A stretch of 64,000 nucleotides of DNA from Ideonella oryzae. Its GTDB lineage: Bacteria > Pseudomonadota > Gammaproteobacteria > Burkholderiales > Burkholderiaceae_C. The DNA lies in NCBI RefSeq assembly GCF_024055665.1, contig NZ_JAMXMC010000011.1, positions 1 to 64,000 on the forward strand, in the 5' to 3' direction. Shown here piece after piece: positions 1 to 64,000 of this stretch. The first letter of the stretch is position 1. Every line of letters begins with the position of its first letter. Below the pieces are notes generated by a model that was not told where the DNA came from, made no database searches, and saw only the letters and a list, made by a program, of their open reading frames with translations. A program made the translations under genes and the position numbers.

Positions 1-163
1 GCGCGTTCGTCTTGAGCACGCGCTCGCCGCTCCAGGTTGGGGTGCGTCCACAGGCTTGCATGTGGACGCATGCTCGGGTGATCAGCGTGGGTGGGTCAAT
101 ACGGCCTTGGGGCCACGCTTACGCTCAGAAATCGCTGAGGGTTTGCGATGTAGGGCAAACCTC
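1..163 (+). promoter_or_regulatory. Putative CRISPR leader (partial at window edge)
   Basis: This is the stretch before the first perfect CRISPR repeat. The repeat orientation (type I-F sense on the plus strand) and the degenerate last repeat at the far right end both place the leader here. It holds a perfect 10-bp inverted repeat at 43-70, a repeat-like relic at 104-131 that keeps the 3' eight bases of the repeat exactly one 60-bp period before repeat 1, and a 7-bp inverted repeat (GGTTTGC/GCAAACC) at 140-161. It is less AT-rich than most leaders and no clear promoter was recognised. An eroded older piece of array is an alternative reading. The cas genes would have to lie to the left of the window or elsewhere. 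Confidence 0.55.
43..70. repeat. Perfect 10-bp inverted repeat in the leader
   Basis: TGCGTCCACA at 43-52 is the exact reverse complement of TGTGGACGCA at 61-70, with an 8-base loop between them. No T-run follows, so a Rho-independent terminator is unlikely. It could be a protein-binding site for leader function or a hairpin at the 3' end of an upstream transcript. Confidence 0.6.
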
Positions 164-1572
164 GTTCACTGCCGCACAGGCAGCTCAGAAACGCCTGGCC
201 AAGCGACACGATGCGGTCTGCACGTTCACTGCCGCACAGGCAGCTCAGAAATGCGCAACCGGGTGGAGCAGAGCTGGCACAACGTTCACTGCCGCACAGG
301 CAGCTCAGAAAAAGTGCGGCGCAGATGGCTACTACGACATCACGTTCACTGCCGCACAGGCAGCTCAGAAATGCTGGGTGACGGCACCGTCGGAGCCGTC
401 TTGGTTCACTGCCGCACAGGCAGCTCAGAAATACAGCCTGAAGCTGGATGTCACCGTGGGATTGTTCACTGCCGCACAGGCAGCTCAGAAAATACCCAGA
501 TGTTCCGCGTGGTCCGCTGGGATGTTCACTGCCGCACAGGCAGCTCAGAAACCAAGCAAGCGGCCTTCCTGCAGGCTATCAACGTTCACTGCCGCACAGG
601 CAGCTCAGAAATGCACCAGCATCAGCTTGCTGCCGTCGGAATCGTTCACTGCCGCACAGGCAGCTCAGAAAATTTGGCGGCGCCTGCGAACGCCCCCGAC
701 CACGTTCACTGCCGCACAGGCAGCTCAGAAAACGCCGACCGGACGCATGGTGTCGTACCTGATGTTCACTGCCGCACAGGCAGCTCAGAAAACACAGCAG
801 GAGAGTCTCCATGTCGCCCAACTGTTCACTGCCGCACAGGCAGCTCAGAAATTGGGCTGCAGTGAAGTAGTGCTCACTGGCGAGTTCACTGCCGCACAGG
901 CAGCTCAGAAATCGGGGGCACGTCCCTGGCGGCCCAGACGAAGGTTCACTGCCGCACAGGCAGCTCAGAAAACCCGGGCGTGCAGGCTGTCATCGCACGC
1001 CTTGTTCACTGCCGCACAGGCAGCTCAGAAAAGCAGGAAGCGCTTGCGGCTCTGGGCCAGGCCGTTCACTGCCGCACAGGCAGCTCAGAAACGAGAAGAA
1101 CGTGGAGGTGCTGGCGATGCTGAGTTCACTGCCGCACAGGCAGCTCAGAAATGCAAGGGCTTCAGCGGCCTGCTGTCCGAGTCGTTCACTGCCGCACAGG
1201 CAGCTCAGAAAGTTTGACATCCCGAGGCACTTCCGAGTCATCGGTTCACTGCCGCACAGGCAGCTCAGAAAGAGCGACGTCTACCTGATCGGCGCCAACC
1301 TGAGTTCACTGCCGCACAGGCAGCTCAGAAAAATGCCCGGGCTGCAGGCAGCAGCGCAGTACGCGTTCACTGCCGCACAGGCAGCTCAGAAAATCATCGG
1401 CGTCAACCCCGTGCGCCTGCCCAGGTTCACTGCCGCACAGGCAGCTCAGAAAGGTGATCGCGCTGAAGGCCTGGCCCACGTCGGGTTCACTGCCGCACAG
1501 GCAGCTCAGAAATCGGTGAGGGCCCCGAGCCAGGCGGCGGCCACGTTCACTGCCGCACAGGCAGCTCTGATG
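164..1572 (+). CRISPR. Type I-F CRISPR array, 24 repeats and 23 spacers
   Basis: Repeats of 28 bp start GTTCACTGCCGCACAGGCAG and end CTCAGAAA; they recur every 60 bp from 164 to 1304 and then at 1365, 1425, 1485 and 1545. Inside each is the 5-bp hairpin CTGCC/GGCAG typical of Cas6f (Csy4) substrates, which would leave CTCAGAAA as the 8-nt crRNA 5' handle. Twenty-three repeats are identical. The last (1545-1572) has a decayed 3' end (CTCTGATG), marking the trailer end. Spacers are 32 nt except one of 33 nt at 1332-1364, and all differ from one another. The plus-strand sense matches the known I-F repeat (GTTCACTGCCGTRTAGGCAG...). No cas gene is present in the window, so function depends on cas genes elsewhere. 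Confidence 0.98.
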
Positions 1573-1638
1573 CCCGCGACCTGCCCCATTCTGCCCACGC
1601 GATACTTGGCCACCTGTTCTCCCTAAGCGCTCAGCCTC

Positions 1639-3663
1639 ATGCCATACAGCACCCCCTTTTCGAGCCGGATTGCATCGACACTGGCCCTGCTGATGGGATT
1701 GGCCGTCTTTGTTGTCGATGCAAGGCCGGCAGGGCCTCCACCCCCCGTGGCCGCGCCGCTGCCGCCGGCGCTGCCCGCAGTGGCCAACGCCGCCTGGCCC
1801 GCCCCGCTGAGCATGGAGGTGGACGCCACCGACCTGGCCCACCGGGTGCTGCAGGCCCGGCTGCTGCTGCCGGTGACGCCTTCGGAGGCACCGCGCGAGC
1901 TGACGCTGCTTTACCCCCGCTTCCTGCCCGGGGCGCACGGGCCCTACGGTGACGTGAGCCGGCTGGCCGGGCTGATGATCAGCGCCGGCGGCCGGCCGGT
2001 GGCCTGGCAGCGCGACACGGTGGACACCCACGCCTACCGGGTGCAGGTGCCCGCCGGGGTCAACCAGCTGGAGCTGCACCTGCAGTACATCGCCCCGGCA
2101 CGGCGCAGCAGCGAGCGCATCTCCATCACCCGCAGCCTGCTGAACGTGGAATGGGAGACGGTGCTGCTCTACCCGGCCGGCACGGCCGCCAGCGGGGTGC
2201 GGGTGCAGACGCGGCTGAAGCTGCCGCCGGGCTGGCAGGCCGCCACCGCCTTGCGCGGGCCGGACGGCCAGGCCCCGGCCGCGGCCGATGGTCAGGGCTG
2301 GTGGACCTTCGGCGAGACCTCGCTGGAGACGCTGATCGACTCGCCGCTGTTCGCCGGCGCGGTGCTGCGCCGCGTGGCGCTGGATGCGCCGGGAACGGCT
2401 GCCCCGGTCACGCTCAACCTGCTGGCCGACGACGCGGCGGCCGTGGCCGCCACGCCGGCCCAGCTGGACGCCCACCGCGCCCTGGTGCGCCAGGCCGACC
2501 GGCTTTTCGGCACCCGCCCCTACCGGCACTACGACTTCCTGCTGGCCATTTCCGACGAGTTCGGCGGCATCGGCCTGGAGCACCACGAATCCAGCGAGAA
2601 CGGGGTGGAGGCCAGCTACTTCACCGACGACTGGGAGCGCGCCATCCGCGCCCGCGAGCTGCTGCCGCACGAGTACGTGCACGCCTGGAACGGCAAGTTC
2701 CGCCGCCCCAGTGACCTGTGGACGGCCAACTACAACCAGCCCATGCGCAACAGCCTGCTGTGGGTGTACGAAGGCCTGACCCAGTACTGGGGCCATGTGC
2801 TGACGGCGCGCGCGGGCCTGTCCACGCCGGAGCAGGCGCGCGACCGCCTGGCCTGGCTGGCGGCCGAGCTGCAGGCGCGCAGCGGCCGGGCCTGGCGCAA
2901 CCTGCAGGACACCACGCTGGACCCGACCGTCGGCCCGGGCCACACCGCCGAGTGGGAGGACTGGCAGCGCAGCACCGACTACTACGACGAGGGCCTGCTG
3001 CTGTGGCTGGACGCGGACACGCTGATCCGCGAGAAGAGCCACCAGCAGCACGCGCTGGACGACGTCGCCCGCGCCTTCTTCGGCGCACCGCACGCCACCA
3101 ACGCCGATGGCAGCACACGGCCGGCCGTCTATGACTTCGACACGCTGATGCAGGCCCTGAACGCGGTGCAGCCGCACGACTGGGCCGGCTTCTTCCGCGA
3201 CCGGCTGGACGGCCACGACGGCCGCCACCTGCTGGACGGCGTGGAGCGCGGCGGGTGGCGCCTGGTGTGGTCAGCCCAGGAGAGCCGCTTTGCCCAGAAC
3301 GAACGCGGCTGGAGCGGCCCGGAGGGCGATGAACGGCCGCAGGACCTGGCCTTCTCGCTGGGCCTGCGGGTGACCAGCGACGGCAAGCTCGAGCAGGTCT
3401 TCTGGGACAGCCCGGCCTTCCGCGCCGGCCTGGCCCCGGGCATGACTCTGGTGGCCGTCAACGACCGGGCCTACAAGCCCGAGCGCCTGAGCGCCGCGGT
3501 CACGGCCAACCGCCAGGGCCAGGCCCCCATCCGCCTGCTGGTGCGCGATGGCGACCTGTTCCTGCAGCCGGTGATCGACTGGCAGGGCGGGCTGCGCTAC
3601 CCGGTGCTGGAACGCCAGGCCGGCAAGCCCGACCGGCTGGACGCGGTCTACAAGGCCCGCTGA
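1639..3663 (+). CDS. M61 family (glycyl aminopeptidase-like) exported metallopeptidase
   Basis: A 674-residue protein with an N-terminal signal-peptide-like hydrophobic stretch (about residues 8-28). It has the M61 beta-rich N-terminal domain, the zinc motif HEYVHAWNGK beginning at His344 (HExxH), and a C-terminal PDZ-like domain (about residues 560-640). Length and order match the M61 family, which cleaves peptides starting with Gly or Ala. The protein is probably periplasmic. It starts 66 bp after the last CRISPR repeat with no obvious ribosome binding site, so the start is uncertain. It is convergent with the downstream phospholipase gene. Family assignment is firm; the substrate is unknown. 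Confidence 0.9.
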   Translation: MPYSTPFSSRIASTLALLMGLAVFVVDARPAGPPPPVAAPLPPALPAVANAAWPAPLSMEVDATDLAHRVLQARLLLPVTPSEAPRELTLLYPRFLPGAHGPYGDVSRLAGLMISAGGRPVAWQRDTVDTHAYRVQVPAGVNQLELHLQYIAPARRSSERISITRSLLNVEWETVLLYPAGTAASGVRVQTRLKLPPGWQAATALRGPDGQAPAAADGQGWWTFGETSLETLIDSPLFAGAVLRRVALDAPGTAAPVTLNLLADDAAAVAATPAQLDAHRALVRQADRLFGTRPYRHYDFLLAISDEFGGIGLEHHESSENGVEASYFTDDWERAIRARELLPHEYVHAWNGKFRRPSDLWTANYNQPMRNSLLWVYEGLTQYWGHVLTARAGLSTPEQARDRLAWLAAELQARSGRAWRNLQDTTLDPTVGPGHTAEWEDWQRSTDYYDEGLLLWLDADTLIREKSHQQHALDDVARAFFGAPHATNADGSTRPAVYDFDTLMQALNAVQPHDWAGFFRDRLDGHDGRHLLDGVERGGWRLVWSAQESRFAQNERGWSGPEGDERPQDLAFSLGLRVTSDGKLEQVFWDSPAFRAGLAPGMTLVAVNDRAYKPERLSAAVTANRQGQAPIRLLVRDGDLFLQPVIDWQGGLRYPVLERQAGKPDRLDAVYKAR

Positions 3664-3677
3664 ACACCCGCTGATGG

Positions 3678-3697
3678 CCGGCCGCCGCAGCGGCCGG
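3678..3697. terminator. GC-rich hairpin between convergent genes
   Basis: CCGGCCGC (3678-3685) pairs with GCGGCCGG (3690-3697) over a 4-base loop in the 42-bp gap between two convergent genes. There is no T-run, so termination activity is only inferred from position. Confidence 0.3.
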
Positions 3698-3705
3698 GGC
3701 GAGCC

Positions 3706-5859
3706 TCAGCCCAGGCCCATCATCGGGTCGCTGACGCTGTGCTGGCCGTTCTCCAGGCGGCCGGCGGCGCGGCGGCTCCAGCCGTCCAGTTGCTCGACGG
3801 TGAACTGCAGGTCGTACCAGCCCTGGGAGCCGGCCAGGCCCGGGTTCCAGCTGACACTGCCGCCCGGCGGCACCGAGAACAGCCAGGGCCCGTCGGTGCG
3901 GTAGGCCAGCGCGGTGATGCGCACGGTGGCCGCCACGCTGCCCAGGTTCTGCAGCGTGACCTGCAGGATCTTGCCGCTGCTGGGCCGGGGGGCCACCCGG
4001 ACCTCCACCACCGGCACGCTGGCCCGGCGGGCCAGGCTGCCGACGAAGGCGCGGTGCCAGCCGTTGGGGCCCAGCACCCACAGGTCGTACTGGCCGGCGC
4101 TGGCGCGCAGGTCCCAACTGCCCTGCAGGCGCTGGCCGGCGCCCACGGTGTAGCGGCGCGGCTTGCGGTTCAGGTGCAGGCGGTCGTAGACGTGGAACAC
4201 CGCGCCCACATCACCCGCGTTGACGAAGTCCAGCAGCAGGCGGTGGCCGGCGGCATCGGGCGTGGCGTCCGCCGCCAGGGCGTAGGGCAGCGCCCGCGAG
4301 GGCCGGGTGCCGGCCGGCTGCACCGGCAGGCTCTGCTGGTCCACGCCGGGCACCTTCACCTTGGGCAGGGCCTCCTGCTGGGCCCGCAGCGCATCCACCG
4401 CGTCCTTGGTCAGCAGTGGCAGGCTGGGCAGGGGCTCGTTGTTCGGGTTGACGAAGTTGAAGGCCGAGCTCAGATCGCCCGCCACGGTGCGGCGCCAGGC
4501 GCTGATGTTGGTCTCCACCACGCCGAAGCGCGACTCCAGGAAGCGGATCACCGAGGTGTGGTCGAAGACCTGGGAGTTGACCCAGCCGCCACGGCTCCAG
4601 GGCGAGAGCACCAGCATGGGCACGCGCGGGCCCAGGCCGTAGACGCCGCCGTCCGGCTTGGGCTGGCCGCTGGTGCCGGCCGGTGCCGGGTGGGTGAAGC
4701 GCTCGGCGCTCACATCGCAGGTGCTGGCCCCCGCTTCGCTGCCGTCGCGGTTGAGCGAGGGCGCGGCCGGCGGCGGCAGGTGGTCGAAGAAGCCGTCGTT
4801 CTCGTCGAACATCACCAGCAGCACGGTCTTGCTCCAGACGGCCGGGTCGGCGGTCAGGGCGTTGAGCGTCTGCTCCACGTACCAGGCGCCCTGGGCCGGG
4901 CAGGAGGGGCCGGGGTGCTCGCTGTAGGTGGCCGGTGCCACCACCCAGGACACCTGGGGCAGCGTGCCGGCGGCGATGTCGTCGCGCAGGGCCTGCAGGA
5001 AGCCGCCATCGGGCATGGTGTTGGCGATGCCCTTGCCCAGCGGGTTCAGGCTGTCCATCGCGCCGGCATAGGGCAGGTAGGGCGAGCCGTCGGCGCTGTT
5101 GCCGATGTCCAGGTTGGCCTGGCGGAATTTCACGAAGCCCGCCAGCGGGTTGTCGGTGAAGTTGTCCGGCATGTTCTGGTAGATCTTCCAGCGCACGCCC
5201 GCGGCCTGCAGGCGCTCGGCATAGGCCGTCCAGGTGTAGCCGCTGGTGGGCGCGTCCATGCCGTCCCACTCGTTGACCACGGCGGCCACGCCGGCGGCAC
5301 TGGCACCGTTGCTGCCGGTCCACAGGAACAGGCGGTTGGGGTTGGTGCCGCCGGTCAGGCTGCAGTGGTAGGCGTCGCAGACGGTGAAGGCATTGGCCAG
5401 GGCGAACTGGAAGGGCAGCTCGGCCTGGGTGTAGTAGCCCATCGAGGTGTTGGTCTTGAACAGCGGCCAGCGGGCCATGCGGCCGTGGTCCCAGGCGAAC
5501 TGCGCGTCGTGCCAGGAATGGGGTGTGCCGCCCGCGCGCTGGGCGTTGCCGCTGCTGCTGTCCAGGTGGTAGGGCAGCACGGTGCGCACGCCGTTGCTCT
5601 GCTGCCAGACGCTCTGCCCGTCGGGCAGCGGGATGGTGAAGCGGTCGCCGAAGCCGCGCACCCCCGGCAGCGTGCCGAAGTAGTGGTCGAAGCTGCGGTT
5701 CTCCTGCATCAGGATGACCACATGGGCCACGTCCTGGATGCTCTTGGCCACGTTGTGGGCCGGGATGGCCAGCGCGCGGGCGATGGCGGGCGGCAGGGCG
5801 GCGGTGCCGGCCGCGGCAGCGGCTCCCTGCAGAAACTGGCGGCGGTCGACGGTGCTCAT
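3706..5859 (-). CDS. Phosphocholine-specific phospholipase C (PlcN/PlcH type), Tat-exported
   Basis: A 717-residue protein beginning MSTVDRRQFLQG, a twin-arginine signal. The ATG at 5859 is preceded by GGGGAGGA at good spacing; longer in-frame readings upstream lack such a site. The catalytic phosphoesterase domain follows the signal (motif QENRSFDHYFG near residue 50), with the conserved HPG and DENDG blocks further in. Two beta-sandwich DUF756-type repeats form the C-terminus (about residues 510-715), which is the layout of bacterial phosphatidylcholine phospholipases C. These enzymes release phosphocholine from membrane lipids and are exported folded by Tat. It is divergent from an MFS transporter related to lysophospholipid flippases, which may hint at shared phospholipid turnover (inference). 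Confidence 0.92.
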   Translation of the reverse strand: MSTVDRRQFLQGAAAAAGTAALPPAIARALAIPAHNVAKSIQDVAHVVILMQENRSFDHYFGTLPGVRGFGDRFTIPLPDGQSVWQQSNGVRTVLPYHLDSSSGNAQRAGGTPHSWHDAQFAWDHGRMARWPLFKTNTSMGYYTQAELPFQFALANAFTVCDAYHCSLTGGTNPNRLFLWTGSNGASAAGVAAVVNEWDGMDAPTSGYTWTAYAERLQAAGVRWKIYQNMPDNFTDNPLAGFVKFRQANLDIGNSADGSPYLPYAGAMDSLNPLGKGIANTMPDGGFLQALRDDIAAGTLPQVSWVVAPATYSEHPGPSCPAQGAWYVEQTLNALTADPAVWSKTVLLVMFDENDGFFDHLPPPAAPSLNRDGSEAGASTCDVSAERFTHPAPAGTSGQPKPDGGVYGLGPRVPMLVLSPWSRGGWVNSQVFDHTSVIRFLESRFGVVETNISAWRRTVAGDLSSAFNFVNPNNEPLPSLPLLTKDAVDALRAQQEALPKVKVPGVDQQSLPVQPAGTRPSRALPYALAADATPDAAGHRLLLDFVNAGDVGAVFHVYDRLHLNRKPRRYTVGAGQRLQGSWDLRASAGQYDLWVLGPNGWHRAFVGSLARRASVPVVEVRVAPRPSSGKILQVTLQNLGSVAATVRITALAYRTDGPWLFSVPPGGSVSWNPGLAGSQGWYDLQFTVEQLDGWSRRAAGRLENGQHSVSDPMMGLG

Positions 5860-5952
5860 GGTGGTCCTCCCCGGGGGCCGGTGGCGATGCGAATCAGCTT
5901 GCCAGCGGTGCGCGTCAGTTTCGTGGCACGGCCTGCCCAACGGGGGCCTTGA

Positions 5953-8727
<2,775 letters not shown>

Positions 8728-8783
8728 TCAGCGCACACGGTTGACAGCGGTTGTGTCCGGCCCCGGCCGGCGCACCGCCTTCC

Positions 8784-8810
8784 AGGGCCCCCTCGCGGGG
8801 CCCTTTTTTT
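8784..8810 (+). terminator. Rho-independent terminator after argG
   Basis: AGGGCCCC and GGGGCCCT form a perfect 8-bp stem with loop CTCGC, directly followed by seven T residues on the plus strand. It ends the argG transcript ahead of a convergent gene. Confidence 0.9.
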
Positions 8811-8835
8811 CGCCCTCTCGCTCGCCCTCTCGCAC

Positions 8836-10377
8836 TCAGAGGGCGGCCGACGCGGGGCCCGCCTGTCCCGTCATCCAGCCGAGCAGGGCCCGACGATCCG
8901 CATCGTCGATGGGCACCCCCTCCCGCTGACACGCGGCGACGATCACCCCGCAGGTCGTGGCCACCAGGTCATCGAATCCATGGGCAGACGTCTCCGGATC
9001 GAAGCCATTGAAGACCAATGTGCGCAGCAGTCGCAGGCACTGCTCCCGACTGACCGGGAAACCCAGCTGCTGGCAATGGTCGCGCATGGACTTGGTGACC
9101 TGGGACAGTGAGTAGGGCTGGATGTCCAGGGCTTGCGCCAGCGCCTCGAGCTGGGCGCGGTACCGGCCTGGATCCAGCAGGGGCAGGTCGACCGCATCCA
9201 GCAGGCGAAGAACCGACGATTCCCTGGCAGGCGACACGCCTCCTTCGCTCAAAGTCGGGGCGGCGCTCATCTGGAGGACATGGCGATCTGGGTCCAGCGC
9301 CCAGCCCGCCAGTTGATGCCACTCGATTCTGATCCCGGCCAGATTCAGGGACTCCAGCAGCTTCTTCCAGCTGCCATGCCCAAGCCAGGATCCTTCGATC
9401 CCGGGAAAGCGTGCCCGCGCGATCTGGGCCAGGCGCGCGATGGGGACGGGGCGATCGGATGCGGCCACCTCCTCGCCAAGCCACTGCGTGACCTGCTCCA
9501 GCGAGGCCTGCGCAGGCCTCGGATCGGTCCGGTCCCTGCCTGCTGCGGTGCCCGCGTTGGCGGTGATAGATGGGCTTGGTGCGTTCTGGAGGCGACGCGG
9601 GTCGAGTATCGCGTTGAGTTCGCGGTCAATGCGCAGCGGATCCAGCGGAAGGCTGCGCAGCAATGCGATGAAGGTGCCCTTGCCGGCCCAGTCGGTGGCT
9701 GGCAGGGCCGGAATGCGCGTGGCCAGCGCCTTGGTCAGAGCCGGCAAAGGCACGGGCTGGTCGGCGTCATCCACCATCGCCCAGACCAGCGCTTCTGCCT
9801 GCACCAGCATGCTGTCCTCGCTCGGCACGGGCGGCGCCGGAACCAGCTCTTCCTCGTCGAAGCCCAGGGCCTCGTGAATGAAGGCCTCGGGGTCGATGAT
9901 GAGGTCCGCGCAGGCATCGTAGGACGCCGAGGTCGCTCCCGCGGCGAACATGGTCGTTCGCCGGTCCTCGCGACGCAGCTTGCGCAGCACCGGCGTGAAG
10001 TCGGCGTCGGCCGAGAAGACAATGAACTCGTCGTAGTGGGTCTTGGCTTGCAGGACATCGACAATGTCCAGCACCATGTGGATGTCCGTGCTGGTCTTGC
10101 CTGCCGAGGTCATCGGCGGACAGTCCACGATCTCGAAGCCCGCTCGGCTGAAGCCGATGCGGTAGCCCTGGTACATGACCGGGTTCAGGTAGCAGCGCCG
10201 CACCAGGACGCGCCGCTGCGAGGGGGCCTCCGGCATGCCCACGGCCGGCTGCAGGGTTGCCACCAGCCATTCCAGCCAACGGGAAGGTTGCCGTGCGAAG
10301 GCTTCGGCATAGCCCGGGCTCAGGCGCCGCAGGCCGGTGAAGACGTTGTCGAAATCAATGAAGAGGGCTGAGCGCAT
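8836..10377 (-). CDS. NYN-domain (LabA/limkain-type) nuclease-like protein with LOTUS-like domains
   Basis: About 513 residues. The N-terminal PIN-like NYN domain shows the acidic signature: FIDFDN at the start, then a TDIHMVLDIVD stretch, then FSADADF. Two later segments (about residues 185-255 and 290-370) have the size and spacing of winged-helix OST-HTH/LOTUS domains, each with a [W]xGKG/xGHGSWKKLL-like turn. NYN proteins are predicted metal-dependent RNases. The ATG at 10377 was chosen because MRSALFIDFDN is the natural domain start; an in-frame TTG at 10389 adds four residues, and neither has a clear ribosome site. No partner gene is obvious. Family assignment is good; the biological role is unknown. 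Confidence 0.8.
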   Translation of the reverse strand: MRSALFIDFDNVFTGLRRLSPGYAEAFARQPSRWLEWLVATLQPAVGMPEAPSQRRVLVRRCYLNPVMYQGYRIGFSRAGFEIVDCPPMTSAGKTSTDIHMVLDIVDVLQAKTHYDEFIVFSADADFTPVLRKLRREDRRTTMFAAGATSASYDACADLIIDPEAFIHEALGFDEEELVPAPPVPSEDSMLVQAEALVWAMVDDADQPVPLPALTKALATRIPALPATDWAGKGTFIALLRSLPLDPLRIDRELNAILDPRRLQNAPSPSITANAGTAAGRDRTDPRPAQASLEQVTQWLGEEVAASDRPVPIARLAQIARARFPGIEGSWLGHGSWKKLLESLNLAGIRIEWHQLAGWALDPDRHVLQMSAAPTLSEGGVSPARESSVLRLLDAVDLPLLDPGRYRAQLEALAQALDIQPYSLSQVTKSMRDHCQQLGFPVSREQCLRLLRTLVFNGFDPETSAHGFDDLVATTCGVIVAACQREGVPIDDADRRALLGWMTGQAGPASAAL

Positions 10378-10496
10378 CGGCAGATCCAAGGGAGCTTGGC
10401 GACTTTGACTGTGGCGAGCGCGTGCTGGATCCCATGGGCGCGCAGGCCGGTCGGTTCGGGGAAGGACTCACGGAGGTGGTGGGACGACCCCAGCCC

Positions 10497-11003
10497 TCAG
10501 GGCCCGGGGGAGGTCCAGCGCCTCCACCTTGCCCGCAGCGCCCGCGCCAGCCGCCAGGGCGCACTGGCGCGCACCCGTGCGAGCAGGGCCTCTTTCCAGG
10601 GTACCCAGCGGCCGTGCAGGCGGGCGAACCAGGTCAGGCGCATCAGGGCCGGCTGCGTGAGTGTGAAGAGCCGGGCCACGATGGCCGTGCCACCCAGCTT
10701 GGCCGCCAGGATCACGGCCAGCCCCAGCACCGCATGGCCGCGACTGACGGCCCACAGCGCCAGCAGCTTGACGGGCAGCAGGGCCAGCGTGGGCAGCGCG
10801 AACAGCGCCAGCGCGCCATAGGGTGGCAAGCGCCGCACCCAGGCCTCCAGCTGCCGAAAGCCCGGCCAGGCGCCGACCCAGGCCAGCAGGCGCTGCAGCG
10901 GCTCCCAGCCCCATTCCTCGAACAGGATGAGCAGCGCCAGCGGCCACTGCCACAGCGCATGCAGCAGGGCCTTCAGACGGGCGCGCCAGGCGCTGCCGGA
11001 CAT
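10497..11003 (-). CDS. Small multi-pass membrane protein, unknown function
   Basis: 168 residues with two or three hydrophobic segments in the middle (about residues 15-110) and an Arg-rich C-terminus. It starts 11 bp after the stop of the upstream pseudo-helicase gene on the same strand, so the two are probably co-transcribed. Similar short proteins are common and uncharacterised in Burkholderiales. No function is proposed. Confidence 0.7.
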   Translation of the reverse strand: MSGSAWRARLKALLHALWQWPLALLILFEEWGWEPLQRLLAWVGAWPGFRQLEAWVRRLPPYGALALFALPTLALLPVKLLALWAVSRGHAVLGLAVILAAKLGGTAIVARLFTLTQPALMRLTWFARLHGRWVPWKEALLARVRASAPWRLARALRARWRRWTSPGP

Positions 11004-11014
11004 GGGCGATCGCC

Positions 11015-13288
11015 TCAGGCCGCTGGAACGGCTTCGGGTTGGGCCGGCAGCAGGCAGGCCGCCAGGCCGGCGAGCCAGGCCTGCAGGGCCGGGCCGCGGC
11101 GCAGGCGCCCGGTGACGGTCGCGCCGGCCGCCTCCGGCGCGGGCAGGTGCTGGCGGCGTGCCGCGAGGCTGCCCTCGGGCAGCAACTGCCAGACCGGCAC
11201 GGCGCGCTGGGCGCGCGGCAGGCGCAGGCGCTGCAGGCGGCGCTCGCGCTGGGCCTCGTCCCAGGGGCGGTCCAGGTGGACGATCAGGGGCAGGCGCGGC
11301 GCGGTGGGAATGCGCGGCTCGCTGCCGGGCAGGCCGTCGGCCACCAGCAGCAGGCTGGGGCCCTCGGCATCGCGGAAGCGGCGCAGCACGGCATCGGCCT
11401 CGCGGTTGGCCGTGGGCAGCACCTGGGCCTGCCAGCCGGCCGCGGCCAGCCACTCGTTGAGCAGCTCGGCCCAGGCGGGCATCTCCTCGGCGGCGTCCGA
11501 CTCGGCAAACAGCACCACGCGGGACAGGCCGCGGCCCAGGGCCTCGGCCAGCAACTCGGGCAGGGCCACCAGCGCGGCCTCGCGCTCGGCCGCCTCGGCC
11601 TGGGCCAGCTGGGCGCGCAGCGCCAGCTGGTCGCTGTCGGACAGGAAGCCGCTGCGCTGCCAGCGCGCCAGCAGCGGCGTGGTGGCGGCCAGGGCCTGGG
11701 CGTGGCGCTGACGGGTCTCGTCGGGCCAGGCCACGGCGCGCTCTTCAGGCGCCCAGGCCGGCCACTGGTCGGCCACCTCGGCCCAGCCGCGCTGCAGCAG
11801 CAGCGGGCCCAGGGCTTCCGGCGTGGCGGCGGCCAGGCCCTGGGCCACGGCGCCGGTGCCCAGGCGGTCCAGCCGGCCCAGCCAGGCCTCGGCCTCGGCC
11901 GGATGGCTCTGCAGGCCGTCCTCGGGCGACAGCACCCACAGCCAGGGCGCGGCGGTGTCCTCTTCGGCCGGCAGGGCCAGCCAGCCGGGGCGCTGGTCCA
12001 CGATCAGCACGTCCAGGCCGGCCGGCAGCGGCTCGCCGGGGTGCAGCAGCTGCACCGAGGCGTCCGCGCTCAGCGGAGCCAGCAGGGCCTGCCAGCGCGC
12101 GCGCAGGGCCTCGTCGGCCTCGCCACGCAGACGCACCGCCACCTGACGGGCGCCGAAATGGCGCTGCACCAGCTGCCAGGCCAGGGCCAGCTCACGCTCG
12201 GGCTCCAGGCCCTCGGCGTCGGCCAGCAGGCAGGCACCGGCGCAGGCGGCGAAGAAGGCCGCTTCGCTCTGGGCCAGGCGGGCCGGCAGCGGGCCGGCGG
12301 CAGCGCCCTCGAACTCGGCGGCTTCCAGGCCCTGCGGGAAGCTGGCTTCCAGGTGGACGATGCGCTGCCGCAGGTCGCCCTTGAGCGCCAGCTGCTGCCA
12401 GACGGCCTCGTCCACGGTCAGCCGGTGGCCGCAGCGGGCAGCCACCGCCACCAGCTCGTCCAGGGCCTCGGTCTCGTTCAGGCTGAGGCGGCCATCGCGG
12501 TCCTGCCAGCGCGAGACAGCCTGGCGCAGCGTCTCGGGGCAGCCGTGGCCGGCCTCCCACTGCAGGCGGCGGGCGGCCAGGGTCAGGCGGCTGGGGGTGG
12601 GCGGTTGCGGGGCCGGGGCCGGCGCGGGCGGGGCTTCGACCACCGGCTCGGCACCGACCTCGGCACCGACCTCGGCTTCGGGCCGGGCCTCGGGCGCCGG
12701 CGACTGGGCCTCGGCGGCTTCCAGCGCGGGCAGCGGCGTTTCAGTGGGCGCTGGCGGGGCCACCGGCGCATCGGCCGGCGCCGGCTCGGGGCGCTCGGAG
12801 ACGGCGGGCACCGCGGCCTCCGCCACCGTCGCCTCGGACGCGGAGGCGGCCGGGCTGCGGCGGCGCGAGCGGCCGGATTTGCGGGCCGGAGGCTCGGTGG
12901 CCTCGGGCTCGACGGATGCCGGTACCGGCGCGGCGGCCGGGGTCTCGACCTCTGCGTCAGCCGGGGCCAAGGTGGCCACGGCCTCGGCCTCGGCTGCGGC
13001 CGGGCGCCGCTTGGCACTCTTGCGGGCCGGCGCGCGCGGGGTGGCCGGCTCGGCCTCAGCCAGCGCCTCAGGCTCAGGCGACGGAGGCTCGGCCACCTCT
13101 GCCTTGACGGCTGCCGTCTTGCGGGGCTTGGCCGGCGCACGCTTGCGGGCGGGCTTGGCGGCGGGGGCCTCGGGTTCGATGGACGCCTCAGGGGCAGAGG
13201 CGAGGATGGGGGCCGCGTCCAGCGCGGCCATCAGCGGCGCGTCGTCGGCCGGTGCGGCGGCGCGGCGGCGCCGGGAGGTGGTCGCCAT
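11015..13288 (-). CDS. Probable catalytically inactive SNF2-family helicase-like protein with Ala/Pro/Glu-rich N-terminus
   Basis: 757 residues. Residues 1 to about 215 are low-complexity and rich in Ala, Pro and Glu with Lys/Arg patches. The rest follows the order of a SNF2 helicase but with ruined motifs. ACLLADAEGLEPERELALAW (about residue 350) sits where ADEMGLGKTxQAL would be, so Walker A Gly-Lys-Thr is lost. DVLIVDQRP (about residue 425) sits where DEAH would be, then WVLSPEDGL as motif III. A helicase-C-like unit follows: VVLFAESD, then LLLVADGL, then IVHLDRPWDEAQRERRLQR at about 685, near motif VI. The frame is intact. The helicase relationship is my inference from motif order; a regulatory or structural role is possible. 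Confidence 0.65.
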   Translation of the reverse strand: MATTSRRRRAAAPADDAPLMAALDAAPILASAPEASIEPEAPAAKPARKRAPAKPRKTAAVKAEVAEPPSPEPEALAEAEPATPRAPARKSAKRRPAAAEAEAVATLAPADAEVETPAAAPVPASVEPEATEPPARKSGRSRRRSPAASASEATVAEAAVPAVSERPEPAPADAPVAPPAPTETPLPALEAAEAQSPAPEARPEAEVGAEVGAEPVVEAPPAPAPAPQPPTPSRLTLAARRLQWEAGHGCPETLRQAVSRWQDRDGRLSLNETEALDELVAVAARCGHRLTVDEAVWQQLALKGDLRQRIVHLEASFPQGLEAAEFEGAAAGPLPARLAQSEAAFFAACAGACLLADAEGLEPERELALAWQLVQRHFGARQVAVRLRGEADEALRARWQALLAPLSADASVQLLHPGEPLPAGLDVLIVDQRPGWLALPAEEDTAAPWLWVLSPEDGLQSHPAEAEAWLGRLDRLGTGAVAQGLAAATPEALGPLLLQRGWAEVADQWPAWAPEERAVAWPDETRQRHAQALAATTPLLARWQRSGFLSDSDQLALRAQLAQAEAAEREAALVALPELLAEALGRGLSRVVLFAESDAAEEMPAWAELLNEWLAAAGWQAQVLPTANREADAVLRRFRDAEGPSLLLVADGLPGSEPRIPTAPRLPLIVHLDRPWDEAQRERRLQRLRLPRAQRAVPVWQLLPEGSLAARRQHLPAPEAAGATVTGRLRRGPALQAWLAGLAACLLPAQPEAVPAA

Positions 13289-13412
13289 GGGGCGAGTTGC
13301 TTTCTGTGAATCGATGAAGACGGCGCCAGGCGCCTGCCGGATCCCGCCGAACAACTCAGGCTGAGTCGACGCGGGAGCGCTATTGTGAAGTGAAGGGATG
13401 ATGTGAGAGCGG

Positions 13413-14489
13413 TCAGCGCATCTTGGCGTCACATCCTTGGGGAACTTTGGACCAGGCCAGCAGCTCCTTGCGTTCGAGCACCACCTGCCAATCGGGCTCC
13501 GAAGCCGCCTCAGCCACGGGTGCCAGCAGGACCTGAGCACCAATGCGCAAACGAATGCTCAACGGACAGACCGCCGCCGGAACATCTGCTGCTGCGGGCA
13601 CCGCGCACACGGGCACCCCGGCCGCCAGATTGAGTTGCAGGCATCCGCTTCGGGTCAAGACAGCCCGAACGGGCTGCACATGACCCAGCTGAAGACGGGC
13701 CATGACGTTGTCCAGCAGGTAGCCCGCACTGCCTGTGGCAGACACCACCAACATCAGTTCGACCATCGTCAGAGCCAGTGCGGCCACCAGACTGCGATCC
13801 CAAAGAAACACCCGAAGCGTGGTGGTCACGGCCAACAGCAGGATCAGGCCCACCAGAATGGTGACGGCGGTCCAAGTAGATGCATGGGCCAGTTGACCAC
13901 CGCCCGCCAAGGGGGCCACGACGACCAGGGGCAACGACAGCGCAGCGAACTGCAGCGCAAAGGCCATGGCGGCCAACAAGCCGGGTACCCGCGCAACCCT
14001 GGCTGCGGGCGCCAATGAAAGAGAGGCCCAGAACAACAGTGCAGCAAGGGCCAGCCCCGTCACCGCTTGCCCCAAGCCACCATGCCAGGTCGCAGGCGCC
14101 ACAGCCCAGACAGCGAAATAGCCCACCCAGACCAGGCTGGCCAGCACGGTGCTGATCAGAAGCAGCCTGCCCGAAGGCCGGGCACCTGGCGGCCAAGGCA
14201 GGCCATGGCGCATCAGCAGGCTGGGCAGAACCAGCATGACGAACAAGGCGAATAAGGTGGCCAGCCCCAGCAAGGCCACGGCATAAAGCAGCGAGAGCGC
14301 CGAGGCCAAGCTCAGGTCCGGCATGAAGCCGACGCGCGCAAAGAAGGCCAGCAGCGTCAGCCCCCCCACCAGCAAGGACAGCTGTGACAAAGGAACCAGT
14401 GGCAGTTCCTTGAGCCACCCCAGATGCCGCTGGACGAACGATGGGGGGGGCGGTTGCCTGACCAGACCAGGGCCGGCCCCGGTGGTCAT
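13413..14489 (-). CDS. Multi-pass membrane protein of unknown function with extracytoplasmic C-terminal domain
   Basis: About 358 residues with roughly seven or eight hydrophobic segments in residues 30-240. A soluble C-terminal part contains four spaced Cys residues, which suggests a domain outside the cytoplasm. The ATG at 14489 was preferred because GAGG lies 9 bases upstream; in-frame ATG (14498) and TTG (14528) starts are possible. Third-position GC bias is somewhat weaker than in the neighbours. I do not recognise the family. Confidence 0.65.
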   Translation of the reverse strand: MTTGAGPGLVRQPPPPSFVQRHLGWLKELPLVPLSQLSLLVGGLTLLAFFARVGFMPDLSLASALSLLYAVALLGLATLFALFVMLVLPSLLMRHGLPWPPGARPSGRLLLISTVLASLVWVGYFAVWAVAPATWHGGLGQAVTGLALAALLFWASLSLAPAARVARVPGLLAAMAFALQFAALSLPLVVVAPLAGGGQLAHASTWTAVTILVGLILLLAVTTTLRVFLWDRSLVAALALTMVELMLVVSATGSAGYLLDNVMARLQLGHVQPVRAVLTRSGCLQLNLAAGVPVCAVPAAADVPAAVCPLSIRLRIGAQVLLAPVAEAASEPDWQVVLERKELLAWSKVPQGCDAKMR

Positions 14490-14573
14490 CCTCGTCATCC
14501 TCAAGCGACCCGACAACGTGTTCCCCAAGGTTTGCCAGTCCCCGGAATCAGACCACCGGTCTCGCCGCAGGAC

Positions 14574-15272
14574 TCACTGCGCACCATGACACTGCTTGTA
14601 CTTGCGCCCGCTGCCGCACGGGCAAGGGTCGTTGCGCCCGACCTTCGGGCCCTCGCGCCGGCGGGGTGCGGCGGGCATGCGCTGGGCCAGGAAGCGGGCA
14701 TAGATGGCCTGTGCCTGGCCGGCCAGGGCGTCGGCGGCGGCCTCGTGCTCTTCGTCGCTGAGCGGATGCTGCTCCAGGTACGCCCAGCCCTCCTCGGTGC
14801 CATAGCTCAGCATGGTGGCAAACCACTCGGGTTGCGCCGTGAGCAGAGGTGTCCAGGCCGGCATGTCCCGGGCCATGCCCAGCACATAGCCCTGACACCA
14901 GTCGTCCATGATGGACACGACCCGGCCATCGGGCAGGGCACGCTCCGACAGCAAGGGGGCGTACTCGCCCGGGATCATCAGCGCGCTGGCTATCGCGTTC
15001 CACTGCTGCATCAGCAGGCCCACCATCGCCTGCATCTGGTCTTCGCTCTCGAATGCCGGGGCCTGCACGCCTTCGTCAGCGTCCCACACCCATTTCAGGG
15101 CCTGGGTGGGCATGACGAAGTTGGGCGCGCTGATGAGGGCACAAAAGAAACCATCGATGGCCGAGGCGCTGAGTGGCCGGTCCAGGCCGTTGTCCTCGGC
15201 AAACAGGAAGGTCTCCAGACACTCAATGTCCTCGTCACTCCAGGGCCGGTCGGCGGGTGGCGTGAACTGCAT
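14574..15272 (-). CDS. UPF0149/YecA-like protein with C-terminal SEC-C zinc motif
   Basis: 232 residues. The N-terminal helical part ([11 protein letters not shown] about residue 40; WDDWCQGY-like [14 protein letters not shown]) matches the UPF0149/YecA family. The C-terminus [16 protein letters not shown] is a SEC-C zinc-binding motif, as at the SecA C-terminus. YecA is reported to contact ribosomes or SecA. The ATG at 15272 has GGAG six bases upstream; a TTG six bases earlier is less likely. It lies 14 bp downstream of tgt on the same strand. Confidence 0.88.
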
Positions 15273-15286
15273 GGGCAACTCCAGGC

Positions 15287-18514
<3,228 letters not shown>

Positions 18515-18973
18515 TCAGTCCGGGTCGTCCAGCGACAGGATCCAGCGCACCACCAGACGGGCATCGTCCTCGCTGATGGCGATGCGGTTGGCCGGCATGG
18601 CCAGGCCGGTGACCTGGTACTTCCAGTGCGGGTCGTAGGGGTTGGAGCCGCCGAGCACGGCGCGGGTCAGGCGCTCCAGGGCGCCGCCGTCGTGGCGGTA
18701 CTTGGTGGCGACATTGCGCCAGGCCGGCGCGATCGGCGGACGGGCCGCGGCCGGCGTGGCGGCGGCCTGCTCGCTGTCCTCGTCCTCATCGGCGGACCGG
18801 GGGTCGATCTGGTGGCAGCTGAAGCAACCGGCAGACTGGGCAACTCGCTCGGCCCGGGCGCCGTCGACCGCCGGTGCGGCCGCCTGACCGCTGCCGGCCG
18901 CCAGCAGCGCCAGCACGGGCCACAGACGCAAGGTGGCAGAGACAGTGAACGGGAAGGCGGCGCGGGCGGTCAT
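18515..18973 (-). CDS. Exported class I-type c-type cytochrome
   Basis: 152 residues: a signal peptide (about 1-32, ending GQAAA), one heme-attachment motif CFSCH (about residue 50), and a candidate distal ligand in GLAMPAN near residue 125. The final helix ARLVVRWILSL is typical of small cytochromes c. An acidic insert (ADEDEDSEQ) follows the heme site. It probably carries electrons in the periplasm. No oxidoreductase gene is adjacent. Confidence 0.85.
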   Translation of the reverse strand: MTARAAFPFTVSATLRLWPVLALLAAGSGQAAAPAVDGARAERVAQSAGCFSCHQIDPRSADEDEDSEQAAATPAAARPPIAPAWRNVATKYRHDGGALERLTRAVLGGSNPYDPHWKYQVTGLAMPANRIAISEDDARLVVRWILSLDDPD

Positions 18974-19032
18974 GGCAGGGGCAGGAAGCAGTGGTCAGGC
19001 GCTAGCTTACCTGCCCGGCGGCGGCAGCGCGC

Positions 19033-20133
19033 TCAGCGCCGGTCCAGCAACATCGCGTCGCCGTAGCTGAAGAAGCGGTAGCGCGCCTCGATGGCATGGC
19101 GGTAGAGCGCCATGATGTGCTCGTGGCCGGCGAAGGCGCTCACCAGCATCATCAGCGTGCTCTTGGGCAGGTGGAAGTTGGTCACCAGCCGGTCCACCAC
19201 CCGGAAGCGGAAGCCGGGGGTGATGAAGATGTCGGTCTCGCCATGGCAGGCCCGATCCAGGCCCTCGCGGCTGCCGGTCTGCACCGCGGCCGACTCCAGC
19301 GCCCGCAGCGTGGTGGTGCCCACCGAGACGATGCGCCCGCCGGCCGCCCGGGTGCGGGCGATGGCATCCACCGTGGCCTGCGGCACCTCGAACCACTCGC
19401 TGTGCATCTTGTGCTCGGCGATGTTCTCGGTACGCACCGGCTGGAAGGTGCCGGCGCCCACGTGCAGGGTGACCTGGGTGCGCTCGATGCCACGCGCGGC
19501 CAGGGCGGCCAGCACGCCTTCGTCGAAGTGCAGCGCCGCCGTGGGGGCGGCCACCGCGCCCGGACGGGCGGCGAAGACGGTCTGGTAGCGGGTCTCGTCC
19601 TCCGGCGCGTCGTCGTGCGTGATGTAGGGCGGCAGCGGCACGTGGCCGAAGGCCTCCAGCAGGGCGAAGGGCTCGCCGGGCACCCGCAGGTGGAACAGGG
19701 CGTTGTCCGGCCCGGCCCGGCCGAGCACCTCGGCCTCGAAGCCTTCGCCGCGGTCGGTGCCCAGGCGCACCGTGCTGCCGGGCTTGGGTGACTTGCTGGC
19801 CCGCACATGGGCCAGCAGCTCACCCGGCACGCCCGGCGGGGTGGGCAGCACCCGCTCGACCAGGGCCTCGACGCTGCCGCCGGTGGCCTTCTCACCATGC
19901 AGGCGGGCCTTGAGCACCCGGGTGTCGTTGAAGACCAGCAGGTCTCCGGGCTGGAGCAAGCCGGGCAACTCGCGGAAGACCCGGTCCACCGGGCGGTCGC
20001 CGCGGCCATCGAGCAGGCGGGCGGCGCTGCGCTCGGCGGCGGGCTGCTGCGCGATCAGTTCGGGGGGGAGGGGAAAGTCGAAATCGGCCAGGGTGAAGGC
20101 CGAAGCGCCGAACGGCGTGGGAGACACAGACAT
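19033..20133 (-). CDS. queA: S-adenosylmethionine:tRNA ribosyltransferase-isomerase
   Basis: 366 residues. QueA transfers the ribosyl part of SAM to preQ1 in tRNA to make epoxyqueuosine. Diagnostic blocks are [25 protein letters not shown], the long PPYI...[10 protein letters not shown] segment, [17 protein letters not shown] and [15 protein letters not shown]. The ATG at 20133 gives MSVSPTPFG; an in-frame start 15 codons upstream is unneeded. Confidence 0.96.
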
Positions 20134-20227
20134 GGCTTGCAGGCTTGACCGGCCTTCAAGTGTTGGACAGACACACATTCTCCCATGGGCGCGCTGGCCT
20201 TGCAGGCCAGGCCGGCGGGCTGCGGCA

Positions 20228-20392
20228 TCAGCCCCCGTGGGCCGCCTGTGCGGGAACGGCCGGCGTGGCAGCCGCGGCCGCGTTGGTGTCGGACCGGTCC
20301 CAGGCCCAGGCCAGAGCCAGCGCCAGCAGCAGCACCATCGACAACCAGAACATCAAGCGACCAAAGACCCGCAGCGCGACGACCATGAACAT
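20228..20392 (-). CDS. Putative 54-residue single-pass membrane protein
   Basis: A short open frame [20 protein letters not shown]... with one strong transmembrane helix (about residues 10-30) and an Ala/Pro-rich tail ending AAHGG. Its third codon positions are mostly G or C, as in real genes here. It fills the otherwise empty 416 bp between divergent queA and recG. No clear ribosome binding site was seen, and the start could also be at 20386. I do not recognise a family. Confidence 0.5.
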
Positions 20393-20549
20393 CCATTTCT
20401 GCAGCGGCGCGTTCCCTGTCCGCTGTTGGGCTCCGGATTGTCACCGCAGGACCGCCTCCCCGGCAGGGGCGAGATCCCGCAAGGTGAAAAAAAGTGTCTG
20501 CGGCTGTGGCGGCCGGGCCGCATCCCGGCGCTGCGGCGAGAATTCCTGC

Positions 20550-22676
20550 ATGCCTGACGCCCGCGCCGCGGCCCCCCCCGCCCCTGCTGCTGCCCCGGCC
20601 ACCGACAAGCCACGCTCGGGGCCCGCCCGCGCCCTGGAGCGCCTGGGCCTGACCACCCCGCTGGCCCTGGCCCTGCACCTGCCGCTGCGCTACGAGGACG
20701 AGACCCGGCTGACCCCGCTGCGCGAGGGCCGGCTGGGGCTGCCGCTGCAGACCGAGGGCGTGGTGACCGAATGCAAGGTGGAGCTGCGCCCGCGCCGCCA
20801 GCTGGTGGTCCGGCTGCAGGACGATGCCGGTGACGAGCTGGTGCTGCGCTTCATCCACTTCTACCCCTCGCACCAGAAGACGCTGGCTCCGGGCGCCCGG
20901 GTGCGGGTGCGCGGCGAGTTGCGCGGCGGCTTCTTCGGCCGCGAGATGGTGCACCCGACCTTCAAGGCGGTGCAGGACGGCACGCCGCTGGCGGCCTCGC
21001 TCACCCCCGTCTACCCCAGCACCGCCCAGCTGCCCCAGGCCTATCTGCGCAAGGCGGTGGCCGCCGGCCTGGCCCGCGCCCCGCTGGACGAGGTGCTGCC
21101 CGCCGGCAGCGTGCCCGCCGGCCTGCCCACGCTGCGCGACGCCCTGCACTTCCTGCACCACCCGCCACCGAAGGCCCAGCTGGCCACGCTGGAGGATCAC
21201 AGCCACCCGGCCTGGCAGCGCCTGAAGTTCGAGGAGCTGCTGGCCCAGCAGCTCTCGCAGATGCAGTCGCGCCGCGAACGCGCCCTGCTGGCCGCCCCCG
21301 CCCTGCCCGCCCGGCCCGGCGGCCTGCACGAGCGCCTGCTGGCCCAGCTGCCCTGGGGCCTGACCCGGGCCCAGCACCGGGTGTGCGAGGAGATTGCCAC
21401 CGACCTGGCCCAGCCCCAGCCCATGCACCGGCTGCTGCAGGGTGATGTGGGCGCGGGCAAGACGGTGGTGGCCGCGCTGTGCGCCGCCATCGCCATGGAC
21501 CAGGGCTGGCAGTGCGCGCTGATGGCGCCCACCGAGATCCTGGCCGAGCAGCACTTCGCCAAGCTGGTGCAGTGGCTGGCGCCGCTGGGCATCACCGTGG
21601 CGTGGCTGACCGGCAGCCGCAAGGGCAAGGCCCGCCAGGCCATGCTGGCCAAGGTGGCCAGCGGCGAGGCCCTGCTGGTGGTGGGCACGCACGCGGTGAT
21701 CCAGGACGACGTGGTGTTCGCCCGGCTGGGCCTGGCCATCGTGGACGAGCAGCACCGCTTCGGCGTGGCGCAGCGGCTGGAACTGCGGCGCAAGCTGCGC
21801 GCACAGACCGACGACGGCCGGCCGTTGGAGCCGCACCTGCTGATGATGAGCGCCACGCCCATCCCGCGCACCCTGGCCATGACCTACTACGCCGACCTGG
21901 AGGTCTCCACCATCGACGAGCTGCCGCCCGGACGCACGCCCATCGTCACCAAGGTGTTCGCCGACAGCCGGCGCCACGAGGTGATGGAGCGCATCGGCGA
22001 GGAGGTGGCGCGCGGCCGGCAGGTCTACTGGGTCTGTCCGCTGATCGAGGAGAGCGAGAACGACGACGACAGCCGCGGCACGCCGCTGTCCGAGCTGAGC
22101 AACGCCACCGCCACCCGCGAGGACCTGGCCCAGGCCCTGCCCGGCGTGGAGGTGGGCCTGCTGCACGGGCGCATGCCACCGGCCGAGAAGGCCGCGGTGA
22201 TGGCGTGCTTCTCGGCCGGCGAGCTGCAGGTGCTGGTGGCCACCACGGTGATCGAGGTGGGCGTGGACGTGCCCAATGCCAGCCTGATGGTGATCGAGCA
22301 TGCCGAGCGCTTCGGCCTGGCCCAGCTGCACCAGCTGCGCGGCCGGGTGGGCCGCGGCAGCGTGGCCAGCGTCTGCGTGCTGCTCTACGGCACGCCCCTG
22401 TCGGACACGGGCAAGCAGCGGCTGAAGGCCATGGTGGAGACGACCGACGGCTTCGAGATCGCCCGACGCGACCTGGAGATCCGCGGCCCGGGCGAGTTCA
22501 TGGGGGCCCGCCAGTCGGGCGATGCGCTGCTGCGTTTTGCCGACCTGGCCGAGGATGCGCCCCTGCTGGCCCGCGCCCGCGGCCTGGCCAGCCAACTGCT
22601 GGACCGGCACCCCGCCGCGGCGCGGGCCCAGGTGGCGCGCTGGCTGGGCCCGCGCGCGGAGTTCCTCAAGGCCTGA
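20550..22676 (+). CDS. recG: ATP-dependent DNA helicase RecG
   Basis: 708 residues. RecG reverses stalled replication forks and branch-migrates Holliday junctions. The N-terminal wedge/OB domain includes LHLPLRYEDETRLTPL (about residues 45-60). Walker A is GDVGAGKTVVA (about 298), motif II is VDEQHRFGVAQR, motif III is MSATPIPRTLAM, and motif VI contains QLRGRVGRG. A Pro/Ala-rich leader of about 25 residues precedes the conserved part, so the true start could be slightly later. Inverted repeats follow before the next gene. Confidence 0.96.
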   Translation: MPDARAAAPPAPAAAPATDKPRSGPARALERLGLTTPLALALHLPLRYEDETRLTPLREGRLGLPLQTEGVVTECKVELRPRRQLVVRLQDDAGDELVLRFIHFYPSHQKTLAPGARVRVRGELRGGFFGREMVHPTFKAVQDGTPLAASLTPVYPSTAQLPQAYLRKAVAAGLARAPLDEVLPAGSVPAGLPTLRDALHFLHHPPPKAQLATLEDHSHPAWQRLKFEELLAQQLSQMQSRRERALLAAPALPARPGGLHERLLAQLPWGLTRAQHRVCEEIATDLAQPQPMHRLLQGDVGAGKTVVAALCAAIAMDQGWQCALMAPTEILAEQHFAKLVQWLAPLGITVAWLTGSRKGKARQAMLAKVASGEALLVVGTHAVIQDDVVFARLGLAIVDEQHRFGVAQRLELRRKLRAQTDDGRPLEPHLLMMSATPIPRTLAMTYYADLEVSTIDELPPGRTPIVTKVFADSRRHEVMERIGEEVARGRQVYWVCPLIEESENDDDSRGTPLSELSNATATREDLAQALPGVEVGLLHGRMPPAEKAAVMACFSAGELQVLVATTVIEVGVDVPNASLMVIEHAERFGLAQLHQLRGRVGRGSVASVCVLLYGTPLSDTGKQRLKAMVETTDGFEIARRDLEIRGPGEFMGARQSGDALLRFADLAEDAPLLARARGLASQLLDRHPAAARAQVARWLGPRAEFLKA

Positions 22677-22746
22677 CCGCTCGCGGGGCTCCGGGCGACA
22701 CCCACCGGGGTTTCTACCCGGACCGCATTACAACCCCTCACACCCT

Positions 22747-22810
22747 CCTGTCATGTCTGACAGGTATCCCCCAAAGTGGGGGATACCTGGACCCTGTCAC
22801 GGCTCTGACA
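22747..22810. promoter_or_regulatory. Cluster of three inverted repeats upstream of the first M4 protease
   Basis: Three perfect inverted repeats lie end to end: CCTGTCA/TGACAGG at 22747-22764 (4-base spacer), CAGGTATCCCCC/GGGGGATACCTG at 22761-22789 (5-base loop), and TGTCA/TGACA at 22795-22810 (6-base spacer). The outer two share the half-site TGTCA. There is no T-run. This looks like a regulator-binding region or an RNA hairpin in the leader of the protease gene that starts at 22890. It could also serve the end of the recG transcript. Confidence 0.6.
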
Positions 22811-22889
22811 CTGCGCTTCGGCCCGTCTCCTGTGACCCGGGAAGGGGCCGAAGCACACAACACAACCCACCCACGAGGACATCCCTTCC

Positions 22890-24452
22890 ATGAACAAGTT
22901 CGCACTGCGCGCCGTAGCCGCCGCGGCCCTGGCCCTGTCGTTGGGCTCGACCAGCTTCGCCGCTGCCCCGGCGGCCGACCACCCCGCGGTCCAACGCGCC
23001 CTGGCCCACCTGGGCGGCGTGGCCTTCCAGAAGGTCCACGGCACCGGCCGTGACGATTTCGTCGCCCGCGACCTGGTGGTCGATGCCGATGGCAGCGAGC
23101 ACGTCCGCTTCGAGCGCACCTTTGCCGGCCTGCGCGTGATCGGCGGTGACCTGGTGGTGCACAGCCGCGGTGACGGCAGCTTCCGCAGCATCAGCCAGAC
23201 CCTGCGCGACCAGATCCAGGTCGACCTCAAGCCCGTGGTGTTCGCCCAGGCCGCCCAGAGCGAAGCCCTGGCCCAGTTCGGCGCCAAGGACGGCGCGGTG
23301 AAGTCGGCCGAGCTGGTGGTCTATGCCCGCGAAGGCAAGCCGCAGCTGGCTTGGGACGTGCAAGTCAACGGCGTGCGCGAAGACGGCACCCCCAGCCGCG
23401 CCCACCTGCTGTTCAGTGCCACCAGCAAGGCCCTGCTGGACCGCTGGGACGACATCCACACCGCCGACGACGTGGGCACCGGCAAGACGCTGTACTCGGG
23501 CAATGTGAGCCTGCACGACGACCTGAGCGCCTCGACCTACACGCTCAAGGATGCCACCCGCGGCGGCCACTATGTGGTCAACATGGCCAACAAGACCTCG
23601 GGCGGCAGCACCTTCACTGCCACCGACAACATCTGGGGCAACAACGCCGAGTCCAGCACCGAGACGGTGGCTGCTGACGCCGCCTATGGTCAGAACATGA
23701 CCTGGGACTACTACAAGACCACCTTCGGCCGCAATGGCATCGCCAACGACGGCAAGGGCGCGTACTCCCGCGTGCACTACAGCAGCAACTACGACAACGC
23801 CTACTGGGACGACACCTGCTTCTGCATGACCTACGGCGACGGCAGCACCCTCAACCCGCTGGTGTCGCTGGACGTGGCTGGCCACGAGATGACCCACGGC
23901 GTCACCTCGCGCACCGCCAACCTGACCTACTCGCGTGAGTCGGGCGGCCTGAACGAGGCGACCTCCGACATCATGGGCACCATGGTCGAGTACTACGCCA
24001 ACAACGCCAACGACACGCCCGACTACCTGATCGGCGAGGAGCTCTACACCACCGCCGGCAAGGCCCTGCGCTACATGGTCCAGCCCAGCAAGGACGGCGC
24101 CTCGGCCGACTGCTGGTACACCGGCCTGAAGCGCCTGGATGTGCACTACTCCTCCGGCCCGGCCAACCACTTCTACTTCATGCTGGCCGAAGGCACGACC
24201 GCCGGCTCGCCCTCCAAGACCTGCGTGAGCGGCAACACCAAGACCGCCACCGGATCGGGCACCCTGGTGGGCATCGGCCGCGACAAGGCCGCCAAGATCT
24301 GGTACCGCGCGCTGACCGTCTACATGACCTCCAGCACCGTGTACACCGGCGCCCGCACCGCCACCATCTCGGCCGCCACCGATCTGTACGGCGCGAGCTC
24401 GACCGAAGTGGCCGCGGTCAAGGCCGCCTGGTCGGCCATCCTGGTCAACTGA
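22890..24452 (+). CDS. Secreted M4 (thermolysin/vibriolysin) family zinc metalloprotease, copy 1
   Basis: 520 residues: a signal peptide (about 1-25, ending SFAAAP), an FTP/PepSY-type inhibitory propeptide (about 50-210), then the mature peptidase. The zinc site HEMTH begins at His332 and the third ligand Glu356 is in GGLNEATSD, exactly 24 residues on, as in thermolysin. A later GPANHFYFMLAEG segment carries the catalytic histidine region. Cys pairs (CFC; CW...KTC) fit an exported protein. It is made as a zymogen and secreted to degrade protein. A GAGGA site precedes the ATG, inverted repeats lie upstream, and a strong terminator follows at 24503-24543. Confidence 0.95.
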   Translation: MNKFALRAVAAAALALSLGSTSFAAAPAADHPAVQRALAHLGGVAFQKVHGTGRDDFVARDLVVDADGSEHVRFERTFAGLRVIGGDLVVHSRGDGSFRSISQTLRDQIQVDLKPVVFAQAAQSEALAQFGAKDGAVKSAELVVYAREGKPQLAWDVQVNGVREDGTPSRAHLLFSATSKALLDRWDDIHTADDVGTGKTLYSGNVSLHDDLSASTYTLKDATRGGHYVVNMANKTSGGSTFTATDNIWGNNAESSTETVAADAAYGQNMTWDYYKTTFGRNGIANDGKGAYSRVHYSSNYDNAYWDDTCFCMTYGDGSTLNPLVSLDVAGHEMTHGVTSRTANLTYSRESGGLNEATSDIMGTMVEYYANNANDTPDYLIGEELYTTAGKALRYMVQPSKDGASADCWYTGLKRLDVHYSSGPANHFYFMLAEGTTAGSPSKTCVSGNTKTATGSGTLVGIGRDKAAKIWYRALTVYMTSSTVYTGARTATISAATDLYGASSTEVAAVKAAWSAILVN

Positions 24453-24502
24453 GGCCGCCGAACGGCGTCAGATCCCCGGGCCTCGCCGGCCCGGGCGTCC
24501 GG

Positions 24503-24543
24503 ACAGCCCGCGTCTCGCAGCCTTGCGGACGCGGGCTGTTTTC
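24503..24543 (+). terminator. Rho-independent terminator between the two M4 genes
   Basis: ACAGCCCGCGTC (24503-24514) pairs with GACGCGGGCTGT (24528-24539) as a perfect 12-bp stem, followed by a run of T. Each protease copy therefore seems to be its own transcription unit. Confidence 0.92.
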
Positions 24544-24563
24544 TTGACCTGTCGCCAGGGCTC

Positions 24564-24584
24564 TGCAAGGGTTTTGCAAGGGTT
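24564..24584. repeat. Short tandem direct repeat upstream of the second M4 gene
   Basis: TGCAAGGGTT occurs twice (24564-24573 and 24575-24584) with one base between, an 11-bp repeat period close to one helical turn. It lies about 145 bp before the second protease gene and could be an activator site. No such repeat was seen upstream of copy 1. Confidence 0.4.
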
Positions 24585-24727
24585 CTCCTCACCCCCTGTG
24601 GTAGGGATGGCCCGCCCCCGGAGCCGGGCAGACACTGGTCTGTACGCCTTCCAAAAGCAGGCGACAGGCCACCGCACCGTCCTGCAATGACCGCTGCGGC
24701 CCCTTCTTCCGTCATCACATCCACACC

Positions 24728-26293
24728 ATGAAACCCACTGCTCTGCACCTGGCCGCCCTGGCCACTCTGACCTTGGCTCTGGCCCCTGCCGCCCAGGCAG
24801 CCCGCCCCGCGGCTGACAGCCCCGCGGTGGCCCGCGCCCTGGCCCACCTGAAGTCGCAGACCGGTCTGGCGGCCGGCCAGGATGGCTTCGTGGCCCGTGA
24901 TCTCGTCGTCGATGCCGATGGCAGCGAACATGTCCGCTTCGACCGCACCTTCCGCGGCCTGCGCGTGCTGGGTGGTGACCTGGTGGTGCACGGCGATGCC
25001 CATGGCGCCCTGCGCGGCCTGAGCCGCACCTTTGACGGCGCACTGGCGCTGTCGACCCAACCCTCGCTGAGCGGCGACAGCGCGGCCAGCTTCGCCAAGG
25101 GCCGCTTCGAACACGCGGGTGCCAAGGTCGAGAACAAGGAACTGGTGGTCTTCGCCCGCCACGGTCAGCCGCAGCTGGCCTGGGAGGTGCTGGTGACCGG
25201 CACCCGTGCCGACCAGACCCCGAGCCGCATGCACTTCATCGTCAGCGCCGCCAGCAAGACCGTGCTGGACCGCTGGGACGAGATCGAGAACACCGACGCC
25301 CTGGTCACCGGCAAGACCCTGTTCAGCGGCACCGAGACCCTGCACGCCGACAAGAACGCCCGTGGCGTCTACACCCTGGTGGATGCCACCCGTGGCGGCC
25401 ACAAGGTGGTGACCATGAAGAACACCACCTCGCGTGAGGTGGCGGTGAAGAGCACGACGTCCACCTTCGGCAACGGCACCCTGAGCGACACCAACACGGT
25501 GGCCGCCGATGCGGCCTACGGCCAGAACGAGACCTGGGACTATTACAAGACCACCTTCGGTCGCAATGGCATCGCCGACGACGGCAATGGCGCCTATTCC
25601 CGCGTCCACTACGGCCGCAACTACGTCAACGCCTTCTGGAGCGACAGCTGCTTCTGCATGACCTATGGCGACGGCGACAACGGCAAGAGCTACTACCCGC
25701 TGGTGGCCCTGGACGTGGCCGGCCATGAGATGACCCACGGCGTCACCTCGCGCACCGCGGCACTGGTCTACTCCGGGGAATCCGGCGGCCTGAACGAGGC
25801 CACCTCGGACATGATGGGCACGATGGTGGAGTTCTATGCCAACAACGCCAATGACACGCCCGACTACCTGATCGGCGAGGAGATCTTCGTCCAGCCGGGC
25901 AACTACATCCGCAACATGGTGCAACCCAGCACCGACGGTGCTTCGGCAGACTGCTGGTACTCCGGCGTGGGCAACCTGGACGTGCACTACTCGTCCGGTC
26001 CCGCGAACCACTTCTACTACATGCTGGCCGAGGGCACGACCGCCGGCTCGCCGTCCAAGACCTGCGTGGCCGGCAACACCAAGACCGCCACCGGCACCGG
26101 CAGCGTCACGGGTGTCGGCCGCGACAAGGCCGCCAAGATCTGGTACCGCGCGCTGACCGTCTACATGACCTCCAGCACCAACTACGCGGCCGCCCGCGCC
26201 GCCACCATCAGCGCCGCCACCGACCTGTACGGCTCGGCCTCCACCGAGCTGGCCTCGGTCAAGGCGGCCTGGACGGCCATCAATGTGAACTGA
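24728..26293 (+). CDS. Secreted M4 family zinc metalloprotease, copy 2
   Basis: 521 residues, a close paralogue of the upstream copy with the same layout: signal peptide (1 to about 22, ending AQAA), propeptide starting RPAADSPAV, mature domain with HEMTH at His333 and GGLNEATSD with Glu357. The C-terminal 60 residues are nearly identical to copy 1, while the propeptide and the middle have diverged more. A tandem duplication followed by divergence is the simplest explanation. It has its own upstream region with a direct repeat and its own terminator. Confidence 0.95.
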   Translation: MKPTALHLAALATLTLALAPAAQAARPAADSPAVARALAHLKSQTGLAAGQDGFVARDLVVDADGSEHVRFDRTFRGLRVLGGDLVVHGDAHGALRGLSRTFDGALALSTQPSLSGDSAASFAKGRFEHAGAKVENKELVVFARHGQPQLAWEVLVTGTRADQTPSRMHFIVSAASKTVLDRWDEIENTDALVTGKTLFSGTETLHADKNARGVYTLVDATRGGHKVVTMKNTTSREVAVKSTTSTFGNGTLSDTNTVAADAAYGQNETWDYYKTTFGRNGIADDGNGAYSRVHYGRNYVNAFWSDSCFCMTYGDGDNGKSYYPLVALDVAGHEMTHGVTSRTAALVYSGESGGLNEATSDMMGTMVEFYANNANDTPDYLIGEEIFVQPGNYIRNMVQPSTDGASADCWYSGVGNLDVHYSSGPANHFYYMLAEGTTAGSPSKTCVAGNTKTATGTGSVTGVGRDKAAKIWYRALTVYMTSSTNYAAARAATISAATDLYGSASTELASVKAAWTAINVN

Positions 26294-26335
26294 GTCTCTG
26301 GACCGGTTCCCGGAGGGTAGGGCCCTCCGCCCCCG

Positions 26336-26361
26336 ACGCCGCGGCTTGTCCGCGGCGTTTT
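26336..26361 (+). terminator. Rho-independent terminator after the second M4 gene
   Basis: ACGCCGCGG (26336-26344) pairs with CCGCGGCGT (26350-26358) over loop CTTGT, followed by TTTT. Confidence 0.88.
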
Positions 26362-26406
26362 CTTTGGTGGCCGCGCGGCGCCCGGCCGGGATTGCACAAT
26401 GCGGCC

Positions 26407-27330
26407 ATGACCCTGACCGAACTGCGCTACATCGTTGCCGTCGCCCGCGAGCGGCATTTCGGCCGCGCGGCCGAGGCCTGCCACGTCTCCCAGCCCACCC
26501 TGTCGGTGGCCATCAAGAAGCTGGAAGAGGAACTCGACGTCAAGATCTTCGAGCGTGGCAGCAACGAGGTGAGCCTGACCCCGCTGGGCGAAGCCATCGT
26601 GCGTCAGGCCCAGGGCGTGATCGAGCAGGCTCAGGGCATCCGTGAGATCGCCCAGCGCGGCAAGGACCCGCTGGCCGGCCCGCTGCGCCTGGGCATCATC
26701 TACACCATCGGACCCTACCTGCTGCCCGAGCTGGTGCGCCATGCGATCGACATGACGCCGCAGATGCCGCTGATCCTGCAGGAGAACTTCACCGTCAAGC
26801 TGCTGGACATGCTGCGCACCGGCGAACTGGACTGCGCCATCATGGCCGAGCCCTTCCCCGACACCGGTCTGGCCATCGCGCCGCTGTACGACGAGCCCTT
26901 CCTGGTGGCCGTGCCCGCCCAGCACCCCCTGGCCCAGCGCAAGACCATCAGCTCCGAGGAGCTCAAGCGCGAAACCATGCTGCTGCTGGGCACCGGCCAC
27001 TGCTTCCGCGACCATGTGCTGGAGGTCTGCCCCGAATTCGCCCGCTTCTCCAGCGACACCGAGGGCATCAAGAAGAGCTTCGAGGGCTCCTCGCTGGAAA
27101 CCATCAAGCACATGGTGGCCTCGGGCATGGGCGTGACGGTGGTGCCCCAGCTGTCGATGCCGCGCGAGCCGCAGCCGCATCTGGCCTTCGTGCCCTTTGC
27201 CGCCCCGGTGCCCTCGCGCCGGGTGGTGCTGGCCTGGCGGCGCAGCTTCACCCGCTACGAGGCCATTGCCGCGCTGCGCAATGCCATCTACGCCTGCGAG
27301 CTGCCCGGGGTGGCTCGCCTGACGGCCTGA
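26407..27330 (+). CDS. oxyR: Hydrogen-peroxide-sensing LysR-type regulator OxyR
   Basis: 307 residues. An N-terminal winged helix (MTLTELRYIVAVARERHFGRAAE) is followed by the LysR effector domain. The peroxide-sensing pair is present at the exact classical positions: Cys199 in GTGHCF and Cys208 in EVCPEF. On oxidation the disulfide form activates catalase and peroxidase genes. The ATG at 26407 is preferred to an in-frame TTG at 26392. In related genomes recG and oxyR are near neighbours; here the M4 pair lies between them. Confidence 0.96.
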   Translation: MTLTELRYIVAVARERHFGRAAEACHVSQPTLSVAIKKLEEELDVKIFERGSNEVSLTPLGEAIVRQAQGVIEQAQGIREIAQRGKDPLAGPLRLGIIYTIGPYLLPELVRHAIDMTPQMPLILQENFTVKLLDMLRTGELDCAIMAEPFPDTGLAIAPLYDEPFLVAVPAQHPLAQRKTISSEELKRETMLLLGTGHCFRDHVLEVCPEFARFSSDTEGIKKSFEGSSLETIKHMVASGMGVTVVPQLSMPREPQPHLAFVPFAAPVPSRRVVLAWRRSFTRYEAIAALRNAIYACELPGVARLTA

Positions 27331-27443
27331 GCCCCCCCCGGTTCGGGCTATCGCCGCGATCAAGCTATTGAATTAGATTGATTGATAAGCGGTGGCTATG
27401 CTTCGGTCCATGGTCCGCTTCGGGCCGATCCAGGAGAACCGCC

Positions 27444-27605
27444 ATGCCCCGCATCCCCCGCCGCCGCACGCCCATCGTCCCGACCCTTCAGGTGTCCGGG
27501 CACACCGCCCCACTGAGCTGGCGCCAGGTGGTGGGCCTGGGCGTCACGCTGGCCGGCAGCTGCCTCTGGCTGGCGCCCATGGTCCACGGCATGGCCGCCA
27601 GCTGA
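27444..27605 (+). CDS. Small (53-residue) putative membrane protein
   Basis: The ATG at 27444 has AGGAG at good spacing upstream. The product begins MPRIPRRRTPIVPTL and has one hydrophobic helix (about residues 29-48, VVGLGVTLAGSCLWLAPMV). It is positively charged at the N-terminus, so probably anchored with the N-terminus inside. An unusually AT-rich stretch (27361-27410) precedes it and may hold its promoter. The family is not recognised. Confidence 0.55.
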   Translation: MPRIPRRRTPIVPTLQVSGHTAPLSWRQVVGLGVTLAGSCLWLAPMVHGMAAS

Positions 27606-27660
27606 GCGGAAAGGCCCTGGCGGGCCCACAATCGGGTCAGATCAACCCTGCCGCCCTGCC

Positions 27661-28308
27661 ATGAGCGACTTCCCGAGCGACATCTACACCGAGCCCCGCG
27701 ACATCGACCTGAACACGCTGGCCAACCTGGGCCCTCTGGCCCCGATGGCCGGCATCTGGCAGGGCGAGCGCGGCCTGGACGTGAAGCCCAAGGCCGAGGG
27801 CCCGAAGAAGCAGGCCTTTGTGGAACGCATCGAGCTGCAGCCGATCGACCCGCAGACCAACGGCCCGCAACTGCTCTACGGCCTGCGCTACCACACGCAC
27901 ATCACCAAGCCTGACCAGGTCAAGACCTACCACGAGCAGGTGGGCTACTGGCTGTGGGAGCCGGCCACCGGCGCGGTCATCCACACCCTGACCATCCCGC
28001 GCGGCCAGACCGCCCTGGCCGGCGGCACGGCCGCGCCCGACGCCACCACCTTCGAGCTGGTGGCCACCCAGGGCCTGGACACCTTCGGCATCTGTTCGGC
28101 CCCGTTCCTGGATGTGGCCTTCAAGACCACCGAGTTCCGCATCAAGGTGACGGTGAACGCCGATGGCAGCTGGGGCTATGAAGAGGACACGGTGCTGCAG
28201 ATCCGCGGCCTGGCCGAGCCCTTCCACCACACCGACCGCAACCTGCTGCACAAGATCGGCGAGCCCACGCCCAACCCGCTGTGGGCCGCCGCGCTGGCGA
28301 AGGCTTGA
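27661..28308 (+). CDS. Nitrobindin/FABP-like heme-binding beta-barrel protein
   Basis: 215 residues. The family signature GxWxG appears near residue 31 (MAGIWQGERG), followed by beta-strand repeats and GYWLWEPATGAVIHTLTIPRG, typical of the THAP4/nitrobindin-like DUF1794 group. A conserved His in PFHHTDRN near the C-terminus may be the heme ligand. Such proteins bind ferric heme and scavenge or isomerise reactive nitrogen species. This fits its place next to oxyR, but the role is inferred. Confidence 0.8.
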   Translation: MSDFPSDIYTEPRDIDLNTLANLGPLAPMAGIWQGERGLDVKPKAEGPKKQAFVERIELQPIDPQTNGPQLLYGLRYHTHITKPDQVKTYHEQVGYWLWEPATGAVIHTLTIPRGQTALAGGTAAPDATTFELVATQGLDTFGICSAPFLDVAFKTTEFRIKVTVNADGSWGYEEDTVLQIRGLAEPFHHTDRNLLHKIGEPTPNPLWAAALAKA

Positions 28309-28352
28309 CACGGGCCGGATAATGGCGGGTTTCGCCCTCTGCCGAGCCCGCC

Positions 28353-29990
<1,638 letters not shown>

Positions 29991-30045
29991 GCCGCCTGCG
30001 GATGCGGCCATTGGGGGCGCGCGCTGTCGCGACCCTTAGCGGCCC

Positions 30046-30561
30046 TCAGCAGCCACCCGCCTGGCGCTTGCCGCTGAACACCAGTCGAAGTGCGATGTCC
30101 GGCCCCGGCACAGCCTCACCCGAGGAAGTGACGGCATTGCCCTTGGACTGCAGGTCCAAACGGTACTGCTCGGCGCCGTAACTGCCCTGCGCCGTGCCCT
30201 TCTGGTGGCCGCCACCCGGGGTGGTGCAGGCAAAGTCACTGTGCAGTTGCCCCCCACCGATGACGGTGTTGCTGGACTGGCACGACCACGGGCCGTTCGA
30301 CTGGAAGGAATGCTGCACCGCCTGATCGAGGTCGATCCCCGGATCGCCCGCTCGCACGCAGGAGGTCCCCCCCTCGCGGGCAGGCAAGGGGTTGCCATTG
30401 ACCCAGGTCTGACGCTGCTGGGTCCAGGTTCCGGGCGCGAGGCGCAAGGTCTCCGCCTGCGCTGCCATGCCAAGCACACAGGACAGTGCAGCCAGACTCC
30501 TGGCTGCCGATCGGCAGAGGCTGTGGGACGCCGCGACCGAGCGCGGAGAGGAGGTCTTCAT
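30046..30561 (-). CDS. Exported DUF3617-type protein
   Basis: 171 residues with an N-terminal signal peptide (about 1-36, ending GMAAQA). The mature part TLRLAPGTWTQQRQTWVNGNPL and six spaced Cys residues match the DUF3617 family of small periplasmic proteins, whose function is unknown. It is the most distal gene of the minus-strand run that begins in the Tad locus, though whether it belongs to that operon is unclear. Confidence 0.7.
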   Translation of the reverse strand: MKTSSPRSVAASHSLCRSAARSLAALSCVLGMAAQAETLRLAPGTWTQQRQTWVNGNPLPAREGGTSCVRAGDPGIDLDQAVQHSFQSNGPWSCQSSNTVIGGGQLHSDFACTTPGGGHQKGTAQGSYGAEQYRLDLQSKGNAVTSSGEAVPGPDIALRLVFSGKRQAGGC

Positions 30562-30604
30562 CAGATGTGCTTCCTGTGCTTGGTCTGGAGAGGCGTTGCG
30601 TCGC

Positions 30605-30958
30605 TCAGGACATCAGGTCCAGCGCCATGCCGGGCTGCAGGCCCAGCCGCCGCGCAGCCCCGGGGCGCAGGCGCAAGGCCGAGGTGGCCTGCCGGCAGCT
30701 CAACAGCTTCCAAGGGGCGACGCGGGAGGCCACTTCCAGCACCACACCGTCGGCCCGCAGGAACACGACATCCACCGGCCCGCGGGCCCCGAAGGTGTGC
30801 ACCCAGCGGGCCGGGCGCAGCCAGCTGCCGCAGATGACACCGGCCTGCCCACGGCCTGCCCGTGCCCAGGGCCACAGCAGGCGCTGCAGGCGGCCCAGGC
30901 GGGCGACCTCCCGCCGCGTGGGCTGGCCATCGATGCAAAGTTGGATCCGGGCAGACAT
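30605..30958 (-). CDS. DUF192 family protein, copy A
   Basis: 117 residues starting MSARIQLCIDGQPTRRE, which aligns with the other DUF192 copy in this locus. The family core is visible: VHTFGARGPVDVVFLRADGVVLEVASRV, then LELxxG-like ending LRPGAARRLGLQPG. The canonical GM.F.F/IDVVFLD pattern is present. No signal peptide. An in-frame ATG eight codons upstream is possible. DUF192 proteins are often found beside Tad loci, but their function is unknown. Confidence 0.75.
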   Translation of the reverse strand: MSARIQLCIDGQPTRREVARLGRLQRLLWPWARAGRGQAGVICGSWLRPARWVHTFGARGPVDVVFLRADGVVLEVASRVAPWKLLSCRQATSALRLRPGAARRLGLQPGMALDLMS

Positions 30959-31082
30959 GTTCACGTTCTGCGGCCCGGTCATGCCGGCACCGCCCCGGAA
31001 GCTTAGGGCCTCGCCGGGGTTCCAGGTGTATCAAGCATGTAATCCGACCCACAAACCGAGACGGGCGCGGCCAGGCCCTTCG

Positions 31083-31916
31083 TCAGTGAGACGGGCTGCA
31101 GGCCCAATCGGTCCCCGCCTCGTTGAACGAGAAGCTGACGAAGGGGGCCCCCGGCCCGACCTGACGCTCGGCATGGAAATTGGCCCCGTTGAGCCACTCC
31201 ACGCCCCCATTGACCTGCTGGTCGGCGATCCGACTGCCCAGAGAGACCATGCCCAAGGCCCCGCCCTGAGCCGGCCAAGGCAGCATTCGGCCATTGAGCA
31301 CCAAGGCCTTGGCGGACACATTGAAGCTGGCCTCGCGGTCCTTGCCACCGGAGCGGCGGCCCGTGTGACAGCGGCCTTTGACGGTCTGGCCGCCGGTGTC
31401 GTACACCTCGGCAAACAGCGCCGCCGCCGACTCGGGCTGGGCCACGATGCGGGCGCCGCGGACGTCCAGGTCGCCGCAGCTGCGGCCCTGCGTCACGTTG
31501 CCCGCCCCGTGGCCGATTTCGATGCTGGCCTGCCGGAAGCTGTCGTCGGTGCTGGCCAGGCGGGCCATGCGATCGCCCGCGGTGACATCGAGATAGAGCT
31601 GGCGGGCCTTGAGGTCCAGCGTGAAGGCCAGTTCGCCGGCCGGGTCGAACAGGGCGGCCCGCTCCGGCCCGACCACCACCTGGCCATCGGGCGTGATGCG
31701 CAGGTCACCGGCAGCGGCGGGACGGCCTTCCCGGTTGGGTTGCTCGTAGCAACTGGCGCTGGCGTAGCGGCCCGCGAACAGGGCCGCCACGCGCTGCTTG
31801 AGCAAGGTCGGGTTCTCGGCCAGCGAGGCGGCCGACACGGTAGCCGACGCCGACAGCAGGACGAGCAGGCGCAGGCCCTGGCGGCGGGCGATGGTGGAAA
31901 CGGGTATGGGGATCAT
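31083..31916 (-). CDS. Exported protein of unknown function in the Tad operon
   Basis: 277 residues with a signal peptide (about 1-29, ending ATVSAAS). The mature part contains four Cys residues, all extracytoplasmic and able to form disulfides. I do not recognise the fold. Its ATG overlaps the stop of the preceding DUF192 gene (TGATG), so the two are translationally coupled. That supports a role linked to the pilus or to the DUF192 protein. Confidence 0.7.
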   Translation of the reverse strand: MIPIPVSTIARRQGLRLLVLLSASATVSAASLAENPTLLKQRVAALFAGRYASASCYEQPNREGRPAAAGDLRITPDGQVVVGPERAALFDPAGELAFTLDLKARQLYLDVTAGDRMARLASTDDSFRQASIEIGHGAGNVTQGRSCGDLDVRGARIVAQPESAAALFAEVYDTGGQTVKGRCHTGRRSGGKDREASFNVSAKALVLNGRMLPWPAQGGALGMVSLGSRIADQQVNGGVEWLNGANFHAERQVGPGAPFVSFSFNEAGTDWACSPSH

Positions 31917-32281
31917 CACAACTCCTTGAACGCGCCAGCCGCCTGCAGGCTGACATGGCGGCCGGGATGCAGCCCCAGCGTCTGCGCCAGACCTTCGCGC
32001 AGCTCCAGCACGGCATGGGCCCCGCGGCAGCTCGCCATGCGCCCGGGCCGCAGGCGCGGCACCACCTTGAGCACCACACCGTCGCGCCCGACGAACACGA
32101 TGTCGATGGTCAGGCGCATGCCCAAGGTGTGGATGGCGGCACAAGGCGCCAGCCACAGCCCGCTGGGCCGCTCCAATTGTGTCGTCGCCAGCAGGCCGAC
32201 GGCCCGGCGCCACCAACGGTCGGCCAGGCGGATCTCTTCGGTCGTGGGCTGACCATCCAGCCGGAGGCGGGCCAGTGTCAC
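31916..32281 (-). CDS. DUF192 family protein, copy B, coupled to tadC
   Basis: 121 residues. The start is GTG at 32281, whose GTGA overlaps the TGA stop of tadC by four bases; no ATG fits. The core HTLGMRLTIDIVFVGRDGVVLKVVPRLRPGR matches DUF192 better than copy A, including the TLGM and IDIVFV blocks. It is the upstream partner in a second overlap with the exported protein gene. No signal peptide is evident. The function is unknown; some DUF192 members are suspected to act in secretion or metal handling. Confidence 0.8.
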   Translation of the reverse strand: MTLARLRLDGQPTTEEIRLADRWWRRAVGLLATTQLERPSGLWLAPCAAIHTLGMRLTIDIVFVGRDGVVLKVVPRLRPGRMASCRGAHAVLELREGLAQTLGLHPGRHVSLQAAGAFKEL

Positions 32282-33144
32282 AGGCCCGAGCCCATGAACT
32301 TCATCACGATGGGAAAGCCCAGCACGATGAAGGTGCAAGGGAAGATGAAGAGGATCAGCGGCCCCAGCATCTTCACCGGCGCCTCCATGGCCAGTTTCTC
32401 GGCCCGCTGAAAGCGCTCGATGCGGCGCTGGTCGCTCTGGGCCCGCAGGATCGGCCCCAGGCTGGAGCCCATCAGCTCGCCCTGCACCATGGCACTGACC
32501 AGGCTGGAGATGGGCGCGTAGTCCAGGCGATCGGCCAGCTCGCGCAGAGCCTCCACCCGCGGACGGCCGGCACGCACGTCGCGCAGCACGCGGTTGATCT
32601 CGACGATCAGCGGGCTGGGCTTGCAGTGGTCCACCGCCTTCTGCATGGCCCCGGTGAGGTTCAGGCCCGCCTCGATCGACAAGGTCACGATGTCCAGGAA
32701 GAAGGGCAGGGCCTTGAGGATCTCCAGGTTGCGCTTCTTGGTGTGGTCGCTGAGCCAGATGTCCGGGTACATGTAGCCCAGGACGCCCCCCACCACGATG
32801 CCCAGCAGCGTCGTGCCTTCGCCCGAGAAGTACCAGCCCAGCCCGCCAAAGACACCCAGGGCGAGGATCTTGCCGGCGAAGAACTGCTGCGGGGTCAGCG
32901 CGTACTCCTGGCCTGCGCGGCGCAGACGCGCACGCAGGGCCTCCGCCCGCGCCCCCTGCACCAGCACGCCCACCGTGTTGGCCACGATGTTGAGCAGCGG
33001 CCAGACCCACAGAAAGGCGCGCGGGGGGCGGTCCCGGTAGGCGGTGTCGGCCTGCCCCAACTCCACCACCAGGCGGTAGGCCGCATAGGCAGCCGTGGCC
33101 AGGGCCAGGCCGACCAGCAGGGCGACAAGCAGCGAGGTGTTCAT
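32278..33144 (-). CDS. tadC: Tad pilus inner-membrane platform protein TadC
   Basis: 288 residues with one N-terminal and three C-terminal membrane segments around a GspF-type cytoplasmic domain. Typical TadC blocks are the TKKRNLEILKALPFFLDIVTLSIEAGLNLTGAM region and GSSLGPILRAQSDQRRIER. With TadB it forms the platform that works with the TadA ATPase to assemble Flp pilins. It overlaps tadB by four bases and the DUF192 gene by four. Confidence 0.9.
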   Translation of the reverse strand: MNTSLLVALLVGLALATAAYAAYRLVVELGQADTAYRDRPPRAFLWVWPLLNIVANTVGVLVQGARAEALRARLRRAGQEYALTPQQFFAGKILALGVFGGLGWYFSGEGTTLLGIVVGGVLGYMYPDIWLSDHTKKRNLEILKALPFFLDIVTLSIEAGLNLTGAMQKAVDHCKPSPLIVEINRVLRDVRAGRPRVEALRELADRLDYAPISSLVSAMVQGELMGSSLGPILRAQSDQRRIERFQRAEKLAMEAPVKMLGPLILFIFPCTFIVLGFPIVMKFMGSGL

Positions 33145-33979
33145 ATGTCGATGGTCACGATCTTCTTGATGAACACGCCCCCGAGCATCAGCAGCACGGC
33201 CACGGCGGCCATCACCGCCCAGCCATAGGGCGTGACGAACAGCGGCAGCATCGCCACCGGGTCCATGATGTACAGGATGCCCGCCAGGAACACCGGCAGC
33301 AGGCCGACGATGACGCCCTGCATCTTGCCCTGCGAGGTGAGCGCGCGGATCTTGCCTTCCATGGCCGCCTTGGCCCGCAGCGTGCTGCTCAGGCGCTCCA
33401 GAATCTCCGAGAGGTTGCCCCCCACTTCCTTGGCGATGGTCATCGCCGACACGAAGAGGTCCACCTCCTCAATGTGCAGGCGCTCACCCATGCCGCGCAG
33501 CGAGTCCTCCAGGGCCAGACCCAGGCGCTGCTCGCGCAGCAGCAGCGAGAACTCCTGCGAGATGGGCGCCGGGCTCTCCTTGACCACCATGTCCAGCGCG
33601 ATCTGCAGACTGGCGCCGGCGCGCAGCGAGCCGGCCATCATCGTCAGCGCGTCGGGCAACTGCTGGATCAGCTTGTCGGCCCGGCGGTTGCGCATCACCA
33701 CCCACACCACGCGAGGCAGCACCGCCCCGACCAATGCCGCCGCCACGGCGAAGAACAGCGAGCCGGTCAGCACCCAGGCCGCCAGCGGCAGCAGCAGGAA
33801 CACGACCAGGTTCAGTCGGAACAGGCGGCGTGGGTCGATGAAGAGGAACATGTCCTCCATCGAGACCTTGGCATGTTCGGTGAAGCTGGCGCGCCAGCGC
33901 TCCAGACCCAGGCGCAGGGCCACGACCAGCGCGCCCACGGCGCCCAGCACCATCAGGGCGATCAGCAGCAGCTGCAGGG

Positions 33980-33983
<4 letters not shown>
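33141..33983 (-). CDS. tadB: Tad pilus inner-membrane platform protein TadB
   Basis: 280 residues. Membrane segments lie at the N-terminus, around residues 60-95, and at the C-terminus. The GspF-type domain includes QLPDALTMMAGSLRAGASLQIALD and DLFVSAMTIAKEVGGNLSEILERL, which is standard for TadB. Its ATG overlaps the tadA stop by four bases and its own stop overlaps the tadC start, so tadABC are translationally coupled. Confidence 0.92.
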
Positions 33984-35716
<1,733 letters not shown>

Positions 35717-35719
35717 GGC

Positions 35720-37249
35720 TCAGTCCCCCGTCGCACCGAACTCACCCTGGGCCGGGGTCGGCTCCAGCCGCGGCGACACCCGCTCGCGGCTGCCCTTCGC
35801 CTGCTCCTCGGCGCGCTCGATCGCCTCGCGGTTGAGCGCCGACTCGGGGGTGATCACCCGCGGGGTGGCGATGATGAACAGCTCGGTCTGCTCGTTGGTG
35901 TGCTCACGTGACTTGAACAGACCGCTGATCAGAGGCAGGCGGGACAGGCCAGGAACGCCGTCCGATCCGCGCTCGCTCTTCTGCCGCAGCAGGCCGGCAA
36001 TGACCATCGGCTCACCGGCCTTGAGGGCCAGCTGGGTCTCGGTGCGGTTGGTGGTGAAGGCCACGTAGCCGTTGTTGGAGTTGCGGGTGTCGGGCTCGCT
36101 GACCTCGACCATCACGGTCGAGTCGATGTTGCCGCTGCCATCGGCCACCGGCTTGAAGTTGATCTTCACCCCGTACTGCTTGTACTCCACCGAGACCACG
36201 CCCAGGGCCTGGGCCACCGGGATGGGGATCTCACCACCGGCCAGGAAGTTGGACTCGGCCCCGCTGCGGCAACTGAGCTTGGGCTCGGCCAGGGTCCAGG
36301 CGTCTCCGTTCTGCTCCAGCAGGTTGATCGCGGAGGTGATCTGCGTGGCCAGGCCAAAGTAGCTCAGGGCCGGGTTGGAGGTGGTGACCGTGGGATAGCC
36401 GCCGGCAGTACCGGGGCGCCAGGTGGTGTTGGCATAGCCCAGCACGTTGGTGGCGAAGGTGGGCCCGGCTGCACTGGTGGACCACTTGATGCCCAGCTGG
36501 TCCAGGGCGCGCTTCTTGACCTCGACCACCCGCAGGTCGATCTGCACCATGCGGTCCATCTGCAGCGGGTCCGCGTCGGCGGGACGCTCCGGCACCAGGT
36601 TCAGCACCTGAGGAAAGCTGCCGGCCAGCAACTTCAGCCGGGCCGCCGTCTCGCTGTTCGGATAGCGCCCTTCCATCACGATGCGGTCACCCACCTGCCG
36701 CGCGCTGATACCCGGCGTCTCGGACAGCAGGGTCCTGAGGTCGGCCATCACCCGGCCGGTGCGCACGGTCTCGACGTGCACGGGGTAGCTGATCTGGCGC
36801 CCGTTGCGCAGCCAGACATGCATGTTGGTGTCACCGGCTTCTTCGGCCAGCAGCACCACCTGCCGGTCGTCGACCACGGTGGCCTTGATCAGAGCCCCAT
36901 TGCCGATGGCGATCCGGGCCACACCGCGCAGCTGCAGGGTGGACACCTCGCCCACCGCCAGGTTCTGGATGGCGCCGTCCTCCACGCCGGCCACACGCTC
37001 GCTCCTGCCCTTGGCGGGGATCAGTGCCGGAGGCAGCGTCACCTTCTGCGGCTCGATCATCGTGCCCGACGCTGCAGGACGGGGCGGAACGGGGAAGCTG
37101 CTGGCCGCGGACGAGGGGCTGGGCGCAGCTGCGGCGGGTGCCGCCAGAACCGCCATGGGACTCCAGAGGGCGGGCAGCAGAGCCCCGGCCACGAGCGCCA
37201 GGCGGGGACGGGACGGACGACAGACGGGAGAAGCGAGAACAGACAACAC
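35720..37249 (-). CDS. cpaC: Tad pilus outer-membrane secretin CpaC/RcpA
   Basis: About 509 residues. The GTG at 37249 is preceded by GGAG six bases upstream and gives a clean signal peptide (RPRLALVAGALLPALW...VLAAPAAA); the longer upstream reading is unlikely. A pilus-assembly N-terminal domain (about residues 75-150, IAIGNGALIKATVVDDRQVVLLAEE) is followed by a BON-like segment and the secretin core. That core carries VEYKQYGVKINFKP, the VAFTTNRTETQLALKAGEPMVIAGLL region and the C-terminal VPGLSRLPLISGLFK. It forms the outer-membrane pore for the pilus. It ends four bases before tadA. Confidence 0.93.
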   Translation of the reverse strand: MLSVLASPVCRPSRPRLALVAGALLPALWSPMAVLAAPAAAAPSPSSAASSFPVPPRPAASGTMIEPQKVTLPPALIPAKGRSERVAGVEDGAIQNLAVGEVSTLQLRGVARIAIGNGALIKATVVDDRQVVLLAEEAGDTNMHVWLRNGRQISYPVHVETVRTGRVMADLRTLLSETPGISARQVGDRIVMEGRYPNSETAARLKLLAGSFPQVLNLVPERPADADPLQMDRMVQIDLRVVEVKKRALDQLGIKWSTSAAGPTFATNVLGYANTTWRPGTAGGYPTVTTSNPALSYFGLATQITSAINLLEQNGDAWTLAEPKLSCRSGAESNFLAGGEIPIPVAQALGVVSVEYKQYGVKINFKPVADGSGNIDSTVMVEVSEPDTRNSNNGYVAFTTNRTETQLALKAGEPMVIAGLLRQKSERGSDGVPGLSRLPLISGLFKSREHTNEQTELFIIATPRVITPESALNREAIERAEEQAKGSRERVSPRLEPTPAQGEFGATGD

Positions 37250-37280
37250 AGGGCGCTCCGGAAGAACGGTATTCGAGAGA

Positions 37281-38180
37281 TCAGCGCGCGCTGGCGGTGG
37301 CCAGACTGCGGGCTGCCGCGACGGCGGCGGCGGGGGAAATCTGGGCCGTGCGGGCCTGGTGGACTTCGGCGGGCTCGCCCGACGAGCCACCGGCGATGTA
37401 CTCGATCGTGTGGCCGGTGGGGGCAGCCGCCACGCCGGTGAGCAGGCCGGCGGCGGTCATCGGATGGGTGGTGTTGGGTTGACCATCGTCCGGATGGCGC
37501 AGCACGGCCGTCAGCTGACCGGCGGCCTTGGCGGCGATGATGCGATCGGCGTCCAGCGGGCTGACCTGCAGGGTGACCGTGGTGAAGCTGCGCTCGGTGC
37601 CGGTGCCGTCGGCGTGTTTGGTGATCGACTGGTCCGTGGCCAGTACCTGCACCTGGGACAGCAGGGGCACCGTGACATCGCCATCGCCAGCCAGCGGCCC
37701 CTTGGCCGAATAGATCAGGTCGATGAAGTCGCCCGGCCGCAGCATGCCAGAGATGGAGTTCACCGCGTCGACCTCGAAGGTCAGGGCCCGCAGCCCCTTC
37801 TTCAGGGTGGACGAGAACACCGTGTTGCCGTTGCCCTCGGTGTGCAGGGTCAGCAGCATCTCACCGCGGCGGATGGGTGCGGCCAGGCGCTGGTTCTCCA
37901 CGCCACCAAAGGCCCCGGGCAGCACCGCTGCCTCCGGCACATACTCGCGCGGCACCTGACGCACCGCCATCACATCGGAGCTGACTGTCTCGCCGGGCGC
38001 CAGATCCCGTTTGGCGACGACGACCTCGACCGTTTGCTGGCCGCGCTTGGCATCCGCCTCCAGCTGGGCCATCTTGTCGTGAATCAGGTTGTTGCTGAGA
38101 TAGACAGCGCCACCGCCCAGGGCGATGGCCACCCCCAGCAGCAACCAATTGGTGTTGATCTTGAATCGAGGAATCGCCAT
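37281..38180 (-). CDS. cpaB: Tad pilus assembly protein CpaB/RcpC
   Basis: 299 residues with one N-terminal membrane anchor (about residues 12-31) and an SAF domain (VVVAKRDLAPGETVSSDVMAVRQVP), then an RcpC/CpaB domain (ALTFEVDAVNSISGMLRPGDFIDLIYS). CpaB links the secretin to the inner-membrane parts and may bind peptidoglycan. It lies directly upstream of the secretin in the usual order. Confidence 0.93.
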   Translation of the reverse strand: MAIPRFKINTNWLLLGVAIALGGGAVYLSNNLIHDKMAQLEADAKRGQQTVEVVVAKRDLAPGETVSSDVMAVRQVPREYVPEAAVLPGAFGGVENQRLAAPIRRGEMLLTLHTEGNGNTVFSSTLKKGLRALTFEVDAVNSISGMLRPGDFIDLIYSAKGPLAGDGDVTVPLLSQVQVLATDQSITKHADGTGTERSFTTVTLQVSPLDADRIIAAKAAGQLTAVLRHPDDGQPNTTHPMTAAGLLTGVAAAPTGHTIEYIAGGSSGEPAEVHQARTAQISPAAAVAAARSLATASAR

Positions 38181-38186
38181 GGAACT

Positions 38187-38387
38187 TCAGGGCAGGGAAA
38201 GAAAATAGGTGAGGCTTCGGAAGAAGGCTCGGATCATGTCTGCGAGGTATTGCGCGCCGGTCTTGCCGTCGAAGACAGCGTCGGTGGTGAACAACGCCAG
38301 CACCAGGAGCGCCGCCACCAGGACGTACTCGATCATGGCCTGGCCCCGCTGGGCCGCCGGACGGGAAGCACGCTGCTGGCTGTTCAT
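38187..38387 (-). CDS. Small Flp-like pilin (third copy)
   Basis: 66 residues. The prepilin signal is Gly15 followed by QAMIEY, with Glu at +5 and Tyr at +6 as in Flp pilins, then a hydrophobic helix VLVAALLVLALF. Its tail (about residues 40-66) is longer and ends in an extra hydrophobic patch (FFRSLTYFLSL), unlike the two Flp copies upstream, so it may be a minor or pseudopilin. It overlaps the next gene upstream by four bases. Confidence 0.82.
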   Translation of the reverse strand: MNSQQRASRPAAQRGQAMIEYVLVAALLVLALFTTDAVFDGKTGAQYLADMIRAFFRSLTYFLSLP

Positions 38388-39094
38388 GGACGGCTCCTGC
38401 TGAGCTGGTGGACAGTGACGGCCACGTCGCCGCCAGGGGTCATCTCCGCCACGCTGACTTCGACGGCGGCGCCTTGGCGGTCGAAGAAGGCGGTCCAGCC
38501 ACGCCCCTGCCCCGTGCCGGCCGGGACCTGGGCCTCCTGGGTCAGCTGGAAGCCCTGGCGCTGCCATTCGCGGCGCCAGCGGTCGACGTTGAGGGCAAAG
38601 CCCGCCCGGCTGGACTGCTGCACCAGCACACTGTGCTGGCCGCTGTCCTGGCTGTCGGTGACCTGCACGATGCGGGTGTCGGCAAACTGCGGGAAGCCGC
38701 GCGGAATGTAGTCGCGCTGCAGGTCCCCGAGGTTGGCCACACTGAGCAGTCCCTCGCTGCCCCCCTGGGCGCCGGGGCGGGCCTGCAGCACCAGTTGAAA
38801 TGGGGGCTGCAGGCTGGCCACGCCCTGCCAGTCACCCTGATTCACGGGACGCGCACGCGCGGGCTGGCCCGCGCCCCACAGGCGCTGGTAATAGGCCAGC
38901 AGCTCGGGCACGGAAAGCTGGCTCTGGAAGCGCTGGATGCGGGTGGGCAGGCCGTTCACGCGCAACTCTTCGCCCACCGGGGCACCCTGGGAGCGAGGGG
39001 GCAGGCTCACCGAGGGCCAGGTGGCCGCCTGGGCACTCCCCAGGGCACAGATCAGCGCCAGGGCCGGCAGCAGGTGGAGGACACGACAACGCAC
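38384..39094 (-). CDS. Exported protein of unknown function in the Tad locus
   Basis: 236 residues with a signal peptide (about 1-23, ending SAQA) and a soluble mature part without Cys. No family is recognised. Its stop overlaps the downstream pilin gene start and it follows the TadE-like gene by nine bases, so it is certainly part of the pilus operon. It could be a periplasmic assembly or stability factor. Confidence 0.75.
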   Translation of the reverse strand: MRCRVLHLLPALALICALGSAQAATWPSVSLPPRSQGAPVGEELRVNGLPTRIQRFQSQLSVPELLAYYQRLWGAGQPARARPVNQGDWQGVASLQPPFQLVLQARPGAQGGSEGLLSVANLGDLQRDYIPRGFPQFADTRIVQVTDSQDSGQHSVLVQQSSRAGFALNVDRWRREWQRQGFQLTQEAQVPAGTGQGRGWTAFFDRQGAAVEVSVAEMTPGGDVAVTVHQLSRSRP

Positions 39095-39103
39095 GGCACG
39101 TCC

Positions 39104-39889
39104 TCAGCGGCAGCTGTCCGGTGTCTGGCTGCCCTTGAGCCGATGGCTGGGCACCACATCCACCTTGGTGCAGCCGAACTGGAAGTCATGCCCGCCACCC
39201 TCGAACAGGTAGACGAAAGGGTCCAGCACGACGTTGAGCGGCTCCAGCTTGCCGGAGGGGACGATGCGCTCGACCGTCTTGGTGGTGTCGGCAATGCCCG
39301 CGGTGTTCCAGCGGTCACCCACGGTGGCCGTGGCCGCCGCCAGCTTCAGAGGGGGCGGGGCATCGCTGGTCTGGTCCATGCGGTTGAGCAGGGTGAGCTC
39401 CAGCCGCGCAGACTTGGGCTGGGTGTAGCTCTTGCCCGTCGTGGCCGTGCCGTACTTGCCCAGCGGCGTGTCGCCATACATCGATTCGCCGTGGAAGTTC
39501 AGCTTCACGTCGTCCAGCTTGGCCAGCAGCGGCGCGCCGGACAGCGCGCGCCAGTTCGAAGGCAAGGCCTCGTCGGCGCTGTAGGCGCTGGCGCTGTCGT
39601 CAGACTGCAATCGACCACTGTGGAGCGTGTCGGTGTTGGTGAAGAAGCGCACCCGGGTCTGGTCCTGCAGCTTGGCATCGGACAGGCGCGACGTGCTCGG
39701 TTCGATGGCCCGTTGCATGGCCGCGTAGCGGCTGGCCTGGGTGCTGGTCTGCAGCAGGTCGGTATAGCGCCCGGCGTAAGTGACGGCGAGGAACAGGGGC
39801 AGCAGCACCAGCAGCGCCGCCAGGAACTCGGTCATGGACTGGCCCCGCTGGTCGCGGGCCCCCGTGGCGATCAGGTGTTGGCGCATCAC
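39104..39889 (-). CDS. TadE-like pseudopilin (minus-strand copy)
   Basis: 261 residues. A prepilin-like signal (Gly16 then QSMTEF, Glu at +5) is followed by a hydrophobic helix LAALLVLLPLFLAVTYAG. The long polar domain carries two Cys near the C-terminus. This fits TadE-family pseudopilins, which are processed by the prepilin peptidase TadV and help start or cap the pilus. It overlaps the TadG-like gene by four bases. Confidence 0.8.
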   Translation of the reverse strand: MMRQHLIATGARDQRGQSMTEFLAALLVLLPLFLAVTYAGRYTDLLQTSTQASRYAAMQRAIEPSTSRLSDAKLQDQTRVRFFTNTDTLHSGRLQSDDSASAYSADEALPSNWRALSGAPLLAKLDDVKLNFHGESMYGDTPLGKYGTATTGKSYTQPKSARLELTLLNRMDQTSDAPPPLKLAAATATVGDRWNTAGIADTTKTVERIVPSGKLEPLNVVLDPFVYLFEGGGHDFQFGCTKVDVVPSHRLKGSQTPDSCR

Positions 39890-41346
39890 TGTCCCCCCGG
39901 CGTGACCTTGGCCGCCGCGGCCGCCCCGGTGGGGCTCATGCCCAGGGCCGTCATGTAGGCCAGCTTCTCGGTGTAGCTGATGTCCTGCAGGCGCGCCTGC
40001 CAGTAGGGGTCGTACAGCGAGCCGTACTCCTTGGCGCTGTCGTGCCGCACCAGGGCACCCGCCGTGCTGTCGCCAATGCCCGACTGCGGACGCTCGAAGA
40101 AGACCCGGGCCTTGCCCAGGGCCGAGAGCTGCTGGCCGAGCAACTGCTCGTCCATGCTCGCATCACCGGCCACCGAACCGACGCTCTTGTTGACCTCCAT
40201 GGTCGAAGACGTCTGCGTGGCCTTGCGCTCGCGACGCACCGCGATCATGTAGTCCACCCCCAGGGTTTCCCGGGCAGTCGTGCTCTTGTCCGCCACGTCG
40301 TACAGCGCCGGCACGCCACTCCAGCCACCATGCACATGGCCTTCGCGGTAGGCCCGCTGCTGGGCGTCCCGGCCGGGCGACCAGGTCGAGCCGCGGCTGG
40401 AAGACTTGTCCAGGTTGCCACGGCCCCAGCCGATGGCCTCGTACTTCTTGCAGGGCAGGGGCGGCTTGCCGCACAAACTCCAGTACCAGTATTCGTAGGT
40501 GTCCTCGGTTTCCCACCGGTCGTAGTTGACCAGGCGGGTGTCGCCGTCCTTGACGAAGCCCATCGCAACGAGATTGAGCGTGAGCAGCGAGTTGCCCGGC
40601 CGCGGCCCGCCGGTGAACTTGTCCCGTGAGGCCAGCAGCACATCGGCGGTGTCCTTGCGCTCGCTGCCGCTGTAGCGCTTGGTGAAGGACTTCCACTGCG
40701 AGAGGTTCTGCACGGTGGTGATGGTCTTGACCGCAGCCCGGCTCTCCACCGACACGCCGGCATCCATGTGCGTGCCGAACTGCGCCCGGTTGGCGGCCAC
40801 GAGGTCAGCCGCCGCCTTGTCGGCCATCAGGCTGGCGGTGGTGGCCAGCACGCCGTGGGTGGTGGCCGTCACGGTCTTGAGCGCCTCCAGCAGCTTCACC
40901 TGGACCGGAATCACCGCGTCCATGGCCTTCTCGATCGCCGCAGTGATCTTCTCGACCGTGGTCAGGATGGCCGAGAGCACCTCGCCGACGTACGGGATCC
41001 ACTTCGCGTAGTCCTCGATGTTGTCTGCCGTGTGGCTGAGGTACTGCATGTAGCCCTGCAGCGCCGTGGTCTGGATCATGAAGACCTCGTTCGCGAGGAT
41101 CGAACGGTTGTTGTAGGCCATCAGGTTCAGGGTGCGGGCCTCCACCGTGGCGCCGGCCAGGGCCGCCGCGTCGGCGGCGTTGACGGCCTTCTGCTTGCCA
41201 TTGGTGAGCTGGCCGATGTTGTAGACCCCCCAGAGCACCGCCGCGGCCGCGGCCATCGTGCCCAGCAACCACACCAGGGCCTGACCACGGCTGGACCGCG
41301 CAGACCGCGGTCCGCGCGCCTCCCGTCTTGTCTGCCTCCCGGACAT
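39886..41346 (-). CDS. TadG-like pilus assembly protein
   Basis: About 486 residues from the ATG at 41346. A basic N-terminus and SSRGQALVWLLGTMAA form a single membrane anchor, followed by NGKQKAVNAADAAALAGA, the hallmark of Tad/TadG proteins. The large extracytoplasmic part is mixed helical. TadG is a pseudopilin-like or periplasmic component needed for pilus assembly. A longer start at 41421 is possible but looks like non-coding upstream sequence. Confidence 0.85.
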   Translation of the reverse strand: MSGRQTRREARGPRSARSSRGQALVWLLGTMAAAAAVLWGVYNIGQLTNGKQKAVNAADAAALAGATVEARTLNLMAYNNRSILANEVFMIQTTALQGYMQYLSHTADNIEDYAKWIPYVGEVLSAILTTVEKITAAIEKAMDAVIPVQVKLLEALKTVTATTHGVLATTASLMADKAAADLVAANRAQFGTHMDAGVSVESRAAVKTITTVQNLSQWKSFTKRYSGSERKDTADVLLASRDKFTGGPRPGNSLLTLNLVAMGFVKDGDTRLVNYDRWETEDTYEYWYWSLCGKPPLPCKKYEAIGWGRGNLDKSSSRGSTWSPGRDAQQRAYREGHVHGGWSGVPALYDVADKSTTARETLGVDYMIAVRRERKATQTSSTMEVNKSVGSVAGDASMDEQLLGQQLSALGKARVFFERPQSGIGDSTAGALVRHDSAKEYGSLYDPYWQARLQDISYTEKLAYMTALGMSPTGAAAAAKVTPGGQ

Positions 41347-41438
41347 ATCCCACCCCACAAGCGTCAGGCCCACGCACCGGCGGCCCGGATGTCCCCGTCT
41401 GCCGGGGACGCCTTCAATCACAGAAAAAACCTGCCGAC

Positions 41439-41714
41439 TTATTTGGTCGATGACGGTTCGGTGAAATTCTCGAGGCTGATGGTCGCATCGGCTTCGAGTT
41501 TGGTGGCCTTGCCATCGGCCGTGGCCGACTTGTTGGCATCCTTGGCGTCGACATCGTCGCCGCCGACCGCGGCAGAGACGGCCGCCTGCTGGTGACGGAC
41601 GGTTTTGCCAAACAGGTTGTAGACCCCGATCGCAGCAATCCCGATCAGGGCCACGATGATGATGTACTCGGTCATGCCCTGACCGGCTTGTTTCTGGCGC
41701 GATTCAATTTGCAT
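41439..41714 (-). CDS. flp: Flp-type pilin (second copy)
   Basis: 91 residues. The ATG at 41714 has GAGGGGG five bases upstream. The prepilin signal is Gly11 then QGMTEY (Glu +5), followed by the helix IIIVALIGIAAIGVYNLFGKTVR, almost identical to the first Flp. The C-terminal 45 residues differ and are rich in Asp, Lys and Ala. It lies downstream of a strong hairpin terminator, so it is probably expressed at a lower level than the first pilin. Confidence 0.9.
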   Translation of the reverse strand: MQIESRQKQAGQGMTEYIIIVALIGIAAIGVYNLFGKTVRHQQAAVSAAVGGDDVDAKDANKSATADGKATKLEADATISLENFTEPSSTK

Positions 41715-41750
41715 GACATCCCCCTCGCCCATTTCCAGGCGAACCATCAG

Positions 41751-41787
41751 AAATAAAACCGACCCCGGGTGAAATATCCCCGGGGTC
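41751..41787 (-). terminator. Hairpin terminator/attenuator between the two flp genes
   Basis: On the minus strand GACCCCGGG pairs with CCCGGGGTC (9 bp; plus-strand positions 41761-41769 and 41779-41787), followed by GGTTTTATTT. It lies between the first pilin stop and the second pilin, a classic way to give high pilin and lower assembly-gene expression by partial read-through. Confidence 0.85.
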
Positions 41788-41814
41788 AGCACAATGGCCC
41801 TCAGGGGCCGACGA

Positions 41815-42096
41815 TCACTTCGCGTCGACGGAGTCGGTGAAGTTGGTCAGGCTCTTGGTCTTGTCGGCTTCGGTCTTGGTGGCCTGGCCCGACTTCGTGC
41901 CGTTGGAGTTGGCCGCCTTGGCCTCGGTGTCGGCACCGCCCAGGGCCGCCGACATGCCGGCGGTCTGGTTGCGCACGGTCTTGCCGAACAGGTTGTAGAC
42001 GCCGATGGCGGCCACGGCGATCAGCGCCACGATGATGATGTATTCGGTCATGCCTTGACCGCGGACCTGACGACGGGACACAGAGAATGCCTTCAT
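41815..42096 (-). CDS. flp: Flp-type major pilin (first copy)
   Basis: 93 residues. AGGAG lies six bases before the ATG at 42096. The prepilin signal is Gly13 then QGMTEY with Glu at +5, then the hydrophobic helix IIIVALIAVAAIGVYNLFGKTVR and a Ala/Lys/Thr-rich tail. As the first gene of the operon, with its own terminator, it is likely the main pilus subunit. Maturation needs a TadV-type peptidase that is not in the window. Confidence 0.92.
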   Translation of the reverse strand: MKAFSVSRRQVRGQGMTEYIIIVALIAVAAIGVYNLFGKTVRNQTAGMSAALGGADTEAKAANSNGTKSGQATKTEADKTKSLTNFTDSVDAK

Positions 42097-42451
42097 GCTG
42101 AAGCTCCTGAAAAAGGTTTCGTTGGACACGGAACAAAATCGCAACAGCACGGACAAACAAACCCCTCCCTGCTGTCGGAGCAGAAACAATACCGACCGAA
42201 ATCGAGCCGCCACACCCCTAACCTGTAGGCGCATCGTCATCGGGTTGACATGGCAATCGCGATATTTGATTCAAGACGTCAATGCGAGAAACAAAATGTT
42301 TTCCCATGGCACCAAAGAAACACCCTGTTTCTCTGTTTCCGCTGAATTGCTGAAATGTACTGATTAGGGATGGCCGCGGGTTGAATCTCCCGCAGAGACT
42401 GTCGCGCTGGATCCCGGCCCCTCGGCTGGCACGCCGCCCGTTTCTGCCGAC
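42097..42451. promoter_or_regulatory. Divergent intergenic region of the Tad locus
   Basis: 355 bp between the flp operon (minus) and the lnt-like operon (plus), clearly more AT-rich than the surroundings. It contains an inverted repeat AGAAACA/TGTTTCT at 42316-42332 with a 3-base centre, plus a further TGTTTC half-site at 42334-42339. It presumably holds both divergent promoters, but no convincing -35/-10 or sigma-54 pair was recognised. No open reading frame with coding character is present. Confidence 0.6.
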
Positions 42452-44113
42452 ATGCCCAGCGTCCTCACCCGTTCCTCTTCTGCAGCCCACCCACTCTGGG
42501 GCCAGGGTTTGCATGTGGCCGGCTGTGGCGCTGCCGTGGGCCTGGCTTGTGGCTGGAGCGCCCTCTGGCCACTCGCCCTGTGCGCGCTGTTGATCTGGGC
42601 GGGCCGCCTCCGGTCCGTGGCCCAGGGCGGTCACCAAGCCCTGCTGCTGACCGCCCTGGGCCTGTGCGCCTGGTCCCTGGCCGGACTGGGCTGGGCCGTC
42701 ATCCCCGTGCGGCCGGAAGCCCCGTGGCGTCCGCTGCTGCAGCTGGGGCTGCTGGCCCTGGTGCTGGCCCATCACCTGGTCTGCGCCCTGCCCGGCTGGG
42801 TGGCGGGCCGGATGCTGTTCCGCCGGGCGGCTGCAGAGGCCCAGGTCCTGCTGGCCTGGGTGCTGGCCCTGGCCTCGGCCGAGGCCCTGCGCCCCCTGGG
42901 CTGGTGGGGCCATGGCTACGGCGCGCTGGCCACGGCGCTGATCGACGCCCCCGGCTCGCAGAGCCTGCTGCCTTGGCTCTCCAGCCTGGGCTGGGCCACG
43001 CTCTGCCTGAGCTTGTGTGCGGGCCTGAACCTGCTCCAGCCCAGGGCAGGCTGGCGTCCTCGCAGCGTCAGGATGGGGGGGTGGCTGCTGGCTGGCGGCC
43101 TGAGCGGCCTGGGCCTCTGGTCCGGCCCGGACGCGCAGGTGGTGCGTCCGCCGACCGCCTCCGCGAACACAGTGGACAGCGACACGGTCACGGCCCTGGC
43201 ACTGGCACTGGGCACCAACCGCGACCGCGCCGCACCGTGGACAGCCGCGGACAGGGAGGCGGCGATGAGCCGGCTGCTGGCCGCCGTCGTCCGGTTGCCC
43301 GCTGGCGGCGTGCTGGCCACCTCAGAAACCTACCTGCCTCAGTCGGCCCCGGAGTCGCCCATCGGCGCCTGGGGCGACCTGCTGGATGCGGTCGCGACGC
43401 GGCAGGTGGACGTGCTGCTGGGCATGCCGCAATGGGTGAGCGATGGTGACGCCGCGCCTTACCCGGTCAATGCCGTGCGCCACCTGGCCCCCACGCGACA
43501 GGCGGTGTACGGCAAGGCACGCCTGGTGCCGCTGGGCGAGTACCTGCCGGACGCGCCGTGGGGTCGCCCGCTGGCCCGCTGGCTCTTTGCCTCCGCCCAG
43601 GGAGAACGGCCGGCACCGGCCGATCTGCAGGAACCGTTCTTTGTGGCCGGACATCCGGTGGGCGTGCTGATCTGCCACGAGTTGTCCCTGCCCGATCTGG
43701 TCCGGACCCGGGCCCAGGCCAGCGACTGGCTGCTGGTTGCCGCCGATGACAGCTGGATCGGGCGGGCGGACTACCTGGGACAAATGCGCTCGCTGCTGCG
43801 CCTGCGGGCGCTGGAGACCGGTCGTCCCATCCTGCGCGCGGCCAGCGGTGGCCCGAGCCTGCTGGCCCTGCCCGATGGCCACACTCAGGACACGGCGTCC
43901 GGCGGACGTCCAGCTCTCCAGCCTGTTCAATTCCAGGCGCCCACCACGCCCGGTTCCCCGGCGCTCCGGCTGGGGCCGTGGATGGCCGTGCTCCCCTTGC
44001 TGCCGCTGCTGGCAGGCCTGTGGCGAGCCGGCGCGTCCCGCCCCCCATCCCGGCGTACCCCCGCCTCCCCTCTTCCCCCCTTGCAGGAGTGGCCCCATGC
44101 GGACGCCTCTTGA
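42452..44113 (+). CDS. Apolipoprotein N-acyltransferase (Lnt) homologue inside the Tad locus
   Basis: 553 residues. The N-terminal half has about seven membrane segments; the C-terminal half is a nitrilase-type (CN_hydrolase) domain and one final membrane helix, the layout of Lnt. The catalytic triad is intact: Glu292 (ATSETYLP), Lys355 (YGKARLVPLGEYLP) and Cys408 (VLICHELSLPD), with spacing like E. coli Lnt (267/335/387). Lnt adds a third acyl chain to lipoproteins at the outer face of the inner membrane. A lipoprotein gene follows two genes later. It overlaps the next gene by 17 bp. This is probably a second, locus-specific Lnt; whether it is active is unknown. Confidence 0.8.
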   Translation: MPSVLTRSSSAAHPLWGQGLHVAGCGAAVGLACGWSALWPLALCALLIWAGRLRSVAQGGHQALLLTALGLCAWSLAGLGWAVIPVRPEAPWRPLLQLGLLALVLAHHLVCALPGWVAGRMLFRRAAAEAQVLLAWVLALASAEALRPLGWWGHGYGALATALIDAPGSQSLLPWLSSLGWATLCLSLCAGLNLLQPRAGWRPRSVRMGGWLLAGGLSGLGLWSGPDAQVVRPPTASANTVDSDTVTALALALGTNRDRAAPWTAADREAAMSRLLAAVVRLPAGGVLATSETYLPQSAPESPIGAWGDLLDAVATRQVDVLLGMPQWVSDGDAAPYPVNAVRHLAPTRQAVYGKARLVPLGEYLPDAPWGRPLARWLFASAQGERPAPADLQEPFFVAGHPVGVLICHELSLPDLVRTRAQASDWLLVAADDSWIGRADYLGQMRSLLRLRALETGRPILRAASGGPSLLALPDGHTQDTASGGRPALQPVQFQAPTTPGSPALRLGPWMAVLPLLPLLAGLWRAGASRPPSRRTPASPLPPLQEWPHADAS

Positions 44114-44822
44114 ACGCCGCCGCCGGCAGAACGGCGCCAGCCTCGTGGAATTCGTGGTTGTCTTCCCGATGGCCGTGCTGTTCGTGCTGAGCCTGATCCA
44201 GGTCGGTTTCATCTACATGGCCAAGCTCACGCTCAACCATGCCACCTTCACGGCCGCCCGGGTGGGCTCGCTGCACAACGCCGACCCGAAGGTGATCCGC
44301 GAAGCCCTGCTCCGGGGCCTGATTCCGTTCTACCAGAACAGCCTCACCAGCGACGACGCCAAGCGGCTGCTGACCGCCTGGGGTGCCGCACAGGTGGACA
44401 ACACCTCCACGCCCCTGACGCCTTGGGCCGCTCAGATCGACCGGCTTTCGCCCAACCCGGACACCTTCGCCGACTTCGGCGTCAAGAACCCGTCCACCGG
44501 CAAGGTCTACATCCCCAACGACAACCTTGAGTGGCGCAGCCTGAGCGTCGGTGGCAAATCCAAGGTCCACATCCGGGACGCCAACCTGCTGAAGATCCGG
44601 GTCACCTACGGCTACGAGATGCACATCCCCCTGATCGCCGGCGTGGTCAAGCGAATGATGTGCGGCGGCAAGATCGGGCCCGACGCCTTCGGCAACGTCA
44701 GCGTGCTGGAGTCCCTCTACGGCGTCAGCCACTTCGACCTCTGCGTGCGCTATTTCAACAACAACCGCATTCCCATCGAGAGCATGGCGATCGTCGAAAT
44801 GCAGACGCCCGCCTTCCAGTGA
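44097..44822 (+). CDS. TadE-family pseudopilin (plus-strand copy)
   Basis: 241 residues. AGGAG precedes the ATG at 44097. The signal is Gly13 then ASLVEF, Glu at +5, followed by the helix VVVFPMAVLFVLSLIQVGFIYMAKL and a polar domain with two Cys. This is the classic TadE pattern (N-G-A-x-x-V-E-F). Its start lies within the 3' end of the lnt-like gene, so expression is coupled. Confidence 0.88.
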   Translation: MRTPLERRRRQNGASLVEFVVVFPMAVLFVLSLIQVGFIYMAKLTLNHATFTAARVGSLHNADPKVIREALLRGLIPFYQNSLTSDDAKRLLTAWGAAQVDNTSTPLTPWAAQIDRLSPNPDTFADFGVKNPSTGKVYIPNDNLEWRSLSVGGKSKVHIRDANLLKIRVTYGYEMHIPLIAGVVKRMMCGGKIGPDAFGNVSVLESLYGVSHFDLCVRYFNNNRIPIESMAIVEMQTPAFQ

Positions 44823-44841
44823 ACGAACCCAGCCCATTCCC

Positions 44842-45288
44842 ATGAAGACCATGAAGTTCCACCCCATCCCCCTGGCCCGCCCGCTGGGCCTGGCCCTGTC
44901 CGCCGGACTCCTGGCCCTGTTGTCCGCCTGCGGGGGTGGGGGCAATGAACTGGGCGGCGACGAGACCCTCACGCTGTCCCAATCGGAACTTGCCGTGAGC
45001 GCCATCGGCGCCTGCTACACCGGCAATGGCCCGACGGTCTACATCTATGGGGGCCGCCCCCCCTACACGCTTTACAACTCGCTGCCGGACGGCATGACCC
45101 TGAGCAGCGCGACGGTCGCCAACGCCGGGGACGGCTTCACGATCCAGTTCAAGGGCGCCTGCATGGAAAGCATGCCCATCACCGTCACGGACGACATGGG
45201 ACGCATCACCTCCCTGCTGATCACCAGCACGATGGAGGAGGTCACCACGCCCATCCCGACCGCCGCAGCCCCCGCGGGCGGGAACTGA
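44842..45288 (+). CDS. Putative lipoprotein of the Tad locus
   Basis: 148 residues. The signal peptide ends with the lipobox LLSAC (Cys30), followed by a Gly run, so the residue after Cys is Gly and not Asp, which favours outer-membrane sorting. The mature domain is beta-rich with two Cys and no recognised family. It directly follows TadE and lies in the operon that starts with the Lnt homologue, which suggests the acyltransferase may act on it (inference). Confidence 0.82.
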   Translation: MKTMKFHPIPLARPLGLALSAGLLALLSACGGGGNELGGDETLTLSQSELAVSAIGACYTGNGPTVYIYGGRPPYTLYNSLPDGMTLSSATVANAGDGFTIQFKGACMESMPITVTDDMGRITSLLITSTMEEVTTPIPTAAAPAGGN

Positions 45289-45295
45289 GCGCACC

Positions 45296-45763
45296 ATGCA
45301 CTCCTCCGGCTTTCGAAGGCGCCCGTGGACCGGCTGGGCCCGGGCGGTGCTCGTGGGTGGCGGCACGTTGATTGCCGCCACGGCTGGCGCCACGTCGTCC
45401 GGCACGGTCCCGGTGTGCCGTGACGGCGCGGTGGAGATGCTGGTGGGCGGTGCGGGGGCCCGCTGCGACGCCGGCCTGGGGCCGGAGAACCTCGTTCGCA
45501 GCCGCCGCGGCGCGTCAACCGAATCGCCGGCCGCCACCGCCGACGCGGCGGCATCTGCTCAGGTGCCTGCCCAGGTTCAGCGCCAGCGCGACCGCGACCG
45601 GCAGGCCATTCTTCAGCAGGAGCTGGCGCGCGAACAGCAGGCCCTGAACACCCTGCTGCGCGCCGGTGCCCAGGCCGACCCGCAGGCCCTGCGGCGCACA
45701 CGGGACAACCTCAGCGCCCTGCAGCGCGAGCTGGGCCAGGCCACGGGCGTCGCCGCCCGCTGA
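45296..45763 (+). CDS. Small exported protein with C-terminal coiled coil
   Basis: 155 residues: a signal-like N-terminus (about 14-32), a Cys pair (VPVCRDG, GARCDAG), an Ala/Pro linker, then a charged helical stretch QVQRQRDRDRQAILQQELAREQQ with heptad-like spacing. It starts seven bases after the lipoprotein gene and is the last gene of the plus-strand Tad operon. No family is recognised. Confidence 0.7.
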   Translation: MHSSGFRRRPWTGWARAVLVGGGTLIAATAGATSSGTVPVCRDGAVEMLVGGAGARCDAGLGPENLVRSRRGASTESPAATADAAASAQVPAQVQRQRDRDRQAILQQELAREQQALNTLLRAGAQADPQALRRTRDNLSALQRELGQATGVAAR

Positions 45764-45785
45764 TCGCTGCGCCCACGCACCGGCC

Positions 45786-46673
45786 GTGCCCTCCACCCGG
45801 CTCCAGCTGTGGCTCTACCTGCCCAGCGTGCTCGTGCTGATGGCGGTGCTGGGCGACCAGGGGCTGCTGCAAGGGGCCGGGTTGGCCCACAGCCCGGCCA
45901 CCGTGGCCGGGTGGCCGTGGTACGGCCTGGTGTTCGGCCAACCCCACATCATGGGCAGCGGGCTGCTCTTTCTGGATGGCGCGCTGCGCAGGCCATGCCA
46001 GCCGCTGCTGCAGCGCGCCGCCGTGCTGGCCGCGCTGGCCTGCACCCTGGCGCTGTGGCTGCCCGAGGCCTGGCGCGACGGCCTGCTGATCGGCTGGACC
46101 CTGTGGCATGTCGTGGGGCAGCAGGCGGGCCTGGCCTGCGGGCAGGCCCGCGTGGCCAGCACGGCGGGCGCCCGCGCCTGGAAGGTCACCCTGGCCCTGG
46201 GCACAGGCGTGGCCGCCTGGGCGGTGGGCGGCGAAACCCTGCAGTCGCCCCAGCCCGATGGCCCATGGCTGCTCTGGGCCGGCTGGGCGCTCAGCGCCAG
46301 CGTGCTGCCCGCCAGCTGGCTGCTGTGGCAGGCGCGGCGTCGGGGCGGGGATGTGCGCGCCCTGCTGGCCCTGCAGGCCACCGCCCTGCTGGCCTATGGC
46401 TGCGTGCTGCTGGGCTATGCCGTGTTCGGCGTGATGTTGCTGCGCTGGACCCACGACGCCACGGCCTTTGCGGCCTACCTGGCGGTGGTGCGGCAGCGAC
46501 GCGGCCGGCTGGCGGCAGCGGCCTTCATCCCGCTGTCCCTGCTGCTGAGCCTGGCGACCAGCGCCTTGCTGCCAGGCGCCGTGCTGCTCTGGATGGTGCT
46601 GGTGCACTACCTGGCCGAGCCCGCGCTGTGGCGTGCCGGCTCCCCGCTGCGGCGGACGCTCCAGCCCGCCTGA
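45786..46673 (+). CDS. Multi-pass membrane protein with conserved histidines, unknown function
   Basis: About 295 residues from the GTG at 45786, with seven to nine membrane segments. His residues sit in characteristic contexts: [26 protein letters not shown] and [11 protein letters not shown]. The last resembles the HYxxxxxxW motif of some diiron or heme membrane enzymes, including the Brp/Blh class. I cannot name a family. It lies 44 bp before ubiA and could be co-transcribed with it, which would suit a role in the quinone or membrane-redox area, but this is speculative. Confidence 0.65.
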
Positions 46674-46717
46674 GAGGGCCCGCCGCCACAGACATGGCAC
46701 GGGATAATGCCCCCGCC

Positions 46718-47623
46718 ATGCCCACCACCGTGCTGCCCTCCCGCTTTTCGCTGTACCTGGACCTCATCCGCTGGAACCGCCCCGCGGGCTGGCTGCTGTT
46801 GCTCTGGCCCACGCTGTCCGCACTGTGGATGGCGGCCGATGGCTTTCCCGGCTGGCATCTGCTGATCGTCTTCACCGCCGGCACGGTGCTGATGCGCAGC
46901 GCCGGCTGCTGCATCAACGACGTGGCCGACAAGGACTTCGACCTGCACGTCAAGCGCACCGCGCAGCGGCCGGTCACCTCGGGCGTGGTCAGCGTCCGCG
47001 AGGCGCTGGGCGTGGGCGCGGCCCTGGCGCTGTTGTCCTTCGTGCTGGTGCTGAGCACCAACCCGCCGACGATCTGGCTGTCGGTGCCCGCCGTGCTGGT
47101 GGCCGGCCTCTACCCCTACGCCAAGCGGGTCATCGCCATGCCCCAGGCGGTGCTGGGCGTGGCCTTCAGCTTCGGCATCCCGATGGCCTTCAGTGCGGTG
47201 CAAGGTGGGCAGGACTGGAGCTTGTCCGCCGTCGGTGCCTCGGTGCCCCCGCATGCCTGGTGGCTGGTGCTGGGCAACCTCTGCTGGGTGCTGGCCTACG
47301 ACACCGAGTACGCCATGGTCGACCGCGACGACGACCTGAAGATCGGCATCAAGACCTCGGCCATCACGCTGGGCCGGCACGATGTGCGCGCGGTGATGAC
47401 CTTCTACGTCCTCTACCTGGGCCTGTGGGCCTGGGTGGGCGAGCGCCTGGGCCTGGCCTGGCCCTACCAGCTGGGCATCGGCGTGGCGGCGGCCCAGGTC
47501 GTGTGGCACGGCTGGCTGATTCGCCACCGCAGCCGCGAGGGCTGCTTCCAGGCCTTCCGCCTGAACCACTGGGTGGGCGCAGCGGTGTTCGCCGGTACCG
47601 TGCTGGCCGGCTGGGTGCGCTGA
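46718..47623 (+). CDS. ubiA: 4-hydroxybenzoate octaprenyltransferase
   Basis: 301 residues with about eight membrane helices. UbiA attaches the polyprenyl tail to 4-hydroxybenzoate in ubiquinone synthesis. The two Asp-rich metal/diphosphate sites are present: [19 protein letters not shown] (about residue 68) and [19 protein letters not shown] (about 195). The ATG at 46718 was chosen; one eight codons earlier (46694) is equally possible. It is convergent with proC, 23 bp apart. Confidence 0.95.
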
Positions 47624-47646
47624 ACGGCCCCCTCAGGGCCCGGCGC

Positions 47647-48480
47647 TCAGCTCTTGCCGAACTCGGCGCCCAGCTCGGCCGCCCGCTCGGCCGCCGCGTG
47701 CAGGGCCCGCACGAAGGCCAGCTTCACACCCCGCGCCTCCAGGGTGCTGATGGCCGCATGGGTGGTGCCGCCCTTGGACGTGACGCGCTGGCGCAGCAGC
47801 TCGGGCGTCTCGGGTGACTGGGCCGAGAGCGCCGCGGCCCCGGCCACGGTCTGCTGGGCCAGCTGGCGCGACTGCTCGGCACTCAGCCCCAGTTCCACAC
47901 CCGCCTGGATCATGGCCTCCAGCAGGTAGAACACATAGGCCGGGCCGGAGCCCGACAGCGCCGTCACCGCATCCAACTGGGCCTCCTGCTCGACCCACAG
48001 CAGCTGGCCGGTCGGCGCCAGCATCTGCTCGACCTGCAGGCGCTCGTCCAGCGTCACCGCCGGGCGCGCGTACAGGCCGCTCATGCCCTGGCCGATCAGG
48101 GCCGGGGTGTTGGGCATGGCCCGCACCACCCGGGCACTGCCGCTGGCCTTCTCAAGGGCCACACAGGGAATGCCCGCCATGATGGACAGCTGAAGGGCCT
48201 GGCTGGCGTAGGGCGCGCAGGGCGCGGCCGCGGCCTCGAACATCTGGGGTTTGACCGCCCACACGATCAACCCGGCCGCACCCAGGGCCGGGCCGGCGGC
48301 GGCATCCGCCCGCACGCCGAACTGGTTGCGCAAGCGCAGCGCCTGCTCGGGCGAGGGCTCCACCACCAGGATGGTGGAGGCCGGGTGGCCCGCGCGGACC
48401 AGCCCGCCGATGATGGCGCTGGCCATGTTGCCACCACCGATGAAGGCAATCGTCGTGTTCAGGGAACTGCTGCTGTTCAT
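47647..48480 (-). CDS. proC: Pyrroline-5-carboxylate reductase
   Basis: 277 residues. ProC makes proline from pyrroline-5-carboxylate with NAD(P)H. The N-terminal Rossmann motif is [15 protein letters not shown], and the C-terminal signature [21 protein letters not shown] plus [11 protein letters not shown] is intact. The ATG at 48480 precedes [11 protein letters not shown] 200-bp gap separates it from the divergent glutamate dehydrogenase. Confidence 0.96.
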
Positions 48481-48680
48481 GGCGGCGAGTGTAGGGCCAA
48501 GCGCTGTGCCGGTGCGCGGCCCGGCACAGTTGCCGACAGGCTTGCAGGAGTCATGCGCAACTTGCATAACCCAGGCGCCACAAGGCCTCGCGGACCGCCT
48601 ACAGTGCGCCACCATGCGGTGCGGGGCCGCTCACAAGGCCAGCCCCGCGCGTCGCATCCAACACGATGGAGACTTCTTAC

Positions 48681-49955
48681 ATGACCGCCGAGCTTTCCTA
48701 CGTCCACCCCTCGCCCGAGAGCCCCTGGACGACCTACCTGTCGCAAGTGGACCGCGTGCTGCCTTACCTGGGCGAACTGTCCCGCTGGGCCGACACCCTC
48801 AAGCGCCCCAAGCGCGCGCTGATCGTGGACATCCCGATCGAGCTGGACAACGGCACCATCGCCCACTACGAGGGCTACCGCGTGCAGCACAACCTGTCGC
48901 GCGGCCCCGGCAAGGGCGGCGTGCGCTACCACCCTGACGTCACGCTGGAAGAGGTGATGGCGCTGGCCGCGTGGATGAGCATCAAGAATGCCGCGGTCAA
49001 CCTGCCGTATGGCGGCGCCAAGGGCGGCATCCGGGTCGACCCGAAGCTGCTGTCGATCAAGGAACTGGAGCGCATGACGCGCCGCTACACCAGCGAGATC
49101 GGCATCATCATCGGCCCGCAGCAGGACATCCCGGCACCGGACGTGAACACCAACCCGCAGATCATGGCGTGGATGATGGACACGTACTCGATGAACACCG
49201 GCGCCACCGCCACCGGCGTGGTCACCGGCAAACCCATCCACCTGGGCGGCTCGCTGGGTCGCGTCAAGGCCACCGGCCGCGGCGTGTTCGTCACCGGCCG
49301 TGAAGCGGCCCGCCGCATGGGCCTGGACCTCAACGGCGCGCGCGTCGCGGTGCAGGGGACCGGCAACGTGGGTGGCTCGGCCATGGAGTTGTTCGCCCAA
49401 GCCGGCGCCAAGATCGTCGCCGCCCAGGACCACACCGGCGCCATCTACAACGCCCACGGCCTGGACATGGGGGCCCTGCAGCCCTGGCTGAAGCAGCACG
49501 GCGGCGTGGCCGGTTTCCCCGGTGGCGAACGCCTGGGCAACGAGGAGTTCTGGGACACGGACTGCGAGATCCTGATCCCGGCCGCGCTGGAAGGCCAGAT
49601 CAACGCCGACCGGGCCCGCCGCCTGAAGGCCAAGCTGGTGCTCGAAGGCGCCAACGGCCCGACACTGCCGGCGGCCGACGACATCCTGGCCGACCGCGGC
49701 GTTCTGGTGGTGCCCGACGTGATCTGCAACGCCGGCGGCGTGACCGTGTCCTACTTCGAGTGGGTGCAGGACTTCAGCTCGTTCTTCTGGACCGAGGACG
49801 AGATCAACCTGCGGCTGGACAAGATCATGGTCGGTGCCTTGAAGCGCATCTGGGACGTGGCCGACCAGCACCAGATCACGCTGCGCACCGCCACCTTCGC
49901 GGTGGCCTGCGAGCGCATCCTCGAAGCCCGGCGCGAGCGCGGCCTCTATCCCTGA
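48681..49955 (+). CDS. gdhA: Glutamate dehydrogenase (Glu/Leu/Phe/Val family, likely NAD type)
   Basis: 424 residues. It interconverts glutamate with 2-oxoglutarate and ammonia. The substrate site [11 protein letters not shown] and the catalytic Lys in [13 protein letters not shown] are present, followed by a Rossmann fold at [17 protein letters not shown] and the C-terminal [14 protein letters not shown]. The ATG at 48681 has GGAG nine bases upstream; an in-frame ATG at 48666 would sit over that site. The pattern resembles the catabolic ~430-residue (GudB/RocG-like) enzymes more than the E. coli NADP enzyme. Confidence 0.93.
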
Positions 49956-49975
49956 TGGACTGACGGCCTGGGCAC

Positions 49976-51028
49976 TCAGGCCTGCACGACCAGACCGGGC
50001 GTGCCGGCCTGCAGCGAACCCACCACGGCGGCGTCGCCAAAGCCGCTGCCGTGGAAGGCCGACAGCACCCGGTCGAGCTCGGCCGGGGCGCAGCTGACCA
50101 GCAGGCCGCCACTGGTCTGCGGATCGGTCAGCAGCGTGCGCTGCCAGGGAGCCATCTCGCCCCCGCCGGCCACGCTCACCTGGGCGCCATAGCCCGTCCA
50201 GTTGCGACCGGAGGCGCCGGTGGCCACGCCCTCCTGCGCCAGCGCAGCCACGCCCTCGATCAGCGGCACCTTCGCCCAGTCCACCGTGGCCTGCAGCTTC
50301 GAGCCGCGGCAGATCTCCAGCAGGTGGCCGGCCAGGCCGAAGCCGGTGACATCGGTCATCGCATGCACGCCGTCGAACTGAGCCAGCTCGCTGCCCACGC
50401 GGTTGAGCAGCGTGGTGTAGTGCACCATCTGCGCATAACCGGCCGCGTCGAGCTTGCCCTTCTTCAGCGCGGCTGAGAGCACGCCCACGCCCAGCGACTT
50501 GCCCAGCACCAGCACATCGCCGGCCTGGGCGTCGGCATTGCGGCGCACCCGCTTCGGGTGCACCAGACCCAGGGCCACCAGGCCGTAGATGGGCTCCAGC
50601 ACATCGATGGAGTGGCCCCCGGCGATGGGCACGCCGGCCTCGCGGCAGACGCTGGCGCCGCCCTCCAGGATCTGGCCGATCACCTCCAGCGGCAGCTTGT
50701 CCAGCGGCATGCCCACGATGGCCAGCGCCAGGATGGGCCGCCCGCCCATGGCATAGACGTCCGACAGCGCGTTGGTGGCCGCGATGCGGCCGAAGTCACG
50801 CGGGTCGTCGACAATCGGGGTGAAGAAATCGGTGGTGGCCACCAGGGCCTGCTCGTCGTTCAGGCGCCAGACGGCCGCGTCGTCGCTGGTCTCGATCCCG
50901 ACCATCAGCTCGGGCGGGATCACCCCGGGCGCGGTGCGCGACAGGATGTCGGAGAGCACGCCGGGTGCGATCTTGCAGCCGCAGCCGCCACCATGCGAGA
51001 AACGGGTGAGTTGAATGGGCGTGTCCAT
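49976..51028 (-). CDS. selD: Selenophosphate synthetase (selenide, water dikinase)
   Basis: 350 residues. SelD makes selenophosphate from selenide and ATP. The N-terminal catalytic loop reads HGGGCGCKI, with Cys16 in the position that is Cys or Sec in the family, and Lys19. The ATP/Mg site shows DDAAVWRL and TTDFFTPIVDDP; GGHSIDVLEPIYGLVALG is also typical. It is divergent from mnmH, with 69 bp between the starts. No selA, selB or tRNA-Sec was seen, so in this window selenium serves tRNA 2-selenouridine only. Confidence 0.96.
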   Translation of the reverse strand: MDTPIQLTRFSHGGGCGCKIAPGVLSDILSRTAPGVIPPELMVGIETSDDAAVWRLNDEQALVATTDFFTPIVDDPRDFGRIAATNALSDVYAMGGRPILALAIVGMPLDKLPLEVIGQILEGGASVCREAGVPIAGGHSIDVLEPIYGLVALGLVHPKRVRRNADAQAGDVLVLGKSLGVGVLSAALKKGKLDAAGYAQMVHYTTLLNRVGSELAQFDGVHAMTDVTGFGLAGHLLEICRGSKLQATVDWAKVPLIEGVAALAQEGVATGASGRNWTGYGAQVSVAGGGEMAPWQRTLLTDPQTSGGLLVSCAPAELDRVLSAFHGSGFGDAAVVGSLQAGTPGLVVQA

Positions 51029-51097
51029 GCCGGAAATCCTGTCCTGCCGCGATGCGGCGCCAACCAAGGCACCATTGTGCCGCCGGGGGCCGCGGCC

Positions 51098-52192
51098 ATG
51101 ACCATGCAGGGGCGCATGCCCTTTCCCCATGATCCCGTCGGCCTGGACGCCCTGGACCAGTACGACACGGTGATCGATGCGAGGTCGCCCGCCGAATTCG
51201 CCGAGGACGCCATCCCCGGCGCCATCAACTGCCCGGTGCTGGACGACGAGGAGCGCCGCATCGTCGGCACGCTCTACAAGCAGGTCGGCGCCTTCGAGGC
51301 CCGGCGGGTGGGCGCGGCCATGGTGGCGGCCAATCTGGCGCGCCACCTGCGCGGCCCGCTGGCCGACAAGCCCACCAACTGGCGGCCGCTGGTCTACTGC
51401 TGGCGCGGCGGCCTGCGCAGCGGCTCCATGGTGACCTGGCTGCGCATGGTGGGCTGGCCCGCGGTGCAGTTGCGCGGCGGCTACAAGACCTGGCGCAGCC
51501 AGGTGATCGAGCGCATCGACACCCTGGCCCCGCGCCTGCCGCTGCGGGTGCTGTGCGGCCCCACCGGCAGCGCCAAGACGGCCATCCTGCAGGCTGCGGC
51601 CCGGGCCGGCGCCCAGGTGCTGGACCTGGAAGGCCTGGCCGCCCACAAGGGCTCGGTGCTGGGCGCGATGCCCGGGGTGGAACAGCCCTCGCAGAAGGCC
51701 TTCGAGACGCGGCTGGCCCAGGCCCTGGCCGGCTTCGACCTGGCGCGGCCGGTGTTCGTCGAGGCCGAGAGCCGCAAGATCGGCCGCATCGCCCTGCCCA
51801 ACGCCCTGGTGGAGCGGCTGCGGCAGAGCCCCTGCATCACGGTGGAGGCCCCGCTGGCCGCGCGGCTGGAGTACCTGCTGCGCGACTACGCCTATCTGGG
51901 CGCCGACGGCGAGGCCCTGGCCCAGACCCTGGGGCGGCTGCACGGCCTGCTGGCCAACGAGACCCTGGCGCGCTGGCAGGCCTGGGCCCGCGCCGGCGAG
52001 CTGGCCCCGCTGTTCGAGGCCTTGATGCGCGAGCACTACGACCCGGCCTATGCCCGCTCGCAGCGCGGCAACTTCCTGCAGCTGCAGACGGCGCAGGCCC
52101 TGCCGGCCGAGCGCCTGACCGCCGAGGCCGTCGCGGCCTTGGGGCCGGCGCTGCGGGCCTTGGGCGGGGATGGCGGCGAACCCGGCGCCTGA
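51098..52192 (+). CDS. mnmH: tRNA 2-selenouridine synthase
   Basis: 364 residues, the usual length. MnmH (SelU/YbbB) converts 2-thiouridine at the tRNA wobble position to 2-selenouridine. The N-terminal rhodanese domain carries the catalytic Cys101 in VYCWRGGLRSGSM, and a P-loop GPTGSAKT (about residue 155) precedes the second domain with VEAESRKIGRI. Several in-frame ATG codons occur at the start (51098, 51104, 51116). It stops seven bases before the convergent dsbD stop. Confidence 0.95.
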   Translation: MTMQGRMPFPHDPVGLDALDQYDTVIDARSPAEFAEDAIPGAINCPVLDDEERRIVGTLYKQVGAFEARRVGAAMVAANLARHLRGPLADKPTNWRPLVYCWRGGLRSGSMVTWLRMVGWPAVQLRGGYKTWRSQVIERIDTLAPRLPLRVLCGPTGSAKTAILQAAARAGAQVLDLEGLAAHKGSVLGAMPGVEQPSQKAFETRLAQALAGFDLARPVFVEAESRKIGRIALPNALVERLRQSPCITVEAPLAARLEYLLRDYAYLGADGEALAQTLGRLHGLLANETLARWQAWARAGELAPLFEALMREHYDPAYARSQRGNFLQLQTAQALPAERLTAEAVAALGPALRALGGDGGEPGA

Positions 52193-52198
52193 GCGCGC

Positions 52199-54103
52199 TC
52201 AGGTGCCCGGCAGCAGGCTGTCGAGGTGGCGGGCGAAGGCCGCGGCCTCGACATAGCCCACCACCCGGGCCCCGGTGCGCTCGCCGCCCCGGGGGTCGAA
52301 GAAGACGATGCCCGGCGGGCCGAACAGACTGAAGCGCTTGAGCAGGGCCCGGTCGGTCGCGCTGTTGGCCGTCACATCGGCCCGCAGCAGGGTCATGCGG
52401 CCCATGCGGGCCTGCACCGCCGGGTCGCGGAAGGTCAGGCGCTCCATCTCGCCGCAGGCCGTGCACCAGTCGGCCGACACATCCAACAGCACCGGCCGGT
52501 CACTGCGGGCCACCGCCTGCTCCAGCGCGGCCAGGTCGGCCACCTTCTCGAAGCGCGGCGCCTCTGCCTGCGGAGCCGCGGTGTTCCCCGGGGCCGCGGC
52601 AGCGTCGCGCAATGCCACCAGGTGGGCCAGGGGCTGCAGGGCATCACGCCCGCCCGAGAGGGCGCCCACCAGCTGGGCCGCGCCCACCAGGGCCAGCACC
52701 ATGCCCAGGCCCTTGCCCAGGTGCTGCGGCCAGCGGGCCTGGGGCGCCAGGCCGTCGAAGGCGCGCAGGCCCACGGCCACGCAGATCAAGAGCAGCGCCC
52801 AGCCGCCCATCACGCCCCATGCCGGCAGCACGGGGGACACCATCCACAGCGCCACCGCCAGCAGCAGCACGCCGAAGAAGCGCTTGACCTGCTCCATCCA
52901 GGCCCCGGCGCGCGGCAGCAGCGAGCCGGCGGACAGGCCCACCAGCAGCAGCGGCACGCTCATGCCTGCGGCCAGGCTGAACAGCGCTGCACCGCCCAGC
53001 AGCACGTCGCGGGTCTGGCCGATGTAGACCAGGGCCCCGGCCAGCGGCGCGGCCACGCAGGGGCCGACGATCAGCGCCGACAGGCCGCCCATCAGGAACA
53101 CGCCGCCCAGGCGCCCGCCCGGCAGGCGGGTGGAGGCCCCCACCATGCGCGACTGCCAGGCCTGCGGCAGCTGCAGTTCGTAGAAGCCGAACATCGACAG
53201 CGCCAGCAGCACCAGCAGCCCGGCGAAGGCGGCCAGCACCGCCGGCTTCTGCAGATAGGCGGCCAGGCCCTCACCCAGCAGGCCGGCGGCCACGCCCAGC
53301 GCGGTGTAGACCAGGGCCATGCCCAGGCTGTAGGCCAGCGACAGGGCCAGCCCGCGGGCCCGCGAGGGAGGCTGGCCGGCGCCCGCCTGGCCGACGATGA
53401 TGGAGGACAGGATGGGCACCATCGGCAGCACGCAGGGCGTGAAGGACAGCAGCAGGCCGGCCAGCAGGAACACGCCGGCGATGCTCAGCAGGCTGCCGGA
53501 GCGCAGCGCTCGCTCGACGCCGTTGCCGGACTCGGGGGAGGCCGCCAGGCTCACCCCCTGAGCCCTCTCCTGCGCCTGAGGCGCTGCGGCGCTGGCCGCC
53601 TGCGGCGCGTCCTGCGGCGCACCGTCGGCCAGCAGGCTGACCTGGCGCAGGCCGCCGGCATCGGCCTGCAGCAGCAAGGTCTGCGTCTGCGGCGGATAGC
53701 ATAGGCCGGCGTCGGCGCAGCCCTGGCTGTCCACCTCGATCCGCCAGCGGCCGGCGCCGGCCTGCACGGGCAGCGTGGCGTCAATCGGCTGGGCATAGAT
53801 CTCCACCTCCTTCTGCAGATTGGCGTCGTACTGGCGCTGGCCGGGCGGCAGGGCCAGCGGCCCCAGCGTGACGGCAGGGTCGGCCGCGCGCACCTGCAGT
53901 CGCTCGCGGTAGAGGTGGTAGCCCGGCGTCACCGCCCAGTGCAGAGTCAGCGCGCGGCCGCCGTCGGTGACCTGTACCTGCAAGGGAAAAGCCTGGGCTG
54001 GGTCCAGGAAATCGTCGGCCCGCGCGGGTGCCAGGGCCAGCCCCAGCGTGGCGGCCGCCAGCAGCGCCAGCGTCCGGCGCAAAAGGGAAGAGAACAGCGT
54101 CAT
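52199..54103 (-). CDS. dsbD: Thiol:disulfide interchange protein DsbD
   Basis: 634 residues with all three DsbD domains. After a signal peptide (about 1-29), the periplasmic alpha domain holds the Cys pair in GCADAGLCYPP. The eight-helix beta domain holds the membrane Cys pair in FTPCVLPMVPIL and VGPCVAAPLAG. The C-terminal thioredoxin domain has WCTACGEME. DsbD passes electrons from cytoplasmic thioredoxin to the periplasm. Its ATG overlaps the apbE stop by four bases, so it belongs to the redox operon and probably reduces the TlpA-like protein or apocytochrome thiols. Confidence 0.95.
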   Translation of the reverse strand: MTLFSSLLRRTLALLAAATLGLALAPARADDFLDPAQAFPLQVQVTDGGRALTLHWAVTPGYHLYRERLQVRAADPAVTLGPLALPPGQRQYDANLQKEVEIYAQPIDATLPVQAGAGRWRIEVDSQGCADAGLCYPPQTQTLLLQADAGGLRQVSLLADGAPQDAPQAASAAAPQAQERAQGVSLAASPESGNGVERALRSGSLLSIAGVFLLAGLLLSFTPCVLPMVPILSSIIVGQAGAGQPPSRARGLALSLAYSLGMALVYTALGVAAGLLGEGLAAYLQKPAVLAAFAGLLVLLALSMFGFYELQLPQAWQSRMVGASTRLPGGRLGGVFLMGGLSALIVGPCVAAPLAGALVYIGQTRDVLLGGAALFSLAAGMSVPLLLVGLSAGSLLPRAGAWMEQVKRFFGVLLLAVALWMVSPVLPAWGVMGGWALLLICVAVGLRAFDGLAPQARWPQHLGKGLGMVLALVGAAQLVGALSGGRDALQPLAHLVALRDAAAAPGNTAAPQAEAPRFEKVADLAALEQAVARSDRPVLLDVSADWCTACGEMERLTFRDPAVQARMGRMTLLRADVTANSATDRALLKRFSLFGPPGIVFFDPRGGERTGARVVGYVEAAAFARHLDSLLPGT

Positions 54104-55080
54104 GCGGAAGGCTCCATGCCGGGCGCGACCAGTTCGCCCCGGGGGTCCAGGGCGGCGTAGGCCACGCCTTGGGATTGCAGAAAGGCCGGCGCCTGCGGCC
54201 CGGCCAGCATGGCCAGGGTGCTCAGGGCGCCGGCGGCCAGGCAGGACGGTGCGGCGACCGTGACCGACTGCCAGTGCGAAACCGGCCAGCCGGTGCGCGG
54301 GTCCAGGATGTGGCAGTAGCGCCGGCCGTCCTGCTCGAAGTAGCGCTCGTAGTCGCCGCTGGTGGCCAGGGCGCCGTCGTGCACCGCCCACTCCAGCGCC
54401 ACCGCGCCGGGCGCGCGTGGGTGGGCCACGCCCAGGCGCCAGGGCCGGCCGTCGGGGTGGGGACCCAGCACCCGCAAGTCCCCGCCCAGGTTGACCAGGC
54501 CGCTGCGCACGCCGGCCTCCAGCAGCAGGGTGGCGGCGCGGTCCACCGCGTATTCCTTGCCGATGCCGCCGAAGTCGATCTCCATGCCGGCCCGCGGCAG
54601 GGCGATGGCCTCGCCGGTCCAGACCACCCGGTCCCAGCCGATGCGCTCGCGGCAGCGGGCCAGCTCGGTCTCGGAGGGCACGCGGGCCGCCTTGAAGTCC
54701 CAGGCCTGGCGCAGCACGCCGGAGCTGAGGTCGAAGCGGCCCTCGCTCTGGCGGTAGAGCAGGTCGGCGAAGTCCAGCAGCTGGGCGGTCTCGGCATCCA
54801 CCGGCACGGGGCGACCGCTGCCGGCTGCCACGTTGATGCGCGAGACGATGCTGTCGGGCCGGTAACGCGAGTAGCGCTGCTCGATGCGGCGCACCTCGTC
54901 CACCGCGGCCTGCGCCAGCGCCTGGGCCTGCGCCTCGTCGGCCACACCCGCCAGGCGGATGCGGCAGGGCGAGGCCATGGCGGTGAATTCCACCAGCCAG
55001 CCCGTCTCCACGTCCGCCCGCGGCTGCGGACGGTGTGGGGACTGCCGGGTCAGAAGCGCCGCGCCAGCCCGAGTTGCCAT
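54100..55080 (-). CDS. apbE: FAD:protein FMN transferase (ApbE)
   Basis: 326 residues. ApbE moves FMN from FAD onto Thr of exported flavoproteins. Hallmarks are FTAMASPCRIRL, the RYSRYRPDSIVSRIN segment, FGGIGKEYAVD, NLGGDLRVLG and the metal site HILDPRTGWPV. The annotated start overlaps the DUF3570 gene by 31 bp; an internal start at the first MASPC block would shorten it. No obvious FMN-acceptor protein is in the operon, so its target is unknown. It is translationally coupled to dsbD downstream. Confidence 0.95.
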   Translation of the reverse strand: MATRAGAALLTRQSPHRPQPRADVETGWLVEFTAMASPCRIRLAGVADEAQAQALAQAAVDEVRRIEQRYSRYRPDSIVSRINVAAGSGRPVPVDAETAQLLDFADLLYRQSEGRFDLSSGVLRQAWDFKAARVPSETELARCRERIGWDRVVWTGEAIALPRAGMEIDFGGIGKEYAVDRAATLLLEAGVRSGLVNLGGDLRVLGPHPDGRPWRLGVAHPRAPGAVALEWAVHDGALATSGDYERYFEQDGRRYCHILDPRTGWPVSHWQSVTVAAPSCLAAGALSTLAMLAGPQAPAFLQSQGVAYAALDPRGELVAPGMEPSA

Positions 55081-56213
55081 TGCGTGGCCGTCAGAGGGTC
55101 GACACCGGGCGAGCCATGGCCGCCCAGGCGCAAACTGCTGCGCTGCTCGTACTGCTCGCCCTTCACATCCAGCGTCCAGTCCGGCTCGAACTGCCAGGCC
55201 AGCTTCAGGCCCAGCCCGAGGGCACCGAAGGCCGACATGCGCTGGTCGGTGCTGCTGTCGGTGGGCGTGCCATAGGGCGCCGGGTAGACGTTGGGGTCGG
55301 ACACCGGGTCGTAATAGAACGAAGCGGCCCGCTGGGTGTAGTAGCGCAGCGAGGGCGTGAGCACCAGCGTGTCCGACAGACGCTTGTCGGCCGCCAGCTC
55401 CAGCGTGTGGGATCGGATACCGAAGCTGTCATCGTAGAAGCGGTAGCTCAGCTTGCTGGCCACACCCAGGTCAGACCACCAGTGGTTCCAGCGCACCAGG
55501 GCGATGGTGGCGTTGCGCTGGCGGGGCCGGGCGTCGAACAGCTTGTAGGGGTCGCTGAAGTAGCCGCGGCCGCGCGTGAGCGTCAGGTTGGCCTGGACGA
55601 TGTCCTGCGGCGTCAGGGCCTGGGTGACACCGAGCAGCCATTCGGTGGTGCGGCGGGTCTCGTTGTCCACCAGGTCGTTGACCGGGTTGATGCGGTCGTG
55701 CGCCGCGCCCACGCCCCAGTTCCAGGTGGTGTTGTGGTCCTCGCTGGCCACGGTGCCGGCCAGCGACAGCGCGTTGGACACGTAGTCGTGCTCGTCCGAA
55801 TGCGAGGCGCCGACGCTCAACGTGCTGCGCTCGAAGTAGCGGGTCAGGCGCAGGTCGCCGGCCTTGCGGTCGTCGTGCATGCGGCTGGCCCCGGTGACGT
55901 CGGTGTAGTAGCGCGGCGAAGCGCCCGAGACGTCGTCGTGCGTGACCGAGCCCTCGACCGACCACTCGCGGCCGATCGGGGCCATCAGGTAGGCCGAGGG
56001 CGACTTCACGCTCAGGCGCTTGAGGCCCGGCTGGCGGTCCTCGTAGCTGGAGTACTTCAGCGCCACCACCCCCTGCTCGGGGGCCTCTTCGGCCTGGGCG
56101 GTGGCGGGCAGCACGGCGGTCACCACAGCAGGCATGACCCCGGGCAGGGCGCAGGCGGCCAGGGCGATCAGGCCCCAGCCGGACGCGGTCTTGCGGTCCT
56201 CAGTTGCAGCCAC
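55050..56213 (-). CDS. DUF3570 outer-membrane beta-barrel protein
   Basis: About 387 residues from the GTG at 56213, which has GGAGGAGG five bases upstream and overlaps the end of the DUF4266 gene. A signal peptide (to about residue 42) is followed by a beta-rich protein: ALKYSSYEDRQPGLKRLSVKSPS, many aromatic-capped strands, and a terminal strand ATQWQLGLARRF ending in Phe, typical of outer-membrane barrels. DUF3570 genes commonly sit with DUF4266, TlpA and ApbE genes. The barrel may house or export a redox partner (inference). Confidence 0.85.
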   Translation of the reverse strand: MAATEDRKTASGWGLIALAACALPGVMPAVVTAVLPATAQAEEAPEQGVVALKYSSYEDRQPGLKRLSVKSPSAYLMAPIGREWSVEGSVTHDDVSGASPRYYTDVTGASRMHDDRKAGDLRLTRYFERSTLSVGASHSDEHDYVSNALSLAGTVASEDHNTTWNWGVGAAHDRINPVNDLVDNETRRTTEWLLGVTQALTPQDIVQANLTLTRGRGYFSDPYKLFDARPRQRNATIALVRWNHWWSDLGVASKLSYRFYDDSFGIRSHTLELAADKRLSDTLVLTPSLRYYTQRAASFYYDPVSDPNVYPAPYGTPTDSSTDQRMSAFGALGLGLKLAWQFEPDWTLDVKGEQYEQRSSLRLGGHGSPGVDPLTATQWQLGLARRF

Positions 56214-56448
56214 AGCCGCCTCCTCCCACGCCTTCGCCACCGGACGAGGCTTCCTTGCTGGCCGTCACGTGGCCGACAAAGCGTGCCTCCAGCGGATCGC
56301 GGTCCAAGCGCATCTCCGGGCGCGCCAGATCGCCCTTTTCCCAGGGTTGCGGGCCGGCGCAGCCGCCCAACAGGCTCAGCGCCAGCAGGCCCAGGCCGGC
56401 CAGTCGCCCGCGGTGCACGGGGCGCCCGGCATGGATGACAGCGCTCAT
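56200..56448 (-). CDS. DUF4266 lipoprotein
   Basis: 82 residues. The lipobox is LLGGC (about Cys31), followed by AGPQPWEKGDLARPEM, the family signature, and the striking Gly/Cys tail ending GGGGCGCN. The terminal GCGCN motif suggests metal or cofactor binding or a covalent modification site. It overlaps TlpA upstream by four bases and DUF3570 downstream by 14, so it is a core part of the operon. Its biochemical role is unknown. Confidence 0.85.
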   Translation of the reverse strand: MSAVIHAGRPVHRGRLAGLGLLALSLLGGCAGPQPWEKGDLARPEMRLDRDPLEARFVGHVTASKEASSGGEGVGGGGCGCN

Positions 56449-57035
56449 GCCAAGCCTCCCTGCCGCAGCGGTGCGGCCTGCGCCAGGGCCTGCTGAAGCT
56501 GGGCTTCCAGCGCGGCGCGGTCTTCCGGGCGGAAGCCGCTGTGCACGAAGCGGACGCGGCCGTCGGCGCCGATCAGCACGCTGGTGGGCATGCCCTTGAT
56601 GGCGTAGCGGCGGGGTGTCTCGCCCTTGGGGTCGAACGCCACGGTGAAGCGGGCCGGCACCTCGGCCAGGAAGCGCTCGGCGTCGGGGGTGCGGGCATCG
56701 ACATTGACACCCACCACCTGCAGGCCGCGTGGCCCCAGCTTGGCCTGGATCTCGTTCATCCAGGGAAAGGACTGGCGGCAGGGGCCGCACCAGGACGCCC
56801 AGAAGTCCAGGTAGACGACCTTGCCGCGCAGGGCCGAGAGCTGGACGCGGCCGGCGGGGCCGCTGAGGTCGAAGTCGGGCGCCGGGCCGGTGGCCTCGGT
56901 GCCCTCGGCCGCGTGCGCCGGGGTCAGGCCCAGCCAGGGCAGGGACAGGGCGGTCAGGCCCATGCTCAGCCCAGCGGCCAGTTGGCGGCGGCTCTGGTCA
57001 GGGCCGGTCGTCGGGAAGCGATCAGGGCGTGTCAT
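56445..57035 (-). CDS. Exported TlpA-like thioredoxin-family protein
   Basis: 196 residues. AAGGAG lies nine bases before the ATG at 57035. The N-terminus contains SRRQLAAGL then a hydrophobic run, which resembles a Tat signal. The thioredoxin fold has the active site WASWCGPC (Cys83, Cys86) and the cis-Pro loop GMPTSVLIG. TlpA-like proteins are periplasmic thiol reductases, often serving cytochrome or metal-centre maturation. DsbD at the end of the operon could keep it reduced. Confidence 0.9.
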   Translation of the reverse strand: MTRPDRFPTTGPDQSRRQLAAGLSMGLTALSLPWLGLTPAHAAEGTEATGPAPDFDLSGPAGRVQLSALRGKVVYLDFWASWCGPCRQSFPWMNEIQAKLGPRGLQVVGVNVDARTPDAERFLAEVPARFTVAFDPKGETPRRYAIKGMPTSVLIGADGRVRFVHSGFRPEDRAALEAQLQQALAQAAPLRQGGLA

Positions 57036-58350
57036 CAGTGCGGTCTCCTTGGGAACGGCGGCGTTGGAGCAGCACCCCGGCGGACAGCGCCAGCAGGGTG
57101 GGCCAGACGGGGTCGAGCGGGGTGTCGGGGCGGCCGATGCTGCAGCCCCCACCACCCGTATTGGTGTCCGTGCCCGGAGCGGGTGCCGGGCTGGGCGCTG
57201 GGGCCGGGCTGGGGGCCGGGCTGGGGGCCGGGCTGGGGGCCGGCGTGGGTGCGGGCGTCGGCGCGGGGGGCGGTGCCGGGCTGGGCGCCGGAGAAGGTGC
57301 CGGGGCAGGCGCGGGCGACGGGCTGGCCACGCCGGTGCCGGTCAGGCTGACCCCCGGGGGGTTGGTGGCATTGCTGGTGGTGAGCTGCAGGCTGGCGGTG
57401 CGCGCGCCCGCGGCGGTGGGCTGGAAGCCGACGGTGACGGTGCAGCTCGCCCCCGGGGCCAGCGTCACGCCCGTGGCACAGCTGCCCGACAGGCTGAAGT
57501 CCGTCGCCTGGGTGCCGGAGAGCAGCACCGCGGTGAGGGTGGCGGAGGCATTGCCGGTGTTGACCAGGGTGAGGGTCTGGCCGGCCGCCGCCTGGCCGAC
57601 GGTGGTGTCGGCAAAGCCCACGGTGCTCACCCCCCCTTGCCAGCCCAGCAGCGCCAGCGCGGCGGCCGCCCCGGTGCCGCTGACGGCGACGGCATGCGGC
57701 GAATTGGAGGCATTGGTCTGCAGGGTGACCGTGCCGCTGTACGAGCCGGCCAGCGCCGGCGTGAAGTTCAGGCTGATCGCGCAGTTGGCGCCCGCGGCCA
57801 GGCTGGTCGGGCAGTTGCTGCCGGCGGTGAAGACCGGCTGGCTGCTGCTGAGCGTCCCCACGCTGAGGGCCGCGTTGCCGCTGTTGGTCAGCGTCACCGT
57901 CTGGGTGGCCGTCAGCCCCAGGGTCACCGAGCCGAAGCCGACGCTGGTGGTGGACAGACTCACGGCTGGCGCGGTGGACACCGGGTAATAGGTCGGTGTG
58001 CGGCCGGTCTGGCCGGCAATATAGGCCGCCAGATCGTTCAGGTCCGACTCGGTGAGCTGCCCCTGCAGTGCGCGCATCTGGCTGACACCGGCGATGCCGG
58101 TGGCGATGGTGTAGGCGCTCGCTCCGCTGGCGATCTTGTTCTGGTTTCGGCTGGGCGCGCTGCCGTGGCAGGCTGAAGCGGCACAGGTCTGGGTGCCGGT
58201 GACGATCACTTGCTGGTAAAGGGCCTGGCCGTGCGTGGCGTCCTGGGCCCAGGCGGCTGGCACGGGCGCCAGCACGGTGAGCCCCACCAGGGCGCCCGCG
58301 CGTCGGACGCGACGGGCCGGCGAAGGGCAAGGAGTAGGGAAAGGTGTCAT
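57022..58350 (-). CDS. Cytochrome-like choice-of-anchor-D protein with JDVT-CTERM-like sorting signal
   Basis: 442 residues. After a signal peptide (about 1-35) comes a cytochrome-c-like unit with an unusual CX4CH heme motif (Cys56-AASA-Cys61-His62) and a candidate Met ligand in SQMRALQG, ending DLAAYIAG. Two Ig-like choice-of-anchor-D repeats follow (VGFGSVTLGLTATQTVTLTN about 130; a second near 240), then a Pro/Ala repeat linker. The tail is GGGGCSIGRP, a short hydrophobic helix and RRRSQG, the pattern of JDVT-CTERM sorting signals. The presumed processing protease is the gene directly upstream. GGGAG lies five bases before the ATG. Confidence 0.85.
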   Translation of the reverse strand: MTPFPTPCPSPARRVRRAGALVGLTVLAPVPAAWAQDATHGQALYQQVIVTGTQTCAASACHGSAPSRNQNKIASGASAYTIATGIAGVSQMRALQGQLTESDLNDLAAYIAGQTGRTPTYYPVSTAPAVSLSTTSVGFGSVTLGLTATQTVTLTNSGNAALSVGTLSSSQPVFTAGSNCPTSLAAGANCAISLNFTPALAGSYSGTVTLQTNASNSPHAVAVSGTGAAAALALLGWQGGVSTVGFADTTVGQAAAGQTLTLVNTGNASATLTAVLLSGTQATDFSLSGSCATGVTLAPGASCTVTVGFQPTAAGARTASLQLTTSNATNPPGVSLTGTGVASPSPAPAPAPSPAPSPAPPPAPTPAPTPAPSPAPSPAPSPAPAPSPAPAPGTDTNTGGGGCSIGRPDTPLDPVWPTLLALSAGVLLQRRRSQGDRTDDTP

Positions 58351-58366
58351 CTCGGCTCCCGAAAAA

Positions 58367-58696
58367 TCAGACCAGGGGGCGCAGCAGGCCCCACCAGAGT
58401 GCGTTGAACAGCGCATGCAGGGCGATGCAGGGCCAGAGGCGGCGCGTGCGCAGGTAGACCCCGCCCAGCAGCAACGCCGGCAAGGCCGTGGCCCAGGCCC
58501 AGGGGCCGGGCCGCCACAGCGCATGGGCAGCGGCAAAGGCTCCGGCCGTGAGCAGCACGCTCAAGACCCCCGAGACGCCCCGGCGCAGCAGAGCGTCCTG
58601 CAGCCCGGCCCGGAAGACGGTCTCCTCCAGCACCGGGGCTGCGCCCAGCGCGAGGCCGGCAGCCACCGCATCGACCATCTCCTGTGCCCCCCACAT
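58367..58696 (-). CDS. Compact CPBP-family glutamic-type intramembrane protease (MrtJ-like)
   Basis: 109 residues, almost all membrane-spanning. The three CPBP (Abi/CAAX-type) motifs are present: EETVFR (Glu24, Glu25, Arg29), FAAAH (His58) and HALFN (His94, Asn98). An in-frame TAA eight codons before the ATG rules out a longer form, so it is shorter than most family members and lacks their N-terminal helices. It ends 16 bp before a gene whose product carries a JDVT-CTERM-like tail. In known systems of this type a dedicated CPBP protease processes that tail, so this is probably the MrtJ-type sorting enzyme. Confidence 0.8.
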   Translation of the reverse strand: MWGAQEMVDAVAAGLALGAAPVLEETVFRAGLQDALLRRGVSGVLSVLLTAGAFAAAHALWRPGPWAWATALPALLLGGVYLRTRRLWPCIALHALFNALWWGLLRPLV

Positions 58697-58727
58697 GTCT
58701 CCACGATGGGGCAGATGTTATTTATCA

Positions 58728-58746
58728 ATGTGCAATTTGCACATTT
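58728..58746. promoter_or_regulatory. Perfect 19-bp palindrome upstream of the redox operon
   Basis: AATGTGCAATTTGCACATT has two 9-bp arms (AATGTGCAA/TTGCACATT) around one central base. It lies 32-50 bp before the first gene of the operon in an AT-rich stretch, the right place for a repressor or activator operator. The regulator is not identified, and no regulator gene is adjacent. Confidence 0.65.
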
Positions 58747-58814
58747 AATGCTTGCAACAGCATGTTGCGCTCTCGGTCTTTCCTGATCTTTCAGGCGGCC
58801 TTAAGAAACACCAC

Positions 58815-58847
58815 AAGGGAAAAGCAAAGGCCGCCCGAAGGCGGCCT
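58815..58847 (-). terminator. Rho-independent terminator after putA
   Basis: On the minus strand an 8-bp stem AGGCCGCC/GGCGGCCT with a TTCG tetraloop (plus-strand 58828-58847) is followed by TTTGCTTTTC. It separates putA from the redox operon in the same direction. Confidence 0.88.
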
Positions 58848-58875
58848 GGAGGGGACAGCGGCGGGACGTCGGCGC

Positions 58876-61800
58876 TCAATGCCCGCCGGCCAGCAGCGCC
58901 GCGTTGCCGCCGGCCGCCGCGGTGTTGATGGTCACGCACTGCTCGGCGCAGAAGCGGTAGAGGTAGTGCGGCCCGCCGGCCTTGGGGCCGGTGCCCGACA
59001 GGCCCTCGCCGCCGAAGGGCTGCACGCCCACCACCGCACCGATCATGTTGCGGTTGACGTAGACGTTGCCGATGCGAGCCTGGTCGGCCAGGCGCTCGGC
59101 CCGGCTGTCGATGCGGGTTTGCAGGGCGAAGGTCAGGCCGTAGCCCAGGGCGTTGATCTGGGCCACCAGCGTGGCCGGGTCGCCCGACCAGCGCACCACA
59201 TGCAGCACCGGGCCGAACAGCTCCTGCTGCAACTGGCCCACGCTGGCGAGTTCGAAGGCCACCGGGGCGACCAGGCGCGGCACGGCGGCCCCGGCCGGCA
59301 GCGGTGTTTCGCCGATCAGCGTGGCCTCGCGGCGCAGGCGGGCGATCTGGGTCTGCAGGTTCTGGAAGGCCTCGTCGTCGATCACCGGGCCGACATCGGT
59401 GGCCCAGTCCGCCGGGTCGCCCAGGCGCAGCGCCAGCATGGCGCCGCGCAGCATGGCCAGGATGCCGTCGGCCACGCCCTCGTGCAGGCACAGCAGACGC
59501 AGGGCCGAGCAGCGCTGGCCGGCCGAGCGGAAGGCGCTCTGCACCACCGCGTCGACCACCTGCTCGGGCAGGGCGGTGGAGTCGACCACCATGGCGTTGA
59601 GGCCGCCGGTCTCGGCGATCAGCGGCACGATGGGACCGTCCTTGGCGGCCAGCGTGCGGTTGATGATGCGGGCCACCGCGGTGGAGCCGGTGAAGCACAC
59701 GCCGGCCGTGGCCGGGTGGGCCACCAGCGCGGCGCCCGTCGTCTCGCCCGGGCCGTGCAGCAGCGCCAGCGCATCGGCCGGCACGCCGGCCTCGTGCAGC
59801 AGGGCCACCATGCGGGCGGCCACCGCGGGGGTCTGCTCGGCCGGCTTGGCGGCCACCGCATTGCCGGCCACCAGCGCGGCCACCACCTGGCCGGTGAAGA
59901 TGGCCAGCGGAAAGTTCCAGGGGCTGATGCAGACGAAGACGCCGCGGCCGTGCAGGCGCAGGGTGTTGCGCTCGCCGGTGGGGCCAGGCAGCTCCTGCGG
60001 CTGCAGCCGTGCCTGGGCCTGCTGGGCGTAGTAGCGGCAGAAGTCGACCGCCTCGCGCACCTCGGAGATGGCGTCACCCAGGGTCTTGTGCGCCTCCTTC
60101 ACCAGCAGGCCGCAGAACTCAGGCAGGCGGGCCTCCAGCGCGTCGGCGGCGCGGCGCAGCACCGCCGCGCGCTCGTCCACCGGGCGGTGGTTCCAGCCGG
60201 CCCCGCCCTGGGCCAGGCGCCGCATCGCGTCGGCCACGTCGGCCTGGCTGGCCAGCGGCACCGGGTCCACCCGGGTCGTAGCGATGGCGGCCGCCAGGGG
60301 CTGGCGGCTTTCCAGGCAGGTGGGGTCGGCGCCCGCCGCGTTGGGTCGCTCCAGCCCATAGAGATCGCGCGGCAGCGGCAGGCCTTCGGCCGGGCCGGCA
60401 CCGTCATGGGCCTCCAGCAGCGGCGAGCGCAGCAGCTCGGCCGGGGCCACGCTCGGGTCGGCCAGCTGGTGGACGAAGGAGGAGTTGGCGCCGTTCTCCA
60501 GCAGACGGCGCACCAGGTAGGCCAGCAGGTCGCGGTGCTCGCCCACCGGGGCGTAGACGCGGCAGGACACGCGCGGATCCTTCAGCACCTCGCGGAACAC
60601 GCCATCGCCCATGCCGTGCAGGCGCTGCAGCTCGAAGTCCTGCCCCGGCACCGCGCCGACCTTCTCGGCCATCTGCAGCAGGGCGGCGATGGTGCCAGCG
60701 TTGTGGCCGGCGAACTGCGGGAAGATCACGTCGCGGTGGGCCAGCAGGGCGCGGGCGCAGGCCAGGTAGTTCACATCGGTGTGCGGCTTGCGCGTGAAGA
60801 CCGGGTAGGCCGGCAGGCCCATCTCCTGGGCACGCTTGACCTCGCCGTCCCAGTAGGCGCCCTTGACCAGGCGCACCATGAAGCGCAGCCCATGGCGGCG
60901 GGCGATGGCGGCCACCGCCTCCACCACCGGCAGCGCACGGCTCTGGTAGGCCTGCACCGCCAGGCCGAAACCGCGCCAGCGCGGCAGGGCCGCCGCGATG
61001 CGGCCGGCCAGGGCGTCCAGCAACTCCAGCGACAGTTCCAGCCGGTCCACCTCCTCGGCGTCGATGGTGAGGTTCATGTCGGCCGCGGCGGCCTGCTCGA
61101 TGAGGGCCCAGACCCGCGGCAGCAACTCGGCATGCACGCGCCCGCGCTGGGCGTCTTCGTAACGCGAGAAGAGGGCGGAGAGCTTGATGGAGATGCCATC
61201 GCGCCCTTCCGGCCCCACCGAGGCGTCGCCCTGGTGCCGCGCGATGGCCGCGATCGCGTTCAGGTAGCTGGCCTGGTAGCGCTCGGCGTCGGCCTCGGTG
61301 CGGGCGCCCTCGCCCAGCATGTCGTAGGAAAAGCGCAGCTGCGGTTGGGCCTTGCGCTGTTTGTCGGCTTCGGCCTGGGCCTCGTCGATGGAGCGGCCCA
61401 GCACGAACTGCCGGCCCAGCAGCTGGATGGCGCGCACCGTGGCCGCCACCACGCCGCGGGCGCCCAGCCGGGTCAGCAGACCGCCGGATTCGCCCGCCTC
61501 GGGCAGGAACTTCTGCGACATGGCCAGCGCGGTCGCCGACAGCCCGGCCAGCATGCCGCCACTGCCGTCGTTGGCGCTGAAGTCGGCTCGGCCCAACTGG
61601 TCGGCCGTCAGCGCCACCGCGGTCTCCACATCGGGCACCCGCAACAGGGCCTCGGCCAGGCGCATCAGGGCCAGGCCCTCGGGACGGGAGATGGGGTACT
61701 CGCGCAGCAGCGACTCCATAGCCCAGAAGGGCGCCGGGTGGGCGCGCACCGCCTCCACCCAGGGCGCGGCCACGGCCACGGCCGCGGCCCAGTCCAGGCC

Positions 61801-61908
61801 CTCGCCCAGCCGGGCCCGTGCGGCCGCCAGGGCCCGGGTCTCGGGCTGGTACGGAAATGGCAAGCGCTGTTGCGGCGGCGGCAGATGAAGGTCGGCAGCG
61901 GTGTGCAT
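58876..61908 (-). CDS. putA: Bifunctional proline dehydrogenase / glutamate semialdehyde dehydrogenase
   Basis: 1010 residues. PutA oxidises proline to glutamate in two steps. The PRODH barrel shows FSYDMLGEGARTEADAERY and the FMVRLVKGAYWDGE FAD-binding block (about residues 330-350). The aldehyde dehydrogenase half has CISPWNFPLAIFTGQ, the FTGSTAVA turn, and the catalytic Cys in SAGQRCSALRLL. No ribbon-helix-helix DNA-binding domain is present at the N-terminus, so this is not an autorepressing trifunctional PutA. The ATG at 61908 gives MHTAADLHLPP. A divergent Lrp-type gene is the likely regulator. Confidence 0.96.
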   Translation of the reverse strand: MHTAADLHLPPPQQRLPFPYQPETRALAAARARLGEGLDWAAAVAVAAPWVEAVRAHPAPFWAMESLLREYPISRPEGLALMRLAEALLRVPDVETAVALTADQLGRADFSANDGSGGMLAGLSATALAMSQKFLPEAGESGGLLTRLGARGVVAATVRAIQLLGRQFVLGRSIDEAQAEADKQRKAQPQLRFSYDMLGEGARTEADAERYQASYLNAIAAIARHQGDASVGPEGRDGISIKLSALFSRYEDAQRGRVHAELLPRVWALIEQAAAADMNLTIDAEEVDRLELSLELLDALAGRIAAALPRWRGFGLAVQAYQSRALPVVEAVAAIARRHGLRFMVRLVKGAYWDGEVKRAQEMGLPAYPVFTRKPHTDVNYLACARALLAHRDVIFPQFAGHNAGTIAALLQMAEKVGAVPGQDFELQRLHGMGDGVFREVLKDPRVSCRVYAPVGEHRDLLAYLVRRLLENGANSSFVHQLADPSVAPAELLRSPLLEAHDGAGPAEGLPLPRDLYGLERPNAAGADPTCLESRQPLAAAIATTRVDPVPLASQADVADAMRRLAQGGAGWNHRPVDERAAVLRRAADALEARLPEFCGLLVKEAHKTLGDAISEVREAVDFCRYYAQQAQARLQPQELPGPTGERNTLRLHGRGVFVCISPWNFPLAIFTGQVVAALVAGNAVAAKPAEQTPAVAARMVALLHEAGVPADALALLHGPGETTGAALVAHPATAGVCFTGSTAVARIINRTLAAKDGPIVPLIAETGGLNAMVVDSTALPEQVVDAVVQSAFRSAGQRCSALRLLCLHEGVADGILAMLRGAMLALRLGDPADWATDVGPVIDDEAFQNLQTQIARLRREATLIGETPLPAGAAVPRLVAPVAFELASVGQLQQELFGPVLHVVRWSGDPATLVAQINALGYGLTFALQTRIDSRAERLADQARIGNVYVNRNMIGAVVGVQPFGGEGLSGTGPKAGGPHYLYRFCAEQCVTINTAAAGGNAALLAGGH

Positions 61909-62003
61909 GGCAGTAGAAACCCAACTGGATAAGTACACAGCTTACGGCGACAATTCACGACAAAGATTCGGACTTTTTTAGTTTCGCTGGAGTTTTTCAA
62001 GGC

Positions 62004-62495
62004 ATGAAGCCCGTGTCAGAGACAAACGAGCAAGACCGAGAGCTGGACAAGATCGACCTGCGCATCCTGCGTGTCCTGCAGGGCGACGGCCGCATCAGCA
62101 ACCTCAAGCTGGCCGAGGAGGTGCACCTGTCGCCCACGGCGGTGCTGGAGCGCGTCAAGCGCCTGACGCGGGAGGGCTACATCCTGGGCTACGAAGCCCG
62201 CCTGAACCCGGCCAAGCTGGGCGCCGGGCTGATGGTCTTCGTGGAGGTGCTGCTGGATCGCACCGTGCACGACGTGATGGACGCCTTCCGTGCGGCCGTG
62301 CAGGTGCGGCCGGAAATCCTGGAATGCCACCTGGTGGCCGGCGGCTTCGACTACCTGCTCAAGACCCGGGTGTCCGACATGGCCGCCTACCGCACCTTTG
62401 TGGGCGACGTCATCTGGACCCTGCCCGGCGTGCGCGAAACCCGCACCTATGCCGTCATGGAAGAGGTGAAAAATACCACTGCCTTGGACTTCTGA
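62004..62495 (+). CDS. Lrp/AsnC-family transcriptional regulator, likely putA activator
   Basis: 163 residues. An N-terminal helix-turn-helix (LDKIDLRILRVLQGDGRISNLKLAEEVHLSPTA) is followed by the RAM ligand-binding domain (ECHLVAGGFDYLLKTRVSDM). It is divergent from putA across a 95-bp shared promoter region that is AT-rich. Lrp-type proteins such as PutR and BkdR in other proteobacteria activate proline or amino-acid catabolic genes next door, so control of putA by proline is inferred. Confidence 0.92.
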   Translation: MKPVSETNEQDRELDKIDLRILRVLQGDGRISNLKLAEEVHLSPTAVLERVKRLTREGYILGYEARLNPAKLGAGLMVFVEVLLDRTVHDVMDAFRAAVQVRPEILECHLVAGGFDYLLKTRVSDMAAYRTFVGDVIWTLPGVRETRTYAVMEEVKNTTALDF

Positions 62496-62588
62496 GTCCG
62501 AGGGCATCCCCACATCCCCCGGACGGGGGAAGCCGCCCGTCGAACACCCCCCTTGGGGTGATGGCCAGACGCCGGAGCGGCCGCGAGC

Positions 62589-62834
62589 ATGTCCGGCATG
62601 GAAGCAGTACCCCATGCCCTGGACGAGGATTTCTTGTTCGCCCCCTTCCCCCCGACCGCCCTGCCCCGCCCCTTGTCGCCTGTCCGCCCACGCGGCCCCA
62701 AGGCCGAAGCGGGCTGGCTGGATTCCAGCCTGGACCTGCAGCGTGGCCTGACCGTGCAGGAGCTGCCCCTGCCCGCGGACGACCCGGCCTGGCGCCTGTG
62801 GTTCGCGCCAGAGCGGGACCGATCCCGCAGTTGA
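62589..62834 (+). CDS. Small hypothetical protein
   Basis: 81 residues starting MSGMEAVPHALDEDFLF, Pro-rich, then GWLDSSLDLQRGLTVQELPLP. The DSSxDLxxGLxVxE pattern resembles short conserved hypothetical proteins I recall from Burkholderiales, which supports a real gene. There is no signal, membrane segment or catalytic motif. An ATG at 62598 is an alternative start. Function unknown. Confidence 0.55.
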   Translation: MSGMEAVPHALDEDFLFAPFPPTALPRPLSPVRPRGPKAEAGWLDSSLDLQRGLTVQELPLPADDPAWRLWFAPERDRSRS

Positions 62835-62865
62835 ACCGAGCGGCCTGGGCCGATCGCAGCGGCGG

Positions 62866-63567
62866 TCAGCCCACCGGCCGTGGCCGGGCGCCAAAGATGG
62901 CGGTGCCAATGCGCACCACGGTCGCGCCCTCAAACACGGCGGCCTCGAGATCGGCGCTCATGCCCATCGACAGGGTGTCCAGCGCCAAGCCCTGGGCCTT
63001 CAGGGCCTCCAGCGCTTCGCGCAGGCGGCGGTGCGGCAGCCGCTGGGCGGCCAGATCCTCCGCAGGTTCGGGGACGGCCATCAGCCCCCGCAGGGTCAGC
63101 CGCGGCAAGGCCGCCACCGCCTGCGCCAGCGCGGGCAGTTCGTCCAGCGTGACACCGCTCTTGCTGGCCTCGCCACTGATGTTGACCTGCAGACAGATCT
63201 GCAGCGGTGGCAGCCCGGCGGGCCGCTGTGCCGACAGCCTTTCAGCGATCTTCAGCCGGTCCACCGAATGGACCCAGTCGAACTGCTCGGCCACCACCCG
63301 CGTCTTGTTGGCTTGCAGCGGCCCGATCAGATGCCAGACGGGCCGCGGCTGCAGGTCGGCCAGGGCCTCGATCTTGGCCAGCGCTTCCTGGACGTAGTTT
63401 TCGCCAAAAGCCCGCTGTCCGGCTTCGAAGGCTTCGCGCACCGCTTCGGGCGGGCAGGTCTTGCTCACCGCCAGCAAGGCCACGGCGTCGGCCGGTCGTC
63501 CCGCCGCCTCACAGGCCGCGTTCAGACGGTGACGGACTTGTAGTATGTTCTGCGCGATACTGACCAT
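62866..63567 (-). CDS. yggS: YggS/PROSC family pyridoxal-phosphate homeostasis protein
   Basis: 233 residues. The N-terminal block LLAVSKTCPPEAVREAF carries the PLP lysine, followed by FGENYVQEALAKI, WHLIGPLQANKTR and the C-terminal SMGMSADLEAAV...VRIGTAIFG. The family binds PLP without a known catalytic reaction and affects vitamin B6 and amino-acid balance. The ATG at 63567 was chosen. It is divergent from pilT, as is common in proteobacteria. Confidence 0.95.
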   Translation of the reverse strand: MVSIAQNILQVRHRLNAACEAAGRPADAVALLAVSKTCPPEAVREAFEAGQRAFGENYVQEALAKIEALADLQPRPVWHLIGPLQANKTRVVAEQFDWVHSVDRLKIAERLSAQRPAGLPPLQICLQVNISGEASKSGVTLDELPALAQAVAALPRLTLRGLMAVPEPAEDLAAQRLPHRRLREALEALKAQGLALDTLSMGMSADLEAAVFEGATVVRIGTAIFGARPRPVG

Positions 63568-63629
63568 GATCACCCGAGCATAAACGACGCCCTTGCCCAG
63601 GGTGCCCAGGGACTCCCACACACCACGCC

Positions 63630-64000
63630 ATGGACATCACCCAACTGCTGGCCTTCTCGGTGAAGAACAAGGCCTCGGACCTGCACCTCTCTGCTGGCCT
63701 GCCGCCGATGATCCGTGTGCATGGCGATGTCCGCCGCATCAATGTCGAGCCGCTGCCCCACAAGCAGGTGCATGCGATGGTCTACGACATCATGAACGAC
63801 GTGCAGCGCAAGCAGTACGAGGACACGCTGGAGTGCGACTTCAGCTTCGAGGTCCAGGGGCTGGCGCGTTTCCGGGTCAACGCCTTCCACCAGAACCGCG
63901 GTGCGGGTGCAGTGTTCCGGACCATTCCGTCCAAGATCCTGACCCTGCAGCAGCTCAACTGCCCGCCGGTGTTCGGTGATCTGGCGCTCAAGCCGCGCGG
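63630..64000 (+). CDS. pilT: Type IV pilus retraction ATPase PilT (N-terminal part, cut by the window end)
   Basis: The first 123 residues are present: MDITQLLAFSVKNKASDLHLSAGLPPMIRVHGDVRRI, then DFSFEVQGLARFRVN and GAVFRTIPSKI, the PAS-like N-terminal domain of PilT. The Walker motifs lie beyond the window. PilT powers pilus retraction and twitching. This shows the organism also has a classical type IV pilus besides the Tad pilus. Confidence 0.95.
   Translation, partial: MDITQLLAFSVKNKASDLHLSAGLPPMIRVHGDVRRINVEPLPHKQVHAMVYDIMNDVQRKQYEDTLECDFSFEVQGLARFRVNAFHQNRGAGAVFRTIPSKILTLQQLNCPPVFGDLALKPR

Follow-up and report, generated by a model that had tools for sequence, protein, structure and literature searches.

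A recurrent operon joining a DUF3570 flavinylation system to the MrtJ/JDVT-CTERM sorting pair

Two described systems resemble the locus studied here. The first is the DsbD-type flavinylation cluster: Meheust et al. (2021, eLife, PMC8238504) report 285 DsbD clusters, 227 with DUF3570 and 221 with DUF4266. Covalent flavinylation is shown there for a Chlorobium luteolum DUF3570 protein, redox cycling of the DUF4266 CxC is proposed, and the function of the DUF3570 flavinylation system is called uncertain. The second is the MrtJ/JDVT-CTERM pair, a two-gene neighbourhood of beta- and gammaproteobacteria that PMC11980579 cites from an in silico study by Haft; for MrtX/TraA, the same text gives cleavage as shown and lipidation as proposed.

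We analysed a window of 64,000 nucleotides from Ideonella oryzae (contig NZ_JAMXMC010000011.1). On its minus strand, from 58696 to 52199, sequence and profile searches gave mrtJ, the JDVT cytochrome gene, tlpA, DUF4266, DUF3570, apbE and dsbD (Table 1). The seven-gene set claimed by the sequence-only reading was therefore found complete, in the order and on the strand given there, from the sequence and from curated models. Like the DsbD-type clusters of PMC8238504, it brings together DsbD, a thioredoxin-like protein, DUF4266, a DUF3570 protein with two sites and ApbE. It differs from them in that a cytochrome, a CPBP protease and a JDVT protein head the operon (the DsbD passage of that paper names none of these, its supplement may), and in that ApbE is here mostly without a recognisable export signal. 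As in the pair described in PMC11980579, the mrtJ gene adjoins one JDVT-CTERM target; here, however, the pair heads a redox operon of seven genes with a cytochrome as the target, and some lineages carry an internal JDVT signal fused to TlpA. Both halves had already been described separately (PMC8238504 and PMC11980579); what is new is the recurrent union of the flavinylation system with the MrtJ/JDVT sorting pair. We did not find this joint operon in the literature searched, which consisted largely of openly accessible main texts. The union offers the DUF3570 flavinylation system a likely partner and destination, and one branch of the MrtJ/JDVT pair a redox job.

Table 1. Features of the operon and its upstream flank (window coordinates)
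Feature	Position	Strand	Model or remark
MrtJ, 109 aa, glutamic intramembrane (CPBP/Rce1-like) protease of the JDVT-CTERM system	58367..58696	-	NF033192, PF02517
Putative surface cytochrome	57022..58350	-	NF012200, NF033191, heme motif
JDVT-CTERM sorting signal	57055..57156	-	NF033191
TlpA/ResA-like exported thioredoxin (WCGPC)	56445..57035	-	PF08534
DUF4266 small lipoprotein, lipobox LGGC by eye, C-terminus GGGGCGCN	56200..56448	-	PF14086
DUF3570 predicted outer-membrane barrel, two flavinylation motifs (SGAS, TGAS)	55050..56213	-	PF12094
ApbE FAD:protein FMN transferase	54100..55080	-	PF02424, 277.5 bits (cut-off 25.6)
DsbD: N-terminal domain, transmembrane part, thioredoxin domain	52199..54103	-	NF001419
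Candidate operator ATGTGC-N5-GCACAT	58728..58744	.	about 32 bp ahead of the mrtJ start
Terminator-like hairpin	58828..58847	-	separates upstream gene from operon (scan)

Read from the sequence, mrtJ and the cytochrome gene are separated by 16 nt, the cytochrome gene overlaps tlpA by 14 nt, and the tlpA/DUF4266 and apbE/dsbD junctions are overlaps of 4 nt each. DUF4266 and DUF3570 overlap by 14 nt provided that DUF3570 starts at GTG 56213, which we favoured over the earlier, also possible GTG 56240; GTG 56213 is preceded by GGAGGAGG, which doubles as glycine codons of the DUF4266 tail. The DUF3570/apbE junction measures about 31 nt, with ATG 55080 as the ApbE start. A scan of positions 51900-59000 found no sigma-70-like promoter (shuffles give 0.1) and five terminator-like hairpins (1.3 in shuffles), two of them within dsbD on the minus strand. 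The gene upstream of the operon is putA-like by eye, and a plus-strand ORF convergent to the operon ends at 52192.

Looking at other genomes, the order of the seven genes was conserved except in three rearranged cases, and since this order recurs in several genera the gene set is not due to chance. In a family survey of 299 genomes, DUF4266 was present in 63, MrtJ over its cut-off in 29 and both in 17. Twelve of the 30 MrtJ places had DUF4266 at a distance of at most 10 kb, against an expectation of about 0.1, and one further MrtJ near DUF4266 scored just under the cut-off. A second sample, the named loci, took in close DUF3570 relatives for which 6 kb of upstream sequence could be used. Of these 65, 46 had MrtJ with a heme-bearing JDVT protein, 2 JDVT alone, 0 MrtJ alone and 17 neither, at least 5 of the 46 being contigs of the family survey as well. 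Linkage between the protease/target pair and the DUF3570/ApbE/DsbD group goes far beyond what chance would give, which answers the objection, named beforehand, that they might meet only by chance. MrtJ and the JDVT protein come and go together, but the module can be without the pair. On the DUF3570 tree the JDVT label requires nine changes, at least four of the changes being forced by well-supported branches, and in 8 of the 17 pair-less modules a cytochrome without JDVT occupies the same place. MrtJ was also tried as an order-wide partner of DUF4266 and rejected (399 genomes: 16 with MrtJ over cut-off, 44 with DUF4266, 4 with both). By record titles, the carriers include Massilia, Duganella, Janthinobacterium, Rhizobacter, Ideonella and Stagnimonas relatives. 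The seven-gene set recurs in many soil and water bacteria.

The JDVT protein of the window has a signal-peptide-like start, a cytochrome c domain (CX4CH), two choice-of-anchor D (Ig-like) domains, a Pro/Ala/Ser stalk and a JDVT-CTERM tail (GGGGC..DP, a TM segment, RRR); its gene matched NF012200 with 119.5 bits. It carries the CX4CH heme motif, with a Cytochrome_CBB3 score of 22.1, below the threshold of 27; the relatives at loci L065 and L068 were over the Pfam threshold, and the heme motif is followed by a distal Met in 52/52 named relatives. This protein, first read as cytochrome-like, appears to be a c-type cytochrome by its motif, by the position of the Met and by the predicted fold: the AF2 model of the heme domain is helical (pLDDT 92.7), and its best Foldseek matches are mostly c-type cytochromes, albeit weak ones (E at least 0.27). 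One heme motif per cytochrome is the rule (the G460 protein has two), and no multiheme protein was found in the operon, the window protein having a single motif and the profile search giving no further heme model. Among JDVT proteins near a module, 15 of 17 had a heme motif; among those encoded elsewhere, 3 of 18 did (Fisher p = 3e-5, kinship ignored; the L088 and L097 proteins, cut by contig ends, were excluded).

We then considered the sorting of this cytochrome. MrtJ reached 83.5 bits with NF033192 (cut-off 75) and 66.4 bits with PF02517 (cut-off 22.4), and it has the EExxxR, H and HxxxN motifs; residues E24, E25, R29, H58, H94 and N98 are invariant in an alignment of 47. The tail, with its Cys motif, TM segment and Arg cluster, scored 43.3 bits with NF033191 (cut-off 27), a model that matched 49/49 scanned tails at E 0.01, that of the window among them. 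At the same E value the I. oryzae genome contains one JDVT-CTERM match, the window cytochrome, and in most linked genomes MrtJ has one detectable substrate. By analogy, MrtJ would cleave the JDVT cytochrome, which would be lipid-anchored at the Cys. Of the 13 linked genomes, 12 had a GspD that passed its cut-off in profile searches. The module had been described as a candidate self-contained one, which the results do not show: surface delivery would probably need type II secretion (T2SS) genes beyond the operon, together with a lipid transferase. Altogether, the sequence-only interpretation was partly supported: it stood as regards linkage and the identity of the cytochrome, and was corrected as regards self-containment and an obligatory pair.

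By tail pattern, about 17 MrtJ loci gave no JDVT protein; tail-pattern frames taken for chance by eye were excluded from the JDVT counts. The GGGA..RR tails of L101, L109, L125 and L130 match no NCBIfam sorting model, and the midcut-by-XrtH hit on these proteins falls on the repeat part (37 to 48 bits, cut-off 45). We dropped an interpretation of the DUF4266 GGGGC as a truncated JDVT signal, since no TM segment follows it and DUF4266 is common without MrtJ. In two lineages the cytochrome, an internal JDVT signal and TlpA form a single open frame, in which TlpA lies behind the signal and has its own signal-peptide-like segment. A sorting signal in mid-protein is likewise known from the internal MYXO-CTERM of MXAN_5598 (PMC11980579) and, by name, from the midcut-by-XrtH proteins (NCBIfam NF033207); unlike in either, the part behind the signal is here an exported thioredoxin with that segment of its own. 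The fused forms would offer a natural test of internal sorting signals.

As for the flavinylation part, DUF4266 scored 78.2 bits with PF14086 (cut-off 27) and DUF3570 189.7 bits with PF12094 (cut-off 25). The DUF4266 protein ends in CxC plus one residue in 113/113 homologous ORFs, with CGCN in 110. In the window DUF3570, SGAS and TGAS both fit [S/T]GA[S/T], and these motifs point to flavinylation of the protein. The AF2 model is a 16-strand barrel (pLDDT 82.3, pTM 0.80) in which both motifs sit at one loop; judging from strand count and loop length, this loop is probably on the outer side. A search by sequence gave no solved structure for DUF3570 at E 0.1. Among 112 DUF3570 stretches, 101 bear [ST]GA[ST] motifs, and ApbE lies within 1.5 kb of 92 of these 101 versus 0 of the 11 motif-free stretches; two of the nine motif-bearing exceptions are at contig ends. 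The window ApbE shows no recognisable export signal. With a hydrophobic stretch as proxy, 9/90 ApbE ORFs versus 101/108 TlpA had a signal when a wider region was used, and 1/87 ApbE (3 more without room) when a narrow one was, the count thus depending on the region, with some contigs counted twice. Most ApbEs being without a recognisable export signal, the flavin may be put on DUF3570 before export.

DsbD proteins carry electrons from cytosolic thioredoxin outward to the periplasm. The operon dsbD (NF001419, 548.7 bits, cut-off 330) is one of two DsbD_TM genes in the I. oryzae genome. The tlpA product matched Redoxin PF08534 (81.4, cut-off 26.6) and reached no NCBIfam cut-off, the best model being ResA NF002854 (87.5 of 170). 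We propose, with confidence evenly balanced, that the operon encodes a path by which thiols drive electrons outward to a monoheme cytochrome anchored at the surface; the direction of flow we infer from DsbD alone. DsbD would bring electrons from cytosolic thioredoxin into the periplasm, the TlpA-like protein, together with the DUF4266 CxC, would relay them, and they would reduce the FMN bound to DUF3570 by ApbE. From DUF3570-FMN, electrons would pass to the JDVT cytochrome, which MrtJ would have cut at its C-terminal signal for lipid anchoring at the surface, probably with T2SS help, as suggested by MrtX/MYXO-CTERM, and which would in turn reduce some extracellular acceptor. Several observations weigh against this path: the cytochrome is absent from its place in 9/65 modules, no acceptor genes lie nearby as a rule, G654 and G680 have heme-bearing JDVT proteins although the DUF3570 seen in these genomes is all motif-free, the order-wide overlap of MrtJ and DUF4266 amounts to 4 of 399 genomes, and the Foldseek matches of the heme domain are weak. 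If true, the path would be a compact extracellular electron transfer route of a kind that multiheme-protein surveys would miss.

A more elaborate version of the outward path is possible but doubtful, namely a trans-outer-membrane conduit in which thiols and covalent flavins replace a multiheme chain. The terminal CxC of DUF4266 would reach into the DUF3570 barrel and feed the two FMNs at the single outer-side loop, and these would reduce the monoheme cytochrome placed at the surface by MrtJ; the barrel protein would receive its flavin in the cytosol and then be exported, and in some lineages a cytochrome-thioredoxin polyprotein would be cut at its internal sorting signal. Outer-membrane multiheme conduits of the MtrCAB kind transfer electrons across the outer membrane through a barrel and a surface cytochrome. 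The path proposed for the operon would work like MtrCAB in combining these two parts; it is not a member of that class, since its cytochrome has as a rule a single heme motif, its barrel bears flavin motifs and the operon encodes no multiheme protein.

Alternatively, DsbD and TlpA could mainly prepare the apocytochrome for heme attachment by reducing its cysteine pair, in the manner of ResA/CcdA, the flavin part being separate. ResA is the closest NCBIfam model for TlpA, two lineages fuse cytochrome and TlpA, and the I. oryzae genome has no DsbE (TIGR00385) or NrfE/CcmF-type protein (TIGR00353) over cut-off, so that a ResA/CcdA-type route is plausible. We nevertheless consider this explanation unlikely: it accounts for neither DUF4266 nor DUF3570-FMN, and in the nine cytochrome-less modules DUF4266, DUF3570 and mostly TlpA and ApbE persist (L119 and L135 showed no TlpA). 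The genome also has a second DsbD and eight other sub-cut-off DsbE/TlpA-like places.

The candidate operator bears on two further alternatives. Within 2.57 Mb of loci fetched, its exact sequence occurs 8 times, always at the head of this operon. The I. oryzae genome has it at two places, the second just ahead of two genes, one for a cytochrome c and one resembling flavocytochrome c sulfide dehydrogenase (PF21706, 116.7 bits). This copy could indicate inward flow, with the surface cytochrome accepting electrons from a donor outside the cell (a metal, a sulfur compound or a polymer) and the flavin/thiol chain importing them. The DsbD family, however, moves electrons outward and a single shared operator site is thin evidence, which makes inward flow decidedly unlikely. 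The shared operator, together with the predominance of thioredoxin-type parts, would also suit repair or protection, in which reduced surface thiols, flavin and heme would render oxidants or reactive sulfur harmless at the envelope without contributing to net respiration; this we regard as improbable, since profile searches gave no peroxidase or dedicated reductase domain over cut-off in the operon and a dedicated surface sorting would be unusual for such a role. Electron supply to a surface copper polysaccharide monooxygenase (LPMO), suggested by an AA10 LPMO of G264 with a JDVT tail (PF03067, 153.8 bits; JDVT model 27.4 bits, cut-off 27) encoded between dsbD and mrtJ (L048:17986-19035), was rejected as a general role and is exceedingly improbable, LPMO_10 being found in 12/299 family genomes, 1/13 linked genomes and not in that of I. 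oryzae, and no relative of the G264 protein in the other fetched loci. In G264 itself, the operon may supply this enzyme.

Between a terminator-type hairpin upstream and a convergent ORF downstream, the operon carries genes for MrtJ (a CPBP-type protease), a cytochrome with a C-terminal JDVT-CTERM sorting signal, a TlpA/ResA-like thioredoxin, DUF4266, DUF3570, ApbE and DsbD. All seven were present in the order proposed by the sequence-only reading, which is also that of most linked loci (mrtJ near DUF4266). In a profile search, six of the seven exceeded the curated cut-off of a specific model, and TlpA that of the general Redoxin model. Read from the sequence, the genes are separated by one 16-nt gap and otherwise overlap, and no sigma-70-like promoter was seen between them in a scan of window region 51900-59000; two of the five terminator-like hairpins in the scanned operon region lay within dsbD. 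The operon is real and conserved, and it is a DsbD-type flavinylation system in a new form, with an MrtJ/JDVT sorting pair at its head. Its DUF3570 is 97% identical to that of Ideonella sp. B508-1, the closest named relative among the matches listed. By eye, the codons for the glycines in the tail of DUF4266 also form a Shine-Dalgarno-like GGAGGAGG for the GTG start of DUF3570.

Passages of Meheust et al. (2021, PMC8238504) give the DsbD-type cluster as DsbD, a thioredoxin-like protein, DUF4266, DUF3570 and ApbE, all shared by the window, which adds the sorting pair; they also report flavin demonstrated at two [S/T]GA[S/T] sites of Chlorobium luteolum DUF3570 and propose redox cycling for the C-terminal CxC of DUF4266. 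A two-gene neighbourhood of MrtJ and a single JDVT-CTERM target was described in an in silico study that passages of PMC11980579 cite; the window has the same pair, but heading a seven-gene operon. According to the same passages, the MrtJ-related MrtX cleaves a C-terminal signal containing Cys, and normal surface placing requires this protease. No joint account of the cluster and the pair was found in the portions of the literature searched.

In the window's family (299 genomes), DUF4266 occurred in 63 genomes (85 places) and MrtJ above cut-off in 29 (30 places). Comparison of the two place lists put DUF4266 within 10 kb of 12 of the 30 MrtJ places (about 0.1 expected by arithmetic), so the protease/target pair and the DUF3570/ApbE group, which had been suggested to belong together, do so beyond chance. 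One more MrtJ place near DUF4266, in G471, scored 74.1 bits, slightly below the cut-off of 75. Both proteins were encoded in 17 of the 299 genomes (Fisher p = 3e-6, kinship ignored), and in only 4 of 399 in the thinner sample of the whole order. Among linked loci, G264 has mrtJ and dsbD on the opposite strand, G548 has mrtJ downstream of dsbD and G460 has dsbD at the front; no DsbD was seen within the linked stretch covered in G529, G492 and G611.

The query of the contig scan was an alignment built from 14 DUF3570 proteins, of which 10 came from MrtJ-linked loci. The best 80 of at least 421 DUF3570 matches were kept as named relatives, a set biased to close kin (many Duganella and Massilia) that gives no rate for DUF3570 overall. 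At least 6 kb of upstream sequence was available in 65 of these 80: 46 carried MrtJ with a heme-bearing JDVT protein (at least five being contigs already in the family survey), two a JDVT protein without MrtJ (L154, L162), none MrtJ without a JDVT protein, and 17 neither. Ideonella, Rhizobacter, Rugamonas, Janthinobacterium, Undibacterium and Stagnimonas (Nevskiaceae) were represented. A DUF3570 tree of 65 rows covered the window and all of these loci but L171 (64 loci); on it, the JDVT label required nine parsimony changes, at least four forced by well-supported branches. The JDVT domain was matched by 49/49 tails, the window's included (E 0.01), and NF033192 by 47/47 scanned MrtJ proteins at E 0.001 or better, an E-value criterion and not the curated cut-off; the catalytic residues were invariant in the MrtJ alignment.

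Where it is part of the module, the tailed protein is a cytochrome. In the surveys, a heme motif was found in 15/17 complete JDVT proteins near the module versus 3/18 elsewhere (G654, G680, G610; p = 3e-5). Both heme-less proteins near the module belong to the G264 locus, one being an LPMO; three unlinked JDVT proteins scanned were a subtilase and two alpha/beta hydrolases. A Met follows the heme motif by 20-33 residues in 52/52 named JDVT proteins. The window cytochrome has a CX4CH motif; its heme domain was predicted at pLDDT 92.7, and its best Foldseek matches were mostly c-type cytochromes, with weak E-values. In the 17 modules without JDVT, a different cytochrome held the same position in eight and none in nine. 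Four of these eight end in a GGGA-hydrophobic-R tail, possibly an unrecognised sorting signal; no NCBIfam sorting model matched these tails, and MrtJ was not found in their loci.

In some loci a single open frame encodes the cytochrome, repeats, the JDVT signal, a short loop rich in Arg, another hydrophobic stretch whose terminal AxA resembles a signal-peptidase site, and TlpA. This fusion was seen in one Oxalobacteraceae group (12 complete loci and a thirteenth, L175, truncated where its contig ends) and, separately, in G264, a member of the window's family. The internal signal matches the JDVT model (48.5 bits in L152, 48.9 in G264), and passages of PMC11980579 offer a precedent in the internal MYXO-CTERM signal of MXAN_5598. 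ATG, GTG and TTG are absent from the first 10 positions after the Arg cluster in 8/13 fused frames, and the G264 frame has no start codon in the first 28, making separate TlpA initiation unlikely there; in 5/13, GTG or TTG stands at position 3 or 6.

The window DUF3570 was modelled with 16 strands (AlphaFold2, pLDDT 82.3, pTM 0.80), and the nearest solved folds were outer-membrane barrels. In its 396-residue frame, one flavin motif, [S/T]GA[S/T], ends strand 3 (residues 105-108) and the other directly precedes strand 4 (116-119), on one loop of low confidence (residues 109-118 under 50) and on the side of the long loops. With both barrel ends in the periplasm, this loop would, judging by strand order, face outside. 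Flavin motifs occurred in 101 of 112 DUF3570 stretches (8 present twice); ApbE lay within 1.5 kb of 92/101 motif-bearing and 0/11 motif-free stretches. L114, L120, L130 and L097/L158 have both motifs and, despite continuing contigs, no ApbE within 1.5 kb; it may be supplied from elsewhere. A signal-peptide-like hydrophobic stretch, a proxy and not a signal-peptide prediction, was found in ApbE 9/90 versus TlpA 101/108 and DUF3570 107/112, so the FMN may already be added in the cytosol, ahead of export. The own genome has a second DUF4266/DUF3570 locus (G000:C23, L050), whose DUF3570 lacks both motifs; its ApbE lies about 6 kb upstream, and the interval encodes a large protein that has heme motifs as well as a domain resembling hydrazine synthase alpha (PF18582, 66.6 bits).

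Coordinates of the features discussed
Feature	Location	Strand	Remark
Operon, mrtJ to dsbD	window 58696-52199	-	
ApbE	window 54100-55080	-	no recognisable export signal, as in most relatives from this operon type
Region of the Shine-Dalgarno-like site	window 56200-56240		
Operator candidate	window 58728-58744		ATGTGC-N5-GCACAT
L050 ApbE	2987-4321	+	
L050 TlpA	9398-9904	+	
L050 DUF4266	~9905-10153	+	
L050 DUF3570	10134-11291	+	
AA10 LPMO with JDVT-CTERM tail (G264)	L048:17986-19035		dsbD on one side, mrtJ on the other
GGGA-hydrophobic-R cytochrome	L101:6039-8561		same operon position
GGGA-hydrophobic-R cytochrome	L109:6454-9264		same operon position
GGGA-hydrophobic-R cytochrome	L125:7319-9772		same operon position
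GGGA-hydrophobic-R cytochrome	L130:5121-9275		same operon position

The DsbD family exports electrons, and ApbE binds FMN to [S/T]GA[S/T]-type motifs. Most likely, as a reasoned guess, electrons would pass from thioredoxin to DsbD, on to TlpA/DUF4266, then to DUF3570-FMN, and finally through the surface cytochrome to an acceptor. What the analysis itself shows is the gene content, the conserved order, the joint presence or absence of MrtJ and JDVT protein, the heme and flavin motifs and the predicted folds. One main rival has TlpA and DsbD serving cytochrome maturation, which is favoured by the ResA-like character of TlpA and by the absence from the own genome of DsbE and NrfE/CcmF-type proteins above cut-off; the other is inward electron flow. 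Electron supply to LPMOs as a general role was rejected on LPMO occurrence across family genomes.

The operator candidate lies about 32 bp ahead of mrtJ. Exact matches numbered eight in 2.57 Mb of fetched loci (seven contigs, L067 and L108 being identical), every one heading an operon of this type; contig L105 begins at the palindrome, with the cytochrome gene next. It was present in only 4/46 named MrtJ loci, none of the four from Oxalobacteraceae, and also precedes the G570 module, which is without MrtJ. Exact copies were found in 11/18 genomes searched; of those examined, three adjoin DUF6502 or DUF5666 genes and the others have no relatable neighbour. One more copy in the own genome precedes genes for a cytochrome c and for a protein like flavocytochrome c sulfide dehydrogenase, and the palindrome (window, L179, L183, L189, L193) is a candidate regulon signal common to that locus and the DUF6502/DUF5666 genes.
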